DNA of 64,000 bases from NCBI GenBank assembly GCA_021234155.1, contig JAJEKV010000075.1, positions 3,939,720-4,003,719 on the forward strand, given 5' to 3'. This document shows, piece by piece, positions 1-64,000 of this stretch. This stretch comes from Isoetes taiwanensis. Taxonomy: Eukaryota > Streptophyta > Lycopodiopsida > Isoetales > Isoetaceae. The notes beneath the pieces were generated by a model that had not been told where the DNA came from, did not search any database, and was given only the letters and a program-made list of their open reading frames with translations. Made by a program: the position numbers and the translations under genes. Each line of letters begins with the position of its first letter. Position 1 is the first letter of the stretch.

Positions 1-270
1 TTTCTTGGGAGCTTCATTACAATCCGACCGCCACTCAGAGGTCCTCACCGGGTGATCAAAGGCAGGAGAAATGTTATTTCAAGCCATTGGAAGGCTATTG
101 TTGTCGGGTTCGAGGTGAGAGGGGAAGTATATATCAAGGTCAGACACCTATACACACCGACAGACATGAGAAAAGAAAAGATAAGATCTCGACGTAATTT
201 CCCTGAGCTTCGTGCTAATTGTGAGTTTCATTATATCTGTGCTAATCCGTCATTCATTATATTTTGAAGA
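1..270 (+). pseudogene. Fragment of a mobile-cluster gene, first copy
   Basis: Function not recognised. The frame open across most of this stretch resembles the minus-strand gene near 24015-24290, and the similarity is visible at DNA level over about 240 bases. Shared residues include a G-x-V/I-Y/F-x-x-V-R-H-x-Y-T-P core followed by a Lys/Arg-rich stretch and an L-x-A-N-C-E motif. The copy runs off the left window edge, so its start is unknown. The frame here stays open where the 24 kb copy has a frameshift, so the two copies together point to the true frame. A histone H3-like frame lies 600 bases downstream on the same strand, matching the mixture of genes found at 19-27 kb. Confidence 0.5.
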
Positions 271-339
271 AATCAACTAATTGGGTTTACGGTATCTCGA
301 ACTCTGTATTTCCGATGTCTTTGGACCTGGAACCATCGA

Positions 340-560
340 GTTCTATCACAAGCATCTTCCGTGCTTTCTATTATGATATTGGATCCTTGCTTTTTGAAGG
401 TCTGTTTGTCACAAGCATCTTCCGTGCTTTCTATTATGATATTTCCGTGCTTTCTATTATGATATTGGATCCTTGCTTTTTGAAGGTCTGTTTGTCACAA
501 GCATCTTCCGTGCTTTCTATTATGATATTGGATCCTTGCTTTTTGAAGGTCAAACAGAAG
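340..560. repeat. Tandem repeat, about 60-80 bp unit
   Basis: The phrase tcacaagcatcttccgtgct, followed by a run ending in ttgctttttgaaggt, recurs three times, with a partial extra unit in the middle. The copies are nearly identical, so the expansion is recent. Confidence 0.85.
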
Positions 561-887
561 TGCAGCTGCTAGAACATGCTAAAAAGTTATGAATTTCAAA
601 AAAGTAACTTGGTAGCTAGATTAGCTTTTTAATCTATTTGAACCTCATCTTAAAAGAATTCCCACAGTAGCGGGAATTGAACCTCCCACCCACAGGGTTG
701 AACCCCCCCAAACCCCCCCGTGCGAACCACTGAGGGCGGGCATCGTTTGTGTTTGAATTATAATTATTAATTAGATTTAAGCTTTAATAATGTTAGATAA
801 TATTAATGGCTAAGCCTTAGACTTAGAACCAAGACCCTTAAGCTAGATAGAGACAGCATCTTGATAGACACCAAGACTCCGATCGAC
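560..887. other. Non-coding spacer
   Basis: No supported gene. Around 660-745 a C-rich stretch contains, on the minus strand, a T-arm-like GGTTCAATTCCCGC motif. No full tRNA cloverleaf could be built from it. Confidence 0.4.
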
Positions 888-1148
888 ATGATGCGCACCA
901 AACAGACCGCTCAACTTCCTCGACAAGGCGAAACAGCCAGAGGCCAAGGAGGCCGAAGGAAACAAGAAGAGGAGAGGAGAGGGCGAAGAGGGGGAGGCCA
1001 AGGGTCAAGAAGCGTGAGAGCGGTGGTCCAATATTTTGAAGACTCAACAGCACTGCACAAGATTACGCCAAGGGGAGTAACTCTAATGAAGAAAGATATG
1101 CACTTAGCCATCATATCAAAGGAGAGCCTTATTAATTTAAGTAAATGA
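888..1148 (+). CDS. Small histone H3-like protein (shortened fold)
   Basis: An 86-residue frame beginning MMRTKQTA, almost the canonical H3 start M-ARTKQTA, with the Lys4-equivalent retained. A basic Arg/Gly/Gln-rich tail follows. The C-terminal third reads FED-S-x-A-L-H-K then RGVTLMKKDMHLA, which aligns with the end of H3 helix alpha2, loop 2 and alpha3 ([24 protein letters not shown] in H3). Helices alphaN and alpha1 and most of alpha2 are missing, so it cannot form a normal H3 fold. I chose the ATG at 888 because it matches the H3 N-terminus. It could be a deleted pseudogene or the end exons of a spliced gene. It sits between cluster debris (1-270) and the leader of an LTR element (1255). 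Confidence 0.6.
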   Translation: MMRTKQTAQLPRQGETARGQGGRRKQEEERRGRRGGGQGSRSVRAVVQYFEDSTALHKITPRGVTLMKKDMHLAIISKESLINLSK

Positions 1149-1254
1149 TAAAATTTGTTTAATACAAAGTGTTTTAGAGTAAATTATAAGTGTATAAAGT
1201 TACTTAATTAAGTTGAGTTAGTAAGTTTTAGCTTTTGTTTTAGTCAAAACAGAT

Positions 1255-1700
1255 ATCCTAGGCCAATTTGAGAGGATGTCTCACACGTCGCGCCAGGACA
1301 GAAAATGAAAAGTTCATTATCTGGCCCAGGCAACGTGAGACCATGCTGTGAGACCATGCCCCAAAAGTGCCCAAAACTGCTCCAAATCGACCAAATAAGG
1401 GGTCCATTCCGCCTAATTCGACGAGATAAGTAGGATTAGACCCTTATATCACCCAAATTGGACAAGTTTAACCCATTTTGAGCCAATGTCTCACACGTCG
1501 CGCCAGGACAGATAATGAAAATCTCATTTTCGGGCAACTTGAGCTACAGAGCTCCAAATCGCCTAAAATTTGTTGCGTTGGGACCGTTAGACAGCCTAGA
1601 ATCCATTTATGACCTCAAATTAGGATAGAAATGTCAAACCCCATCTCAAAATGACTAAAATTGCTCAAACCCTTGAATTGTTTTTCCAAACTGTAGTTTG
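1255..1700 (+). other. LTR-element leader with a duplicated motif
   Basis: The motif tgtctcacacgtcgcgccag occurs twice (about 1277 and 1489), each time followed by a close copy of gacagataatgaaaa. The stretch from about 1540, including aaatcg-cc-aaaatttgttgc, matches the reverse complement of the minus element's leader near 42440-42500. This places it between LTR and gag in the parent element. Confidence 0.55.
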
Positions 1701-4700
1701 TTTGTAGATAGAAGCATACCCCATTAGTAGCTCGCAAGTATTGCTCTCCGCTCGAAGCTGATGCCTTACTCCTAGATAGATGTGCTCAAGAACACCCCGT
1801 TGGTATAGTCATCTAGACCTCAGCATAGCAACCCAAGTTCAACTGTTCGTGCATCACCTCTGCTCATGCCAAAGGCATAGATCTTGACCTAATTCTGTGC
1901 CCTTCTAATAGAGTTTGACTTATATAGCCGCCACATCGACACTCCCTATTGCCAGGATACCTAGAAAGGAGATAGAGTCTAGAGCTGCCCAAGTCACTCC
2001 ATGTGTAGAGATTGGACTCCCCCAAACCAACTTTGCTAGGACCTTAGAGTATGCCTCAAACATCATGGAGGTTTTGCAAAACAACCCTCATGTCATGACA
2101 TACCACACGTCCTAAAGCCCTTAGACTTGTAGATTATAGATATGTCTCCAGTAATGCTGCTCAGCCATCTTGCTTGCTTATAGAACCCAAAATGTTGTAG
2201 GAGAGCCCTTCAAGTAGACCCTTAGACTCTAGAACATACGAGCGTTACTTTCGAAGGGACAGGGCCAGAGCCATAGAAGAGCTAGAGGCGCAACTTCTTG
2301 TCCCAGCCGATGTACAGACAGATAAGGAGAGGAGACCGAAAAGGCAGACCCAAGAGAGGGAAGCACAAAGACAAACACCTCAACCGACAAACGAGTAGAA
2401 CGGGACACCACCGGCCTATCATCAATCTTTATCAAATGGGAAGAATATTTGGTAACCAACGGCATCAAGAATCTTCTAGATGTCAACCTCCCGGCTACCA
2501 CGTCCACAAGCTCACATCAGAAAGAGGATCTCGACGACGTACATGAGTTTCAAATGGAAGAATGCAAGGCAGCAAAATACAGGTGCAGGAAGACGTTAGA
2601 CATCGATGCCACATTGGCATCATGAGCTAAGGTCAGAGGGCATAATCTTTCATTGAGGAGAGAAGTCATGGCGACACATGAGCGTATAGAAACCGGAGGG
2701 AAGACAACCACGACCTTGCAGCCCAGCAGCTCAAGCGAACGTCATGCAACGTCAACAAAAGGAGCAACCAAGCTAGGCAACCACAAAGCACCTAAGGCTG
2801 ACCCGGACGAGCTTCCAGCTCCCTTGCACCAGCAGGAGAACTTTCATCGGTTCCAAAAGGTAGGAGACCATGAGGGGGAGGAGACACATATCAGGGAACA
2901 TCTCCGACTTGAAGGCCTATATCAGCATTAGGGGCAAGATCAAGGAGGAGAATATTCTGCTCGAACAAGAATTCTGGACCCAGAAACACCTAGAAACCAA
3001 AGGAAGGACGACCTTACTACGTCAGCCAAGGAGTGCGAGACTCGAATGGATAGGACCCAAGGGACGGAGGAGACGACCTAGCCAGCAGGTACAAATCACG
3101 CAAATGCGACTAGAAGGAGCCATGGTAGGGGCAATGGAGATGACCACACTTCCAGGCACAGGAGAGGCACCTCGGAATGAAGCAAATCCCAAGCAACAGG
3201 AGTCGCACTCAGAAATTCAACCTGCAGAGGAATGACAATGCCTGCCTACCGACCACGATCTCAGAGCTTCGAAGATATTCAAGAATGCTTGACTGCAACA
3301 GCCAGGTGATCCTACTCAAGCGATCAAAGGCACCCACATCGGCAACCTTGCAACGACACACCGCATGTAGGGACGTTGAGCGGTCACCGCATTCCTTACG
3401 ACGGACATACACATTAAGGAGGATCATCTTTTTCAAGGGATCAGATCGACGAACACTCTTCGCAACTTGGGGTGACGAGCTCGGATCAGACATGAAGCTC
3501 AACAATAGTAGCAGCATCTCAAGGAATCCCGGAGTCAACCAGAACGAAGAAGATGCAGCAAAACCGAAGAATCAAACGCTTTAGGAGGAGGGGAAACCCT
3601 AAAGGAGTATAAACATTTAAGTAGATCTTCGTAATTGTTTTGGAAAAGTGGATGAATTAAAATCCCAATGTAAATACGTATATGTCTATTGTATATCTCG
3701 GGGGCTCACAGATATAGTGGAGAAACATGAGTTTAAAGTCATGTTTTACGGATTTAGCGCTTAGATCAGGAAGCCCCTTCACTTCGACTACCAAATGAGG
3801 AAGCAAGGAAGCACAACTATAGCCCAAGATCAAAATGGAAGAGCAAGTACGAGGGAGAAACGACCAGAGCCCAAGCAAACCTTCGACTCCAAACACTTCC
3901 GGAAATGCCCTCAAGTAGAAGACTGCTCGTCCACCCAATGTCAGAATAAGAGACAACACCGGTCATGTCAAGATCATCAGCGCTGCACCAGGACATCGTC
4001 AGGATGCAACACTACATCTTGTGGCAGCTGCAACACTTGACGAACTAATGACATGAGTGGCCTCAACAATAGAAGGAGGAATGCCCGAACATCAACGAGC
4101 CAACTAAGAAGGCAACATCTCGACGACCATAATTCCACCTTGTGGTAATATAGGGTGATGTGCTATGACACGCGTATTACATGGAGATGCACTTACGAAA
4201 GGCACCGCGACGAGGAGATATGCCTTCAACGACTGGGTGATGGCTTCGTCAGGTACTCCTACCAGTAATTAGAAGAGAAGAAGCCGATCATATCTCCGAT
4301 ATGTGGCACGTCAAACGCCCAAGGTAGAAGCATTCGACACCTTAACGACAAGGATAGCAACTGAAGCACCTTCGGCAAAAAGAGAGTTCAAGATAATAGC
4401 CAGGCTATTCAATGACAAGAGTATATCAAAGGTCAGGAACTCAAAGCTGGAGAAGTGCTAGCAACCGACTTCTTCCACGAGCTCCCTAGAGGCAACAGGA
4501 GGATCAAAATTGACGAGCACAATCAAAGCCACCGGAAGGTACCTCAAGACAAGAAGACGGCATAGCACTGTGGAACGTGACAACGTCCAAGCCATGTGAT
4601 CGAGGGGATCAAACAAGCAAGTTTGGAAGCTCGATATGGAGAAGCAACTAGGCGAGGCGAGCCGATGACTTGCATGTGGACTTGCATGCAACTTGGTGAA

Positions 4701-5560
4701 CCCAAGGATGGACGATTCAAAGAACAACTGCAGAAGAGAACAACTCCAGAGGAGTATAGCCAAAGGAATCGCGCACAGCCTCAAGAGACGCCTTCAAATA
4801 GCTTCGAGTATCATGAAGGGGGAACAATTACCGCCCGAGAACAGGATCAGGAAGCAGACCGAAATGTCGAAGCATCAACGACCAGCACACCTTTAGTTAG
4901 AATGTGATGCAAAGCGTGTTGTGCCATAGCCGATAAACATCGGAGGGCCCAAGTATATCAACAAGTTACCCCGGAGTATGAGCTGACGTACAAATAGCAG
5001 GATATAGATCATCAACACCATTGCACCAGAGGAACACCGATGACATTTCCAAGGAGTAGGTGTGCAACTCGAAGGGAGGCACAAGGGGGACCTAATAGCT
5101 CTAGTACTAATTGTAATTATGTAAGTTATATGCTTTGCATATATAGTTCCCTTGTTATTCCTTCCCTCCCATAGCATAACAGATCAAAGGAAGAGATGTC
5201 AGGCAATTTGCAGGGGTGAAGCAATCAACATCCTCAACACTCTTCGGGCAACACGATAACGACAAGAGGACTTGACGTATGAGACGTCGATGGAGTCGAA
5301 GAAACAATATCGGATACAGAGTCGTCCTTTAGCTGCCAAGACAAAGAGTTCAAGATGAAAGATCTTTTTCAACGGTGCCACCTTCAGGCTTTTGAAAAGC
5401 GGCATGGAAGATTTTAAGTGATCAACTACACCATCAAGCCACCAGCAATGAGAGGCTTCTAAGAACAAAGTCAACCTCTACATCAAAGAGGATCCACCGT
5501 CAAGGGGATTGAAGTATCGAGCGACTCGGAAGAATGTTACCTTGCTACTTCAAGCAGGCA
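1700..5560 (+). pseudogene. Degenerate interior of the old LTR element (gag-like composition)
   Basis: From about 2230 to 5500 the plus strand is purine- and C-rich with little T, as in many gag regions, and holds many short Lys/Arg/Gln-rich frames (for example 2298-2546, 2653-2931 and 2870-3235) interrupted by stops and frame changes. No CCHC knuckle, protease or polymerase motif could be read. I do not annotate the individual short frames as genes. Confidence 0.35.
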
Positions 5561-7275
5561 ACGAGTGGATGAGCTTCTAGCAAGCTCAAGGATCTAAGGC
5601 CATGGGGCCTAGTAGGTTAATGTAGGGATGGTAACATCCATATTAGGATTAGAAGGCATTCTTAGATATTCTCGCCGAAAGGATTGCCCCAATATTGAGC
5701 TAAGCGTCAAGTATTGGGAAGGAAACGCATAGGAGTAACTAAAATTATACATGATTGTTAACAGTCATCCAACGTATTGAAACCACTTGGTGAGATTGAT
5801 CTCCTCGCTAAGAAGGAATCATTACTAGGATAATTGTTGACCATGAATAAATCTAGTACCTCCAAAGAATAATCCAACCGAAAGAAAAGAAGTAATCTAA
5901 CAAGTCCGGCCAACTTGTTACGATGGCATCAATTTGATTGGTAGGAATATTCCAAGAGTTTAAATAACTAAGAGAGGGGGAATCTCTAGAACATAAAAGA
6001 ATAATACATGTAAGGTACATCTAAAATAAGAATTATAGTAATCAAATAGTCTTTGGAGCCAAAAGGAATTGTCATGATGACAAAACCTTGTGGTTTAGAA
6101 TCGTTCTAGATAAGTAGGTAACCCATAACTATATTGAAATAAATGATAACATAAAACGTGCATCTATCTTAGATGGTTATATATGTTAGCTAAGGCTAGT
6201 AAATTAATGCGCTAAGTAAGAAGCATATAACCTCTTAAGGGGAGATAATAGATATGACGTTGTGTACAACGTCATTGAAGGGGTGCAGGACCATTTTCTT
6301 TTCGAAGAAAGTGGGAGGGATCAATCTTATGATTGAACGTACTTGCATCGAATTGACCGACCCGTAGAATAGAGTTCACTCCGGCAATGGCCGAAGCGAA
6401 TAGAGCGTAAGATAGATAGATACCTTAGTGCTCAGGAGGCCTTCAACGTGCGGGACTGACGTAGTAGCTAACTACACCAATGAAGTGGAGCAAAAGTATG
6501 GGAGCAATGCAACGACCAAGTCATCTCCAAATTACTCGACGCCGGCTCAATGGGTGGATGCGTTCTAGCCTTAGGTAAGGTGTGCCATGCATTATAAGCT
6601 TTAATGTGTCTTATTGATAAGTTAAATATAGATCCTAATAACTGCATAGAAGTTGCCGTACGTATATGTATCGTAGGGAAATAAGTTAAATAACAACGAT
6701 AATGTGAGGTAGCATGTTTATAAATCCTTCGCAAGGATGCAATTCCTTCCAAGGATAGCTATATGACCTCGGGGTCCTTATAAATATAAATAGAAAATAG
6801 AATTCGGATATACTTAAATACATCTTAGGGATATACTTCCAAGGGTAATGCAGGACCCAAGGAAGAGAATAAGAAGCACATCTAATTCTTGTGTATGATA
6901 ATTAAAACCTTGTCTATGTAACAATAGGTCGAAAGTAGGGTTATTGTTTAAATAATCGCGATCTAAAAGTCGTTAAATATTGCAAAGCTTAGAGTAAATA
7001 TAATTGTACTATCGGAAGTAATGTATCCGATACTATGATAGTGTTAATTCATAAATATTACCTTAGGGTAATTATGTTAATCACATGCATTAAAGGAGCC
7101 AGTAGAAATTGGCTCAGGCATGTCGATTGGTGTTTAGATTAGTCTCATGAGTAGTTACGATTGTGAGTTGCATGCGTATTTACCGATGATGGGACCACTA
7201 CGGTGATCTCTAGGACGTGGTGTAATGTCAATGTAGGCATGACCGCGTTTCCCGCTGACGAGTGGAAGGTAGATT
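5560..7275. other. Non-coding interior, no gene seen
   Basis: AT-rich sequence without a convincing frame. It lies where the polymerase gene would be in a complete element, so that gene is deleted or decayed beyond recognition. Confidence 0.5.
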
Positions 7276-8272
7276 AGAAAGTCTACTTACATCCCCGCGA
7301 AGTAGGCGACCTCGAGAGAAAGGAGGTCATTGAGAGATGCATTGATAGGAAATGCACCTTTAGCCCCATATATGCTTTGATAGGAGGAATCTATCCTTCA
7401 CGCCCCATATACGGGAAGGATATCCTCCACGCTGGGCAACTAGAGGTGTAGGCATGAGCGGCATATAGGCATATAAGCTGTCTCAAGACCATAATGGAAG
7501 ATCCACCCTCTTCCTATGCCGGGAGATTAGCCATGCATCCATGTAGATAGGTGGGGTGGTCACCATATAACCAAAATTTTTGTAATAATTAATAATAGGT
7601 AGTGTCGACCTGCAGGCCTAGAGCGCTCCGGAGGGCAAGGAGGTCGAGCTACGAAGGCTTGCAACACAAAATTTTGTATAATGTGTTGCAAGGGATGAAG
7701 AGTACCTTAGAAGTGTAAATTTTGTACGAAATTGATAAACTTTGATTAACTTAAATGTTGTATTAAGTAAGGTTAATAATTACCTTTATGTGGATTAAGT
7801 TATGAAGTGATAAGTAATTGGATAATGAAATAGTACAGTAATGTCTTAAACATTACCTTAGAGTTATTCTAATAAGTAAGATAGTAAGTAGGCAATTATA
7901 GATATTGTAAAATTAATGCAGGATTTTAAGGTGCGAAGATTTGCAACACAAACTTTGTTGGAATGTGTTGCAAGGAATGAAGAGTACCTTAAATAATAAT
8001 TGTATATGAAATTGTTAAATTGTGATAAACTAAATGTTGTGATAATAGAAACTAATAAGTACCTTGTTTTAGTAGAAGTTATGAATTGACAACCTATTTG
8101 ATAATGTAATGGCGTAATAATGATTTAAAAATATTACCTTAAGGTAATCGTAATAAACGTGTAAGTATTATAGTAGTATATCGTATGCATCAGGTTGATT
8201 GCAGGTTAGGAAGATTCCAAGGTGGGGAGACCCGCGATCTTTGCAGACGACATCATTTCAAGGTGGGGAGAA
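7275..8272 (+). other. 3' non-coding region of the old LTR element
   Basis: Matches 43050-43758 (plus) and 35023-35720 (minus) in order: the tagccccatatat and acgggaagga blocks, the tgtaggcatgagcggcatat block, and the paired tccaaggtggggaga motifs that precede the LTR. It is about 270 bases longer than in the other copies because of an internal tandem duplication. Confidence 0.75.
7650..8090. repeat. Tandem duplication (about 275 bp) with a conserved stem-loop
   Basis: Two diverged copies each contain ttgcaacaca, a short loop, tgtgttgcaa, then gaagagtacctta. The inverted arms form a 10-bp perfect stem in both copies, while the loops and flanks have drifted. Confidence 0.75.
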
Positions 8273-9960
8273 TGTGGCGTTCCGGCCGATTATCTGGGTC
8301 CCAGGCGTATCTTTGTCTTTGCCCTAAATCGCAGCATTACCCACCCCAATCGACGCGATATATCGGCGTGTAGCGGGCTAAAGTAGCCCTAGGGGGCAAC
8401 TTGCTAGGTATGTGCATTTCTTATTAATGTGCACATGCACATTTATTAAGGTGCACGCATTTCCATGTGGGCACATTTAGGTGCACACATTTCCATGTGG
8501 GCACATTTAGGTGCACACATTTCCATGTGGGCCCATTTAGGTGCACACATTTCCATGTGGGCACATTTGGGTGCACACATTTCCATGTGGGCACATTTGG
8601 CCACCTAGCCCTTAAAGGCAAGTGGGCCCATTTCCAATTATCCCACATGCCTAAAGGGGATAACTGAAAACCCTAGCCAACCCCTTGTCTATTTAAGTAG
8701 GAGAACCCTAACTTGCCCATTTTCGTTTCTAGGGTTTTAGAGCTCTGTTTTGACTGCCCCAAGGGTCAAAACCGCCTCCCAGACTCTGTCTGAGAGAATT
8801 GCATCATTAGTTTTCCTTGATTCGAGCATCTCAGCAGGATGGTCGAGCTCAGGTCAGGAGGAGGAACTCAAGGATCAGGTATTTAGGCAATTTAATAGTC
8901 TAAACCCCATTTCAGCCATCGAATCAGTAGGTTTAGCCTCTTAAATTGCCCATAGCAGCCCTCTAGATCTCTAGATAGCATATTCTAACTAAAGAACCTA
9001 ACTCTATGATGTAGATTAGATCTAGTTCTTTAGTTCTCTGTGAAGTATATGGATGATGTATCTCTATGAACTCCTTGTATTGGGAAGGGGGGTAGAGACC
9101 TAAAGCTTTGTAGTTGATGCTCCTAGAGTAGCCTCTCTAGCACACTGTAGATTCGGCCTGTGTACAAGAACCACACCTGGTTGTGGGTGAAGGGGCCGGG
9201 CCCGGCTAAGAAGGAGATTCATGTTCGACTCTTGAACGATCCCTATGGTGTGTTAGTGCTACCGGGGATCATTGTGACTAGGTCTAATGGCTTGCCACTG
9301 AGTGCGGGCAAGGCATGGGCTCGACACCCGTGGGGTGGGGTTCACCTTCCCCTACCTGCTCCATCGGGACTGGGGAGATGCAACCCAGGAATAGCCCCTT
9401 TGGCTATGCACCCGGAGAGCTCTGGTCCAGTCCCAACACTTTTCAGCCTACTGCGCAAAGTGTGCACAGGGAGGGGCGGATGGAGTGGACAACCCAATGC
9501 CATGTTCTTATGCCGGCCAAATCCATTGCCATGAATTACATGCGCAATGAACTCGGAGACCCCCGTCGGTCATCCCTTGATCCGAGCCACGGGTAGGATT
9601 TCCCATATGTATTGTGCTTTGATCTTTATCTATGCGGATGTTGATGGACCACCCTTCGAGGTGGATATGTGATGTTGATGTATGTACTACTGACATGTAT
9701 GTTTATGCTTCCGCAGCTAGGTAGGCCCTGAGGGAGACGGGGTAAATGACCCCTTCACTCTTCCCACTGGAACCCGTTACGGTTGCAGTGTTATGTGGAG
9801 GGCCTTGTATCGGCATGGAGCTGGTATGGGGGATGAACTCCTGTTTGCATACGGTGGAGTGCAGGTATCACAGTAGGGGCGTCCACGGTGGCGGTGGTCA
9901 TCGGTCTTCCATGGGTATTTCTCGCTTGCGACACTGCTTGAAGTTTTCCTGATTCATCTT
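8273..9960 (+). repeat. LTR of the old plus-strand element
   Basis: Starts TGTGGCGTTC directly after the purine run AAGGTGGGGAGAA, the usual start of a plant Ty3/gypsy 3' LTR. Homology to the reverse complement of 33430-35022 is patchy but ordered, including the ttgggaagggggtagagacc block (about 9080) and the ggagacgggg block (about 9735). A TATA-like ctatttaag lies at about 8690, followed by an aaccctaac telobox-like motif, which fits a Pol II promoter. The right end is approximate. Confidence 0.7.
8440..8600. repeat. 30-bp minisatellite inside the LTR
   Basis: About five units of the pattern gtgcacacatttccatgtgg plus gcacatttag, head to tail, with single-base changes. Both strands stay open across it, which is a by-product of the 30-bp period. 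The other copies of this LTR lack it. Confidence 0.9.
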
Positions 9961-10200
9961 GCAGGTAATGGAATCACGTTCAGGACCAGAATGAGACCAC
10001 ATGGCTAGATGGAGGCCAATGTTGCTGCACTCGGCAATTTGATGTATATTTATACGCACCAAAATTATTGATGGTATGTACCCACCAAAATTATTGATGG
10101 TATATACATAGAAATTATTGGATTATATACATACTTGTATGGTACTTTCATTATAATGGCATATATACCTGATTTCTCTTTAAATAGGCATCTATGCCTT
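9960..10200. other. Short non-coding spacer with a small tandem repeat
   Basis: The phrase accaaaattattgatggtat is repeated at about 10058 and 10085. No gene is seen. Confidence 0.5.
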
Positions 10201-10330
10201 CATTGTCTATCATTGTCTTTGCTTCTTGTTTGCTCATTGCCTCTTGTCTGCTTCTTGTCTGCTTCTTTGCCTCCTTCCCCCTCTTGTCTGCTCCTTGCCT
10301 CCCTGTCTGCTCCACTAATTTCTTGCAAAT
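10200..10330 (+). promoter_or_regulatory. Pyrimidine-rich tract before SLDQY gene copy A
   Basis: A low-complexity run of ttgtctgcttcttg-like units. Similar ctt/ttg tracts lie immediately upstream of the other two copies (15545-15725 on the minus strand and 24780-25050 on the plus strand). The tract is therefore a constant part of this gene, probably its leader or promoter. Confidence 0.45.
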
Positions 10331-10394
10331 GGTAACTTTGCAAGAACATCCTCGGCCCAGGCTGATTGAATACACTGCAAAGCGTCGCGCAGAA

Positions 10395-10890
10395 ATCGTG
10401 CACTTTTGATGATTTTTTTTGCAACTTTTGGGAGCATCGATGGCGTCCGCAGTCCAACCCACAGGCTTGCAAGGCAGCTGAGCAACTTCATTATCGATCG
10501 CTATACTCGTCATCTCCCTCCACTGGAGGAGATCAATTTGAGTCAGGCAAGGTTCACTCTAAGTGCTTTCATTGAACCCCCCTCAGATTTAAAGATAGGC
10601 TAGAACAGTTGAAGGACATGCTTTTCCATGGTTTCATGGCCTACTCTCTGGATCAGTATGCGCCTCTGGTCATTCCTACTAGTGAGAAGAATAGGATTTA
10701 TATCCTCATTGAACTTTACAACTTCCATTACAAATCTTTTGTGGATATTGGTAAGCTCCTATTCCGTTCCCTTGACTTCAACATCCCGTGGTTACTGTCT
10801 AAATTCCCCACCTGGGATACAATTCCTTGGGATACACGTGACCTATGGCTACATAGCACACAACACATAATAGGTACATATCACAGGTGA
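10395..10890 (+). pseudogene. Unknown mobile-cluster gene (SLDQY family), copy A
   Basis: Function not recognised. It is read in two overlapping frames (10406-10603, then 10609-10890), so one frameshift separates the halves. Shared features with copy C (25056-25646), in order: an L-x3-L-x-NFI-x2-R segment, P-L-x-EIN, EPP, a Gln/Leu-rich stretch, A-x-SLDQY, a Tyr-rich middle (FV-x2-G-x-LFFR) and WDTR-x-LW near the end. Overall similarity is low but evenly spread and motif order is kept, suggesting an old family held under selection. A palindrome fragment follows at 11090. Confidence 0.5.
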
Positions 10891-11089
10891 AGATACTCCA
10901 TTGGAATATGTGTATAAACTGGTATAAAGATTTTCATAGAAATTAAGTATATAAGCAAGTGATTTTCGTGTAATTAAGTAACATCTTCATGTAATTAAGT
11001 GATTTTCGTGTAATTAAGTAATTAAGTAATATCTTCTACCATTTTCCTTGTTTTTTTTCATGTGATTGTTCTATTTGTGGTCATATTAT

Positions 11090-11180
11090 TGCAGTAGCCA
11101 CGGTCTTGAAATCGCTTTCGATTACAAATTATTGAAGGGCCTATTTATGCCGTGGCTCACGATCTCTATGAGATCCCGTT
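11090..11180. repeat. Palindrome-array fragment 1
   Basis: Contains gtagccacggtcttgaaat and, 40 bases later, attacaaattattgaagggc followed by gccgtggctcacg. It is the reverse complement of units in the array at 14461-14775, where ccttcaataatttgta follows each palindrome. It lies just past the end of SLDQY copy A. Confidence 0.7.
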
Positions 11181-11773
11181 TTGTTACCACCACCGAATGG
11201 TATAATACTTCAGCATTATTGGTATTATTCTTCATCATTCTTGGTATTATACTTCAACAGTATTAGTATTATACTTCAACATTATTGGATTCGTAGCTAT
11301 AAATTCTTTCAGCTTCATTAGAGTTTTTTTGAGGTCAAATAAGGGCCTCCTAAGAATATATTAAGGGGGCCACCACGTAGGATCCCGAACCTAGCTTCCC
11401 CCCTCCATACCTAAATTTCACTCTCCCTAACCTAACTACCTAACCTCCCAAACCTAACCCCCGAACCTAACCCATAATCATTATTTCCTAACGACACGAA
11501 TATTTGATGATTATATATCTAGGATTTTCGTTTTCCCACCTTGAGCTTATGCCATCGAAGCTTCAGCACCATCGATCGAGCTTGCCCTCGCCATCGACCT
11601 TGCCATCGCCATCATCGGCGTAGCGATCTTGCCATCAGCGCCCGGGCAGTTTTGAATTGAATTATGGCGGTTCTTGCCGGCAAATAGAGCGAAATTTTCA
11701 ATTTAAATTGCTTTTTTGGCAAGAATCTTCTAATTCTAATCTCCGCTCGGTTCTCGGTCTTTTTGCAACGTCA

Positions 11774-14220
11774 ATGGCAAAGGTATTTGGTTTCCGAGTC
11801 GTCATTGCATTCCTTTGAGTGTTCTTCCTTCTAATACTTCTGTTTCAGGATCAAACTAATTCCGAGGGTCAATTTAGAGTGCAAGTGCCAAAAGAATGCC
11901 TGCCTTACAGGAATAAGTTCACTTGGAAGCAACCAATAGATGAAGATGCATTGCGAGCTTAAGAGCCATGAATATAGACCTCACGGGCTAAAGGCCAATC
12001 TGTATCCATGTGATCCTTTCACTCGAGCCCATCAAACTTCCACTCTGCATCCGGTCTTATTGAATTTGCTTGTAAGGGACAGCAAGGGTTACTAGGTTCT
12101 TGTAATAATTTGGTTAATGGTATCTTGATCCACATTTGCGTGCCATGTATAACCACTTGTATGGATTCAATTGCAAAGTTTTATCAGATGTTAATCAGCT
12201 CCAACAGGCGAACTACTTTCTGTCTCAACAATGCCGCTCAATCAATGAATTGGAGGTAGAAAATCAGAAATTGGTGGTGAGATGAATGCAACTGCAGCAA
12301 GGAAATGAAGAGGGTTCGCAAGAAAATGATTCCCTTCACAAGCGGGTTAAGCGGCTTAAAAAGAACTCCAGGGGATCGGGAGAGGGCAAAAACCTGAAGC
12401 CCATAAATATATTAGCCCACAGGGGTGGAGGCTAAAAAAAGGGTCATGGCTATTAAAAAGCTTGTTGATCCAAATCTTGCGAGAAGAAAATAAGAGAAAA
12501 CACGCTAATATTGCGGTTTATTAAAGAAATTAGTTACTAAAGATGATATATTGAGAATGTTAAAGCTTCACGGTAGCATTCAACTTAGGAAAGCTGTAGT
12601 ACATCAACTATTGCAGGAGTTGGGGAACAGTCAAACCTCAGAATCAGTGCAAGAACTGTGTGACAATGTCGGAATAAGTAGGCAAGCTTATATTGCTTTG
12701 TTCAGGTGCTTGCAGGATGGCTTTAAACAACAAGGCATTACCAAAACTATTCTACTACCAAGGATGACTAGTGTGATGACTTGTAGGTCATCGAGAAACA
12801 GACAAGTGCAAGAGCTTCTTGGTGATATGTATCGGTGACCAGCCGATGTCAACTTGGATACATTGGCATCCTATACCAAAGGTAAGAAGAAGTCGAAGTT
12901 TGGTGATACTTTCTGCCTTAATGAAAATAACAATTCTTTGGATAGACTTAACTAGAATGCTTCAGTTTTGGTTCGATTTTATGATATGAAGGTAGAAGAG
13001 TCTTGTTTGGCAAACTAAAGTCACGAGAGGGTTTATTTGAGTCTAATGAGCGAGCTTTGAATCACGAGGGAATGAAGAGTCAAATCTAGATGATAAGTGT
13101 TAGTCGGTCTGAAGATCACATTTGGTGGGTTGGTTTATTTCAGGTACCCGAGAGGAAAATCACGATTATCTTGAAATGGGTTTTGATCAAACACCCATTC
13201 CCACAATGATTGCCTCTCACGGAATCGGAGAAAAACTTGCAGTTCCCGGATATGGTGAGTCACGAGGTTGAATGGCATCTTCTTTGCGATTTGAAGACAA
13301 TAAAATGCATGTACGAGAATGAAGCATGGTGCTGGTAAGACTACTCATGCTTGTCCCTACTGTCTCTATACAAGAAGAGATTCAAATTGGATTGGACAAG
13401 AGTACATTAGACTGTGTCGGGGATGAGCCACCAAATAGAGAAGAGAAGGACACAACCTTGATGCCAATTGCCCAATTCCGTTAAGAAGAGTACACATATG
13501 CACCCTTCATGCTTTCTTTGAGAATCATAGACAAGATGGTTTACATGAGTATCTGTTTGCTTGGAATAAATCACCCCAAAGCTCTAGGGAAGCCGCCATG
13601 CATGAAGTTGAAAAGGTGCTATCTAATGTGGGACTTCATGGTGGGCACTACAAAATACTTCAAGATCCAAAGGTATCCGGCAAGGTTCCCCAAAACCCGG
13701 TATGGGTGGTCCAAAGGCTAAGAGGTTTTTGCCTCCCGCGAAAGAGAACTTATCACGGTGTTTGGGAAGCTTACAAGGATCTTATTGCAGGTGAGGATGA
13801 TCGAAATGATCGTGGCGCAGATCCGCCTTTGAAGAAAATCAAGGCATGGCAAGATTTCTCTCTTGGTAAAGGAAATGCGAAAAAAAGGTAGTGCAGGGAA
13901 AATGATGTTGCCAAATTCCGTGAGGCAGTCACAAACTTCACTAAGTCTTTCCCCGCGGCATGGGGTGAGGCCAATTTGACTCACTATGTCCATATTCTGT
14001 TCGCACATGGCGTGTGTTTTGTCGGGGAGTATGGAAGCACAGGAATTTGGAATACCACGGGGAATGGAGAAGTCCCATAAGCAAGCAAAAATGCATTCTT
14101 CCGTTTCACTCAACCTGAGAGGTTCAGTTTGGAATTCCTTGCAGCAGATGTGTCAATGGTTTCTGAAGGATGGTGTGCAAGTGGGTGAAGAAATCACGGA
14201 ACCAGAGTGAATCAACACTT
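11774..14220 (+). pseudogene. Transposase-like gene, copy 1
   Basis: The family was not identified with certainty. A short first exon (MAK) appears to be followed by an intron ending tttctgtttcag at about 11849. Pieces then follow in several frames: a conserved start with VQVPKECLPYRNKFTW (11880), a coiled-coil stretch (12180-12370), a helical segment with ELCDNVGISRQAY (12551-12838), a C-x2-C segment (CPYC, about 13355), an R-V-H-I-C-T-L-H-A-F-L-R-I segment (about 13485) and a C-terminal block with GEYGSTGIWN and an E-K-S-H-K-Q-A-K-like end (about 14030-14090). The same order occurs in copy 2 on the minus strand (27963-31300). The Cys pair and the late conserved Glu fit a DDE-type transposase, which is inference. 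Stops and frame changes show it is dead. Confidence 0.5.
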
Positions 14221-14460
14221 GCTAAGTTGTTTAGACAAAAACCAGTGGGGAAAAAAAGAGGGCAACTTGGTATAAGTCCGCGCGGTGTTGGCGATCAAGG
14301 GAGTGGAGATCAATGAGATGTAGGCAAGGCAAAGGTTATGTCCGTATTGAGAGCTCTTGATAACGTCTCTACTGTAAAAGAGTTGGTTTATTTATCAGTT
14401 CGATAGTGCTCGATTAATGCGAAATCTTTGTGTTGTAAGTAAATTGGATGCATGTATTGC

Positions 14461-14775
14461 GCCATTGCCCGCGGTCGCGAAATATGGGCTGTAACTAAAA
14501 GCGGATCCATCGTATTTGCACCGTAGCCACCGCATCGAAATAGGCCCTTCAATAATTTGTGGCGAGTCGATTTAAGCACCGTCGGCGGTCTTGAAAATAT
14601 GGCCTCAGAACTAAACTGGACCCACGTATTTCGCACCGTAGCCACGGTGCGAAATAGGCCCTTCAATAATTTGTAACTTCGGTCGATTTAAGCCGTGGCT
14701 CACGGTGTGAAAGAGGCCCTTCAATAATTTGTACACGAGTCAATTTACCGCACCCGTGGCTCACGGTGCGAAATA
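14461..14775. repeat. Palindrome array 2
   Basis: About five units of roughly 60 bp, each with a core near gcaccgtagccacggtgcg, then aaataggcccttcaataatt. The core is a near-perfect inverted repeat. The array sits between the convergent 3' ends of the transposase-like gene (14220) and SLDQY copy B (about 15000). Confidence 0.85.
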
Positions 14776-14994
14776 TATCACCCAATAACTAGAGAATATT
14801 AACATATTAGAGAACATATTAACATATTAGAGAATATTTATAGAACATATTATCACGGTATCATATGAAATATTTATGATAGATAGCAAAGGTTACTAGA
14901 GACCATGGCAGTATGTCCCTAGTAACCTTCCCCTAGGTTCCTAACCCCTTCCCTTCCCCTTTCCCCTCCCTCATGCGGGTCTAACCCATGCATC

Positions 14995-15542
14995 CGGGTT
15001 AGGAGTCAAAGCTCACGCTCCTCCCAAAGTGATTCTTCCCACCGTATGGGGTACCTAGTCATTAGAAAAAGTAATTCCACAGGATGATACTCACGGAAGA
15101 AGAGCGGACCCAACTCCACAAAACCGTTGTACTCGTGGTAGTACACCCTAATAAGGCCATACATCTGTCCCCGGTTAATTTCATGAATGAACTCTGATAT
15201 GTATGCATCCAGAGAGTGTGCTAAATATCCAAAGCCGTAAGAAGAAGAGGCCTCAATTCTTTGTAGCATCTCGTCCGGATAAGGAGGGGTTCAAGAAGTC
15301 CCCTCATTGCGGTCTCCTATAACATTCGGATGGATTAATTTCCATCGGTGGCTCATGACCACAATCAAATCGCTCGAGAATGAAGTTGATCAACTCCATT
15401 GTAAGCTCCTTGGTGGGGCCCCGTGGCGCAACCTCCACTCCAAGAAATGGTCCCATAGCTCATCCATTCCAGGCCGCACAGAATGCCTGGGGCATGCTTG
15501 CAGGCCTTCTGGAGTAGCCCAGGGAGGATTGGGTCCAATCAT
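14995..15542 (-). pseudogene. Unknown mobile-cluster gene (SLDQY family), copy B
   Basis: Nearly the same sequence as copy C (25056-25646) but broken by at least two frameshifts. The N-terminal part (starting M-I-G-P-N-P-P at 15542) and the C-terminal part (15269-15006, with AHSLD-A-YISEF, GLIRVYYHEYNGFVELG and FFREYH) are in different frames. The usual SLDQY reads SLDAY. The upstream caaggaacaagg tract (15545-15725) is the reverse complement of the tract before copy C. A transposase-associated domain is encoded just upstream on the same strand (15733-16146). Confidence 0.6.
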
Positions 15543-15732
15543 TTGCACAAGCAAGCAAGGAACAAGGAGCAGAGCAAGGAACAAGGAGCAAGAAGCAAGG
15601 AAGAAGACCAAGTAGCAAGGAACAAGGATCAAGATCAAGTAGGAAGAAGCAAGGAACAAGGAAGATCAAGGAGCAAGAAGATCAAGGAACAAGGAAGACC
15701 AAGTAGCAAGAACCAGGTCCATAACGTAAACC

Positions 15733-16146
15733 CTACAATAACCTAACGAGATGGCGATCACCTTCGACAGTCGGCTCTTCTGGAGCAACAAAAGCCCTCG
15801 GCTCACAAATAATATCTGTGTCGCAGCCACTCCCCTGCTCTATTTCCTCAGCGGCTACCTGGCTGCAACCAACATGTCCCTCTTCTGTGCGAGGCATTGC
15901 CACATCGCAGTCCTCAATCATGTTCACTTCAGCCCCAACATTGAAGCCAAGATTTGCATTACTTATGCGCAAATGCCGCAGATAATCTGCACGCCTAAAA
16001 GACAAGCCATGGGGATTGGCAAGAATACACCTTTGGCATTGGCAAATGCAATCCCTCACAACAGTGTTGGATTTGCGAAGGCTTGCCCTGAATGATGCCC
16101 ATTTGGACTCTCTATCGTGATCCCACCATGTTGAGTACGGAATCAA
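15733..16146 (-). CDS. Transposase-associated Cys-rich domain (tentative)
   Basis: A 137-residue frame. Residues about 6-60 carry STWWDHDRESKW, then C-I-C-Q-C-Q-R-C, then R-x6-RHLR. This resembles the N-terminal transposase-associated domain of plant CACTA (En/Spm) proteins, which has a CPC-x2-C core followed by a basic HL segment and probably binds zinc or DNA. The rest is acidic and low in recognisable features. It lies directly upstream of the pyrimidine tract and SLDQY copy B on the same strand and could be an upstream exon or an independent gene. No ATG marks the start; the frame simply opens here. Similarity was judged by eye. Confidence 0.4.
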   Translation of the reverse strand: MIPYSTWWDHDRESKWASFRASLRKSNTVVRDCICQCQRCILANPHGLSFRRADYLRHLRISNANLGFNVGAEVNMIEDCDVAMPRTEEGHVGCSQVAAEEIEQGSGCDTDIICEPRAFVAPEEPTVEGDRHLVRLL

Positions 16147-16149
16147 GAC

Positions 16150-17590
16150 ACCAACTGGATTCTTGGCTTCACACTTCTGGGCGAAGCAGCTTCAACTGCC
16201 TCTTGCTTGTGGATTGTGGCTTCTTCAAACCTAAACCTCTGTTACTCTTAGGTCATCGTAGCTAGGAGAGATAAGCTTGAGCGCCTCACTCCGTGACACT
16301 TCTAGCTTGCTTGAATTGCGTTCGGTGCATAAGATTGACAAGTGCAAGGTCTTTAATACAAGAAAAAATGCATCGTGCTTTAAACAACTTGCCTACATTA
16401 CCAAGTCGACAGTATGCTCCTTGGAGATGAGGTGCCTGAGATAGGAAGAGAAACAATCAATACATGTATTTCTTACTAGAATTTAATTTGAATCATGTAT
16501 TGGTTTCAATGGCCAGTTTTAACAAGTAAAAACAACCAAAGTTGTAAACTATGTAATTCTGAGGGAAAATACAAGAGGTTGCAATACAAGAGGTTGAAGG
16601 AGCGAACCAGCAATTGAACTAATATTATCTGAAAATATTTTAAGTAGCTTCTACTTGATAGGTTTGTACACACCCAATTAGTTAGCCAAGTCCAATTGCC
16701 CCCAGGCAAAGGAAGTAGTCCCTTTTGATCCCTGATGGAACCCCTGTGCCATCTATAATTCTTTACTTCCTATCAAGTTCTAAAGGGCATAAATAACTTC
16801 ACTTAGGGTCCTCCTTCCTTCGCATTCATGCATTCGAGCCTGATATGGTACAGCAATCACGTTTGTCATAAGCACCAAACATTCATGCGGATGTGGAGGT
16901 TCTCTTAGGAGTCTTAACAATTGTTTGCTTGTTGCATAAGTTGTCTAAGATATTATGATTCTTCATACAATCATGTCTTTGATACAACGTTTTCTATGGA
17001 GATTATAACCTGTAAAAAAGGAAGAAAGCACTTACAGCAGAACTCCAGCAAGATTGCCATTTAAACAAGAATAAAGGCCCTTAAGAGATAATCTTTCCAC
17101 CCAATTCATTTTGCAAAAAACCTACATATGCATAATGAAATATCATCCATAAGCATATTGAGAAATCCTCAAGCGAAGTATCTTAAAAAGGAAGTTACAA
17201 TGAGAAAGAATTAGATAGTTAGGCATTACCCACTAATCTAAATCTGAGAAAAGTTAGTGGATAAGGCTACTTGGCAGCAGTTCTACGATTCACGGTAGGC
17301 TGAACAATCCTGATGGGACATGAGCTGTAATTTTCACCATCGTCTAGATAAATCACACTAAGTCTAGACCGAGAAAATAATTTCAGATAAACAAATTAAG
17401 TAGTGCCAAATGGATAGTTAAGCTGTTTCAAATAGGAATTGTCAATTCTATTGCATCCATACTCCTTAGGAAGCTTAGTCAACGATTTAAAGGATTCCTA
17501 TGCAGAAGTATGACAAAGATATTCTGATGCAATTGTTTGGAATTGGGGAGCTGCCAAACTATAACGTCTAGCCACTAGTTTAGAGGATTA
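16150..17590. other. No gene seen
   Basis: About 1.4 kb of AT-rich sequence without a supported frame or clear repeat. Confidence 0.5.
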
Positions 17591-17689
17591 CCATGCAGAG
17601 GAGCTCTGATACCTTCGTGCACATGACTCGGAAGCAAGGTTTTCCCGAGCAAGGTTTTCCCGAGTTTGTGTTTAGGTTTAAGGTGTTAG

Positions 17690-19060
17690 CTGTGGTATTT
17701 TGCTTGATGGCTCCAACAATTACATCTCTAATTCTTAGTGCAAATCGTCTAAGTGCAATAAGTTATCTTGTTTTTCAAAGAACCATTGGATTCTTAGTGC
17801 AAATCGTCTAAGTGTAATAAGTTATCTTGTTTTTCAAAGAACCATTGGATTCTTAGTGCAAATCGTTAGAAAGAACCATTGGATAAGATAAATTAGATAC
17901 AATTAAAACCATTGGATGACGTGGATAACTATTGGATCGTCTATAGCGAACCTTAGTACCAACTAGATATAGGCATGGTTTAATGGTGTTCCACTAATGA
18001 TATCCAAAATGGGGGGATAATGTTAGGATATTGCGTAGTCTTGCCATTTTATAATGCTTGGGGATTTGTTGCAATGGTCCTATTCCCCATAAACAATTAC
18101 ATCTCAAATTCTTAATGGTCTAAATTATACCAAGATGTAGGAACGGTTTAATGGTGTTCCACTAACGATATCCAAAATGGGGGAATAATGTTAGGATATT
18201 GCATGGTCTTGCCATTTTAATGCTTGGGGATTTGTTGCAATGGTCCTTTCCTCCATAAAGAAATACATCTCACAATTCTTAATGGTTTGTTATGCAAAAA
18301 TGTAGGCGTGGTTTAATGGCCTCAGTGGACGATAAAAAATCATTCTCATTCTCATTCTAACAATATCCAAAATGTTAGGATATTGTTAGGATTTTGCGTC
18401 GTCATATGACATTAATGCTTAGGGATTTGTTGCAGCGGTCCTGCACCCCCTCAAGGAATACAAATCAAATTCTTGATGGTTTTGTTACGCAAAAATAGGC
18501 GTTAAGTAATTGAAGTAGTTGAAGTAACTTGTCTTACATGGAATACTAGTATAAGGACATGTGATCGTGCACGTGCATCACATGTAGCAAATCAAGTACT
18601 CTGTCCTACCACTATAAAGGCCCGTGATATGGAAGGATAGGACATGTAGAGAATCGAGTATTCTTTCCTACTTCTATAAAGACATGTGACAATAGAAGTA
18701 TTACACATGTCGTAATTCATGTATTCTTTCCTACAATGCCTTAGCAAATAAAGTACTATGTCCTACTACTATAAAGACATGTGACATGGAAGCATACGAC
18801 ATGTAGAGAATCAAGTATTCTTTCCTACTTCTATAAAGACATGTGACAATAGAAGTATTACACATGTCGTAATTCATGTATTCTTTCCTACAATGCTTTA
18901 GTAAATAAAGTACTCTGTCCTACTACTATAAAGACATGTGAATGGAAGCATAGGACATGTAGAGAATCAAATATTCTTTCCTACATCTATAAAGACATGT
19001 GACAATAGAATTATTAGACATGTAGAAATTCAAGTATTCTTTCCTACAGTGGATTGTATT
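17690..19060. repeat. Three neighbouring tandem-repeat fields
   Basis: 17720-17880: the phrase ggattcttagtgcaaatcgt with aataagttatcttgtttttc, two to three copies. 17990-18480: units of about 150 bp built on tgttaggatattgc, gcttggggatttgttgca and caatggtcct, three copies. 18540-19060: units built on ctataaagacatgtgac, attctttcctac and gacatgtagagaatc, at least four copies. Each field has its own unit and the copies are close to one another. Confidence 0.85.
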
Positions 19061-19201
19061 ATAAAATGACATGTCACAATAGAGGAAACTACAAAACAAC
19101 AGTGGATGTTTTAGTCCACTGAAAAAAGAACACCATTATCGAACAAAACCATACCTCCACAAGTCCACATGTAGGATTCTTTGAAAACAGGACATGTAGA
19201 C

Positions 19202-19591
19202 CTACCAAAACTGATGTTTTCCACAGTGGACCAAAAACCGGGGTGAGTGTGTCCTCTCAATAATTTCCTGCATCTCAAACCTGACCATTCTAGCGAAGGC
19301 AAGCTTGGGAATCAGAGGCTGGGTGCGTGCCTGCCAGTACCTAATCTCCCTCAAAGCCTGAGTGCCAGGAGGAGCACCCTTCATCTTCTCAGGGCCACCA
19401 TATCTAACACTAGGCTCCCCTTCCTTAGGCTTCCGCTTATTACCAAGCTTATCAGTCTCCTTGCACGCATCTCTCTCGGCTTGTCTCGCACTAGGAACAA
19501 GCCTAGGAGGCTTTTGCCGCTCGGATTTCTTCGGCTGGATTTCAGCTTTTAGGGGCTTCCTAGTACATGTTCCACTCGAACTAGGGTTCCG
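19202..19591 (-). pseudogene. Histone H3-like segment (alphaN and alpha1), C-terminal part of the 19-20 kb gene
   Basis: The frame is open for about 130 residues. A basic Lys/Arg/Pro-rich stretch, like an H3 tail, runs into APPGTQALREIRYWQ, then T-x-PLI-x-KLAFARMVRFEM. In H3 the same place reads RPGTVALREIRRYQ, T-x-LLI-x-KLPFQRLVREI, so helix alphaN and most of alpha1 align without gaps. After about residue 115 the H3 similarity stops, and helices alpha2 and alpha3 were not found downstream, where tandem repeats begin. The frame sits just past the end of the transposon-type N-terminal half (19595-20290), the same order as in the fused protein at 26007-27152. The two parts are now in different frames, so the copy is broken. 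Confidence 0.65.
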
Positions 19592-19594
19592 GGA

Positions 19595-20290
19595 TCAACA
19601 TCTTTGGTCCACTGATGATGATCTTCTTTGGGGCGGCTGATCCTGGCGATCTTCTTTGGACCAGTGATCTTTGATCTTCTTGGGCCCGTCGATCCTGGCG
19701 ATCATCTTTGGACCAGGTGATCTTTGGTCATCTTTGCACTTCCATAGTCTGCGTTCTTCCTCCCCCCACCACTTGCCAAATGTTTGGGAATGCAATAGTG
19801 GTCCCAACGTCCGAGGGCGAGGAGATAGCGATTCATGAGCCCTTTGGGCACCATGGCCTGTCCACCGGCCAAAGCACACGGCCGTGTGTAGAACCCCCTC
19901 CCGTGGTTTCAACCGTAATCCAGACTCATTACACAAGAACTGGAATGGCGTGACTCCGTCTTGGGACATGGATGACATCAACACAGGCCACCTGACGTAT
20001 GACCCGACGGCTTCCTCAATGTCTCGCTCGGGGGGTGGGGAACGCCCGGTCTGCGGCTGTTGGATCGAGTTGTGTCCCATTGCTACCACAATACAGTCAT
20101 CTGGAACTGGAATATTGTGGCAGACAGTGGCATCACGGAAAACTCCTTCCCCAACAACCTTACCAGCGCTCAGCAAGGTGACCCGACTAGGAAGCACGGT
20201 CGGGTTTTCGAAATATTCGTCCACACTATTATTAATAGTGTGGGCGACGATTCCAAGGGTTTGCCCGAGTCTTACGTAAGGACAACCTCC
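19595..20290 (-). pseudogene. Transposon-protein N-terminal half (DUF8039-like), copy 2
   Basis: The frame is open upstream of the usual start codons, from about 20290, and ends at 19595. Shared with the protein at 26007-27152: F-E-N, a V-x-L-x-S-x-G-x-x-V/L-VGEG stretch, A-x-x-C-H-x-x-PVPDDCI, then an A-x-x-S-Y/F-V-x-W-x-x-LM block. The pattern of a short beta-rich start, a charged or proline linker and a final V-x-W-P resembles the DUF8039-type domain found next to plant CACTA transposases. That assignment is from memory of the family pattern. The C-terminal quarter is Lys/Asp-rich and shows no domain. The H3-like segment continues the gene at 19591-19202. Confidence 0.55.
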
Positions 20291-20519
20291 TCCTCTCGTC
20301 CATCTGGCGGCTTGTGATGGGAATAAGCGCCTCGCCCTCGTGATTGGAATAGAAGTCTCCGGCTGCTAGTAATGACCTCATCAACATTCAGGCTTTCGTC
20401 AAAAGCCCTCATTTTGTGGGGATTTGAGCTAAGCGCCTTCCATGGACATGGCCGGTTTTAGCAAAGGACAAGAAATTCAATTAAGCAATATTGTGCGTCG
20501 ATCCATAAACCCCTAGGCT

Positions 20520-20830
20520 GAAAAATATTACGGTAGCCCGCGGTGCGAAATCGGGCGGTCAAAAACTGCCGACATCTGTTTTTAGCACCGTAGCCACGGT
20601 CTTGAAATAGGGCAGTCAAAAGCTGCGATAAACGACTTTTTTTCGCCGTACCGTATACCATCTTGTCGGGCAGTCAAAAATCGACATCTGTTTTTCACGC
20701 CGTAGCCCGCGGTCGCGAAATAGGGCGATCAAAAATTGCCCGACCGCTTTGTTTTACACCGTAGCCCGCGGTCGCGAAAATCGCCCGATCAAAAGCTGGC
20801 GACATCCTGTTTTTTACGCCTTTGTAGCCA
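20520..20830. repeat. Palindrome array 3
   Basis: Five units of about 60-70 bp with a core such as gtagcccgcggtcgcgaaa followed by tagggc-gatcaaaa. Compared with array 2, the spacer is changed and the palindrome arms differ (gcccgc/gcgg against gccac/gtgg) while staying complementary. It lies between the H3-fusion gene copy 2 and the 3' end of the next minus-strand gene. Confidence 0.85.
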
Positions 20831-20999
20831 CCATTAAAGAATACCTAACATATACATCTAACAAGGATTTATTGCTCACATTGAATTCTAACAATTAATG
20901 AATATCATAAATGAACATTCATACAAAAGCAATTTAGATCATATGAAAACAATTGATACATTATAGAAAAAGACAATTTATAGAAAAGACATTATATTA

Positions 21000-21660
21000 A
21001 TACATAAGTTTTTAAGTACATTTCCTTTTCTTGGCATCGAGGAACTGTAGTACCCGAATCAAAATCTTCTAAGTCCTCTTCTTTTACTCCCAATTGCATC
21101 TAACGGATACAATATGTCGGGTCCTTCACGTACCCGCAGGGACAAAAGCGAGTGTTTCCTTGTCCGCTCCACCCAAGCCTATAGCTGCTTTTATTTGCAA
21201 GGACATAGTACATTTTGAAGCCCCAGAAGGCGTACATTCGCGATAGCCCTATCTCTTGCTACCACTTTCGATCATAGTTTGAGGCTAGGGGCACGTGGTT
21301 TTGCCGACTAATGTGAGCCTTAAGCTTGAGGGACCTCCTGTACTCGGATGGACTATATTTATTGTGAAACACAATAATTTCCCCTTGTGAAGGTAGCCCA
21401 TATAATGTGCAATCTTGGCGTCCCTACCTAGGGTGACTCTCACGATGCCTTGCCTGAAGTCATCAATAAATAACTCTGCATAAAAGAAACATCAGATTCA
21501 AGAAGAAATAGAAAATGAAACCGGATAAATACCTCTGTTTTGTCCCGATTCGACAACAATTTGGGTTTGTTATTTTGAAAGAGGACTTGCGGCTCCGTTC
21601 TATGAATTGAAGCGGTGTTTGAAGAGCTAGCAGCTTCAAATTTGACATCTTTCAACTTTA
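21000..21660 (-). pseudogene. Unknown cluster gene, downstream part
   Basis: Not recognised. On the minus strand, frames with conserved-looking content run from about 21490 to 21060: an LFIDDFRQGIVRVTLGRDAK stretch, then (one base shifted) GEIIVFHNKYSPSEYRRSLK, then a C-terminal part with a C-P-C-G segment. The sequence reads like real protein but needs at least one frameshift or intron. It follows the 325-residue frame at 21663-22640 on the same strand, and could be its last exon or a separate gene. Confidence 0.35.
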
Positions 21661-21662
21661 CT

Positions 21663-22640
21663 TCATACCACCTTCACTTTTTGCATGACAATTTCAAATG
21701 CATCCTCTGGAGGTATTGAGGATCCATCATAAGTCACAGCCTCCATCATTTGTCTGGGGACATCAGTCTCAAAGTCTATAAGTCCTCCCAGGCCTACAAC
21801 ATGGGCATATATCTGGCCCAATATCTCGTCTTCTCTCAACCCTGTCACTTCAGATATGTCCGGCAGCAACAAGTATGGTTTCCCACCTACATGGATGGGA
21901 TATGCTTCTGATAGCCCCCAAGTAGATAACTTTTTCTCGGAGACCTCCTCTTCCACAACCTCGATCTCCTCATTTTCCAGTACGAGCTTCTCTTCCTCAG
22001 GATCTATCGGCTCCTCTACTGGTGAGGTGGGGCGTTCTGTTTCAGCGACCTGTGCACTTGAAGAAGAACTGGCATCTTTGCTTGGCTTAGTGTAAATCAT
22101 GTATGTGCTGAACATGATATCTAGGCCGAAAAAACTTTCCTTCCCCTCTTGCCTGCACAGTTCTGCAGGTAGTTTCTTCAAGGACCTTCTAATTCGGTCA
22201 TGATCAGGTTTCGGAAACATCTTAAGAAAAGCTTGGATGCTTAGTGAAGGCAAACCCGATCCGCGGGGACATGGTTTCCGCGTCGGGACCAGCTCCAGCC
22301 ATGAAGCTATGAAGGATGCCGCCATATGCATCGATAAACTGTTACACTCTGCCATAATGTCTACGCTCGGGCAAAAATTATTATGCCGCGGTGGTTGCAT
22401 CCACGGCTCCTCTAGCTCCTCCTCGAACTTTTCAGGATGCTTCTGACGAAAATCCCGTTCTTTCTCCACTATTTTGTCATACCATGCGCTAAACAGCTCC
22501 CATGCCTTATCTGACCCGCTATTTGCCATTCTCGTGGAGCAGCGCCTCGATTTATGACACTTAGAATGTGAGCGCCTTTGTAGCGGCTTGATTTGCAATA
22601 GAGACTTAGAGCGTGGCAACGCAGCGATCGAAAATAACAC
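21663..22640 (-). CDS. Unknown cluster protein, 325 residues
   Basis: Not recognised. This is the longest uninterrupted frame in the 11-25 kb region. The first ~37 residues are basic and Ser/Arg-rich; an internal Met (in STRMANSGSDKAWELF, about residue 37) may be the real start. The middle (40-190) is mixed helical with Trp-rich positions. Residues about 195-245 are strongly acidic (Ser, Glu and Val runs), a likely disordered linker. A compact C-terminal part (250-325) includes YLLLPDISEVTG and a GGLIDFE segment. No Cys/His cluster or transmembrane stretch. It begins next to palindrome array 4 and ends next to the frames at 21000-21660. Confidence 0.45.
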   Translation of the reverse strand: MLFSIAALPRSKSLLQIKPLQRRSHSKCHKSRRCSTRMANSGSDKAWELFSAWYDKIVEKERDFRQKHPEKFEEELEEPWMQPPRHNNFCPSVDIMAECNSLSMHMAASFIASWLELVPTRKPCPRGSGLPSLSIQAFLKMFPKPDHDRIRRSLKKLPAELCRQEGKESFFGLDIMFSTYMIYTKPSKDASSSSSAQVAETERPTSPVEEPIDPEEEKLVLENEEIEVVEEEVSEKKLSTWGLSEAYPIHVGGKPYLLLPDISEVTGLREDEILGQIYAHVVGLGGLIDFETDVPRQMMEAVTYDGSSIPPEDAFEIVMQKVKVV

Positions 22641-22659
22641 TTCCTTAATTTATGCTATG

Positions 22660-22985
22660 CACAAATTAAGCACCGTATACTCTGGTCGCGAAAAACAAGA
22701 CTTCGATAAGTTATTCTATTCACAATTTCGCACCGCGTGGCTCACGGTGCAAAAATACCATTCCATTTTTTATTACGTGCACATTTTACACCGCAGGTGG
22801 CTCACGGTCTTGGCAACTTCTTCAATATCTTATTCTATGTATAACCGCGCACCGTGGCTACGGTGCGGAATATACTCTAGTTTTTATGCTATGCACATTT
22901 TTCAAGCACCGTGGCTACGGTGCGAAAATGGCCCTTCCATATTTTATGAGAGCCACAATTTCGCGCAAGTAAGTGCGGTGTGAAA
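22660..22985. repeat. Palindrome array 4
   Basis: Five to six units of about 55-60 bp with cores such as caccgcgtggctcacggtgc and gcaccgtggctacggtgcg, followed by aaaa-tggcccttcca and tattttat. It separates two minus-strand genes: the start of the 325-residue frame and the end of the one at 23081. Confidence 0.85.
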
Positions 22986-23080
22986 ACACATCCACAATCG
23001 AGTTGTATATACATGGCTACTTTAAGTCTTATATCCCAATGAAAGCAAATGTTTGCAATTAATATACAATAGATCTCCAG

Positions 23081-24470
23081 TTAACAATCACTTATATTTA
23101 TATTAGAAAGATTCATATACGGATATATGACTTTGGGTAGCATGCATGACCCCAATTTATAGCATTCTTCTCTGCGCTTTCCCCACCTTCTCCGCCATCT
23201 ATCATGAAATGGAAGAAGTTTAAGTCTGCTCAAACTCCAATTCTTTGCCGAACATCGAATAGAGACCACTAAGCGCTCGGCTCTCGGACTTTTGAACAGC
23301 TGATTATCCTTATGAATGTTCAAGTCTATGACAACGGAATGAGTGCCATCATTGTCATCTTGTTCGACAGAATCGAGCGATACTTTCTTCCTTCCGCGGA
23401 CATTTAAGCCATCTCCTATACTTAAAAGTGACATCTGAGTTTGCTTCCGAATGCAATATCTGGAACCAAATCGTGTCTCAACTTATCCTCGCATTCATTA
23501 CACATTCAGCTCCATCGTTGAAGTCGAGCACTCCAACCTTCAAGAAATACACTATCTAAAAAACTATCTGTACCCATTTGTTGAATAAAACATCTTCAAG
23601 GTCTTCTTTACATTGTCGGCTCTTGAATATGGCAATGAACAGATCAATTCCTAAATTTATCTTCACATGCCCGCAGACTCCTCCCTTCTCCTTCAATGCC
23701 GTGAACATTTCCTGCGACAACTTACTCCGTGCTAATAAGATAGAAGTGGCACCTAGAGGCCTGCGATTATAAATCGATGTGGTGGGCAATGGAAGCTCGG
23801 TTAGCTTGGATCTTAGGTGGAGAGTATTCATACCTCGAACTACTATATACCCCTTTCTCGAGCTATCTTGGTGTGCCACCTTCGAACAACAAGCAGCCCA
23901 TATCTTGGTGAAAGCAATGGAAAACACTGCTTATCGAGTGTGAAGAGACAGTGTTTTCCACATCAGATATACACAAACCTGAGAGAATAGGAATGAACTG
24001 GATAAGTAACTGAACTAATTTGAATATGAATTGCATAGAATTACATACTCACAATTTGCTTCTAACCGTGGGAAAGTTAAATTAAACTTGCTTATTTTTC
24101 TTTTGCCATATCTGTTTGGAGTGTATACATGCCTTACTTGTACAAATATCTCTTTGCCTGATCGAAAAATCGACCACCAAAGCCTTCCAATGTGCGAAAC
24201 ATCATTTCTCCTGCATCTTTTTGACTTCGCCATTCACCTCGCATTGAGGTTGGAGTGTAACAAAGCTCCCGGTCGATACCACGCAAGCTTTCAAACTCAT
24301 TTCCGAAGCGTGATAGAGCTTATAGCCATCTAGTCACAGAATTCAAATCAGAATGTGGAGCGGAATCGAAATACTAGGAAAGGCTACGCAATTTTACCTT
24401 GATCGAAGTTTTTTCCGTGGTCGAAACTCCCTTTAAGCGGAGTTGAAGCGGTTCAAAGTGAACCGAAGCT
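23081..24470 (-). pseudogene. Unknown cluster gene in several pieces
   Basis: Not recognised. Pieces on the minus strand: 24290-24015 (the module also found at 1-270, with RHVYTPNRYGKRK), 23927-23556 (123 residues, with WAACCSKVAH, YNRRPLGATSILLARS and a C-terminal ending NKWVQIVF) and 23434-23081 (117 residues, basic, with SIGDGLNVRGRKK). Gaps between pieces could be introns. The 24 kb piece has a frameshift relative to the copy at 1-270. Transcription would start near the inverted repeat at 24750. Confidence 0.35.
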
Positions 24471-24779
24471 CCCTTGGCGCGGGCAATCGATCTTCGCGCA
24501 AACTCTGTTGTGGAAAACACCTGAGCGGGAATTGAGGGCGGGAGCTAACGGTTATAATTGCCACGTGTGTAATCTGACACCCAAAGCTAGAGGCACGGAT
24601 ATTACCGAAGCTACGTGCAGTCGACACCTGGAAAGGCGAAACCAAGGCTCGGTAAAAAAGTTCTGTACAAGCTCGGCTCCCCATTGGCCGCGAGTTTTTT
24701 GACGTGGCATCGAGTAAGGGCCCTTATTTGATCTCAAAAAAACTCTAATGGCTTTCACTTCTCACCTTTGTTCCATGTT

Positions 24780-25050
24780 TTCACCTTGCTTTCACTTCTT
24801 GGTCTTTGGTCTTCCTTGTTCCTTGCTACTTGATCTTGATGTTTGTTCTTCGCTACTTCATCTTGTTCCTTGCTCTTGATCTTGCTACTTGATCTTGTTC
24901 CTTGCTTTCTTGCTCCATGATCTTCCTTGTTTTTTGATCTTCTTGCTCCTTGATCTTCCCTGATCCTTACTTCTTGCTACTTGATCTTGATGCTTCTTGC
25001 TACTTGATCTTCGTGCTCCTTGTTCTTTGCTACTTGATCTTTGTGCTCTT
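24780..25050 (+). promoter_or_regulatory. Pyrimidine/TTG-rich tract before SLDQY gene copy C
   Basis: Repeats of cttgctacttgatcttg and related 10-15 bp phrases up to six bases before the chosen ATG. The same type of tract precedes copies A and B. Its constancy across diverged copies suggests a leader or promoter role. Confidence 0.5.
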
Positions 25051-25055
25051 TGCAA

Positions 25056-25646
25056 ATGATTGGACCGAATCCTCCCTGTGCCACTCCAGAAGGCCTGCAA
25101 GCATGCCCCAGACATTCTGTGCGGCCTGAAACTGATGAGCTATTTGACCATTTCTTGGAGTGGAGGTTGCACCACAGTCCCACCAAGGAGCTTGCAATGG
25201 AGTTGATCAACTTCATTCTGGAGCGATTTGATTGTGGTCATGAGCCACTGATGGAAATCAATCCATCTGAATGTTATAGGAGGCTTGCAATGAGGGGAAT
25301 TCTTGAACCCCCTCCTTATCTGGACGAGATGCTACAGCAGTTGAGGCCTCTTCTTCGTGCTGGTTATTTAGCACACTCTCTGGATCAATACATATCAGAG
25401 TTTATTCATGAAATTTCTAAGGGACAGATGTATGGCCTTATTAGGGCGTACTACAACGAGTACAACGGTTTTGTGGAGTTGGGTCCGCTCTTCTTCCGTG
25501 AGTATCATCATGTGGAATTACTTTTTCTAATGACTAGGTATCCCATATGGTGGGAAGAATCAGGCTGGGATACGCGTGAGCTCTGGGTTCCTAACCCAAA
25601 TGCGTGGGTTACCCCTCATGAGGGAAGGGAAGGGTTAGAAACCTAG
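25056..25646 (+). CDS. Unknown mobile-cluster protein (SLDQY family), copy C
   Basis: The only intact member here, 196 residues from the ATG at 25056, chosen because copies A and B also place ATG after TGCAA. Residues 1-35 are Pro/Cys-rich; 35-110 helical with LINFILERF, PLMEINPSE and EPPPYLDEML; then AHSLDQYISEF, GLIRAYYNEYNGFVELG, FFREYHHVELL and WDTRELW near the end. No Cys/His metal site, signal peptide or membrane helix. The fold is unknown. The acidic and aromatic composition and the steady association with transposase-like genes suggest an accessory protein of the element. It ends 130 bases before palindrome array 5, convergent with the H3-fusion gene. Confidence 0.6.
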   Translation: MIGPNPPCATPEGLQACPRHSVRPETDELFDHFLEWRLHHSPTKELAMELINFILERFDCGHEPLMEINPSECYRRLAMRGILEPPPYLDEMLQQLRPLLRAGYLAHSLDQYISEFIHEISKGQMYGLIRAYYNEYNGFVELGPLFFREYHHVELLFLMTRYPIWWEESGWDTRELWVPNPNAWVTPHEGREGLET

Positions 25647-25779
25647 GGGAAGGTTACTTTGACATACTGCCGTTACTTGCCGTTCTCTAAATGTTCTCTA
25701 ATATGTTAATATATTCTCTAACATGTTAATATGTTCCCTTTGATCTTGTGGTTCACCTTCTATGGAATGATTCAATTTA

Positions 25780-25920
25780 AGCCGCGGGCCACCCGCGGTC
25801 GCAAATTGCCTCGCCTCGGTAACTACGAGGAATTTCAAGCCACCGTGGCCACGGTGCGAAAATACCTGCCCTCACAAAGTAATTTATACCCATTTCGCAC
25901 CGTGGCAACGGTGCATTGTA
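25780..25920. repeat. Palindrome array 5
   Basis: Three units including gccaccgtggccacggtgcg and tcgcaccgtggcaacggtgc, the clearest palindromes of the family. It lies in the 360-base gap between the convergent 3' ends of SLDQY copy C (25646) and the H3-fusion gene (26007). Confidence 0.85.
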
Positions 25921-26006
25921 AGTATACATAGAGAATAGATACAATGAAAATACTTAGCAAGCAAACAAAATATACAACAAAGATCATTTCATTAATATCA
26001 AACACT

Positions 26007-27152
26007 TTACATGCCTCGGAAGTAATTTGTCAAGGCAACATCCTGCCTCATTATTGTTACTCTCTTGGAATGCACAGCACATTTCACACAGTCTTCGAAG
26101 AGCCTGACCATGTGATTCTCAACGGCCTCGTGCAGAGCATCAAGGGCATCTGCAGTGAATCGAGTCACCTCTTCTGGCATTGGAAAACGGTAACCAGCTT
26201 TCCGGTACCTTGCACCATCCCTCTTCATCTTATTGTATCTCTCTTGAACCACCTCCTTACATATTCTAGCCATTGTGAGCTTCGGAAGCACCCACTCCAC
26301 GTGGTTCTGGAAGTGGCGGATTTCCCGAATCCATCTTAACTTTTGCTTAAACGGCTGGCCCTTCTTATTCAGCTTAGGAGGGCCTTTACAGAGAACCTGT
26401 TTCTTCTGCAGCTGCTTAGGCTTAGTCTTCCTCTTATGTCTACTGGATTCCCCGACCTCTAAAGTCTGCTCAACAACAGGAACCACTACTGCATCTGGTA
26501 CTACGGTTTCAGGTACAACCGTCACAGGTACTGCAGTTGCCTCTTGTAGAACGATATTTTCTTCGATTTGAGCTGTCAGAGGGACCTGGATAGGGACACC
26601 CTGATACATAACATTCAGGGGTTCAAATACATTCTGAACAGCAATAGGAACGTTCTGGACAGGCATATCCTCATTCTGAACCGCAACAGGAACATTCTGG
26701 ACATGCACATCCTGATGGTCATCCTCTTGGGGCTTAGCATTCTCATTGTCGGCTCCAAGCAAGTCTGGCCCCTGGTTTATCTCCACCAATCCAACTTCCG
26801 GCACTCTACGAGGAAGTCCGGTGATGTAATCTATCTCATTGGCCAGTACAGAGAATGTGTTAGGAGTTGGCGTCAAAGAAGCCATCAACCTGAGCCACAC
26901 GACGAAGGAATGGAGTGCCTCAAGCAAGTTGTCAGCTCCCATCGAAGGAACAGGCAACTGCGTGTCTGGTGCAACTACCACATCGACGTTAATGCCGATG
27001 CAATCATCAGGCACAGGAACTCCATGACAGATAGCTGTCTGCACAAAGGTTCCTTCTCCGACTAAATGGCCAGAAGAGAACAGGTAAACACGCCTTGGCT
27101 CCGAAGGTATGTCTCTAAAAATCTCCTCTGCGTCATTGGCAACATTCTCGAA
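26007..27152 (-). CDS. Transposon-type protein fused to a histone H3/CenH3-like fold
   Basis: Open for 381 residues with no in-frame ATG near its start; a TAG at 27153-27155 precedes it, so an upstream exon or a nonsense change is likely. Numbered from the GTG at 27044: residues 5-60 carry CHGVPVPDDCIGINVDVV, LPVPS and F-V-V-W, like the DUF8039-type domain of plant CACTA transposon proteins. 110-145 has V-Q-N-V-P repeats, 160-195 is Val/Pro/Glu-rich and 200-235 is basic, like an H3 tail. 238-345 aligns with histone H3: REIRHFQ (alphaN), an alpha1 segment, TADALDALHEA with HMVRLFEDC (alpha2), AVHSKRVTIM (loop 2) and RQDVALTNYFRG (alpha3). T-A-x-A-L-x-A-L and M-R-x-D recall CenH3. Loop 1 is about 20 residues longer than in CenH3. 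Palindrome arrays flank the gene. Confidence 0.8.
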   Translation of the reverse strand, partial: FENVANDAEEIFRDIPSEPRRVYLFSSGHLVGEGTFVQTAICHGVPVPDDCIGINVDVVVAPDTQLPVPSMGADNLLEALHSFVVWLRLMASLTPTPNTFSVLANEIDYITGLPRRVPEVGLVEINQGPDLLGADNENAKPQEDDHQDVHVQNVPVAVQNEDMPVQNVPIAVQNVFEPLNVMYQGVPIQVPLTAQIEENIVLQEATAVPVTVVPETVVPDAVVVPVVEQTLEVGESSRHKRKTKPKQLQKKQVLCKGPPKLNKKGQPFKQKLRWIREIRHFQNHVEWVLPKLTMARICKEVVQERYNKMKRDGARYRKAGYRFPMPEEVTRFTADALDALHEAVENHMVRLFEDCVKCAVHSKRVTIMRQDVALTNYFRGM

Positions 27153-27469
27153 CTACGGCGTCCGGACACCTTTGATGGATGTTTTAAACGGAAGACGGTG
27201 CTCTGCTCGATTGTTAGAAGCACCGACATAGTTAGTGGCGCCCCCTCGCTGTCTTCACCATGATGTGTGCGCCGGGCGGCGCCTCTCTCTTCGTTCTTTG
27301 GTTGTTGGGATTGTTAGATCCGCATTACCGCTATTCTCGCGCCATTGTCTCTCGAATCGTAATGCAACAAATGAGTGGACAAGATTGATAAATATGCAAT
27401 GTAATGACTTAGAACAAATATCAAAAGCGGACAACATCGATAACAAAGATAATTATATAAAGAGTACCG

Positions 27470-27655
27470 CTGCTACCGTGCGAAAAACGGCAAAAAGATA
27501 GCCACGGAAAACAAATGCTTTCGCACCGTGGGCCACGGTCGCGAATAGCGCTTAATCTATAACTAATTCCCAACTTCATTTTCGCGGGCCGCGGTGCGAA
27601 ATACTTGTCATTCATCAATTGAATACCAACTAAGTTTAGCACCGCGCCCACGCCG
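27470..27655. repeat. Palindrome array 6
   Basis: Two to three units, including tcgcaccgtgggccacggtcgcg and cgcgggccgcggtgcgaaat, between the 5' side of the H3-fusion gene and the 3' end of transposase-like copy 2. Confidence 0.8.
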
Positions 27656-27962
27656 CCAACCTAACATATTTGAAACATTATAGTTGCACATCATGGTCTA
27701 TAGTTATACATTAATATGAATTTGTTCATATAATTGATTCCCCAGAAGTATATCTTCTACCCTGTCTGATCCTTGTGGATCGCCACTGCCTTAACTTGTC
27801 TGCTGCACTAGAGCTACACCATATCTCGTTTTTTTTTTCCCCGCTCAACTTTTCTCCTCAATATTCTAGCCAACGCCGTGTGTCTTGTTTAGCTTTATCT
27901 TTTTTTCTCTAGCTTGCGCGATAATCCTTCTATAGAACCATTGGCACATCTGTTGCAATGAG

Positions 27963-30900
27963 TTACCACACGAACCTCAATGTTGTGTGAACCTGAAAAA
28001 AAGTATTCTTGGCTTGCTTATGTGACTTCTCCATTCCCTGCGTATTCCATATTCCTAAGCTCCCGTACTCTTTGGCAAACCATAAGCCATGGGCGTGAAG
28101 TATATGAATGTAATGTGTGACATTGCATTCTCCCCATGCTTGTATAAACGACTTCGTGAATTCAGTTACTGCTACTTTGAATTCATCTAACTTTCCACCC
28201 ACCATTTTCTTCTCTGCCATCAAAGTTACCAGACTGCTCAGATTCTGCCACGCTTTAATTTTCTTTAGTTTTGCCCTCCCACGTGAAGTACGGTCCTTAT
28301 ACCCCTCCCACTTTCCAGTTGGCAATGATCCATTCTTACGTAATTTAGTACAAGGCAGAAATCTTTTCGCTTTCACCCCACCCATGGATGGTTTACAAGG
28401 AACCTTGCCTCCCTTCTTAGGATCTTGCAAGATTTTATAGTCACCACCAAAGATCAGAAAGCACGTTCTCAACATCTTTCATACACTTTTCTCTGGTTGA
28501 TTGTGGAGACTTATTCCAAGCAAAAAGAATGCTCATGTACACCATCTTATCCACTATTCTTAGAAAGGCATGGAGAGTGCAAATATGTACTCTCTTCACA
28601 GGAATTGCAAGTATGGGGATCAAAGTTTTGTCCTCCTTCTCACGCGTTGGTTCAGCATCCTGGTCACATTCGAGAGTACTCATTCCCTTCCCCTTATCAT
28701 CTACCCTAGCATACAAACAATTTAAGGACATGCGTGGGTAGTCTTACCGTAACCATGTTTCATGTTATACATGCACTTGATGGTCTTTAGATCAGCAGAC
28801 CAAATGCTATTCAACCTCGTAATCTCCTACAAAATGGTAGCCGGGAACCCCAAGCTTCTCTCCACTCCATGAGCAGCAATAATAGTAGGAATAGGTGTCT
28901 GCTGAAAGACCCAATTAGAAGAACACCATGATTTTCTTCCCAGAAAAAATATCCCTATCCACCAAATATGGTCCTCTGATTGAACAGAGAACTTCCCTTC
29001 CTCATTATCAGAATTTGACAACGCCCTGTTCATTAATGTCAAAGAAACCCTCTCATATTTCTCACCTTTGATCAGTTCCATCTCATCCAACTTTATAGCA
29101 ATTTGGAGTTTCCCTCCACATTCTTCCACTTTCATATCATAGAAGCGAACTAACAGAAGAAGCATTTTAGAGAGATCCATCCAACAATTATTCTTCTCAT
29201 TAAGAACAAATAGATCATTTCCGGAGCCACCCTTCTTCTTACTTTTCCCAGTGATTAGTGATCCCAAGTGCACGGATGTGGTGATCTGGTACATCTCTCC
29301 CAAATGTTCGATGTACTTCGCATTCCTCTTTGTTCCTTGCTTTGCTCGACATAACCGAAGTCTTGGCAGTATGGTCTTCGTAATACCCTGTTGCTTGATA
29401 CCATCCTGCAAACATCTAAAGAGAGCAATGTAAGCTTGTCGACTGATACCCACATTGTCACATAATTCTTGCATGTTGGGCAAAAGTATGCTGGTGGGTA
29501 TCAAATAAACGCCATGATCAAAAGACACCAAAGACCCAAAGACTTTCCAGCACTTTTTTTTTTTTTGTTTTTCATAATCGGCCATGCAATTCGATCATAC
29601 ATGCAAAATTTCAGGGCCTAATTTGGGATATTGAGTAAGCAATTAGAGAAAACCCATTTCTGCAAAGAATTTTGGTAAAAAGCAAACAAAATTTCTTAAT
29701 TCAGCCCAAATTAAGCTAAATTAGATGGGGCTTTTCAGATTTTCATAATCGGCCATGCACCCATATCCTACGTGCAAAATTTCAGAACCTAATTTGGGAT
29801 ATTGTGTGAGCAATTAGAGAAAAACCATTGCTGCAGCAGTTTTGGTACAGTGAAAAATTTTTTAATTCAGCCCAAATTAAGCTAAATCAGCTGGGGCTTT
29901 TTAGATTTTCATAATCGGCCATGCACCCATATCCTACATGCAAAATTTCAGAACCTAATTTGGGATATTGAGTGAAAAATTAAAGAAAAACCATTCTTGA
30001 AACAGGTTTTTTGTAAAACAGTGAGAAATCTCTTAAGTCAGCCCAATTTAAGCAAAATTAGATGGGGCTTTTAGGCTGAATATGGTCGAAATGACAATCC
30101 TACCTTGGTGGATAAGTTTTATGAAAAGATATGATGGATTGAGCAACTAATTGAAGATTCACATGCCAATTTGGAGTTTGGGTCATTTCTGCACACTAAT
30201 CAGACTCCAATCTAATGAAATCGATGCTAATCTGTTGAAAAATTCAAGCAATGTGGAACGATTCTTGGCTGAAGAATCATGAAGGGTGTAAAAAAACGAA
30301 CCCACGAGCACCCACCAGCACCCAAAAAAAAGCAGGAAGCAGGGGTGCTAAAAGCATGCGTCCGGACGCGTGCTTTTGCACCCCACCAGCATACTTTTGC
30401 CCTGCTATCAGCACTTTGACACTTTCCCAATTCAGTAAGCACCTGTTCAACAACAGCTTTTCTTAAATGGTTAGCTCCAGGAAGCTTCAACATATCTATA
30501 ACATCATAATTAGTTACAAGCTTTTTCAACAAACTAGCCATATTACAAGGTTTTCTCTTCTTCTTTTCAGCCATAGTAGGATCCATCAGATTTTTAATAG
30601 CGTGGATTCTTCTTCTAGAGCCCCCACCACTAGGGGCAAGTATACTTAGGGCCTTCAGTTCTTTTTTTCTCTCCCTCATGCCCAGTGGTGTCTTTTTCAG
30701 TCTTTTTGCAGTTTGTCATTGTCCTCAGAGCATCTCTTCAATCCTTGTTTAAGTGACTCCACCTCCATAAGCAACCTTTGATTGGAAGCTTGCAGTTCTT
30801 CTGTATTCTTAGACCCGTTGGTTAAGAAATAGTTACAATTGTTGGAGGTAATTACAATTGTGCTACCATATTGCAATGCACTCCACACAATTGATTGTAC

Positions 30901-31300
30901 ATTGTTCTCAAATGCACATCGAATTACTTGAAATATTATTGCAATAGCCAAGCGCACCTTGATTACCCTTACGGGCAAAATGAATAAGCCCATGGAGAAT
31001 GAAATTCGTGCTGTCTTACGGTGATCGGATCGATGGGATACAGCTTCCCCACGCCCCGAGAGATCAATATTCATTGCACCGAAGCTCGAAGAGCATTCTC
31101 ATCGACTGTTCCTTCCGATTATATTGATTTTTGTAGGGCAAAAGCGGTTCTTGGCACCTCCACACCAAATTGGCCTTTCAATTTTACGTATTCAAAAAGA
31201 ATTACTCATTGTCATTGCCCGAAATTAATAGAACAAGTTACCTCCGCCATAGATCGAATTCAGAGTCGCTATGATCGCTTTCCGAAGCTCCACAAACCGT
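27963..31300 (-). pseudogene. Transposase-like gene, copy 2
   Basis: Same order as copy 1 (11774-14220), with longer open pieces. About 31190: a homologue of the VPKECLPYRNKF start, decayed. 30830-30697: a coiled coil (EELQASNQRLLMEVESLKQG). 30679-30410: a basic segment with MDPTMAEKKKRKP and a helical part. 29490-28827: ELCDNVGISRQAYIALFRCL, then a lysine-rich part, then KVEECGGKLQIAIKLDEMEL and VQSEDHIWWIGIFF. 28731-28441: HICTLHAFLRIVDKMVYM. 28475-27963: FTKSFIQAWGECNVTHYIHI, FAKEYGSLGIWNTQGMEKSH. The last block holds an invariant Glu in both copies, a candidate for the final acid of a DDE site (inference). An intron with tandem repeats separates 30410 from 29490. Small frameshifts suggest decay. 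Confidence 0.55.
29620..30070. repeat. About 170-bp tandem repeat in a probable intron
   Basis: The phrases ttttcataatcggccatgca, tgcaaaatttcag and cctaatttgggatattg recur three to four times, ending with copies of attaagctaaat and tggggctttt. The repeat interrupts transposase-like copy 2 between two coding pieces. Confidence 0.85.
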
Positions 31301-31659
31301 GACGAAATTGATGCAATTCTTCGCCAAAAATACGAAGGAAAACTAGAGAATTCCTTCGGTTTGGGCGCAGGATTGACATCAAAACTAAATTGAAATGCCC
31401 TCCAAAGCTTTGGCCCAATTGAGGCATTCTTGAGGTGTCATTCCGGCTACTCCTTGTAGCTTCGGTTGATGGGAAGGTGGGGGAGGAGGGAGTTTAGGCG
31501 TAATGAGTAAAACAACAAGTAATAATGACGTTTACCAGGTTCCGGTTGCTCGGTATCGAGGTTCTGTTAAGGTTCGTGGGGGCTTTTTGCCCATACCTGC
31601 AGGTTCGGGTACCAACTAAAATCCAAATTTGGGAAGGGCTTACAAGGGCGTTAATAGAC

Positions 31660-32090
31660 TCCACCAAACCTCTAATGCCATGGCCACATTAAACCATATT
31701 GGTTAATGTGACCACTTTAGCCCATGGCCACATTAAAATCAAAGTATTAATGGCTTTTCCTTTATAGTGTCCATGATCTAAAGTGTTACTATGATAAAAA
31801 AATGTGGTATTCAATGGTTGGCACATGGCCACAGTAACCCATGGCCACATTAACCCATGGCCACATTAACCATTGTCCACATTAACCCATGGCCACATTA
31901 AACCATGGCCACTGAAAGCCATGGCCACATTAACCATTATGGTTTAATGTGGCCACTTTAACCCATGGCCACATTAACCCATGGCCACTGAAAGCCATGG
32001 CCATATTAAACCATTATGGTTAATGTGACCACTTTAGCCCATGGCCACATTAACCCAAAGTATTAGCCCATGGTCACTTTAGTCAAAATT
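31660..32090. repeat. Hairpin minisatellite with TGGCCAC core
   Basis: More than ten short units built from catggccacattaaccc and its near reverse complement ggtttaatgtggccac. Because both orientations alternate, several perfect hairpins of 14-16 bp can form (for example around 31920-31965). It begins next to the 3' end of the gene at 32149, echoing the position of the other palindrome arrays. Confidence 0.9.
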
Positions 32091-32148
32091 CAATTCAATA
32101 GTAATGTAATATAATATATTTCAAAGGTAATACAAGGCTAATGGTAAT

Positions 32149-32747
32149 TCAATCTGAAACAATTTCAGTGGCTGTCTGCATGGCCTCTGCCTGGACACTC
32201 TCGACGGTAACATCAGGCACAGATATGGATTCCCACCACAACATGTGGTCGAGGACTTCACAAAGACTTGCATCCCATCCCTGCATCACATCTTTGATGA
32301 GGCGCTTCTTCTCCAACTTGCGTGTCTCATACAGTTTAACAAAATAGGGCTTCAGGGTGTTGCCCTGCCACAGGAAGTCCAAGGCCAGCAATTTCTTCAA
32401 TGCCTTCGCCTGGATAATGCGCATTTTCAATTCAGCTATCATTGCTCCGTCTGTCGGCCTATCATTGTCATCTATGTAATGCCGGGGCTGGTTCAATTTG
32501 ATCTCACCTTTCTCCACTCTCTCTGTATAAATAAAACGTGTAGCTACAATCGTATCACAACAACAAATAAACAATTCATATGAAGGAAAACAAGCAGATG
32601 CTCACTTGTAAATGTGTGGATGCTGTTATCCTCAGCAAGAAGTGTTCCAACGTCCTCCTGAAGCTCATTCAAGTGCACTACAACATCTTCAATAGTGTGA
32701 ACATTGTAGAGACTGCCCTCAGCAAGCTGTTGCCTGGTCCTCACCAT
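32149..32747 (-). CDS. Unknown two-exon protein, 171 residues
   Basis: Exon 1 is 32747-32606, starting MVRTRQQLAEGS. The intron has canonical ends (GTGAGC and TATACAG), and exon 2 is 32522-32149. The spliced frame is exactly 172 codons with stop, which supports the model. Exon 1 is acidic with NELQEDVGTLLAEDNS. Exon 2 is charged and helical, with KRVEKGEIKL at the junction, IIQAKALKKLLALDFLWQG and a Trp pair (HMLWWES). No domain recognised. The first residues faintly recall an H3 start (M-x-RT-x-Q), but nothing else does. It may be part of the neighbouring mobile cluster or a small separate element, because TGGCCACATTAACC motifs lie on both sides. Confidence 0.55.
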
Positions 32748-32879
32748 CTTTCTTCGATTCCTTGATCTCAACTGAATTGAAACCCAATGAATTGGCTTAA
32801 ACCCTAACCCACGACAACCAATATATACCCTATAGCCCATGACCGTTGTAGTAGCCGTTGTTGTTGTAGTAGACGTTAT

Positions 32880-33330
32880 ACAATGCAACCATGGTCATAA
32901 TTCGGTTCAAATTCTATGGCCACATCAACCACTACGAGATAATGTGGCCACATTAACCGTGGTCCCATGTGGCATTACGTGGCAAATAAAAGGGCCTAAT
33001 TCGCTTGGTATCCACTGGTACATACGGTTGAAGGGACAGAAAGCGATGGCAGGAGCGCAGGACAGATACGATTCGGTTGAATGGGGCAGGGTTGGCAGGC
33101 TCAAGTGACTTCTGCAGGTACGGTTGGCAGGTTGCAGTTAATGGGGATGGATGCATAGCATGGGAAGCAGCATGGGATATCCATATCCCCTCTCGCATGG
33201 CATCCCCCTGCCCCATGAATGCGAGAACCCGTGGCCATCAATGGGATCGATGGCGTGCATGGCGACGAAGTAGTCGATATCGGGATTTCTGGCCACATTA
33301 ACCAGATCCCGCTTGAGATATACGGAGTTC
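32880..33330. other. Spacer with further TGGCCACATTAACC motifs
   Basis: Single motifs occur at about 32918, 32943 and 33290, some inverted with respect to each other, upstream of the two-exon gene. No coding sequence is supported. Confidence 0.5.
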
Positions 33331-33334
33331 CCCT

Positions 33335-33430
33335 TCTTTGTATCTAAGTTCCACTGTTCATTGCCTAAAAGACACTATTCATGTCCACCCATCTGTTTCA
33401 CATAAGCCCCCATCTGTCCCTTCCCCATTC
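33335..33430. repeat. Dispersed repeat, copy 1 (pair with 48989-49085)
   Basis: Begins ttctttgtatctaagttcca and continues through aaaagacactattcatgtcc to ccatctgtcccttccc. The second copy is almost identical for about 70 bases. It abuts the outer end of the minus-strand LTR. Confidence 0.75.
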
Positions 33431-35022
33431 AGTGCAGTCTGGCGGCCACCCTCGGCTCATATCGATGCCCCGATCAGTATACAAAATCGAGATCATCCTC
33501 AAACCAAAGATTCGCCTGGCCGATGTGAGGCCGTCCACCTAACATCGGGCCCTCGATGGTGGCCAAGAACCCGACGGGGAAGAATGGACGTGTCATTCAT
33601 CCCGTCTCCCTCGGGATCGACCTAGCAACGGAAGCGTAAACAAAATATGAGCACATAGCATCAAACAATAATAGTATGCCCACCTCGAAGGGTGGTCCAC
33701 CATATCACGATGTTGCATCACACATCAAGACAACAACATAACATAGGAAGATCCTACCCAGCTCGGACTCAAGGGGTTCGACCGACATGCTTGGGGGTCT
33801 CCGAGAACAATGCGCATGCGAATTCATGGCAAATGAATTTGGTCGGGCAAAGGAACATGGCCGTTGGGTAGTCCACTCCATCCCCCTCCCCTGTGCATAC
33901 TATGCGATAGGGTCAAAAGTATTGGAGCCCCGACCGTAGCTTCGCCGGGTGAATAGCCGGGGGCTACTACTCACCGGGTTGCATCTCCCGGTCCCAATGA
34001 GGCGGGAGGAGATCTCTCCTCCGGAAGGTTCATGCTACCCACGGGCGAAGCTAGAGAGCCACCGCCCAGATATCACGACTTGAACTCCACCGGAAGGCGA
34101 TGCATCACCCCACGAGTGTCGAGCCCCCATACCCCGCCCTCACGCGATTGCCGTGGTATTAGGCCTAGCTCACAACGCGTTCCCAGCCGCCTTTACGCCA
34201 CGCCACGGATCAACCGTGAATAGACAAGCCCTCCCTTGTCACCGGGTCTAGCTCCGCCACCCACGGCCAAAAGGGCTCCTATGCATGTGCCGCATTAATT
34301 GGGAATTAATGGGCTAAAACTATGATCATACACTACTTGGGCTCGGGTCTCTACCCCCTTCCCAATACACAAGAGTGGCGCATAGAATGTCACAATAACA
34401 TCACATCGGAATCTGAAACAATAGAATACATCTATTCTAATCTACCTAATCATACATGGTTAGGTTCCTTTGTTAGTATCTATCATTCTTAGGTCAGTAG
34501 GGGGTCGCCTATAGCCAAGAATGAACACTAATCCCATGGAATGAGGGCTGAAAACTCGGATCTAACTATCGGATCAATCACTAACCCAGCTTCTTGGCTG
34601 GCTCCCACTCCTCTGGCGTCCATGCCGCCAATCTCGAGATTGCTTGGCTTGGATGGTGCTTTCTTGCTAAGGAATGTCTGTTCCTCTGCCATCGCTCACG
34701 CTCCTGAAATCGTCCACCGCCGCTCCAATCCGACCTATGGGGCTGGAACCGAAAGGGTTTCCCTTTTTAGGGGTTTATGCCCCTTTATCCCCACGACTTT
34801 AGGGCTGGGCCCCTGATTGGTTAATGGGCTATTGCCACATGGCAAAAGGGTATTATATTCACATGTGGTCTTAGCATGTGCAATATAATCGGTCACAAGG
34901 TTGTACCCTAGGGTACTACCCTTTTATGGTCGATGCGCGCATATGTCGCCTAAGTCGACATGTACTAGTGACGGTCGGTATAATATAATGATTCATGCCG
35001 TATACTATCCCCGAACGCCACA
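33430..35022 (-). repeat. 3' LTR of the minus-strand Ty3/gypsy element
   Basis: On the minus strand it starts TGTGGCGTTCGG at 35022, after a purine run, and runs about 1.6 kb. The outer part matches the old LTR near 9100-9950. Shared blocks include the gggaagggggtagagacc region and a GC-rich stretch at about 33600-34250. The outer boundary is approximate because no second LTR of this copy is present. Confidence 0.7.
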
Positions 35023-35080
35023 TTCTCCCCACCTTGGATTGATGCTGTCCGCAGCATCACGAGTCTCCCCACCTTGGAAA
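35023..35080 (-). promoter_or_regulatory. Duplicated polypurine tract
   Basis: On the minus strand, ccaaggtggggagactcgtg is followed about 36 bases later by ccaaggtggggagaatgtgg. The second run ends exactly at the LTR, as expected for the plus-strand primer. The same pair precedes the LTR in the two other copies (8212-8272 and 43702-43758). Confidence 0.75.
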
Positions 35081-35733
35081 GATACCTGCAAAAGGAAGCT
35101 TGGATGGTACATGTAATTAACAGAATTATTATAAGATAATACTTAAAATTCCAATTGTAATGTTTACAATCACCACATGGTAAGGCATTTAATTTATGCC
35201 TTAATTCAACATTAGGTAAAATTATCAACATTAAAATATTAAGTTAAATTATCAAGATTGAACATCACAAAAAGTGTTCTTAAAGTTCTCGTCCCCTTGT
35301 AGCATTTATTCAGTACATATGCTACAAGGTGTTGTAGTGCAACCTCCCTGCTTTTCGGCTGCCTCTATTGGCCCTTGGGTTCAACACTACATTAGTATCA
35401 TTTAATTATTAATAAAATTTTTGGTTATATGGTGACCACCCCACCTATCTACATGAATGTGCGACTAATCTCCCGGCATAGGAAGAGGATGCTTCTTCCA
35501 TCGTGGCCGTGGAGACAGCCCCTATCATGCCTATATGCCGCTCATGCCTACACCTTTAGTTGCCCATCGTGGAGGATGAGGTCCTTCCCGTATATGGGGC
35601 GTGAAGGACAGATTCCTCCTATCAAAACATATATGGGGCTAGAGGTGCTTTTCCTATTAATGCATTCCCCGAATGACCTCTTTTCTCTCAAAGTGACTAC
35701 TTCCGTGGCATCGAAGTAGACTCCTACTTTACC

Positions 35734-37974
35734 TCACTCACCCATCGGTTCGAGTTCCACCACTTCCGTGACGAGCTGCCCCTTGCATTGCTCCATGAAT
35801 TGTGGGTACTGCTTCTCAAGATCTGATTGTAGTACCCACGTAGCGTCCTCCACTGGTAAGTGCGTCCATTTCACAAGGTACTGGAGAAATTGAGATCTTC
35901 TCGTCTTCTTATAAGATCGGTCGAGAAGAACCTCAGGGACAATCTCAAGTTGATCGTCTGTTAATTCCAGTAAACTCGGTGTCTCCAATACTTCCTCTGG
36001 ATTAGGAGTGTGTTTCTTTAGGAGACTTACGTGAAAGACTCTATGGATCTTGAGGTGTGCTGGTAAGTCCAATTTGTAGGCTTGGTTACCTACTCTTTTG
36101 ACAATTTTAAATGGACCAGCCCACCTTGGAGCAAGCTTCTTGCAATTGCCGATGCGGAGTTTCGCTTGTTTGACTTTTATCTTTAGCCAAACATTGTCCC
36201 CTACTTGGAACTCCCTTACTGTTCGGTGCCGATCAGCTATGCTCTTTTGCCTGCTTCTTGCTGCTAAGAGGTATCCTCGCACCTCTTCAACCAATTGTTG
36301 CATCTCGGCGAGCATCTGCTGGGATACTTCTACCTTGGACACAGGGTTGTGCCAAGTGTCTGGTGTCAAGCACTGATAGCCGTAGTTGATCATAAACGGC
36401 GACATTTGGGATGACTCTTGCTTGGTGCTATTGTATGCAAACTCAACCAAGTAAATGAAGTCGTCCCACTTTGATTGCTTGTTCCAGACATAATTACGCA
36501 ACATATCTTCGAGTATCCGATTGGTGCGCTCCGTCTGCCCATCTGTCTGAGGGTGATAAGCCGTGCTCATCGACAATTTCGTTCCGATGGTGCTGAAGAG
36601 ATCCTGCCAGAATGCACTCATGAACTTCGAATCTCTATCAGAGATTATTTCTCTTGGCATCCCATGGAGTCTAAAAATCTCCTTTGTGAATAGCACCGCT
36701 GTGTCTAATGCCGTGTCGGTGCTCCTACAAGGCACAAAATGCGCCATCTTCGACAATTTGTCGACTACGACCATTAAGGCATCTTTGCCCCTTATGGTTC
36801 TAGGGAGCCCTGTAATGAAGTCCATGCTTATTATCTCCCACTTGGAGTTTGGTACTGGCAATGGCTCTAATGCTCCTGGAATTCGTAGTTGTTCCGCTTT
36901 GGTCTGCTGACATAGCTGACACTCGCGTATGTACCTTGCTATCTGCTTCTTCATGCCTGGCCAATAGTAACTACTTCTTATCTTGAAGTAAGTTTTCGTA
37001 AACCCTGCGTGGCCGGCTATTGGGCTGTTGTGGGTGTCGTGGAGGATCAACCTTCTGACTCCGGATGATTCTGGCACACACAACTTATTTTTATGGTACA
37101 AGAGCTTTCCTTCCTTTTTAAAATGTTTGAAGGCTTCTCTCTCTTTGTCCGTTCTTGCCTCTTTAGAGAGGCTAGCCCATACTTCCTGGAAATCCTTGTC
37201 TGTTGGCACCGTTTCTTCTATTTTCTTGCCAAACTCACTGGTGAGTGTTGATATGGCATTGCAATGCACCCTTGTTGTTAAGGGGTGCCTTGACAGAGCG
37301 TCTGCGACCACATTGAGTTTTCCCGGCTTGTATACAATCTCGAAGTCGTATTCTTCGAGGAACTCCATCCATCTTCTTTGTCTTAGATTCAACAATGGTT
37401 GCGTGAAGATGTACTGCAGACTCTGGTGGTCGGTATCTAATTGGAACTTCCTTCCCAATAGATAGTGTCTCCAGATCTTTAAAGCTCTTACTACTGCCAA
37501 TAGCTCCTGATCATGTGTCGGGTAGCGAGTCTCTGCGTCATTCATCTTTCGTGAATCGTATGCTACAACTCTTTCCTCTTGCATTAAGACTGCTCCCGTC
37601 GCAATCTTGCTCGCGTCCGTTGCGACTAGCTTGTCCTTCTCTGGATCAGGCAGTGTTAAGACAGGGGCGGTTGTTAAGGCCTCCTTTAACTTCTCAAATC
37701 CTGCTTGAGCCTTCTTTTGCCAATGTGCCACCCAGTCTTTTATCTTTTCTGCCTTGGTGAGGTCCGTTAAGGGGGCTGCTATCTTAGCAAAGTTCTTGAC
37801 GAACTTTCTATAATATCCTGCCAAGCCTAAAAAACTTCTCACCTCGTGTATGTTCTTTGGTGCTGGCCATTCAATCACCGCTTGGATCTTTGCCGGATCG
37901 GTGGAGATGCCATCCGCTGATATAATATGCCCCAAGTATTCCACTCTTTCGGTGGCGAAATGACATTTCGACAA
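35734..37974 (-). CDS. pol: Ty3/gypsy polyprotein: RNase H, integrase, chromodomain
   Basis: An uninterrupted 746-residue frame covering the C-terminal part of pol. Residues 1-70 finish the reverse transcriptase thumb and connection ([21 protein letters not shown]). RNase H spans about 115-230, with VATDAS (Asp120), Glu157 and TDHQSL (Asp182). Integrase starts with a zinc site (H312/H315, H322, C352-x2-C355). The catalytic core has Asp385 (SMDFITGLP), Asp446 (ISDRDSKF) and Glu482 (DGQTERTN), with the standard 35-residue spacing. A GPY/F-like WAGPF segment lies at 618 and a chromodomain at about 670-725 ([24 protein letters not shown]). This places it among chromoviruses, whose chromodomain guides integration. 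A frameshift separates it from the reverse transcriptase. Confidence 0.95.
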
Positions 37975-37975
37975 T

Positions 37976-38374
37976 TTAATAAAGCTGGTGCCTTCTCAGC
38001 TTCTCAAGTACCCTTCTCAAATGTTGAATGTGCTCCTCTAGGGACTTGCTATACACTAAGATGTCATCGAAGAACACGATAACAAATGTGTCAAGGAATT
38101 CCCGAAAGATATCGTTCATGAGTCTCATGAATGTTGCTGGGGCGTTTGATAGGCCAAATGGCATGACTGTGAATTCATAGTGGCCGTATCTTGTTCGGAA
38201 GGCCGTCTTGTGAATATCTTCCTCCTTGATTCTAATTTGATGATATCCAGACATTAAGTCTATTTTGGAGAAGACCCTGGCACCTTGTAACTGATCCATC
38301 AGATCATCTGCTCTGGGTAAGGCATACTTGTTCTTGATTGTGTGTTTGTTTAATTGACGATAGTCAATACACAT
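37976..38374 (-). pseudogene. pol: Ty3/gypsy reverse transcriptase palm, frameshifted piece
   Basis: A 132-residue frame with [11 protein letters not shown], the catalytic [31 protein letters not shown] and [13 protein letters not shown] (FFDD in place of the more common YLDD, a variant seen in other plant elements). It stops at HQLY, one or two bases before the next frame, so a small indel broke the polyprotein. Confidence 0.9.
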
Positions 38375-39105
38375 CCTCGAAAGCTTCCATCTTTCTTTTG
38401 GCCCGAATAAGATGGGGGCCCCGAACGAGAGACACTAGGTCTTATGAACCCTAGGTCTAAGAGCTCTTGCAATTGCTTCTTCAACTCTGATAGTTCGTGA
38501 GCTGTCATTCTATATGGTGCCTTACTTGTGGGCTTAGTGCCTGGTTCAAGTGCAATTTCGCACTCTACTCCCCTATATGGCGGAAGCTCCTTGATTTCGT
38601 CGGGGAACAAGTCATGGAATTCCTCTATTAGCTTGGCTACCTGCTTGGGTAGTTTGCTTACTGGTTTATCTTCCTTATCTTCTGGTGCCTCTTCCTCGGC
38701 AAGTTCTAATTTGAAGATGTATGCAACTTGCTCCCTTTTGATGCATCTAAGTAATTTCTTACTCGACATGCATTGCATTATAGGTGTCACTTGCTTACCT
38801 GAGATTTCTATGATTTTTCCGTTAGGCGCCGTGAGCTTCACCTTCCGCTCTCCACAATCTATTTGTGCTTTCGCCGGGTTGAGGTATTCCATACCTATGA
38901 TGAGGTCATATTTTCCTATGCTCATGATCTCTGCTCCCATTTCAATATTGATACCCGGTAAGTCTATATTGAAATTCACCCTCTTGCCGGCCGTGTGCCT
39001 TATGGCTCCGCTGGCTAACACTACTGGTCTGGGCTTAGACTTTAGTGTTTTCAACTTTAGCATTTGTGCCATCCTTGGTGGCCTTAAAATTGTGGGAACT
39101 GCCAC
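38350..39105 (-). pseudogene. pol: Ty3/gypsy protease and RT N-terminal piece
   Basis: A 251-residue frame. Residues about 45-100 are the aspartic protease C-terminal half (DLIIGMEYLNPAKAQIDCG). A linker is followed by the RT entry region (LIEEFHDLFPDEIKELPPYR, then [26 protein letters not shown]). The end, near KKDGSFRGC, is scrambled by several one-base shifts before the next piece resumes at CIDYRQLN. The N-terminal protease motif is out of frame upstream. Confidence 0.85.
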
Positions 39106-39361
39106 GCCTATGAGGACTATAAAGATTTGGCGGCTATTTTACCAATCGTGGATATCACTTGGTACTGGCTCTCTGGCTTTTCGTGTCTATGGCGGCAAAG
39201 ATGTGACACTCACCATGGATATAGTCGCGTCCTTCGTCCTCTTCTTCTTACGTCTTCGGTCTCCCAACCTCCCATCTCCGCTGAGTCTTTGCATTGATCA
39301 CGAGCAGGCGGTTGTGTGTTCTATGCCCCTACTGGAAACACCGGAAGCTTCAACTGTTTTT

Positions 39362-41797
39362 CTATACATTCCCGCCGCTTTTCTTTTCGGGATGGAGTTG
39401 AGGAACTGCTTGGATGTCTTTGAGTAGTTCGAGCCTCCCCTTGTCCTTTATCTTTGAAGTGACTTGCTTTTCTCCATTTGTTTCCATTGATTTCCGTTGT
39501 ATGGAGTCTTTGCGGCGATGGACCGTTTGCTCTTGGGCTCGACCTCCATATGCTTTTCCCCTTGTCATACCACCGTTTGGGTTAAACTTTTGAGGCCCCC
39601 GTCCCCTGTAGGCTCGGTGCCTTCGCTTCCTCCCGATATCTTGGCGTGGGTTGAGGGGCTCGGACTATCTTCCGTAGGTCCTCATTCAACCCCTCCACAT
39701 AGCCTTCCACCTGCTCTTCTCTCGCTTTGAGTTTTGGTACATATAGCCTCAACCTCATGAACTCTTCCGTATATTTAAAGACGGATTTGTTCCCCTGTTG
39801 CAATCGTGGAACAGCTTGCATCTGGTGACACTTGTGTTCTCTTGGAACATAGTGCTTTTTGAAGGCCCTTGCAAATTTTGTGAACTCCGCACTTGTCTCT
39901 GCTCATCCCATGGGCTTTAGCATAACCCTCCACCAAATACGGGCTGCCCTTTTAAGTTTCGCGGGGTGGCTACCCTGCCCTTATCTTTATCTTTCATCGC
40001 GTAAGCATTTCGGTACTCACTCATCTCGTCTAGCCATGCCCGGCGTCCATCCACGATCTGTTTTGAAAACTGTTCGGCTTAGTGCTTTCGGACATTACTT
40101 AAGGCCGAATCGACCTTCTTACGGTAGTCGGATTGGCCTTCTTTGCCTCCCCTTAATCTTTCTTTCTTCCGGTCGTTCTTCTTTGTTTCCCCTTCGGACT
40201 TCGATTTGAATCAGAAGCTGTCGGAAGAGCTGGAACTAGAAGACCTGGGTCGGTTCCTCTTTTTCTCCTTTCCTTTGTGCTGAGAACGGGCTTCTGGGAC
40301 CTGTACATTCTGGTCTTGTCTGTTTCTTCCTCTGCCTGCCAGCATGGCTTTGATCTCCTGCAGATCTGACCTCATCTGCGAGATTTCTTCTTCCGGTGTC
40401 GGTGCGTAATACTCTTCGAATAGTTCCCGAGGGCTGGAATTATGCGAAGGTGTCGATACGCCTTGGGCTTGGAACTCAAGGTCGACATTTCTGGCTGCTC
40501 TGACTGCACATATTACATTGGCACCATTTATCATGAGTTCCTTTTGTTGGTTGCATTAAGTGTTTAAATGATATGATTGTTAAGACAACGATACCAAAAA
40601 AACATTTGGAAATGCAATTCAAAAAAAAGGATCTTATATTAAATATATATAGCCGATATATCTTAATACAGTAGTCATGACTTCCATTACATTAATTTAC
40701 TGATAGTCGGGGTGATCCTCAAGGAACTTCTTTACTTGGGCTGTACCTACTGTACTTCCCAAGTTCCTGAGTACATCCCTTGCTGATCCCCCTCGGATGG
40801 CGGATGCTAAGTCTTCCACCCGTCTATGGGAGGTATGAGCTGCTGTTACTGCCAACCTACCTTGTCGAAGGTGGGGTACTGCAAAGTCGAAAATGCCCAA
40901 GGCTGTTTTCCGCTTCACCAAAATGACATGGTCCACCTTTTCTCGATAGGCGCGTGCATGCCAAATCCCGAAAGTGCTACCGGCATCTGCCGCGACTTCC
41001 TCTCCGTGGGCTGAAGCGCTTGTGAAATATTATTACTCTACCGTGCATTGGGAGCGGAAGGTAATATTTGAGTGCTGCTCCCGGTACTCCTCCACGTGCC
41101 CCTGAGGTGCCCCCGCCCTTGATGCATCTTGGTCGTGGGGTACTTGAACTAATTCCTTGTAATCGTGGAAGAGCGTTAGGTACACTTGTCGGGTTTGTGG
41201 CTCTCCCTTGGAATTTTGCTACTGTTCTTGTGAGGAAGAAGACTCCCCTTGAAGTACTCTTGTTGTCTTCCCCTTATTCCCATCTGCTCCCGAGTGCTAT
41301 AAACTCCTCCTCGGTAGGGAAGTTCTTACGTCATCATACCTCGATAGTCTTGTGCCGTAGCTTCAAGGTCCGAGATGGTGTGTCCTGTGTAAGTAGCTGC
41401 CTCTCGTATTTGTACCGGAAAATCTTCCGTTTCTTGGTCGATGAAGTCTTCTAGATCCGGCTGTTGCCGTAGGAGGTGAAGGAGTTCATCGGCCTTGCAG
41501 GTAGTCTGTCCCTGCGTTCGGGGAGGTTTTTGATGTCATTTAGCAGCAAGTATTCTTGTCCTTCGACTATGACTGGTGCTAGACTTGTTATTCCCAGCCC
41601 GATTGGTTGTGCAATCCTCGGGGTGGTCTGTCAGCTTCGAAGCGGGTGATGTCTTGTTCCGCTTCCCGGCGTTCCTCCTCTGGGTCCACCTCTATGTCAT
41701 CCTCGCTTTCCTGCTCGGAGTCTTCACTCTCTTCGGATGCTTCTGCTATGGTCTCTTCGTACTCAAGCAGGAGGCGTTCGTCCGCTGCTGCGTCCAA
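39362..41797 (-). pseudogene. gag: Ty3/gypsy gag region, broken
   Basis: Pieces on the minus strand: 41797-41588 (very acidic, EESEDSEQESEDD), 40936-40697 (with AVTAAHTSHRRVEDLASAIR), 40534-40211 (107 residues ending in a Ser run with an RPRSSSSSSSDSF tail) and 39821-39582 (a gag core with VFKYTEEFMRLRLYVPK and EQVEGYVEGLNEDLRKIV). The intervening stretches need several frame changes. No CCHC zinc knuckle was read with confidence. Confidence 0.7.
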
Positions 41798-42527
41798 GGG
41801 TGTGACCTCTAGTGGCTGAATTGATGGTTCACCTATTACGGTTTCGCCCTATATACTAGATATAGCTAAAGGTCGTGTTGTAGGAGAAGAAGACTTTGCC
41901 ATTGCTTGTTAGGGTCATGTAGGTTGGTAAGCGGTTGGTTCCGTTCCTCAATGCCTTGGCAACATTGGGTACATGATCGAGGGCTGTTTGCAATCGCGGT
42001 CCTTGGTACAAAGTACCCTATGCATGGCGGTATCTTCTCGTAAGCTAGGGACAACTTTCTCTTGAAATTCTTACTTGGGACTTGGCCGGCGTAAAGGATT
42101 GGAGTTCGGGGTTGCTTTGAAAGGTCAAATTCTTTTTGAAATACTTGAATACTATATTGACATCAACTTCAAGTGATGTGGGGGAGGCGCTTATACCAAC
42201 CTGATGAAGGCTTCAGTAGCCATGGCGAAGAGTGTGTTTGCCATGTCAAACTAACTGGGAGCCGCTTTGAGTAAGGCGGAAGATCGCCTCAATTGCGTGG
42301 CTTGATTACGTGGTTGAGGTTTAGGGGTTATGCGGGTATATATAGGGAATTTATGCCCTAAAATTTTTAGGGTTTCTAAAACTCCTGACATTTGGGATGA
42401 AGGCTAATGTTTCTTGGTTAATTTGAGGCTCGAAGTGGCTTGCCTACAGTCTTAGGGTTCTAATGCAACAAATTTTGGTCGATTTGGGTATGTCTAGCTC
42501 AAGTTATGATCTTGGGAAGTTTGGGCG

Positions 42528-42808
42528 GCTCTAAGAGTGCGCGGGAGGGGTGTTAGGTTGTGACCTAACTATGCTCTGGCGCACTCTTGGAGTCGTCGGC
42601 CTTCTCTGCTCGAACACACCCAATTTACACAATTTACATGTTGTTACTCACTAACTTAAACATTTTAAGCAAGATCCTATCATTACTTTGACCCTTTTTA
42701 TTACTTTATAATCAATTTTAAGGGTCACTTTTGGGGATGACTCTAAGAGTGCGCGGGAGGGGTGTTAGGTCGGGACCTAACTATGCTCTGGCGCACTCTT
42801 GGAGTCGC
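42528..42808. repeat. Two copies of a long hairpin in the leader
   Basis: At about 42532-42596 and 42740-42808. The ends ctctaagagtgcgc and gcgcactcttggagtc pair, and inside them gttaggtc/gacctaac pair again. The second copy has gttaggtcgggacctaac where the first has gttaggttgtgacctaac, so both keep the inner stem. Position between LTR and gag suits an RNA packaging or dimerisation element, which is inference. Confidence 0.8.
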
Positions 42809-42910
42809 TGTTCCAAAAGTGACTTGTACTTACTATTTTTTTGATGTTTTAACATACAATTCTAGCTATTTCGAGCTTTTTGATTGGGATTTCATCTTTT
42901 ATCTACCTAA

Positions 42911-44040
42911 TAGATTGACGCACTTACCAGTGGAGGACGCTACGTGGGTACTACAATCAGATCTTGAGAAGCAGTACCCACAATTCATGGAGCAATGCAA
43001 GGGGCAGCTCGTCACCGAAGTGGTCGACTCCGAACCGATGGGTGAGTGAGGTAAAGTAGGAGTCTACTTCCGATGCCACGGAAGTAGTCAGCTTGAGAGA
43101 AAAGAGGTCATTCAGGAATGCATTAATAGGAAAAGCACCTCTAGCCCCATATATGTTTTGATAGGAGGAATCTGTCCTTCACGCCCTATATACGGGAAGG
43201 ACCTCATCCTCCACGATGGGCAACTAAAGGTGTAGGCATGAGCGGCATATAGGCATGATAGGGGCTGTCTCCACGGCCACGATGGAAGAAGCATCCTCTT
43301 CCTATGCCGGGAGATTAGTCGCACATTCATGTAGATAGGTGGGGTGGTCACCATATAACCAAAAATTTTATTAATAATTAAATGATACTAATGTAGTGTT
43401 GAACCTGCAGGCCAATAGAACGACGAAAAGGCGGGAGGTTGCACTACAACACCTTGTAGCATATGTACTGAATAAATGCTACAAGGGGACGAGAACTTTA
43501 AGAACACTTTTTGTGATGTTCAATCTTGATAATTTAACTTAATATTTTAATGTTGATAATTTTACCTAATGTTGAATTAAGGCATAAATTAAATGCCTTA
43601 CCATGTGGTGATTGTAAACATTACAATTGGAATTTTAAGTATTATCTTATAATAATTCTGTTAATTACATGTACCATCCAAGCTTCCTTTTGCAGGTATC
43701 TTTCCAAGGTGGGGAGACTCGTGATGCTGCGGACAGCATCAATCCAAGGTGGGGAGAATGTGACGTTCCAGGATAGTATACGGCATGAATACGTATATTA
43801 TACCGACACGTCACTAGTACATGTCGACTTAGACGACATGTACGCATCGACCATAAAAGGGTAGTACCCTAGGGTACAACCTTGTGACCGATTATATTGC
43901 ACATGCTAAGACCACATGTGAATATAATACCCTTTTGCCATGTGGCAATAGCCCATTAACCAATCAGGGCCCAGCCCTAAAGTCGTGGGGATAAAGGGGC
44001 ATAAACCCTAAAAGGGAAACCCTTTCAGTTCCCAGCCCCA
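42911..44040 (+). mobile_element. Inverted copy of the chromovirus 3' end
   Basis: Plus-strand copy of the last 46 codons of pol ([20 protein letters not shown] to SEPMGE), the 3' non-coding region, the paired purine tracts and the first ~280 bases of the LTR (from 43759). In the 80-residue shadow frame shared with 35429-35719 only one residue differs, so the two arms are very similar. The copy ends at 44040, inside the LTR, where an unrelated structured repeat begins. Confidence 0.9.
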
Positions 44041-44059
44041 CTGAATCTACACTTAAAAG

Positions 44060-44590
44060 ATAATAGATTGACAATGCTAATAGAGACTGGCTAGTGTACC
44101 TGCCGAAAGCTTATCACCGGGATTAAAAAACCCCGCCCTTTCGGGTTTTCGAGGAAAAACCCTAGTGATAAGCCTTCGGCAAGGGGCTTGGACAAACGTA
44201 AGGCATAAAAATCGCTCCCAAAACCCACGAATGGAAAAGTCGAAACAGATGCCGCTCGCTAACCTGTACCTGCACATCACCAACAAAACAACAAGACAAA
44301 CCAAACCTCCCATAGTGGAGGGGCTGATTACGCGCGTGCCACGCGATAAAAATACAATAACAAAGAAGGGGGAGGGTGGGTTCAAAGAGAATAAGGTACC
44401 GGCGAGAGAGAAGAAGGGAAGCGCCGATGAGAAGTCGGGCAGCGTAAACGCCGCCTAAAATAGCGAACTCCCAACTGAACGGGCATGCGCCGCCCGCATG
44501 CATGCAAAACATGCATGCTCGTCCCATTCTAGAATGGCGATCCGATGTCTCGGATCGATGGGATTCTAGAATGGGACTCGCATGAAACCA
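44060..44590. repeat. Structured repeat of unknown class, copy 1
   Basis: Related to 57290-57725. Shared parts are a conserved 47-base loop closed by a 17-bp stem (44101-44181), a middle part with gccgatgagaag-like purines, and an end block tagaatggcgatccgatgtc followed by tcggatcgatg, itself a hairpin. No protein is supported; the open frames on the minus strand follow the repeat, not a gene. Confidence 0.65.
44101..44181. other. Stem-loop with conserved loop and variable stem
   Basis: Left arm TGCCGAAAGCTTATCAC, right arm GTGATAAGCCTTCGGCA: 16 of 17 positions pair. The loop runs CGGGATTAAAAAACC to GAGGAAAAACCCTA and contains an inner aaaaccc/gggtttt pairing. Confidence 0.85.
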
Positions 44591-44729
44591 ACAAACCGCC
44601 CGAATACCAAAGGACTTCCTTAACAAACTAGGATCGAGGACGAAGGTCACAGGATGAAGGCTAAAGGCCGAGAACGGATCGCATGAAAGAAATGCCAAAT
44701 TGGCCAAACCAGGCAGGAAGAAGCCCCTC

Positions 44730-44935
44730 CCCTGCCTGGAAACAATTCAAAGAGAATAAGGTACTGCTGAGAGAGAAGAGGAAGCGCCGATGAGAAGTCG
44801 AAGCAGAAACGCGCCTAAAATAGCGAACTCCCAACCAGAACGGGTATGCGCCGCCCGCATGCATGCAAAACATGCATGCTCGTCCCATTCTAGAATGGCG
44901 ATCCGATGTCTCGGATCGATGGGATTCTTTTTCTC
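44730..44935. repeat. Partial tandem copy of the structured repeat
   Basis: Repeats about 44380-44580 (from ttcaaagagaataaggta to cggatcgatgggattc) with roughly ten changes and small gaps. Confidence 0.85.
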
Positions 44936-45539
44936 ACCTGGTTACCTTTCAATTGTAACTATTTGATTATGCTTCTTTTCTAAATTTCAGTTTTGTTGTA
45001 GGATACGCCAGTGGATAAATAAGTCTTGAAACTAAAGTCCACCAAAAAAATGAAGTTGGAAAGATCATATACTTAAAACAGCACTGCAAATATCAATTTT
45101 TTCATGGTTCCAAGTTTCCATACCAACTTCATGACGAGGACAATGGTCGGTGTTATGTCTTCAAAATGTCCACAACAGGAGCTGGTTCTGGAGTGGAGCT
45201 CGTCAACGAGAATCGTCCGGGGAGGAGACTTAGAAGACTTTTGGGTCCATTTTGACCACGTAAAAACGACCTTTGTTGGGTGGACTACTTTAGCATGCCA
45301 TGTGTACGACCCTAGGTATATTTGTTTTCTTTCCACTTTTCAATGGCCATTTTAAAATATTAAAGCAATCTTTGGAAATGTTCAGTATGCGTTGTCTTCT
45401 TACAATAGCAACATGTGATATGAAAACCGGAGGACACGGAAGCTCGGATAAAGTTCGGAATAAGCTAAAATGCAGTCATGGTACTAAAGAACTCAACACC
45501 GCCAGTTCAAAGGGATTCATGGCGCATTTAAGCTCAAGC

Positions 45540-47136
45540 TAATTGAATGCCATTCGAAATGTGTTCAATGATGGCCAGCCCATGGAAGGAAAGGAACGTG
45601 GTTGTAAATTCCATTGGGAACAGTGTCTTCAAAGACACACAAATAAGTACATATCATAAGAACATAGACAAGAGCATTTGAATTTGTGCAGGGCCTGGAG
45701 ATCCGCACCCACTGCGGAAGATGCTGAAGTTGCTTTTCAGAATATTGTCAATTGGTGGCCTGGAAAAACTACCCCTTCAGACATAAGTTCCTTAGGTTCA
45801 TGGCTAGCATGGTGGCATCAAAGAGTGAGCAGATGGGGCAACTTTATGGAGGATGGAGTGAATCTAGCAACTGCAGCTCAAATCCCTAACACCAATCTAT
45901 CTGAATCTGTGCATGCTAGTTGGTTGGCATCAAGAGGGTATGTGAATAAATTATCCTTGTACGATCCTTGTATCTGACAGAAGCTGTGCTGCAAAGTGCA
46001 AAGTGCAAAGCCCATAGAGAACATAATTTTGTTGGAATAGGTCCAGGTATGGATACCTTGATGCGCAGAATGGGCACTTCAATGACTAGTAATGTTACCT
46101 GTCCGCCACGCTTGTGTCAACAAATGAACTTCGGCAGCTTTTACATAGTGGAATACTGACCCGCTCATGCCGGTTCAGGAGGAAATAATCAGACTATTCT
46201 AAAAAGGACCAGAGATAGCACAGAATATAGCAAGGATGTAGGTTCTGGTAGTCATCGTCCCGACAAGAGGGCCCATACTCGCTCTAGAGTTAGGGTAGAT
46301 GCTTCAGCAAAACGGAATATAATTTTTGATGATGCTACATATCTTGTACAGGAGTATGATATGCCGCCAGAGGATTGGGCTATCAGAAGAACAGAGCCTG
46401 GTAGTAAAATAAGATGTCAAGGTAGAATCAAGTCCAATGGTCGAAGATGCAATTCTGAAATTAATAGGGTAGTACAGAATCCACTATTGTACCAATGGTT
46501 CACTGGGCAAAGGAAAGCAAATGGTAGAGAGGTCACACAAAGGTTTTGGTTTTGTCCTCAAAATGTGCAGCATACCTACTATCCATTCTAGGGCATCATA
46601 GCCACACCTACTGGCCCAAATAGATTGGCACGTGGCAAAGGGTGTGAATATCACTAGTGCAGAGTTGGAAACATTGGAGAAAGGAAACTTTTCTATTAGA
46701 GGGATTAATCCAAGGAGCTCAATTCCCAATGTGACTAGTGTGAATTCTCCTACTGTTAACAGCTCTTCCCACTTCATGGAACATTTTGGGAAGCGCATGA
46801 ACAGACGAGGGAAGCTTTGTGTAGAAGCTGAAACAAAGCTTAATTAATCAAGCTTTACAACTAGAGTGTGATATTGAGTCCATAAAGGTCAATATCCACC
46901 ACACGGATGTTGAGTACCAGGTGCGTCGACCAGATGAGACTTATACAGTAAGGGTCTGCAAGCATCCCACATGCACATGCCCGGATTTCATGGTCAGAGA
47001 GCAGAAAAGGGTATATATTCCATGCAAACATCTGATGTACGTATTTGCGAAAGTCCTCAACCATGACCCTAGGTTTTTTTTGGACATCATTCAGCCTGTA
47101 TTGACAGAGGATGTTCTACATAGGCTCCTTCCTTGA
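45540..47136 (+). pseudogene. MULE-type transposase, broken, with C-terminal SWIM zinc finger
   Basis: Pieces in several frames: around 45545-45660 AIRNVFNDGQP and KFHWEQCLQRHTNKY, like the conserved region after the MULE catalytic core; 45678-45977 with WPGKTTPSDISSLGSWLAWW and NTNLSESVHASWLASRG; 45968-46150 continuing; 46361-46591 with a Cys-rich RCQGRIKSNGRRCNSE segment; and 46921-47136 with a SWIM finger, C-K-H-P-T-C-T-C then IPCKHLMYVFAK, matching the C-x-C-xn-C-x-H plan. SWIM fingers close many Mutator-like transposases. Stops and frame changes between pieces show it is dead. The catalytic Asp residues upstream (45100-45540) were not readable. Confidence 0.6.
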
Positions 47137-47394
47137 GGAAGAACGACAGTTTTTTGTACGCATCGTACAGATTTCATTCTGGCATATGTTCCTTCTGATA
47201 CATGTTACCAAAAAAATGGCAACTAAAACAATATGGCATAACAAAATATTCTAAGGAATATTCTCTTGTAAAACCCTCCAAGCCATCCACAAAAAAACCC
47301 TCCAAATAAAATTCCCCTACATAAGTTATTGTACTTCCACAGTACCTTATACCCATTGGAACCTCCACGTCCCCATTCTTTTAATTCCTGCAAA

Positions 47395-47560
47395 ACTCTA
47401 GAAACAGTTATGGATATCCACGTACTTCCACAGTACGATATATCCTTTGTACCTCCATGGTACGTTATTATCTTTCGTACTTCTACAGTACTACTTAATT
47501 GTATCGCCACCACGATACAGTGTATCTCCAAGATACAGATGTAACTTTGTCAAGCCAATT
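47395..47560. repeat. Dispersed repeat of short GTAC hairpins, copy 1
   Basis: Consecutive small palindromic phrases such as gtacctccatggtac, gtacttctacagtac and gatacagtgtatc. The same series in the same order lies at 59835-59990 with compensating drift. Confidence 0.75.
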
Positions 47561-47569
47561 GTGTTGCAA

Positions 47570-47720
47570 TCACAATTACTAATCTTCCAAGAAGTTACAT
47601 CTTATGCTCTCTTGTTCAAGCCGATTGTGCTGCAGACACAACCACTAATCTACCAAGAGGCATTCCCTATCTAGTATACCATGTTCAAGCCGGCTACGTT
47701 GCAATCGTAGTCACTAATCT
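47570..47720. repeat. Short tandem repeat beside the GTAC hairpins
   Basis: The phrase gttcaagccgattgtgctgcagacacaa and variants, with actaatcta-ccaagag, repeats three times at about 66-bp spacing. Confidence 0.75.
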
Positions 47721-48436
47721 ACCATGGATATACACAGCAAAAGTATCTATTCTTTATTTCAAATAAAGAAATTCAACTTAGGAACTTTACCCATAAGCCT
47801 GTCCCATAGAAAACAATTTGAGATTCCACATCCAAATTTTTGCGCCCATATCCTTGACAGCTTGTACGTAAAGTTTCCTCCCCAATGCTTAACACTATGC
47901 AAACCTGCAAATAAGGTCAAGCGTTAATATAATTGACTTCCCAAGCCAAATATTTATACCACAGCCAACCGGCCTCCCAGATCACCACGATCTGACTCTG
48001 CAATCCCAAGCAAGAGGCTTTTATTTATTCCATAATCCCCAAAGGATTATAGAAATTTCCCCAATAATCCGAACTCGTTCGCAACAAGTTGGTCCATATA
48101 CTTCGAGCATTCCCCACGGAAGCACCAAATTTAATCTGCTACTGATGCCCCAGCCTCATTTGTAGCAGTAGTCACCAAATCCAATGTATCGGAATAATAT
48201 GCTTATTCATCAGACACAAGATCTTTGTCCCAGACTTTCACAAATCCTTCGGCTCTAGAATTCCACTTTGGACGCCACACTCCAAGATTCACCTGTTTAC
48301 CCATATACTTCGCCCTTAACACTTCTTTGACGAAGTTAAACCCATCTATACTTGCAGCACAAGCTTGCAAGGTTCTTGGTATTTCGCAGCCTTGATGTTC
48401 CCATAGCCCATAGATTCCCAGAAGAATCGCAACTTC

Positions 48437-48448
48437 GCTCTGATACCA
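48437..48448 (-). other. tRNA-Met primer-binding site of another LTR element
   Basis: The minus strand reads TGGTATCAGAGC, the standard primer-binding site complementary to the initiator tRNA-Met 3' end. It follows an LTR-like end (ttgca) by three bases. The LTR would therefore extend rightwards from about 48452 and the interior leftwards. No gag or pol was found in the interior (47720-48430), so this is a small or truncated element. Confidence 0.6.
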
Positions 48449-48988
48449 CGATGCAATTTATTGCTTATGGGAAGCTAAACAACTGAACAATAGCATCTCA
48501 TTTGAAGAACAAGATCCAAGAGCATCATATATATATCAGATAAATACATTGACGTTTAACCACCCGGTCCACAGGGTTATGGCAATCAATGAGCAACTGG
48601 CTTGGCAAACAATCTCTAGCTACTCCACGTAGCTCTTGAGCAAACTGATAATCCACTTACCAGATAAGAAGGAACATCTTCAGGACAAAAACATAATGGC
48701 CGCTGACAAGAGGATCTCATCAGACAAATCATGGATCTCCTGGCTATCGAATGGGTCAGCCTTCATCTAAGCTGATTGACCGCTCCTCTTCCACAGAAAG
48801 GATGCAGATCTATTATGCTTTGCTGGGAAGCAGGAATCGGACACCAAATAGATAATCGGCTACTCCTGCATCCTTCCAGATTTTCTGTATCTTCTTCTCA
48901 ATCTTCTACAGGCTTGTAGATCTGTTGCCGTAATCAATCCGCTGAGCAATTCTGTGTTCCGGATGCCGGAATGATCACCCATCGTCCT

Positions 48989-49085
48989 TCTTTGTATCTA
49001 AGTTCCACTGTTCATCGCCTAAAAGACACTATTCATGTCCACCCATCTGTTTCCTGTCGCCCATCTGTCCCTTCCCTGTTACAGG
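48989..49085. repeat. Dispersed repeat, copy 2 (pair with 33335-33430)
   Basis: Begins tctttgtatctaagttccac and ends cccatctgtcccttccctg. Differences from copy 1 are a single base (attg/atcg) and a small change near the end. Confidence 0.75.
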
Positions 49086-49469
49086 TCGGTGCCTTATATA
49101 ATATCCTTGGCTTTGAGAAAAAGGTAAGCTCCCGTAATATCCATTCACCCTTTTATTTCATATAAAGGTCTATCGTTTTATAAGGTTACCTTATAAATGA
49201 AATCTTAGCCCTTTTATCCATAAATAGTCATGCCCCTTTTTGTTATCCCCACGACCCATCTTTGGGTTGCATCCTTAGCCCCAATAAAGTCAATGGTCCT
49301 TTATTGTTCAATAGTTCATAACTATGCCCATGTCTCATAATAATGTTCCTTGCCCATATAACACTAGGAACAATTAGAGATGTTTGCACAACTTTGCCAT
49401 ACTTTTGCCATGCCCCCATAACCCTGGCGCCGTGGACCACTCCCCCGTGCTTGACCCTGTATCACTTTC

Positions 49470-49708
49470 GGGAGTTCATGGACATTTTTGTTATCATCTA
49501 TTTGGATGATATTTTTATTTATTCTAAGACTCTCAAAGAACATGAGAGGCATATTCGACAGGTCCTTCAAAAGCTTCGTGAGCATGGGTTATATGCCAAA
49601 CTTGAAAAGTGTCAGTTCAAGAAGGATATTATAGAGTTTCTTGGCTATCATATCGCTCCACATAGAGTCTCTATGGATCCAGAAAAGGTCAGAACTGTTT
49701 TGGAGTGA
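49470..49708 (+). pseudogene. Ty3/gypsy reverse transcriptase fragment
   Basis: About 80 residues from FREFMDIFVIIYLDDIFIYS, with the YLDD catalytic motif, through HIRQVLQKLREHGLYAKLEK and EFLGYHIA to DPEKVRTVLE, where it stops. Clearly RT palm to thumb, but a different lineage from the element at 38 kb (YLDD and different flanking residues). Both ends are truncated. Confidence 0.85.
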
Positions 49709-49709
49709 G

Positions 49710-52225
49710 GCAGTGTGCACTAATATGAATGAACACAATTGTTTTATGCCTCTTCGTGAGCAAATGTGATAACATGTACCGGTGCGGGCCATGGGCAAGT
49801 GTGGGATTAATCTAGCTTTTTATAGTATGCATGAACCTTACCAAACCGTACCAAGGAAGCATGTATCGAGATATTGCTTTAGGTTATTATGATCTTTATT
49901 CTGCACCTATACACATTCTTGCTCTTGGACATTCCATCTGGAGAACCAATCTGCACGTTTCACCTTCCAACAGGCTTTAATACAGTGTATGGAGGCCACA
50001 TTTAGAAGTCGAATGTCTCCCATGTCCACCACCTCCCATGTCCAAAGTAGTACGTTGGAGGGGCAAGAATCTTGTTTCTTAGAGAATAATTGGGTACGAA
50101 ACCCTGAACTCGACTCTAAGAGCCCAAGTTAGAAATCCTCCCAAGTGCAAAGGGATATCACTAGGCCCCATACCCTGAAGAAGTATACTTCATAGGACCA
50201 ATCATAGAGCTCTACATGGATATCACTGGCCCCCATGTTTCTACTCTTCATACCTCTAGATCAGGAAAAGATCCAGTATTCATCTAAGAAAAAGGCACCT
50301 TAGAGTTAACAGTCTTTCAATCATTAGGGTGCTTGTGTTGATCTGAACCTCATGTGTGATCTTAGTTGGAAAATAGTAGATAAACTTAAGGATGCATTTA
50401 AAATCATTGCAAATTCAATATTTTTTGTGACCAGACTGGGACTAAATAATATATGATAAAGAAGGCAATTATATATAAACACCCCAAGATAGATAAACAA
50501 AAATAGTCAGTCAATGGATATTATGCCATTTTTTGTCGATTAAGAAAACTTTAAACCTTATAAGGAAAATAATGGAAGTTAAATTTACACAGCAAATACA
50601 GTCCGTTAAATTCATTATCTAGGCAGACGCGTTTTATGTTGAAAAATAGTAGGAACTTATTACAAACATACCTTGGTGTAAATAATCAAAACAATTGCAC
50701 TTCTTGTTGTATGTCCCAGATACATGTAAAAAGGTCAAGGAATTGTCAAAGCCTTATACAAAAAAGTGCTAGGAAGTGATTTGCCACTGAGAAGACCAAA
50801 GTCAGGATGATGCTTTTCCAAGATGGCAAAACAATAACATGTTACAAAAAAGCATCGTGTGGATGTCCATGATCACATTTACGTCCTAGTAGATATATAT
50901 CACCAATTATATAGGTCTAATTATGGATATATCTAATGCAGAACTAAATTAGACTTACTTATAGAGAAGGCTAAGATCTTTAAAGCTAAAAAATGATTAA
51001 CTTGCACAGCCACATCAAAAAAAGAAGAACCTATTGTGATTTGAAAACTATTCAAATTGGAGTCTCCATTTGAGTTGAAAGATGCATCCATTTCCTATTA
51101 TATCTGCGAAGCAAAGCCACTGATTTAGGCCAATAGCTTTCTTATCACGACCAACTGCTTACCCTAGACCTTACCTTACCAATCGCTCCAGAAAGTAGAA
51201 GTGTGGACATGGAACGATAAGGCAAATGTTGCCGTTTAGAAAAATATTATTTAGGCCCCAAACCTCTTCAATAGGACAAGTTGTTTCATGTATATGTTGA
51301 TGTTCGAGCATTTGCTACTGTGCAGTATTGGTTATGAGCTTTCAAACAATCAAGACAAACCAATCTGGTTTGCTAGTATGAAGTTCAATTCTCAAAACAA
51401 CATTATTCTGCCATGAAGCATGGAAGTCTTATAACTCATTTTCTACATGCAGAGGTTCAGATAGTATATTTTGGATAGCAAAAGCAAGTTTTCCATAGAA
51501 CATCAAGCTCTCCCATTTGATCAAAAGTCCAGCCCCACAAGCTTACTTTTGGGATGGGTGCTTCTTCTTAGGGAATTCGTCTCTTTGATATCATCCATAA
51601 CTTGGTAAATCATACATTGTCCCTTACTATCTCTTGAAGTACTCAAAAGACATGTTTACTTTCCCAGATGCTCTTGCTCACAGTGTATTGGTATGAGGAT
51701 TATTACCAGTTCCTTCTCAAAATCCAACTTCCACCCCCCGATCTTCATAGTCCCCAATTAAGAAGCACATCAAAGAGGAACAATATGTTCCGGTGTTCAA
51801 GTTTATACTATGGTTGGTAGATACTTATACAAGCATTGCAAGGCCAATATTATTCGAAGATATGTTCTCCCTCATGAGATACATTCCACATGCATGCTAA
51901 TGCACTTATTTTCTTGGTTGAGAGACGAGGCCATCTGCTGTTGAGGAAGATACATTCTATTTTGGAACAAGCACATGAAGGTCCTAGTCGAAGGCATTTT
52001 GGTAGATCGGCCTTTTAAAGTTTACATTACAATCATAAAGAAGGCCAGAGAAGAAAGATATCCCAAACTGGAAAAACATGCTATTGCACTTATTTTCTTG
52101 GGTGAGAGACGAGGCCATCTGCTGCTTAAAAGTTCACAACTTAGTGTTCACAAAGCAGTGCTCAGTTTTAACCTAAAGCAAACTTCATTTCAATGCATAC
52201 TATGCAAAGAGTGAAATTCTAGTTT
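49710..52225. other. No supported gene
   Basis: About 2.5 kb of AT-rich sequence. The phrase cacttattttcttggttgag with agacgaggccatctgctg occurs twice (about 51905 and 52085), a small duplication. A 79-residue frame at 51975-52214 spans the second copy; I do not recognise it. Confidence 0.4.
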
Positions 52226-52227
52226 TT

Positions 52228-52345
52228 TCTTTTTTATTACAACACACGACTAGTCATTCCAATCAATGGTGTCTAAGGGGTTTCGAACTTAGGTGGAATA
52301 CACCCCAATCGAAAAGGCTAACTATTAGGCCACCACCATGACAAA
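52228..52345 (-). mobile_element. tRNA-derived SINE-like element
   Basis: On the minus strand, GTGGTGGCCTAATAGTTAGC (box A-like) is followed by AGTTCGAAACCCC (box B-like) at normal tRNA spacing. After a short unrelated body it ends in GTTGTAATAAAAAAG. Confidence 0.7.
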
Positions 52346-52349
52346 CAAT

Positions 52350-53572
52350 ATTTGGCTCTTATTTCCATTGTGTATTCATATTTGAATGAAAGACTTAAGT
52401 TTGAGGGAGAGGTACTAATGTCTCTTAATCTTGATAACAATCTGTCAAACTTGTGTGCATGACCAAGTCTTACCAGAGAAGGTAACTAATAGACAGGAAG
52501 GTTCAAAGAGGAATGTCGTCAAGTATTCTAGCAAGGTATTTTCTTTGCGGGGCCGGGGGGAGGGGGTGGTATTTTATTACGATTTTTGGACGAACAAGTT
52601 AGGTTGATTATAAAAGAATGCCACAACAGTATGTGGCCATTTTTATGCAAATGCCATTGCTAAGAAACTGTTACGAGCAAACTACTTTTGTCCTATTCTT
52701 CTCTTCAAATCAAATGCATGTAAAAATTAAATTGCTAAGAAACTGTATGACATACGTAAAATCAAATTTTTTGTTAAAAGCCAAGCCCAATTAAATACAT
52801 GGCATGTTTAGGCAGATGTTCAGCCCAGAAAATGATTATGCCAAAATCGATATCACACGATTTTTTTTTTAAACCTTCCACGTCATCTGCCATGCAAGAA
52901 GCAATAACCACAGCAGTGGCGATTTTTTATCAAAGCTGCCTTCATCAATCATAATCCTTCTGATTTCTTCTGTTCTTCATAGAAATTAAATCAGCTCATA
53001 CTAAAATCTTGATCGAAACAGTTTTTCGCTCATGTATAACCCAAAAGCCCTAATTCCAATTACTCCAAATTTGAAGGAAATCGCAGTTCCAGGATTTTAA
53101 AACTCATCGCAATTACATGTTTAAAAAATTCAAATTCAATCTACTTCGAATACCATCTAGGTCGAAATTGATTTATGCTCATATAGAAGCCAAAAACTCA
53201 TCGCGATTACATGTTTAAAAAATTCAAATTCAATCTACTTCGAATACCATCTGATTTATGCTCATATAGAAGCCAAAAGCCCCATCACCGTTAACCCAAA
53301 TTTGATCAAAATCAGAGTTTCAGAGTTTAAAAAACATGTTGACGATTTTGATTCATTCAAAAATTTCGATCCATCATTTTGAAAGCTTTTGGTAGGCAAT
53401 ATCACCTGTCCAAAAATCTCAAGGTGCCAAAGCGCTACTATATCATTGGCATTGTAAGTGTGATAGGGTTAGTGCCTAAACAATCACCATGGCATAAAAT
53501 CATTGCTATTATTTATGATTTTCTTAGTTTAGACCTTAGTGTGATTTCGCCATTAGTTTTTATATGATTTAA
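52350..53572. other. Non-coding, one small tandem duplication
   Basis: A ~95-bp unit (aaaactcatcgcaattacat through ttcgaataccatct and gctcatatagaagcc) is duplicated at 53098-53275. A poly-T and a G-rich run lie at about 52550-52870. No gene is seen. Confidence 0.55.
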
Positions 53573-54446
53573 AAAAGGGAAATTTCTAAAATTGCCCCTA
53601 TATTTCCTAGAAATTATGAATATACCCTTGTATTTATTTTAATTGTTAAAATGCCCTTACGTCACATACAACTAAATACGAAAACAGGATTTTCCACATC
53701 GTTCTTTGTCTTCGGATCTGCGAAGCAGGGGCGTGAATGATTCAATGCAGATCTACTTGTTGCTCTCACAAGCATCATTACCATCTTGCCAAGATAAGGA
53801 TGATGCAACAATTATTCAGTTCGCATCTTTTAAACATTCAGTTTGATTTGCTGTAGTCCCTTCCGAAGCCCTTTGCAGCCAATGTTTCTGTAAGAAATGG
53901 AGGCATTGTGAATGTTGTTATCCCTGGTTGCAAGCAGAAACAGATTGTATGGGGACGTTATTCAAATAATCAAGCTAGTTTTGATGCGGGATGGAGTGAT
54001 TTCTGTTTGTTGCATCGTATAAAAGAGGAACTGAATAAGTGCAACAATATTAAGTGATAAATCCATTACCATCTTGCAAAATAAGGATGATGAAATTATT
54101 GAGACAGAACGTTTCCTTATTCCACTTTTCGTTTTCACATGCAGCATCATACCCAAATCACCGAAATGCTAAAGCCACAGAAAAATATTCACCGAAAAAA
54201 GGCAACAAATCCTCATCTTCATGGGCAAGGCATTTTATGATGAGATCCTTCTCAATGGGACTGATATAGCAAGAATTCGTGGCCTGATTTGAAAGAGCAT
54301 TCCATGTACGACTGAATTGAGAGGGGTCGCAGGCACAAAACAACAGAACAGGGGCATTTTGATAATTTATTAAAATAAAGGGACATTTTAACAATTTCAC
54401 CAAAATACAAGGGCATTTTTATAATTTGCCCTTTAAAAAAAGACAT
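53573..54446. mobile_element. MITE-like foldback element
   Basis: The left end (aaaaaagggaaatttctaaa, then cccttgtatttattttaatt and gttaaaatgccctt) is matched by the reverse complement of 54346-54446 over about 90 bases with moderate divergence. The interior shows no transposase. Short repeats of the tgttaaaatgccctt type in both arms are typical of such foldbacks. Confidence 0.65.
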
Positions 54447-54449
54447 GAC

Positions 54450-55346
54450 TTGGTAGTGATTTCAACATAAAGTCCTTTTTAATGCAATGACACTTTTTAT
54501 TATATGAAATTTTACTTTCAACTAATTGCATACTATGAAACTCTTGAGATATTCGTTGGGTTTAACTGTTGCCTGATTCCTTATGATCCTGAATTCAATA
54601 AAAAATAACAAATATTTACATAATTCAGTTTCCACTCAGGGTTCTATAATTATGAATATAAGAAACACAATTAGAGGTTAGATCAAAATATGACTGTGTA
54701 AACATTCAATATCCCTACAAAATACTATTCTTTCAGAACTGTTACACGTGCTCTAATATTTTGTCAAAGTACTTTTGCTGATAGAATTCTTTCTATACAA
54801 ACACGCCAAAAACAATTGCCCACAAGGTACAATTGTATTTACAACGAAAGACATCTCCTCCTGCTCCGTCCATTTGACCTTCCAAAAGTAATAAAAAATA
54901 GATTGCGTAAAGTCCTGATCTGTTGGGTTGGATATACCTTTATTTTCATCACATGGGTCGTACATAATTTCGTTTGCCTCCTGACAAACATTTAACACTT
55001 CCAGCCTTCAAAACGTGTGGAAGACAATTCTGATTTCCGTCGATAGGACTGAGCCAGAGGTCCAGATATTTCACAATCTTGTTTCTTGATGCCAATGAAC
55101 ATGCACTAAAAATCACTTGCTAACAACAAAAATCATCAGCACTGCATTTGCATACAGGAAACAACACAGCTAAAAAAAGAATGTAAAATAAAATTGATTT
55201 CAGCTTTCTTTCAATGATGGCATGCAAAGAATTTACAAGGCTTCTTTGTTTCCTATCCTCAAATATACAAGCATGATTACACCTGGAGAATAATCATGGA
55301 AATGCTTTCATGCATCCTCATCATCCTCACAACAATGAAAATGCAA
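54450..55346. other. No gene seen upstream of the NC2-alpha stop codon
   Basis: About 0.9 kb of AT-rich sequence. The right end is the probable 3' untranslated region of the NC2-alpha gene (minus strand). Confidence 0.4.
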
Positions 55347-56689
55347 TCACGCATCCTCGTCATCCTCGCAATCATAGTCATCTTCATCTTGAACATGTCT
55401 TTCTGGATTAAGATGCAATTGCACTGCCCCTATATCTACATGGTCCCCGCCTTCATGGGACCAATCTAAAGGTTGTGACTCTTCTTTAGCCTCCACTTGT
55501 GGGGCTGCTACATCACCATTTTCATCTAAGTCCATGTTAAGGTCAAAATCTCTTGGCTGAGGCCTAGTTAATTCTTTAGTCTCTAATTCCTCTGCTTGTT
55601 GCTTTGGACTACCATTTCCTAGATTGGAGTCGAATCTGTCATTTCTATCAGAGCCAAAATCTAAGTCTGCATCTTCATACTTATCTTCAGTAAGTTCTGC
55701 TCTACGACTTCTACCGCCTCTACCTCTACCTCTTCCTCTGCCCCTGCCAGATGGGTGTGATATTGTTTCCTGCAAGCACAGAATATAAAAGTTAAGCTTA
55801 AATAGATAATAAAGTAAACAAAAGATGTGCACAGACAGACAAATACACGTACTGCTTTCGGACGTTTTACATCTTCATCAGAATCATTATCACCATCAGA
55901 GACTTTTCTGTTGCAACAACATCAAAAATATTTCACTTGTTAGACCATTCTATATATTAACCCAGCAAAGATACATGCTGTATTTGACTTTCCAATACCT
56001 TCTTCTGCCTCCATTTCGTTCTTCATCTCCAGTTTCTGCTCCAATATCAGGAACCTTTGAGACTATTTCTTGTAAGAAATCGAAAACGCTATTTGTCTGT
56101 ACACACTGTTTCCTGAGAAAAGAAATATGCAAGACATAATAAACTAAGTACAAAGGTCCAACATCCACTAAAGATGATTTTTGCACCATACTTACAGGTG
56201 CAAGGCGCTCAAAGTCTTTGCCCCTCTCCTCAGCGTTATTTCGTATGTCTTATCACAAAGGTCCTGAAGAAACAACTCCAGAGCTTTGGCTGCAAACATT
56301 AAGGTATTAATTTTTTTACTTAACCATTAAAAAGTTCAGCTGCTAACCTAACAACTGGAAAGCTGCTTTGCTTACATATTAATATAGGTGTTGCTAATGC
56401 TATTTTTCCCACCTCCTCGTCGGCTTGCATGATCTTCTTTATGCGAGCCTGTAGTTTTTCAACACTCAGTTCAAGATCTTTCAATTCTAAACTATGATCT
56501 GAACGCAAATACAAATAAATCAACATGCATGACTCAATCTTTAAGCAGATAACAACACAGCCTACCAGAAAAAATATTCGATGACAAAAAAAATCAAAAT
56601 AAGGGCAAGAAACATCAAGTTTTTCCGAAAAAACAAACAAAGAAAAGAAATCTTACAGCGGGAAAACGCGTATCCAATTTTTTCCTCAT
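55347..56689 (-). CDS. NC2-alpha / DRAP1 (Dr1-associated corepressor), six coding exons
   Basis: Negative cofactor 2 alpha subunit, a histone-fold protein that pairs with Dr1 (NC2-beta) and represses TFIID-dependent Pol II initiation. Coding exons: 56689-56657 (MRKKLDTRFPA), 56448-56376, 56289-56196, 56112-55999, 55907-55853 and 55769-55347. All splice sites are GT-AG and the joined frame is 264 codons with stop (263 residues). Residues 1-85 form the H2A-like histone fold: ARIKKIMQADEEVGKIA, KALELFLQDLCDKTYEITL, RGAKTLSALHLKQCV, then FDFLQEIVSKVPDIG. A charged region follows (KVSDGDNDSDEDVKRPK), then an Arg-Gly run and an acidic C-terminus with DFDLNMDLDENGD, an EAR-like repression motif. No break was seen; this looks like a working single-copy gene. 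Confidence 0.95.
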
Positions 56690-57000
56690 ATTTTAGTCGC
56701 CGGAACAGCCAGGTAGAAAGATTTGTTTCAAAAACTTCAAGCGGCAAGGCGGAGGGCAACAGAGTTTCAAAAAGACTCACAAAAACGGCAAAAATCGGTG
56801 AATCCAAGCTCCTAAAAGCTCACCCAACAAAAAGGCAGCCCCAAAAAGCTCCAAAACGCCATAGCCGCGCGCGCCATAGCCCGAGCCTCCGCCCCTCTCC
56901 TTCCATACACCAAAGGGACGACCAGCCTTTCGACGCCATCCAATAGGATAATGACACGTCAGCTAAGAGCTTTAACAGTGCTTTCCAGGAACTAGTTATC
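56690..57000 (-). promoter_or_regulatory. 5' untranslated and promoter side of NC2-alpha
   Basis: The ~300 bases upstream of the start codon are richer in C (minus strand G) than their surroundings, with a gccatagccgcgcgcgccatagcc stretch. No clear TATA box could be placed, which is common for housekeeping plant genes. Confidence 0.35.
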
Positions 57001-57289
57001 AACGGCAATATGTGAGGCCACGTTTATTAGTGGCGCAATATCAGCGGTTGAGATCATATGTTTTGGGGGCCGTTTTTCCCTTCTAAAATTAACGAAGGCC
57101 TAGTAAACATTCATAGAAGCACGACGAAGGTCATCTAATCTTATCTTATCTTACACAAAATAAAATTTAGCACTATAATAAACATGTCATTCTGGGAAAG
57201 GACTCGCAAGAGGCTTGTCATTCATCACAGCAGCAGTATACAATGTTTTGAAGAATAGAGAGGGGTAGCCGACCATAGGAACAATATCA

Positions 57290-57725
57290 GACTACCCCGT
57301 AAAAAGAAATGTGCACAGGCAATATAGAAGGGTAATGGCGACAACTTCTCATCGGGATAAAAAAACCCCGTCCTTTCGGGTTTTCGAGGAAAACCCTAAT
57401 GAGAAATGGTCGCCAACAACCTTGAATGTGTTGCCTGGAAAACCGAAGGAGATGAGTTGATGGCGAACACAAAATATAGCAGGACCCCAGAAGACGGCGG
57501 AAGCCTGCAAGCAACACAAAAAACCCCTAAAAACACCCGTGAATGGTTAGAGAAAAGCAAACTCATGCCCCTACGCAGCAGGGCGGGAAGGGAGGGAAGC
57601 AATGAGAATAGAAGAAGAGCAGCGTTGAGAAGACGCCGATAACCGGTCCGAAAGAGGAAATAGCCTTATATAGTAGCTCGTCCCTTCCCAGAATGGCGAT
57701 CCGATGCCTCGGGTCGATGCAATTT
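57290..57725. repeat. Structured repeat of unknown class, copy 2
   Basis: Stem-loop at 57336-57415: arms TGGCGACAACTTCTCAT and ATGAGAAATGGTCGCCA pair at 15 of 17 positions. The 46-base loop differs from copy 1 in only a few places, although the stem sequence is largely different. Downstream, the end block cagaatggcgatccgatgcc and tcgggtcgatg is conserved. Confidence 0.75.
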
Positions 57726-58038
57726 CTCTTGATACTTGTCTCAATGCCGTAAAAGTGTTGTTTGGATTTAATTAAAAGTGCTGTTTGGATTGATTTGATA
57801 ATTGTTCGATGATTCGATAATTGTTTGCATGGCCCTGTTGATTCAATACACGTACTTCAAGCATCTAGTTGAGTTTATGAGAGTATAAACAACATCCATG
57901 ATTAAGAAGATCATGGTGCTTCATGGACCTGTAAAGAAAGTACGAGAACTTTCGATATGTTTTAAGGGTCTTTGATTCCATCTCTAAAAGAAAGGAAATC
58001 TATTTAGAACCAAACGTTTCATGGTGCTTCATGGACCT

Positions 58039-58240
58039 GTGTTAGCTCGCAATGTGGTCTCGAGTTCGAGACCGCCCAGAATCGCACTCAGTACTGTTGG
58101 GGGTCAAATCCCAACAGACGCAAGGTAAGGTGGTTGGGGGCAGGGCCCAACCAAGCAATGTAGTGTGGTGTGTGGTCACATGTCCAGTTGGATGCTGCCT
58201 AGTGGCGTGACGTTAAAACTACTATCTATCTATCTCTAAA
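58039..58240 (+). mobile_element. SINE-like element with (CTAT)n tail, copy 1
   Basis: Begins gtgttagctcgcaatgtggt and carries a box B-like gagttcgagaccgc. It ends gacgttaaaactactatctatctatct. It interrupts a sequence otherwise present as a local duplication (tcatggtgcttcatggacct at 57911 and 58019). Confidence 0.65.
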
Positions 58241-58604
58241 GGAAGTACGAGGAATTTCAATACATTTTAAGGTGTTTGAGTCCATCTATGGAGAGAGAGA
58301 AAATCTACTTATAACGGAACGTTTTATATACTAGTCTTCATTTTGATTATGTAGTACTCCTTCACTAATTTTTAGCATTGTGGAAGAGATGTGAAACAAG
58401 ACTAGTAATGCGTTGGCATTTAGAAACGCATTAATGATCAATGAGATACATATGGTATGAGAAAGTATCATGTGCTTTTGTTGCCTCATATACATAGTCC
58501 AATTAGCTAGTTGTTGCTAGGAAGCCTAAAAAACTATTGTTTGGTGAAAAATGAATGCATGCTATAGGATTCAAGTCCAAAACTCCTGTTACTTGGTTAC
58601 ATAT

Positions 58605-58748
58605 AGATAGCTGTTATCGTTTAGTTTCATTAGGTTAACAATTATTAGATTGCATGTTCAACTCTCGCTAGGGATAATTGGGAGGCCATCATATATCCTA
58701 TGGCATGTCACCAATGGTACGTAAAAGATACTATCTATCTATCTATGG
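58605..58748 (+). mobile_element. SINE-like element with (CTAT)n tail, copy 2
   Basis: A diverged relative of the previous one: a box B-like tgttcaactctcgct and the same type of tail (gtacgtaaaagatactatctatctatct). Confidence 0.55.
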
Positions 58749-58749
58749 A

Positions 58750-59834
58750 GATGAAGTTGGAGTATCGATATGAAATTGGAATTGGAATTGGAATTCGTTT
58801 TTATCTTTCGTAGTGACCAAATCGCCTATGGGATCCAAACAAACAAATAAGCAAAGAATAGCCAACCCATTACTTCCAGGATTTAAAAACACCTGCTCTG
58901 AAGGTTTTTCAGGGGCAAAACCTTAGCAGTAATAAGCTTGTTTATGAACTGTACATTTGTACATGTCAATATTCAGGGGCACAATTAAGTCTGCATGTCT
59001 AGCACATCCAAAGTATAGGATGCAGGTGTTCCTGTTGAAGGCGCTCCTACTGAAGGCGTATTCATCATCACATGTAGTTGTCGATTAGGTTTAATAAATC
59101 CAACATATTGTGCTCAAGTAGGTGCAAATGCTGGGCAATTCAAAAGAGTGTGGCACTCATCTTCAATTAACACCAGTTAGTGGCATTGGCAGATTCTGCT
59201 TTCATGCTCTTCCTAGGCCCATATATCTGTTCACATATTCCTTTTCTGCAAAGTGAGTCCAACAAAAATCGAATGTAGCTATGTATGGGTTCTTATGATA
59301 TGCCTTTTTTGTATAGCAAGAATTTGTGAGGCGACGTGCTCCTGTGCGAATGGATGCAATCATTCTCCATTTTTCATGGGTAAATCATTTGGACCTCTGG
59401 CAAGCGTGGAATGAATTTGATTTTTGTAGTATGATGTCTTGATGTGATTCAAAGCACTGTTATCCCAAATCTTACTTAGAAAGAATGGGTCCAGATATTG
59501 TTTTAGGCAATTGTGACCTTCATTAGTATGCACCCATGTTCCTACACATTTCATCTGGAGAACCAGATGGATCATTTCTCCTTCTAGGAAGCTTTAAGGC
59601 GTTGTGGATCCATTACTATCATTTGTGAATGGTCTATGTTATCTTATGCCCCCTTTATATATACACTTGGGAAAGCATTAGGAACAATATGTACATATAT
59701 TTTTTGCCATTATATTTTCATAACCCATCCGTCATGGGCTACTCTCCGTGCTTTCTCTATATCAATCCATCCTTCTCAAGATGAATCACTTGCAACCGTT
59801 GATAACCTGGAAATTTTATAATCCTGCACAATCC
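58750..59834. other. No gene seen
   Basis: About 1.1 kb without a supported frame. A short ggaattggaattggaatt run lies at about 58778. Around 59540-59590, tggagaaccagatggatcatttctccttct resembles a small Ty1/copia RNase H-side scrap but is too short to assign. Confidence 0.4.
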
Positions 59835-59990
59835 AGCAATATGGATATCGGCGTATTACCAAAGTATGATATATCCCTTGTACTACTATAGTACATCATT
59901 ATCTTTCGTACCTCCATGGTACTACCTGATCGTATCATCACAATACAGTGTATCACCAAGATACAGATGCAACTTTTGTCAAGCCTAATG
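59835..59990. repeat. Dispersed repeat of short GTAC hairpins, copy 2
   Basis: Same order of short palindromic phrases as 47395-47560: tgatatatccc, gtac-tatagtac, atcattatctttcgtacctc, catggtac, gatacagtgtatc, ccaagatacagatg. Confidence 0.75.
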
Positions 59991-59999
59991 TATTTCACA

Positions 60000-60780
60000 C
60001 ATGTATTTCGTAGAATACATGTGCGTGGACGGAGAAGGGGTTTTTTTGAAAAAAAAAAGTACGTATACATGTGGTATCTCTTATGTTTGGCCGCCTTGGG
60101 TGTAAGGATTTTCACCGTTCGGGGGGTTCTTGGATCAGCTAAAGGGTTAGAATACGTTTTGAGGGTCAATCGAAGCTTGTGCATACATATATGCTTAAGG
60201 GATTTGGTGTTATGGACGTAATTTTTGAGGTTTTTTTGTCATGTTCCCTTGCCCCATAAAACTCTGTTCTAGAGTTTGGTCATGAATGGAGGCCCTAACT
60301 ATAATGATTTCTTGTGAGGAGCCCAATGCTTTATTTCGTGGCTGTTAATGTTGATACAACAATTTGGAGCTATGCCTGAATGGCAGCTGTTAGATGTATC
60401 ATCAACAATGCCAAAGAATGCTGCACAAAAGCCACGAAATACTAGTCAAATGCCGAATATGGCACTATCACATTTCGTTTTCCCTGAAACGACTAGGTCA
60501 GGATCGCCATAGCTAACCCTTGTTGGTTGTTGCAGATGGAGAAGAATAAACGAAACGGACATGCTAGTAGCAGATGATATATCTGTTGAAGGTCTGTGCC
60601 TCAGCAAAAATCAGTGATATTGGAGTAGGGGTTTCAAACCTGTTAATAACTTTTTTGCCTTGGATGTTGCAGCTACTCAGAGCATAGTTGATGCTTATGT
60701 TATTCAAAAGACAGGTTATTTGAGGGCCAGTGACACTGATATGGCTAATACATAGTTTTACATGAGCAGAGGTAAACATC
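60000..60780. other. No supported gene
   Basis: Mixed AT-rich sequence. I could not place the missing upstream exons of the transporter here. Confidence 0.4.
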
Positions 60781-61046
60781 TGTTACCTTGTTTGTTCCTG
60801 CAAGTTAGATCGTATTATACCTATTGCTTTGATTACAAACAGAAATGATACATATTTCAAAGGCATATTTCAAAGGGCTGTTTGGTAATGATACATTTGA
60901 CCTGAAATAACGGGCTTGCATGAGCACGATATGAATGCTCCTTGCCATAACAAAATTTTGTTTTATATTACAGATGCTTTTGGAGGCAGATATTGGCACA
61001 AGCAGCATCAGCTGGAGAATAAAACATGGTTGTATGCCACTGTATA
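60781..61046 (+). repeat. Direct duplication, copy 1 (pair with 62148-62355)
   Basis: From tgttaccttgtttgttcctg through ctccttgccataacaaaatt to catggttgtatgccact. The copy at 62148 lacks about 60 bases near the start but is otherwise close. The match ends inside the transporter-like exon. Confidence 0.85.
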
Positions 61047-62085
61047 TGTTGGAGTTGTCAACTTATTAGGTCAGAAAGTATTTTTAGTTGGCATATTTCA
61101 TTTGGATGCAACAGTGAATTAGGTCTTTTGCAATTTCGTTGCAGTGGAAGGTTTAGGTGGAAAATATTTCATGTTTAACTAATCGTAGCTTTTCCTTAAT
61201 GACTAAGAGCACCATCACCACTTCAAGAACAATTCTACTCTCTTTTCTCCCATGTTAAAAATCTATCCCCACTTCTATGCTACCTACATATTTAGAAAAT
61301 AATTAGATCTAATATGCAAAAACGGACTTTAGCTAATGGTCTATTGTTCCCATATAACTTCATTTCAGGATCATGCTTAGCTGCATATTTGATGGACAAG
61401 CAAGGGCGACGCCTCTTGATGATTATGAGTTTCTGTGGCATGGTATTATCTTATGTACAATTGCATTTCCTTCTGCAAATAAAGATTGACATTTATCTAA
61501 TACTTTTTAACAAGTTGTAGGACATACAGGGTGCGGCGATGGTAATGCAGGCAACTGGAGCGACATTCTATATGCTAAAACCTGTACAAGGATCTGTGAC
61601 ACTCATGGGAACGTTATTGTAAGTTTGGAAGTTTTAGTTTCCATGGTCAATTCATTTGTGTTACTTTTCTTATGTTTATGCAATTTAGGTACGTCTTCTT
61701 GTTCTCTGTTGGGGCAGGGCCTGTACCAGCCCTTTTACTGCCTGAAATTTTCCCAACTCGCATTCTTGCCAAAGCCATGGCTGTGGCCATGTGTTCCCAT
61801 TGGGCGAGGAAGCTGATTCATCACAACATTGTTTATGGCTTATTTGTGTTTAGACCTCAAATTGGTTTTTTCTTATTTATGCTTGTTTATGTTTAGATTT
61901 CAAATTTTATGATGGGATTGACATATCTGGAACTGCTAAAATGGCTTGGAGCTAGTAACCTCTATTTGCTCTTCTTTACGACTTGCTTTGGGGCAGCCGT
62001 GTTTGTAAAGAAATATGTGGTGGAGACAAAGGGACGTTCTTTGGAAGACATTGAAACATTATTATTGCCTGATCTACCACTCTAA
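60974..62085 (+). pseudogene. Plastid glucose transporter-like gene, C-terminal half only
   Basis: Major-facilitator sugar transporter of the plastid pGlcT type. Exons: 60974-61069 (ends VYVGVVNLLG), 61369-61442 (SCLAAYLMDKQGRRLL to SFCGM), 61530-61618 (GAAMVMQATGATFYML to MGTL), 61689-61803 (YVFLFSVGAGPVPALLLPEI, AKAMAVAMCSHW) and 61897-62085 (ISNFMMGLTYLELL to VVETKGRSLEDIETLLLPDL, stop). Exon phases agree throughout. The segment includes the D-x-x-GR motif, the GPVPALLLPEIF loop and the VETKGRSLEEIE end typical of the family. The N-terminal ~300 residues are absent. The first exon starts with about 24 residues unlike any transporter, from a duplicated segment. The fourth intron begins GC instead of GT. 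Most likely a chimeric or truncated copy. Confidence 0.75.
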
Positions 62086-62147
62086 GCTCATCAGATATCA
62101 TTCATGGATTGAAATGAAAAGAACCTGCAATGAAAAGAAACCGCATC

Positions 62148-62355
62148 TGTTACCTTATTTGTTCCTGCAATTGCTTTGATTACAAACAGAAATGATACAG
62201 GTAGTGATACCTTTGACCTGAAATAACTGCTTGCATGAGCATGATACGAATGCTCCTTGCCATAACAAAATTTTGCTTTATATTACAGATGCTTTTGGAG
62301 GCAGATATTGGCACGAGCAGCGTCAGCTGGAGAATAAAACATGGTTGTATGCTAC
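62148..62355 (+). repeat. Direct duplication, copy 2
   Basis: Same sequence as 60781-61046 with roughly ten substitutions. After tgtatgctact the two copies diverge completely. Confidence 0.85.
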
Positions 62356-62584
62356 TGAGATTACATGAACTGGAGCAAAAAGTTCGAATCATGCCAGATG
62401 CAGCTTGAAAAAATGGAAGACACATTCTAAGGTTTATTCAACATTTTGAATTTTATGGATTGGAATATCTTGCATTGATCGATTTACTGATTTAGGTGTT
62501 GCATCCATAGCTGTTGCCTATCACTAATGTTTTGTCCCATTGGGTTGGTTGCAAATCTTATGGGTTTATCTGAAATAACTCCAA

Positions 62585-63554
62585 GAAATCCAGTACTGAT
62601 CATGGCCCTGAAACTACAAATTGTGTTGTTGAGTTGACATATAGTAAGTTTGGCATGCCTTTATTTACTATTGTCAGGTGTTTATGTCTAGAGTGCATTA
62701 TTCTAAGAAGATTAGATCATTTACCTTCCAGATTATGGTGTGGACAAGTATAATTTGGGAGATGGATTTGGCCACTTTGGAATTGCAGTTGAGGATGTAA
62801 GTATTCCATTGAACTGTAAAATAAAGAAGCATGCACATTGTTCCTGACTGATTATGTTGGCTATGGTCTTGGATATCCTAAGATGATTTTGAACTTTATC
62901 TATACTCTTATGAGGGCAAGAAAACCAACAGCCAGAATAAATGAAGCCTGGTACCAAAAGTTCCAGTCCATACTAAAAGATTATAACAACACACATCTGA
63001 TTCTATTGATCTTAAGCACTTCATTTGCTTCCTTTGATAAGTGAAGATCAAGAAGCACAACTGCGGTTGGTATAATGTAACTCTGAACCATGTTACTTTT
63101 GTAAACAAACGCTGAGATATTGAATGGTGGAAATCGTGCTGAGGCACCTGGAACAATGTATCGAAATGATGAGATATGCTGCCATACCCAGTTAACATGA
63201 CCCAGGTTATCCTCGATTACACACCATTGAAGTTTTGAAGTTGATCCACACCTTGATAATTTTGTTTTTTATTTTAGTTTTCTAATCTGTGGCACGATGA
63301 TGTGCAGGCTTTTGGTTTGAAATGTCTACGTAGATGGGATAATCCTAAGTACAACACAAAATTCTAAAACTTCCATATTTGTTAATGTGCTTGCAGCGCA
63401 TTGTTTGTGCACCATGTAAATGCATGTTGTGGTTTCCATTATGTACTATACAATAGCAATGCTCGGTTATGGGCCAGAGGATAAAACGACTGTTTTGGAA
63501 TTGACATACAACTATGGCGTGACAGAGTACAAGGAGGGAAATGCATATGCTCAG
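62585..63554 (+). pseudogene. Glyoxalase I (lactoylglutathione lyase) exons, fragmentary
   Basis: Two-domain plastid/cytosolic glyoxalase I, which converts the methylglyoxal-glutathione adduct to lactoylglutathione. Exon pieces: about 62600-62643 (GPETTNCVVELTY), 62732-62796 (NYGVDKYNLGDGFGHFGIAVED) and about 63430-63554 (YTIAMLGYGPEDKTTVLELT, NYGVTEYKEGNAYAQ). The first two belong to domain 1, the third to domain 2. GT-AG sites and phases fit between the first two and at the end of the third. The segments that should lie before the first and between the second and third are missing, and no further exon was found before the window end. It is therefore a decayed or gapped copy. It lies beside the transporter remnant and the duplication at 62148. 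Confidence 0.75.
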
Positions 63555-64000
63555 GTAAATTTCCATTGTACATATTGGTCGCCCTTGTGTGTCAAATGTT
63601 TTGACATTGTATTGGATGTTAACCTTATCCTCATGGGTAACTAACGTGGTAAAGTTGCAGTGGGGGAAGAAACCAAAATGGCCAGCTTGGACTTGGGAAT
63701 ACTGAGGATGCGCTTGTCCCATAGAAAGTAATTGCCTTTGAGGTTCGTAAGTGAGGTTTGGGGTTATTCTCATGCATAAAGATAAAGCAACTCTCTAGAG
63801 GGATGATTGAATTTAATGGGTTGAGCAGAAAAAGAAAGAAAGCATGCAACTATCTTCAAATATTGTTTCTCTAGATATTAAACTGATATGCTGATATGCT
63901 GAATTTTGCTAGCCATGGAGAATCTATTTGGTTCTCTTTTCATTGTTTCTAATATGGGATTAAATGAAATTCTAGTTTCGAAATCCTAATTCTAGTTTCT

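Follow-up and report, generated by a model that had tools for sequence, protein, structure and literature searches.

A histone H3 fusion gene in the window

The window, by which we mean the whole 64,000-nucleotide stretch of the Isoetes taiwanensis assembly analyzed here, contains on its minus strand a stop-to-stop reading frame of 381 sense codons (26007-27152) that ends in a histone H3 fold. Residues 1-381 of this window copy are numbered along that frame. It has no ATG ahead of the conserved N-terminal domain, and intact copies start with MAQNS... about 60-70 residues earlier. The intact protein has about 440 residues and is composed of an N-terminal domain, a loose linker and the C-terminal H3 fold, which are laid out in the window copy as follows.

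26007..27152, minus strand: window copy of the H3-fusion gene, 381 sense codons and a stop codon; upstream frame disrupted relative to intact copies
26817..27152, minus strand: N-terminal domain, residues 1-112; also present in the gene at 19598-20365
26445..26816, minus strand: linker, residues 113-236; weakly constrained and in part repetitive
26340..26444, minus strand: basic segment ahead of the fold, residues 237-271; aligns loosely to the H3 tail from about K14
26010..26339, minus strand: H3 histone fold, residues 272-381; recognized by Pfam, by phmmer against PDB and by alignment to H3.1
26169..26246, minus strand: loop-1 insertion and surroundings, residues 303-328; evolves fast

In an all-against-all comparison of the window's frames, the N-terminal ~105 residues were homologous to the gene at 19598-20365 on the minus strand (36% over 107 residues, 2e-14). 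A candidate identity for this domain is Pfam DUF8039, a plant transposon domain; the profile set used, which may or may not include this family, gave no match to it.

Evidence for the histone fold

The initial annotation had read an H3-like fold with a loop 1 about 20 residues longer into the C-terminal part of this protein, and both points were confirmed. The Histone profile (PF00125) matched at 3e-18 with the frame, at 3.4e-18 with the longer frame and at 8.8e-19 with the last 115 residues, and the best PDB matches in two phmmer searches were H3 chains (1.2e-13 among the best 60 of 188 matches, and 1.2e-14 among the best 60 of 175). Other Pfam matches, to CENP-T_C, TAF and CENP-S, were weak. 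Alignment to H3.1 gave 48 identical residues out of 118 and a score 28 standard deviations above 200 shuffles. The alphaN, alpha1 and alpha2 helices, loop 2 and alpha3 can all be aligned as described, loop 1 has 21 residues more than that of the host H3, and alpha2 carries the T-A-x-A-L motif (RFTADALDAL). The AlphaFold model of the fusion was poor (pLDDT 41), with three C-terminal helices and with alphaN and alpha1 drawn as a single helix.

Based on the alignment, the residues C110, H113, D123 and L126 of the H3-H3' interface are kept, as are the DNA-contact arginines R69, R83 and R116. K56 and K122 differ, as do R128/R129 in alpha3, and the usual wrapping of DNA into a nucleosome is therefore uncertain. 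In the alignment, the fused domain takes the place of the first part of the H3 tail, including K4 and K9. Neither an ARTK nor an ARKS motif (from the tail ARTKQTARKS) occurred in 15 frames of this family (hereafter family 1), of which 11 extend past the basic segment on its upstream side.

CenH3 is characterized by a longer loop 1, T-A-x-A-L at alpha2 and a fast-evolving loop 1, and the fusion fold shares all three features. The protein had been placed nearer CenH3 in the initial annotation; the local likeness stands, whereas the overall placement does not, because over 85 host-H3 positions the window fold was 46% identical to the host H3 (L037) and no closer to CENH3: 41% to P0002, CENH3-like by sequence reading, and 40% and 43% to the Arabidopsis and maize CENH3. 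In a tree, the window fold sat without clear placement on one very long branch. The host's own CENH3 gene was not found among the at least 150 matches to P0002 listed, which were filled by H3 copies. The fusion also differs from CenH3 in being encoded by a many-copy mobile element.

Copies across the genome

We searched the 1.66-Gb assembly (1110 contigs) with the fusion protein and obtained at least 138 matching rows, which merged within 3 kb into at least 102 loci. Among the 102 loci from the matches listed, 68 carried both halves, 24 the H3 half only, 8 the N-terminal half only and 2 neither, as assigned with our own cut-offs. Because both halves stand together at 68 of these dispersed loci, they belong to a single repeated gene, and a host gene or an assembly join was ruled out as the source of the fusion. 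Besides the window, at least 15 rows extend from residue 2 to residue 337 or beyond. Twelve of these are 84-93% identical and the other three 59-66%. Fusion of a captured, diverged H3 to a transposon-associated N-terminal half, as originally proposed, is thus borne out by the repetition of the fusion and by an element defined through its copies, ends, gene order and transposase fold (see below).

Twenty copies were fetched with their flanks for comparison, most of which are broken or changed. A full frame from MAQNS to the stop was present in three of the 20 (L009, L013 and L015). The frame of L014 is open and reads differently near its start, those of L016-L018 are open with a changed C-terminus, and the remaining ones are broken, apart from L021, which was open in the genome search and was missed by the motif filter of the copy survey. 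L021 and L022 represent an older subfamily (53% and 59% identity), while the low score of L023 is due to a frame shift. As a query for homologous proteins, the complete fusion gave no match among 8000 scored candidates and the H3 end gave one candidate, which is CENH3-like; no relatives in viral contigs were confirmed.

The element that carries the fusion gene

Comparison of the copies placed the H3-fusion gene, as an accessory gene, in a DNA transposon that has six genes and many copies and encodes a transposase predicted to adopt a RAG1/Transib fold. A nested relative interrupts this element in the window.

24751..31677, minus strand: first part of the H3-bearing element, with its outer end CATTAGAGGTTTGG at 31677
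9894..11315, minus strand: the same element, continuing past the nested insertion and holding an ORF198 copy at about 10370-10887
1..402, minus strand: the same element, later part running off the window
27729..31178, minus strand: RAG1/Transib-like transposase gene (predicted fold), broken in the window copy
29476..30389, no strand: inserted DNA containing a 166-bp tandem repeat; found in the window copy and missing from those fetched copies that cover the site
25038..25643, plus strand: ORF201, an accessory gene without a Pfam match
25837..25917, no strand: palindrome array of the TTTCGCACCGTNGCCACGGTGCGAAA type, 2 units, 3' of the H3 gene
27464..27645, no strand: degenerate palindrome array between the transposase and H3 genes
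11316..24750, plus strand: nested 13.4-kb relative with 32-bp inverted ends at 11316-11347 and 24719-24750 (97%)
11864..14357, plus strand: transposase of the nested relative, 66% at the DNA level
19598..20365, minus strand: gene of the nested relative with the N-terminal domain
21663..22640, minus strand: geneX-like gene of the nested relative; likeness by eye and DNA match to L019
Within the nested relative, minus strand: its ORF201 copy

Homology between copies starts sharply at 31677, and the DNA outside differs in the 8 copies listed for that end. On the other side, homology extends to 24751, where the other element is inserted in the window while other copies continue. Six copies were traced downstream, and five of them reach the far end, giving lengths of 9.3-13.4 kb; C1018 does not. 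The two ends of the element read CATTAGAGG... and ...AACTCTAATG. By eye, no 5-bp target duplication was seen in any of the four copies with both ends readable; one end of the fifth full-length copy (C394) falls in a microsatellite and is missing its first bases. The transposase and the H3 fusion lie on one strand, and ORF201, ORF198, geneX and geneY lie on the other. ORF198 is a paralogue of ORF201, with window copies at 25038-25643, 15009-15665 and 10370-10887. In profile comparison, none of these four genes gave a significant Pfam match, and no RAG2-like gene was recognized among them by Pfam.

When the nested relative is removed in silico, the host element rejoins exactly, with 0 bp of duplication. 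The 32-bp inverted pair bounds this relative and was thereby ruled out as the ends of the H3 element. No H3 was found in the nested relative in the all-against-all comparison of window frames. Both elements, with transposases at 27729-31178 (minus) and 11864-14357 (plus), are multi-gene, have CATTAGAG ends and lack a visible target duplication.

Several further features lie outside the element. An array of 16-bp CATGGCCACATTAACC units (31673-32088) runs outwards from the element end. A Ty3-type retrotransposon with an integrase and a chromodomain occupies 35734-39105 on the minus strand, and two inverted 1.1-kb repeats, 96% identical (34738-35869 and 42914-44040), are likely retrotransposon ends. 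At 55347-55832, also on the minus strand, an exon with an RG repeat and an acidic stretch probably belongs to a host gene; it resembles the C-terminus of plant NF-YC11/DRAP1-type proteins.

Transposase and palindrome arrays

The RAG1/Transib core fold of the transposase was predicted from a structure model of a homologue (P0006). RAG1/Transib transposons have a 5-bp target-site duplication and ends resembling the RSS heptamer (CAC...), with a RAG2-like partner in RAGL elements. While the H3 element would share the core fold with them, it differs in its CATTAGAG ends, in the lack of a visible 5-bp duplication and in having six genes, including accessory genes, with no RAG2-like gene recognized by Pfam. 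Among the best 75 of 120 transposase rows, the H3 fusion follows one transposase clade. An H3 locus was located within 5 kb for 23 of 32 rows at ≥80% identity and for 6 of the 11 at 72-79%; below 72% identity, this dropped to 3 of 32 rows.

Repeats of the TTTCGCACCGTNGCCACGGTGCGAAA type, about 57 bases apart, are sited between the genes of the element. Five elements contained 13, 14, 9, 7 and 7 palindrome matches, against 0 in their five right flanks; the two richest copies have arrays in all five intergenic gaps, and the others in fewer. In the window, the palindrome core pattern gave 12 matches against 0.03 expected, several of them being one palindrome counted on both strands.

A second family of H3 fusions

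A search of the source genome with P0002 returned at least 150 rows, of which about 15 resemble ordinary H3 (L037 was read), and many others fall within open reading frames 420-590 codons long. In three such loci, which were chosen for carrying H3 (L035, L036 and L038 on contigs C913, C1044 and C1065), an N-terminal part of about 230 residues is followed by a linker and a near-canonical H3, 87% identical to the host H3 (Pfam 2.5e-41). The tail of this H3 is replaced before about position 37; ARTK is absent, and ARKS occurs in the linker of one of the three sequences. The N-terminal part has no detectable similarity to family 1, nor to ORF201 by BLASTP or hhalign.

Searched alone, this N-terminal part gave at least 150 rows at 73-100% identity, about 125 of them without an internal stop, and from this copy number we infer that the second, larger family is mobile. 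No RAG1-like transposase row lay within 20 kb of the best 50 of its at least 150 rows, and 17 of these 50 had an H3 row within 1.5 kb, as compared against 40 H3 rows among the matches listed. The gene downstream in L039 matched geneX by BLASTP (3.5e-5 over 65 residues); because hhalign on tiny alignments found nothing, this link is suggestive only. Since H3 occurs in two fusion families, it was joined to repeated proteins in this genome at least twice, or once with the front half later exchanged.

Selection on the fusion protein

We compared the window copy or L015 with L021 or L022, that is, two young with two old copies in four pairs, with synonymous differences of 0.43-0.65 per site. Between these subfamilies, dN/dS was 0.16-0.20 in the fold without the loop-1 insertion, 0.09-0.11 in the basic segment, 0.25-0.26 in the N-terminal domain, 0.56-0.94 in the linker and 0.56-0.75 in the loop-1 insertion. 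As far as these four comparisons go, the two subfamilies differ in a way that points to purifying selection acting on both the fold and the basic segment. The contrast was weaker when 210 pairs of 21 copies were pooled (208 for the linker): 0.44 for the fold, 0.32 for the basic segment, 0.55 for the N-terminal domain, 0.87 for the linker and 1.10 for the loop-1 insertion. Within the old pair L021-L022 the fold gave 0.55, and single young pairs exceeded 1, for example L009-L014 (1.86).

Changes were also counted on a tree of 16 young copies, omitting the old subfamily (L021, L022) and three frame-shifted copies (L014, L023, L026) and ignoring recombination. The loop-1 insertion had accumulated 41 nonsynonymous and 4 synonymous changes (omega 2.2), whereas the remainder of the fold had 33 and 16, respectively (omega 0.55; Fisher p=0.006). 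The fold did not differ significantly from the linker on this tree (114 and 38, omega 0.97; p=0.35), and the N-terminal domain showed no clear constraint (omega 0.87). This weak contrast may be expected if many copies are dead.

Possible function of the fusion

The initial annotation had suggested that such a protein could direct the element to particular chromatin, label its copies or disturb host nucleosomes. We favor the reading, at a probability of roughly 40%, that with this fusion the element encodes its own H3 variant, which pairs with host H4 and builds silencing-resistant nucleosomes on the element, in the manner of VANC. The N-terminal half, perhaps together with the palindrome arrays, would bring the protein to the element, where nucleosomes with an altered tail could not be marked for silencing by the host in the normal manner; the element would therefore stay expressible and accessible. 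The outcome would be anti-silencing as in VANC, achieved through a supplied histone. A more general version, which we regard as doubtful, is that transposons build their own chromatin: in at least two families, one of them in a transposon, the start of the H3 tail would have been swapped for a family-specific domain, the products would form with host H4 element-specific nucleosomes that silencing enzymes cannot mark, and the loop-1 insertion would diversify in an arms race as in CenH3.

It is unlikely, though worth weighing first among the alternatives, that the H3 part instead tethers the transposition complex or the element DNA to particular chromatin, centromeric or other, with loop 1 tracking its target as in CenH3. 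The excess of nonsynonymous changes in the loop-1 insertion (41/4 against 33/16 in the rest of the fold) and the local T-A-x-A-L would fit such a tether; those counts, however, come from partly dead copies, and overall identity is no closer to CenH3.

Histone folds also serve as dimerization and DNA-binding modules in NF-Y, TAF and CENP-T proteins, and the fold could be a mere module of this kind in a regulator of element genes that never enters nucleosomes. The weak CENP-T_C, TAF and CENP-S matches point this way, as do the changes of R128/R129 and several H3 lysines in family 1. We nevertheless consider it improbable, as PF00125 and H3 chains far outscore the other fold families, both alphaN and the H3-H3' residues are conserved, and the fold of the second family is 87% identical to the host H3.

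A similarly low probability attaches to a decoy that titrates host H3 chaperones, H4 or silencing enzymes throughout the nucleus without acting on the element's DNA. The kept residues would allow H4 pairing and the start of the modifiable tail is missing, both compatible with titration, but fusion with a domain of the element family, together with arrays specific to the element, suggests that the protein acts locally, and by argument a decoy would cost the host.

It is very unlikely that the gene is a functionless passenger, captured like any other and simply copied along with the transposon: although breaks or changes affect most of the 20 fetched copies and the young copies alone show no significant difference between fold and linker, the between-subfamily dN/dS is far lower in the fold and basic segment (0.16-0.20 and 0.09-0.11) than in the linker (0.56-0.94), full frames persist in 3 of the 20, and the second family also ends in H3. 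Passive capture is made less likely by that family, whose H3, less diverged and joined to a different N-terminal domain, also lacks ARTK. Plant transposons often capture fragments of host genes, which for the most part are pseudogenes (PMC13317346).

Relation to known systems

Accessory genes and captured pieces of host sequence are familiar in transposons, and histones are encoded by some viruses. Host-gene capture by transposons and virus-encoded histones are already known; here the capture is by a RAG1/Transib-like transposon. VANDAL elements have a MULE-type transposase, unlike the H3 element with its predicted RAG1/Transib fold. No transposon known to us has a core histone under selection, and no report of a transposon-encoded H3 was found in open-licence PMC papers.

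VANDAL elements (see also PMC5735166) are the nearest functional parallel: their VANC proteins recognize tandem-repeat motifs in noncoding DNA of the same elements and remove silent marks (PMC10398659), and KIU copies of VANDAL carry a captured Ulp1 domain (PMC13317346). In these respects the H3 element is similar, being a multi-gene plant DNA transposon with an accessory gene, a captured host domain and noncoding tandem arrays of short motifs, here putative targets. The captured domain is here a core histone, and anti-silencing by the fusion would be an analogy with VANC. The word "histone" was not found in the main text of PMC13317346. Virus-encoded histones, reviewed in PMC9145170, are likewise core histones encoded by selfish elements; the present case is a chromosomal transposon with a single H3 fused to an unrelated N-terminal half.

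The element carries the fusion in many copies, and signs that natural selection has kept the H3 part functional suggest a transposon that builds or alters chromatin for its own benefit. If the fusion acts on the element's own DNA, selfish DNA would supply its own histone, going beyond the evasion of chromatin marks, and if it makes element-specific chromatin, it would form a category of its own. Such a system would be a natural test of the roles of the H3 tail and loop 1, and may offer a ready-made tool for locus-specific, tail-altered nucleosomes.
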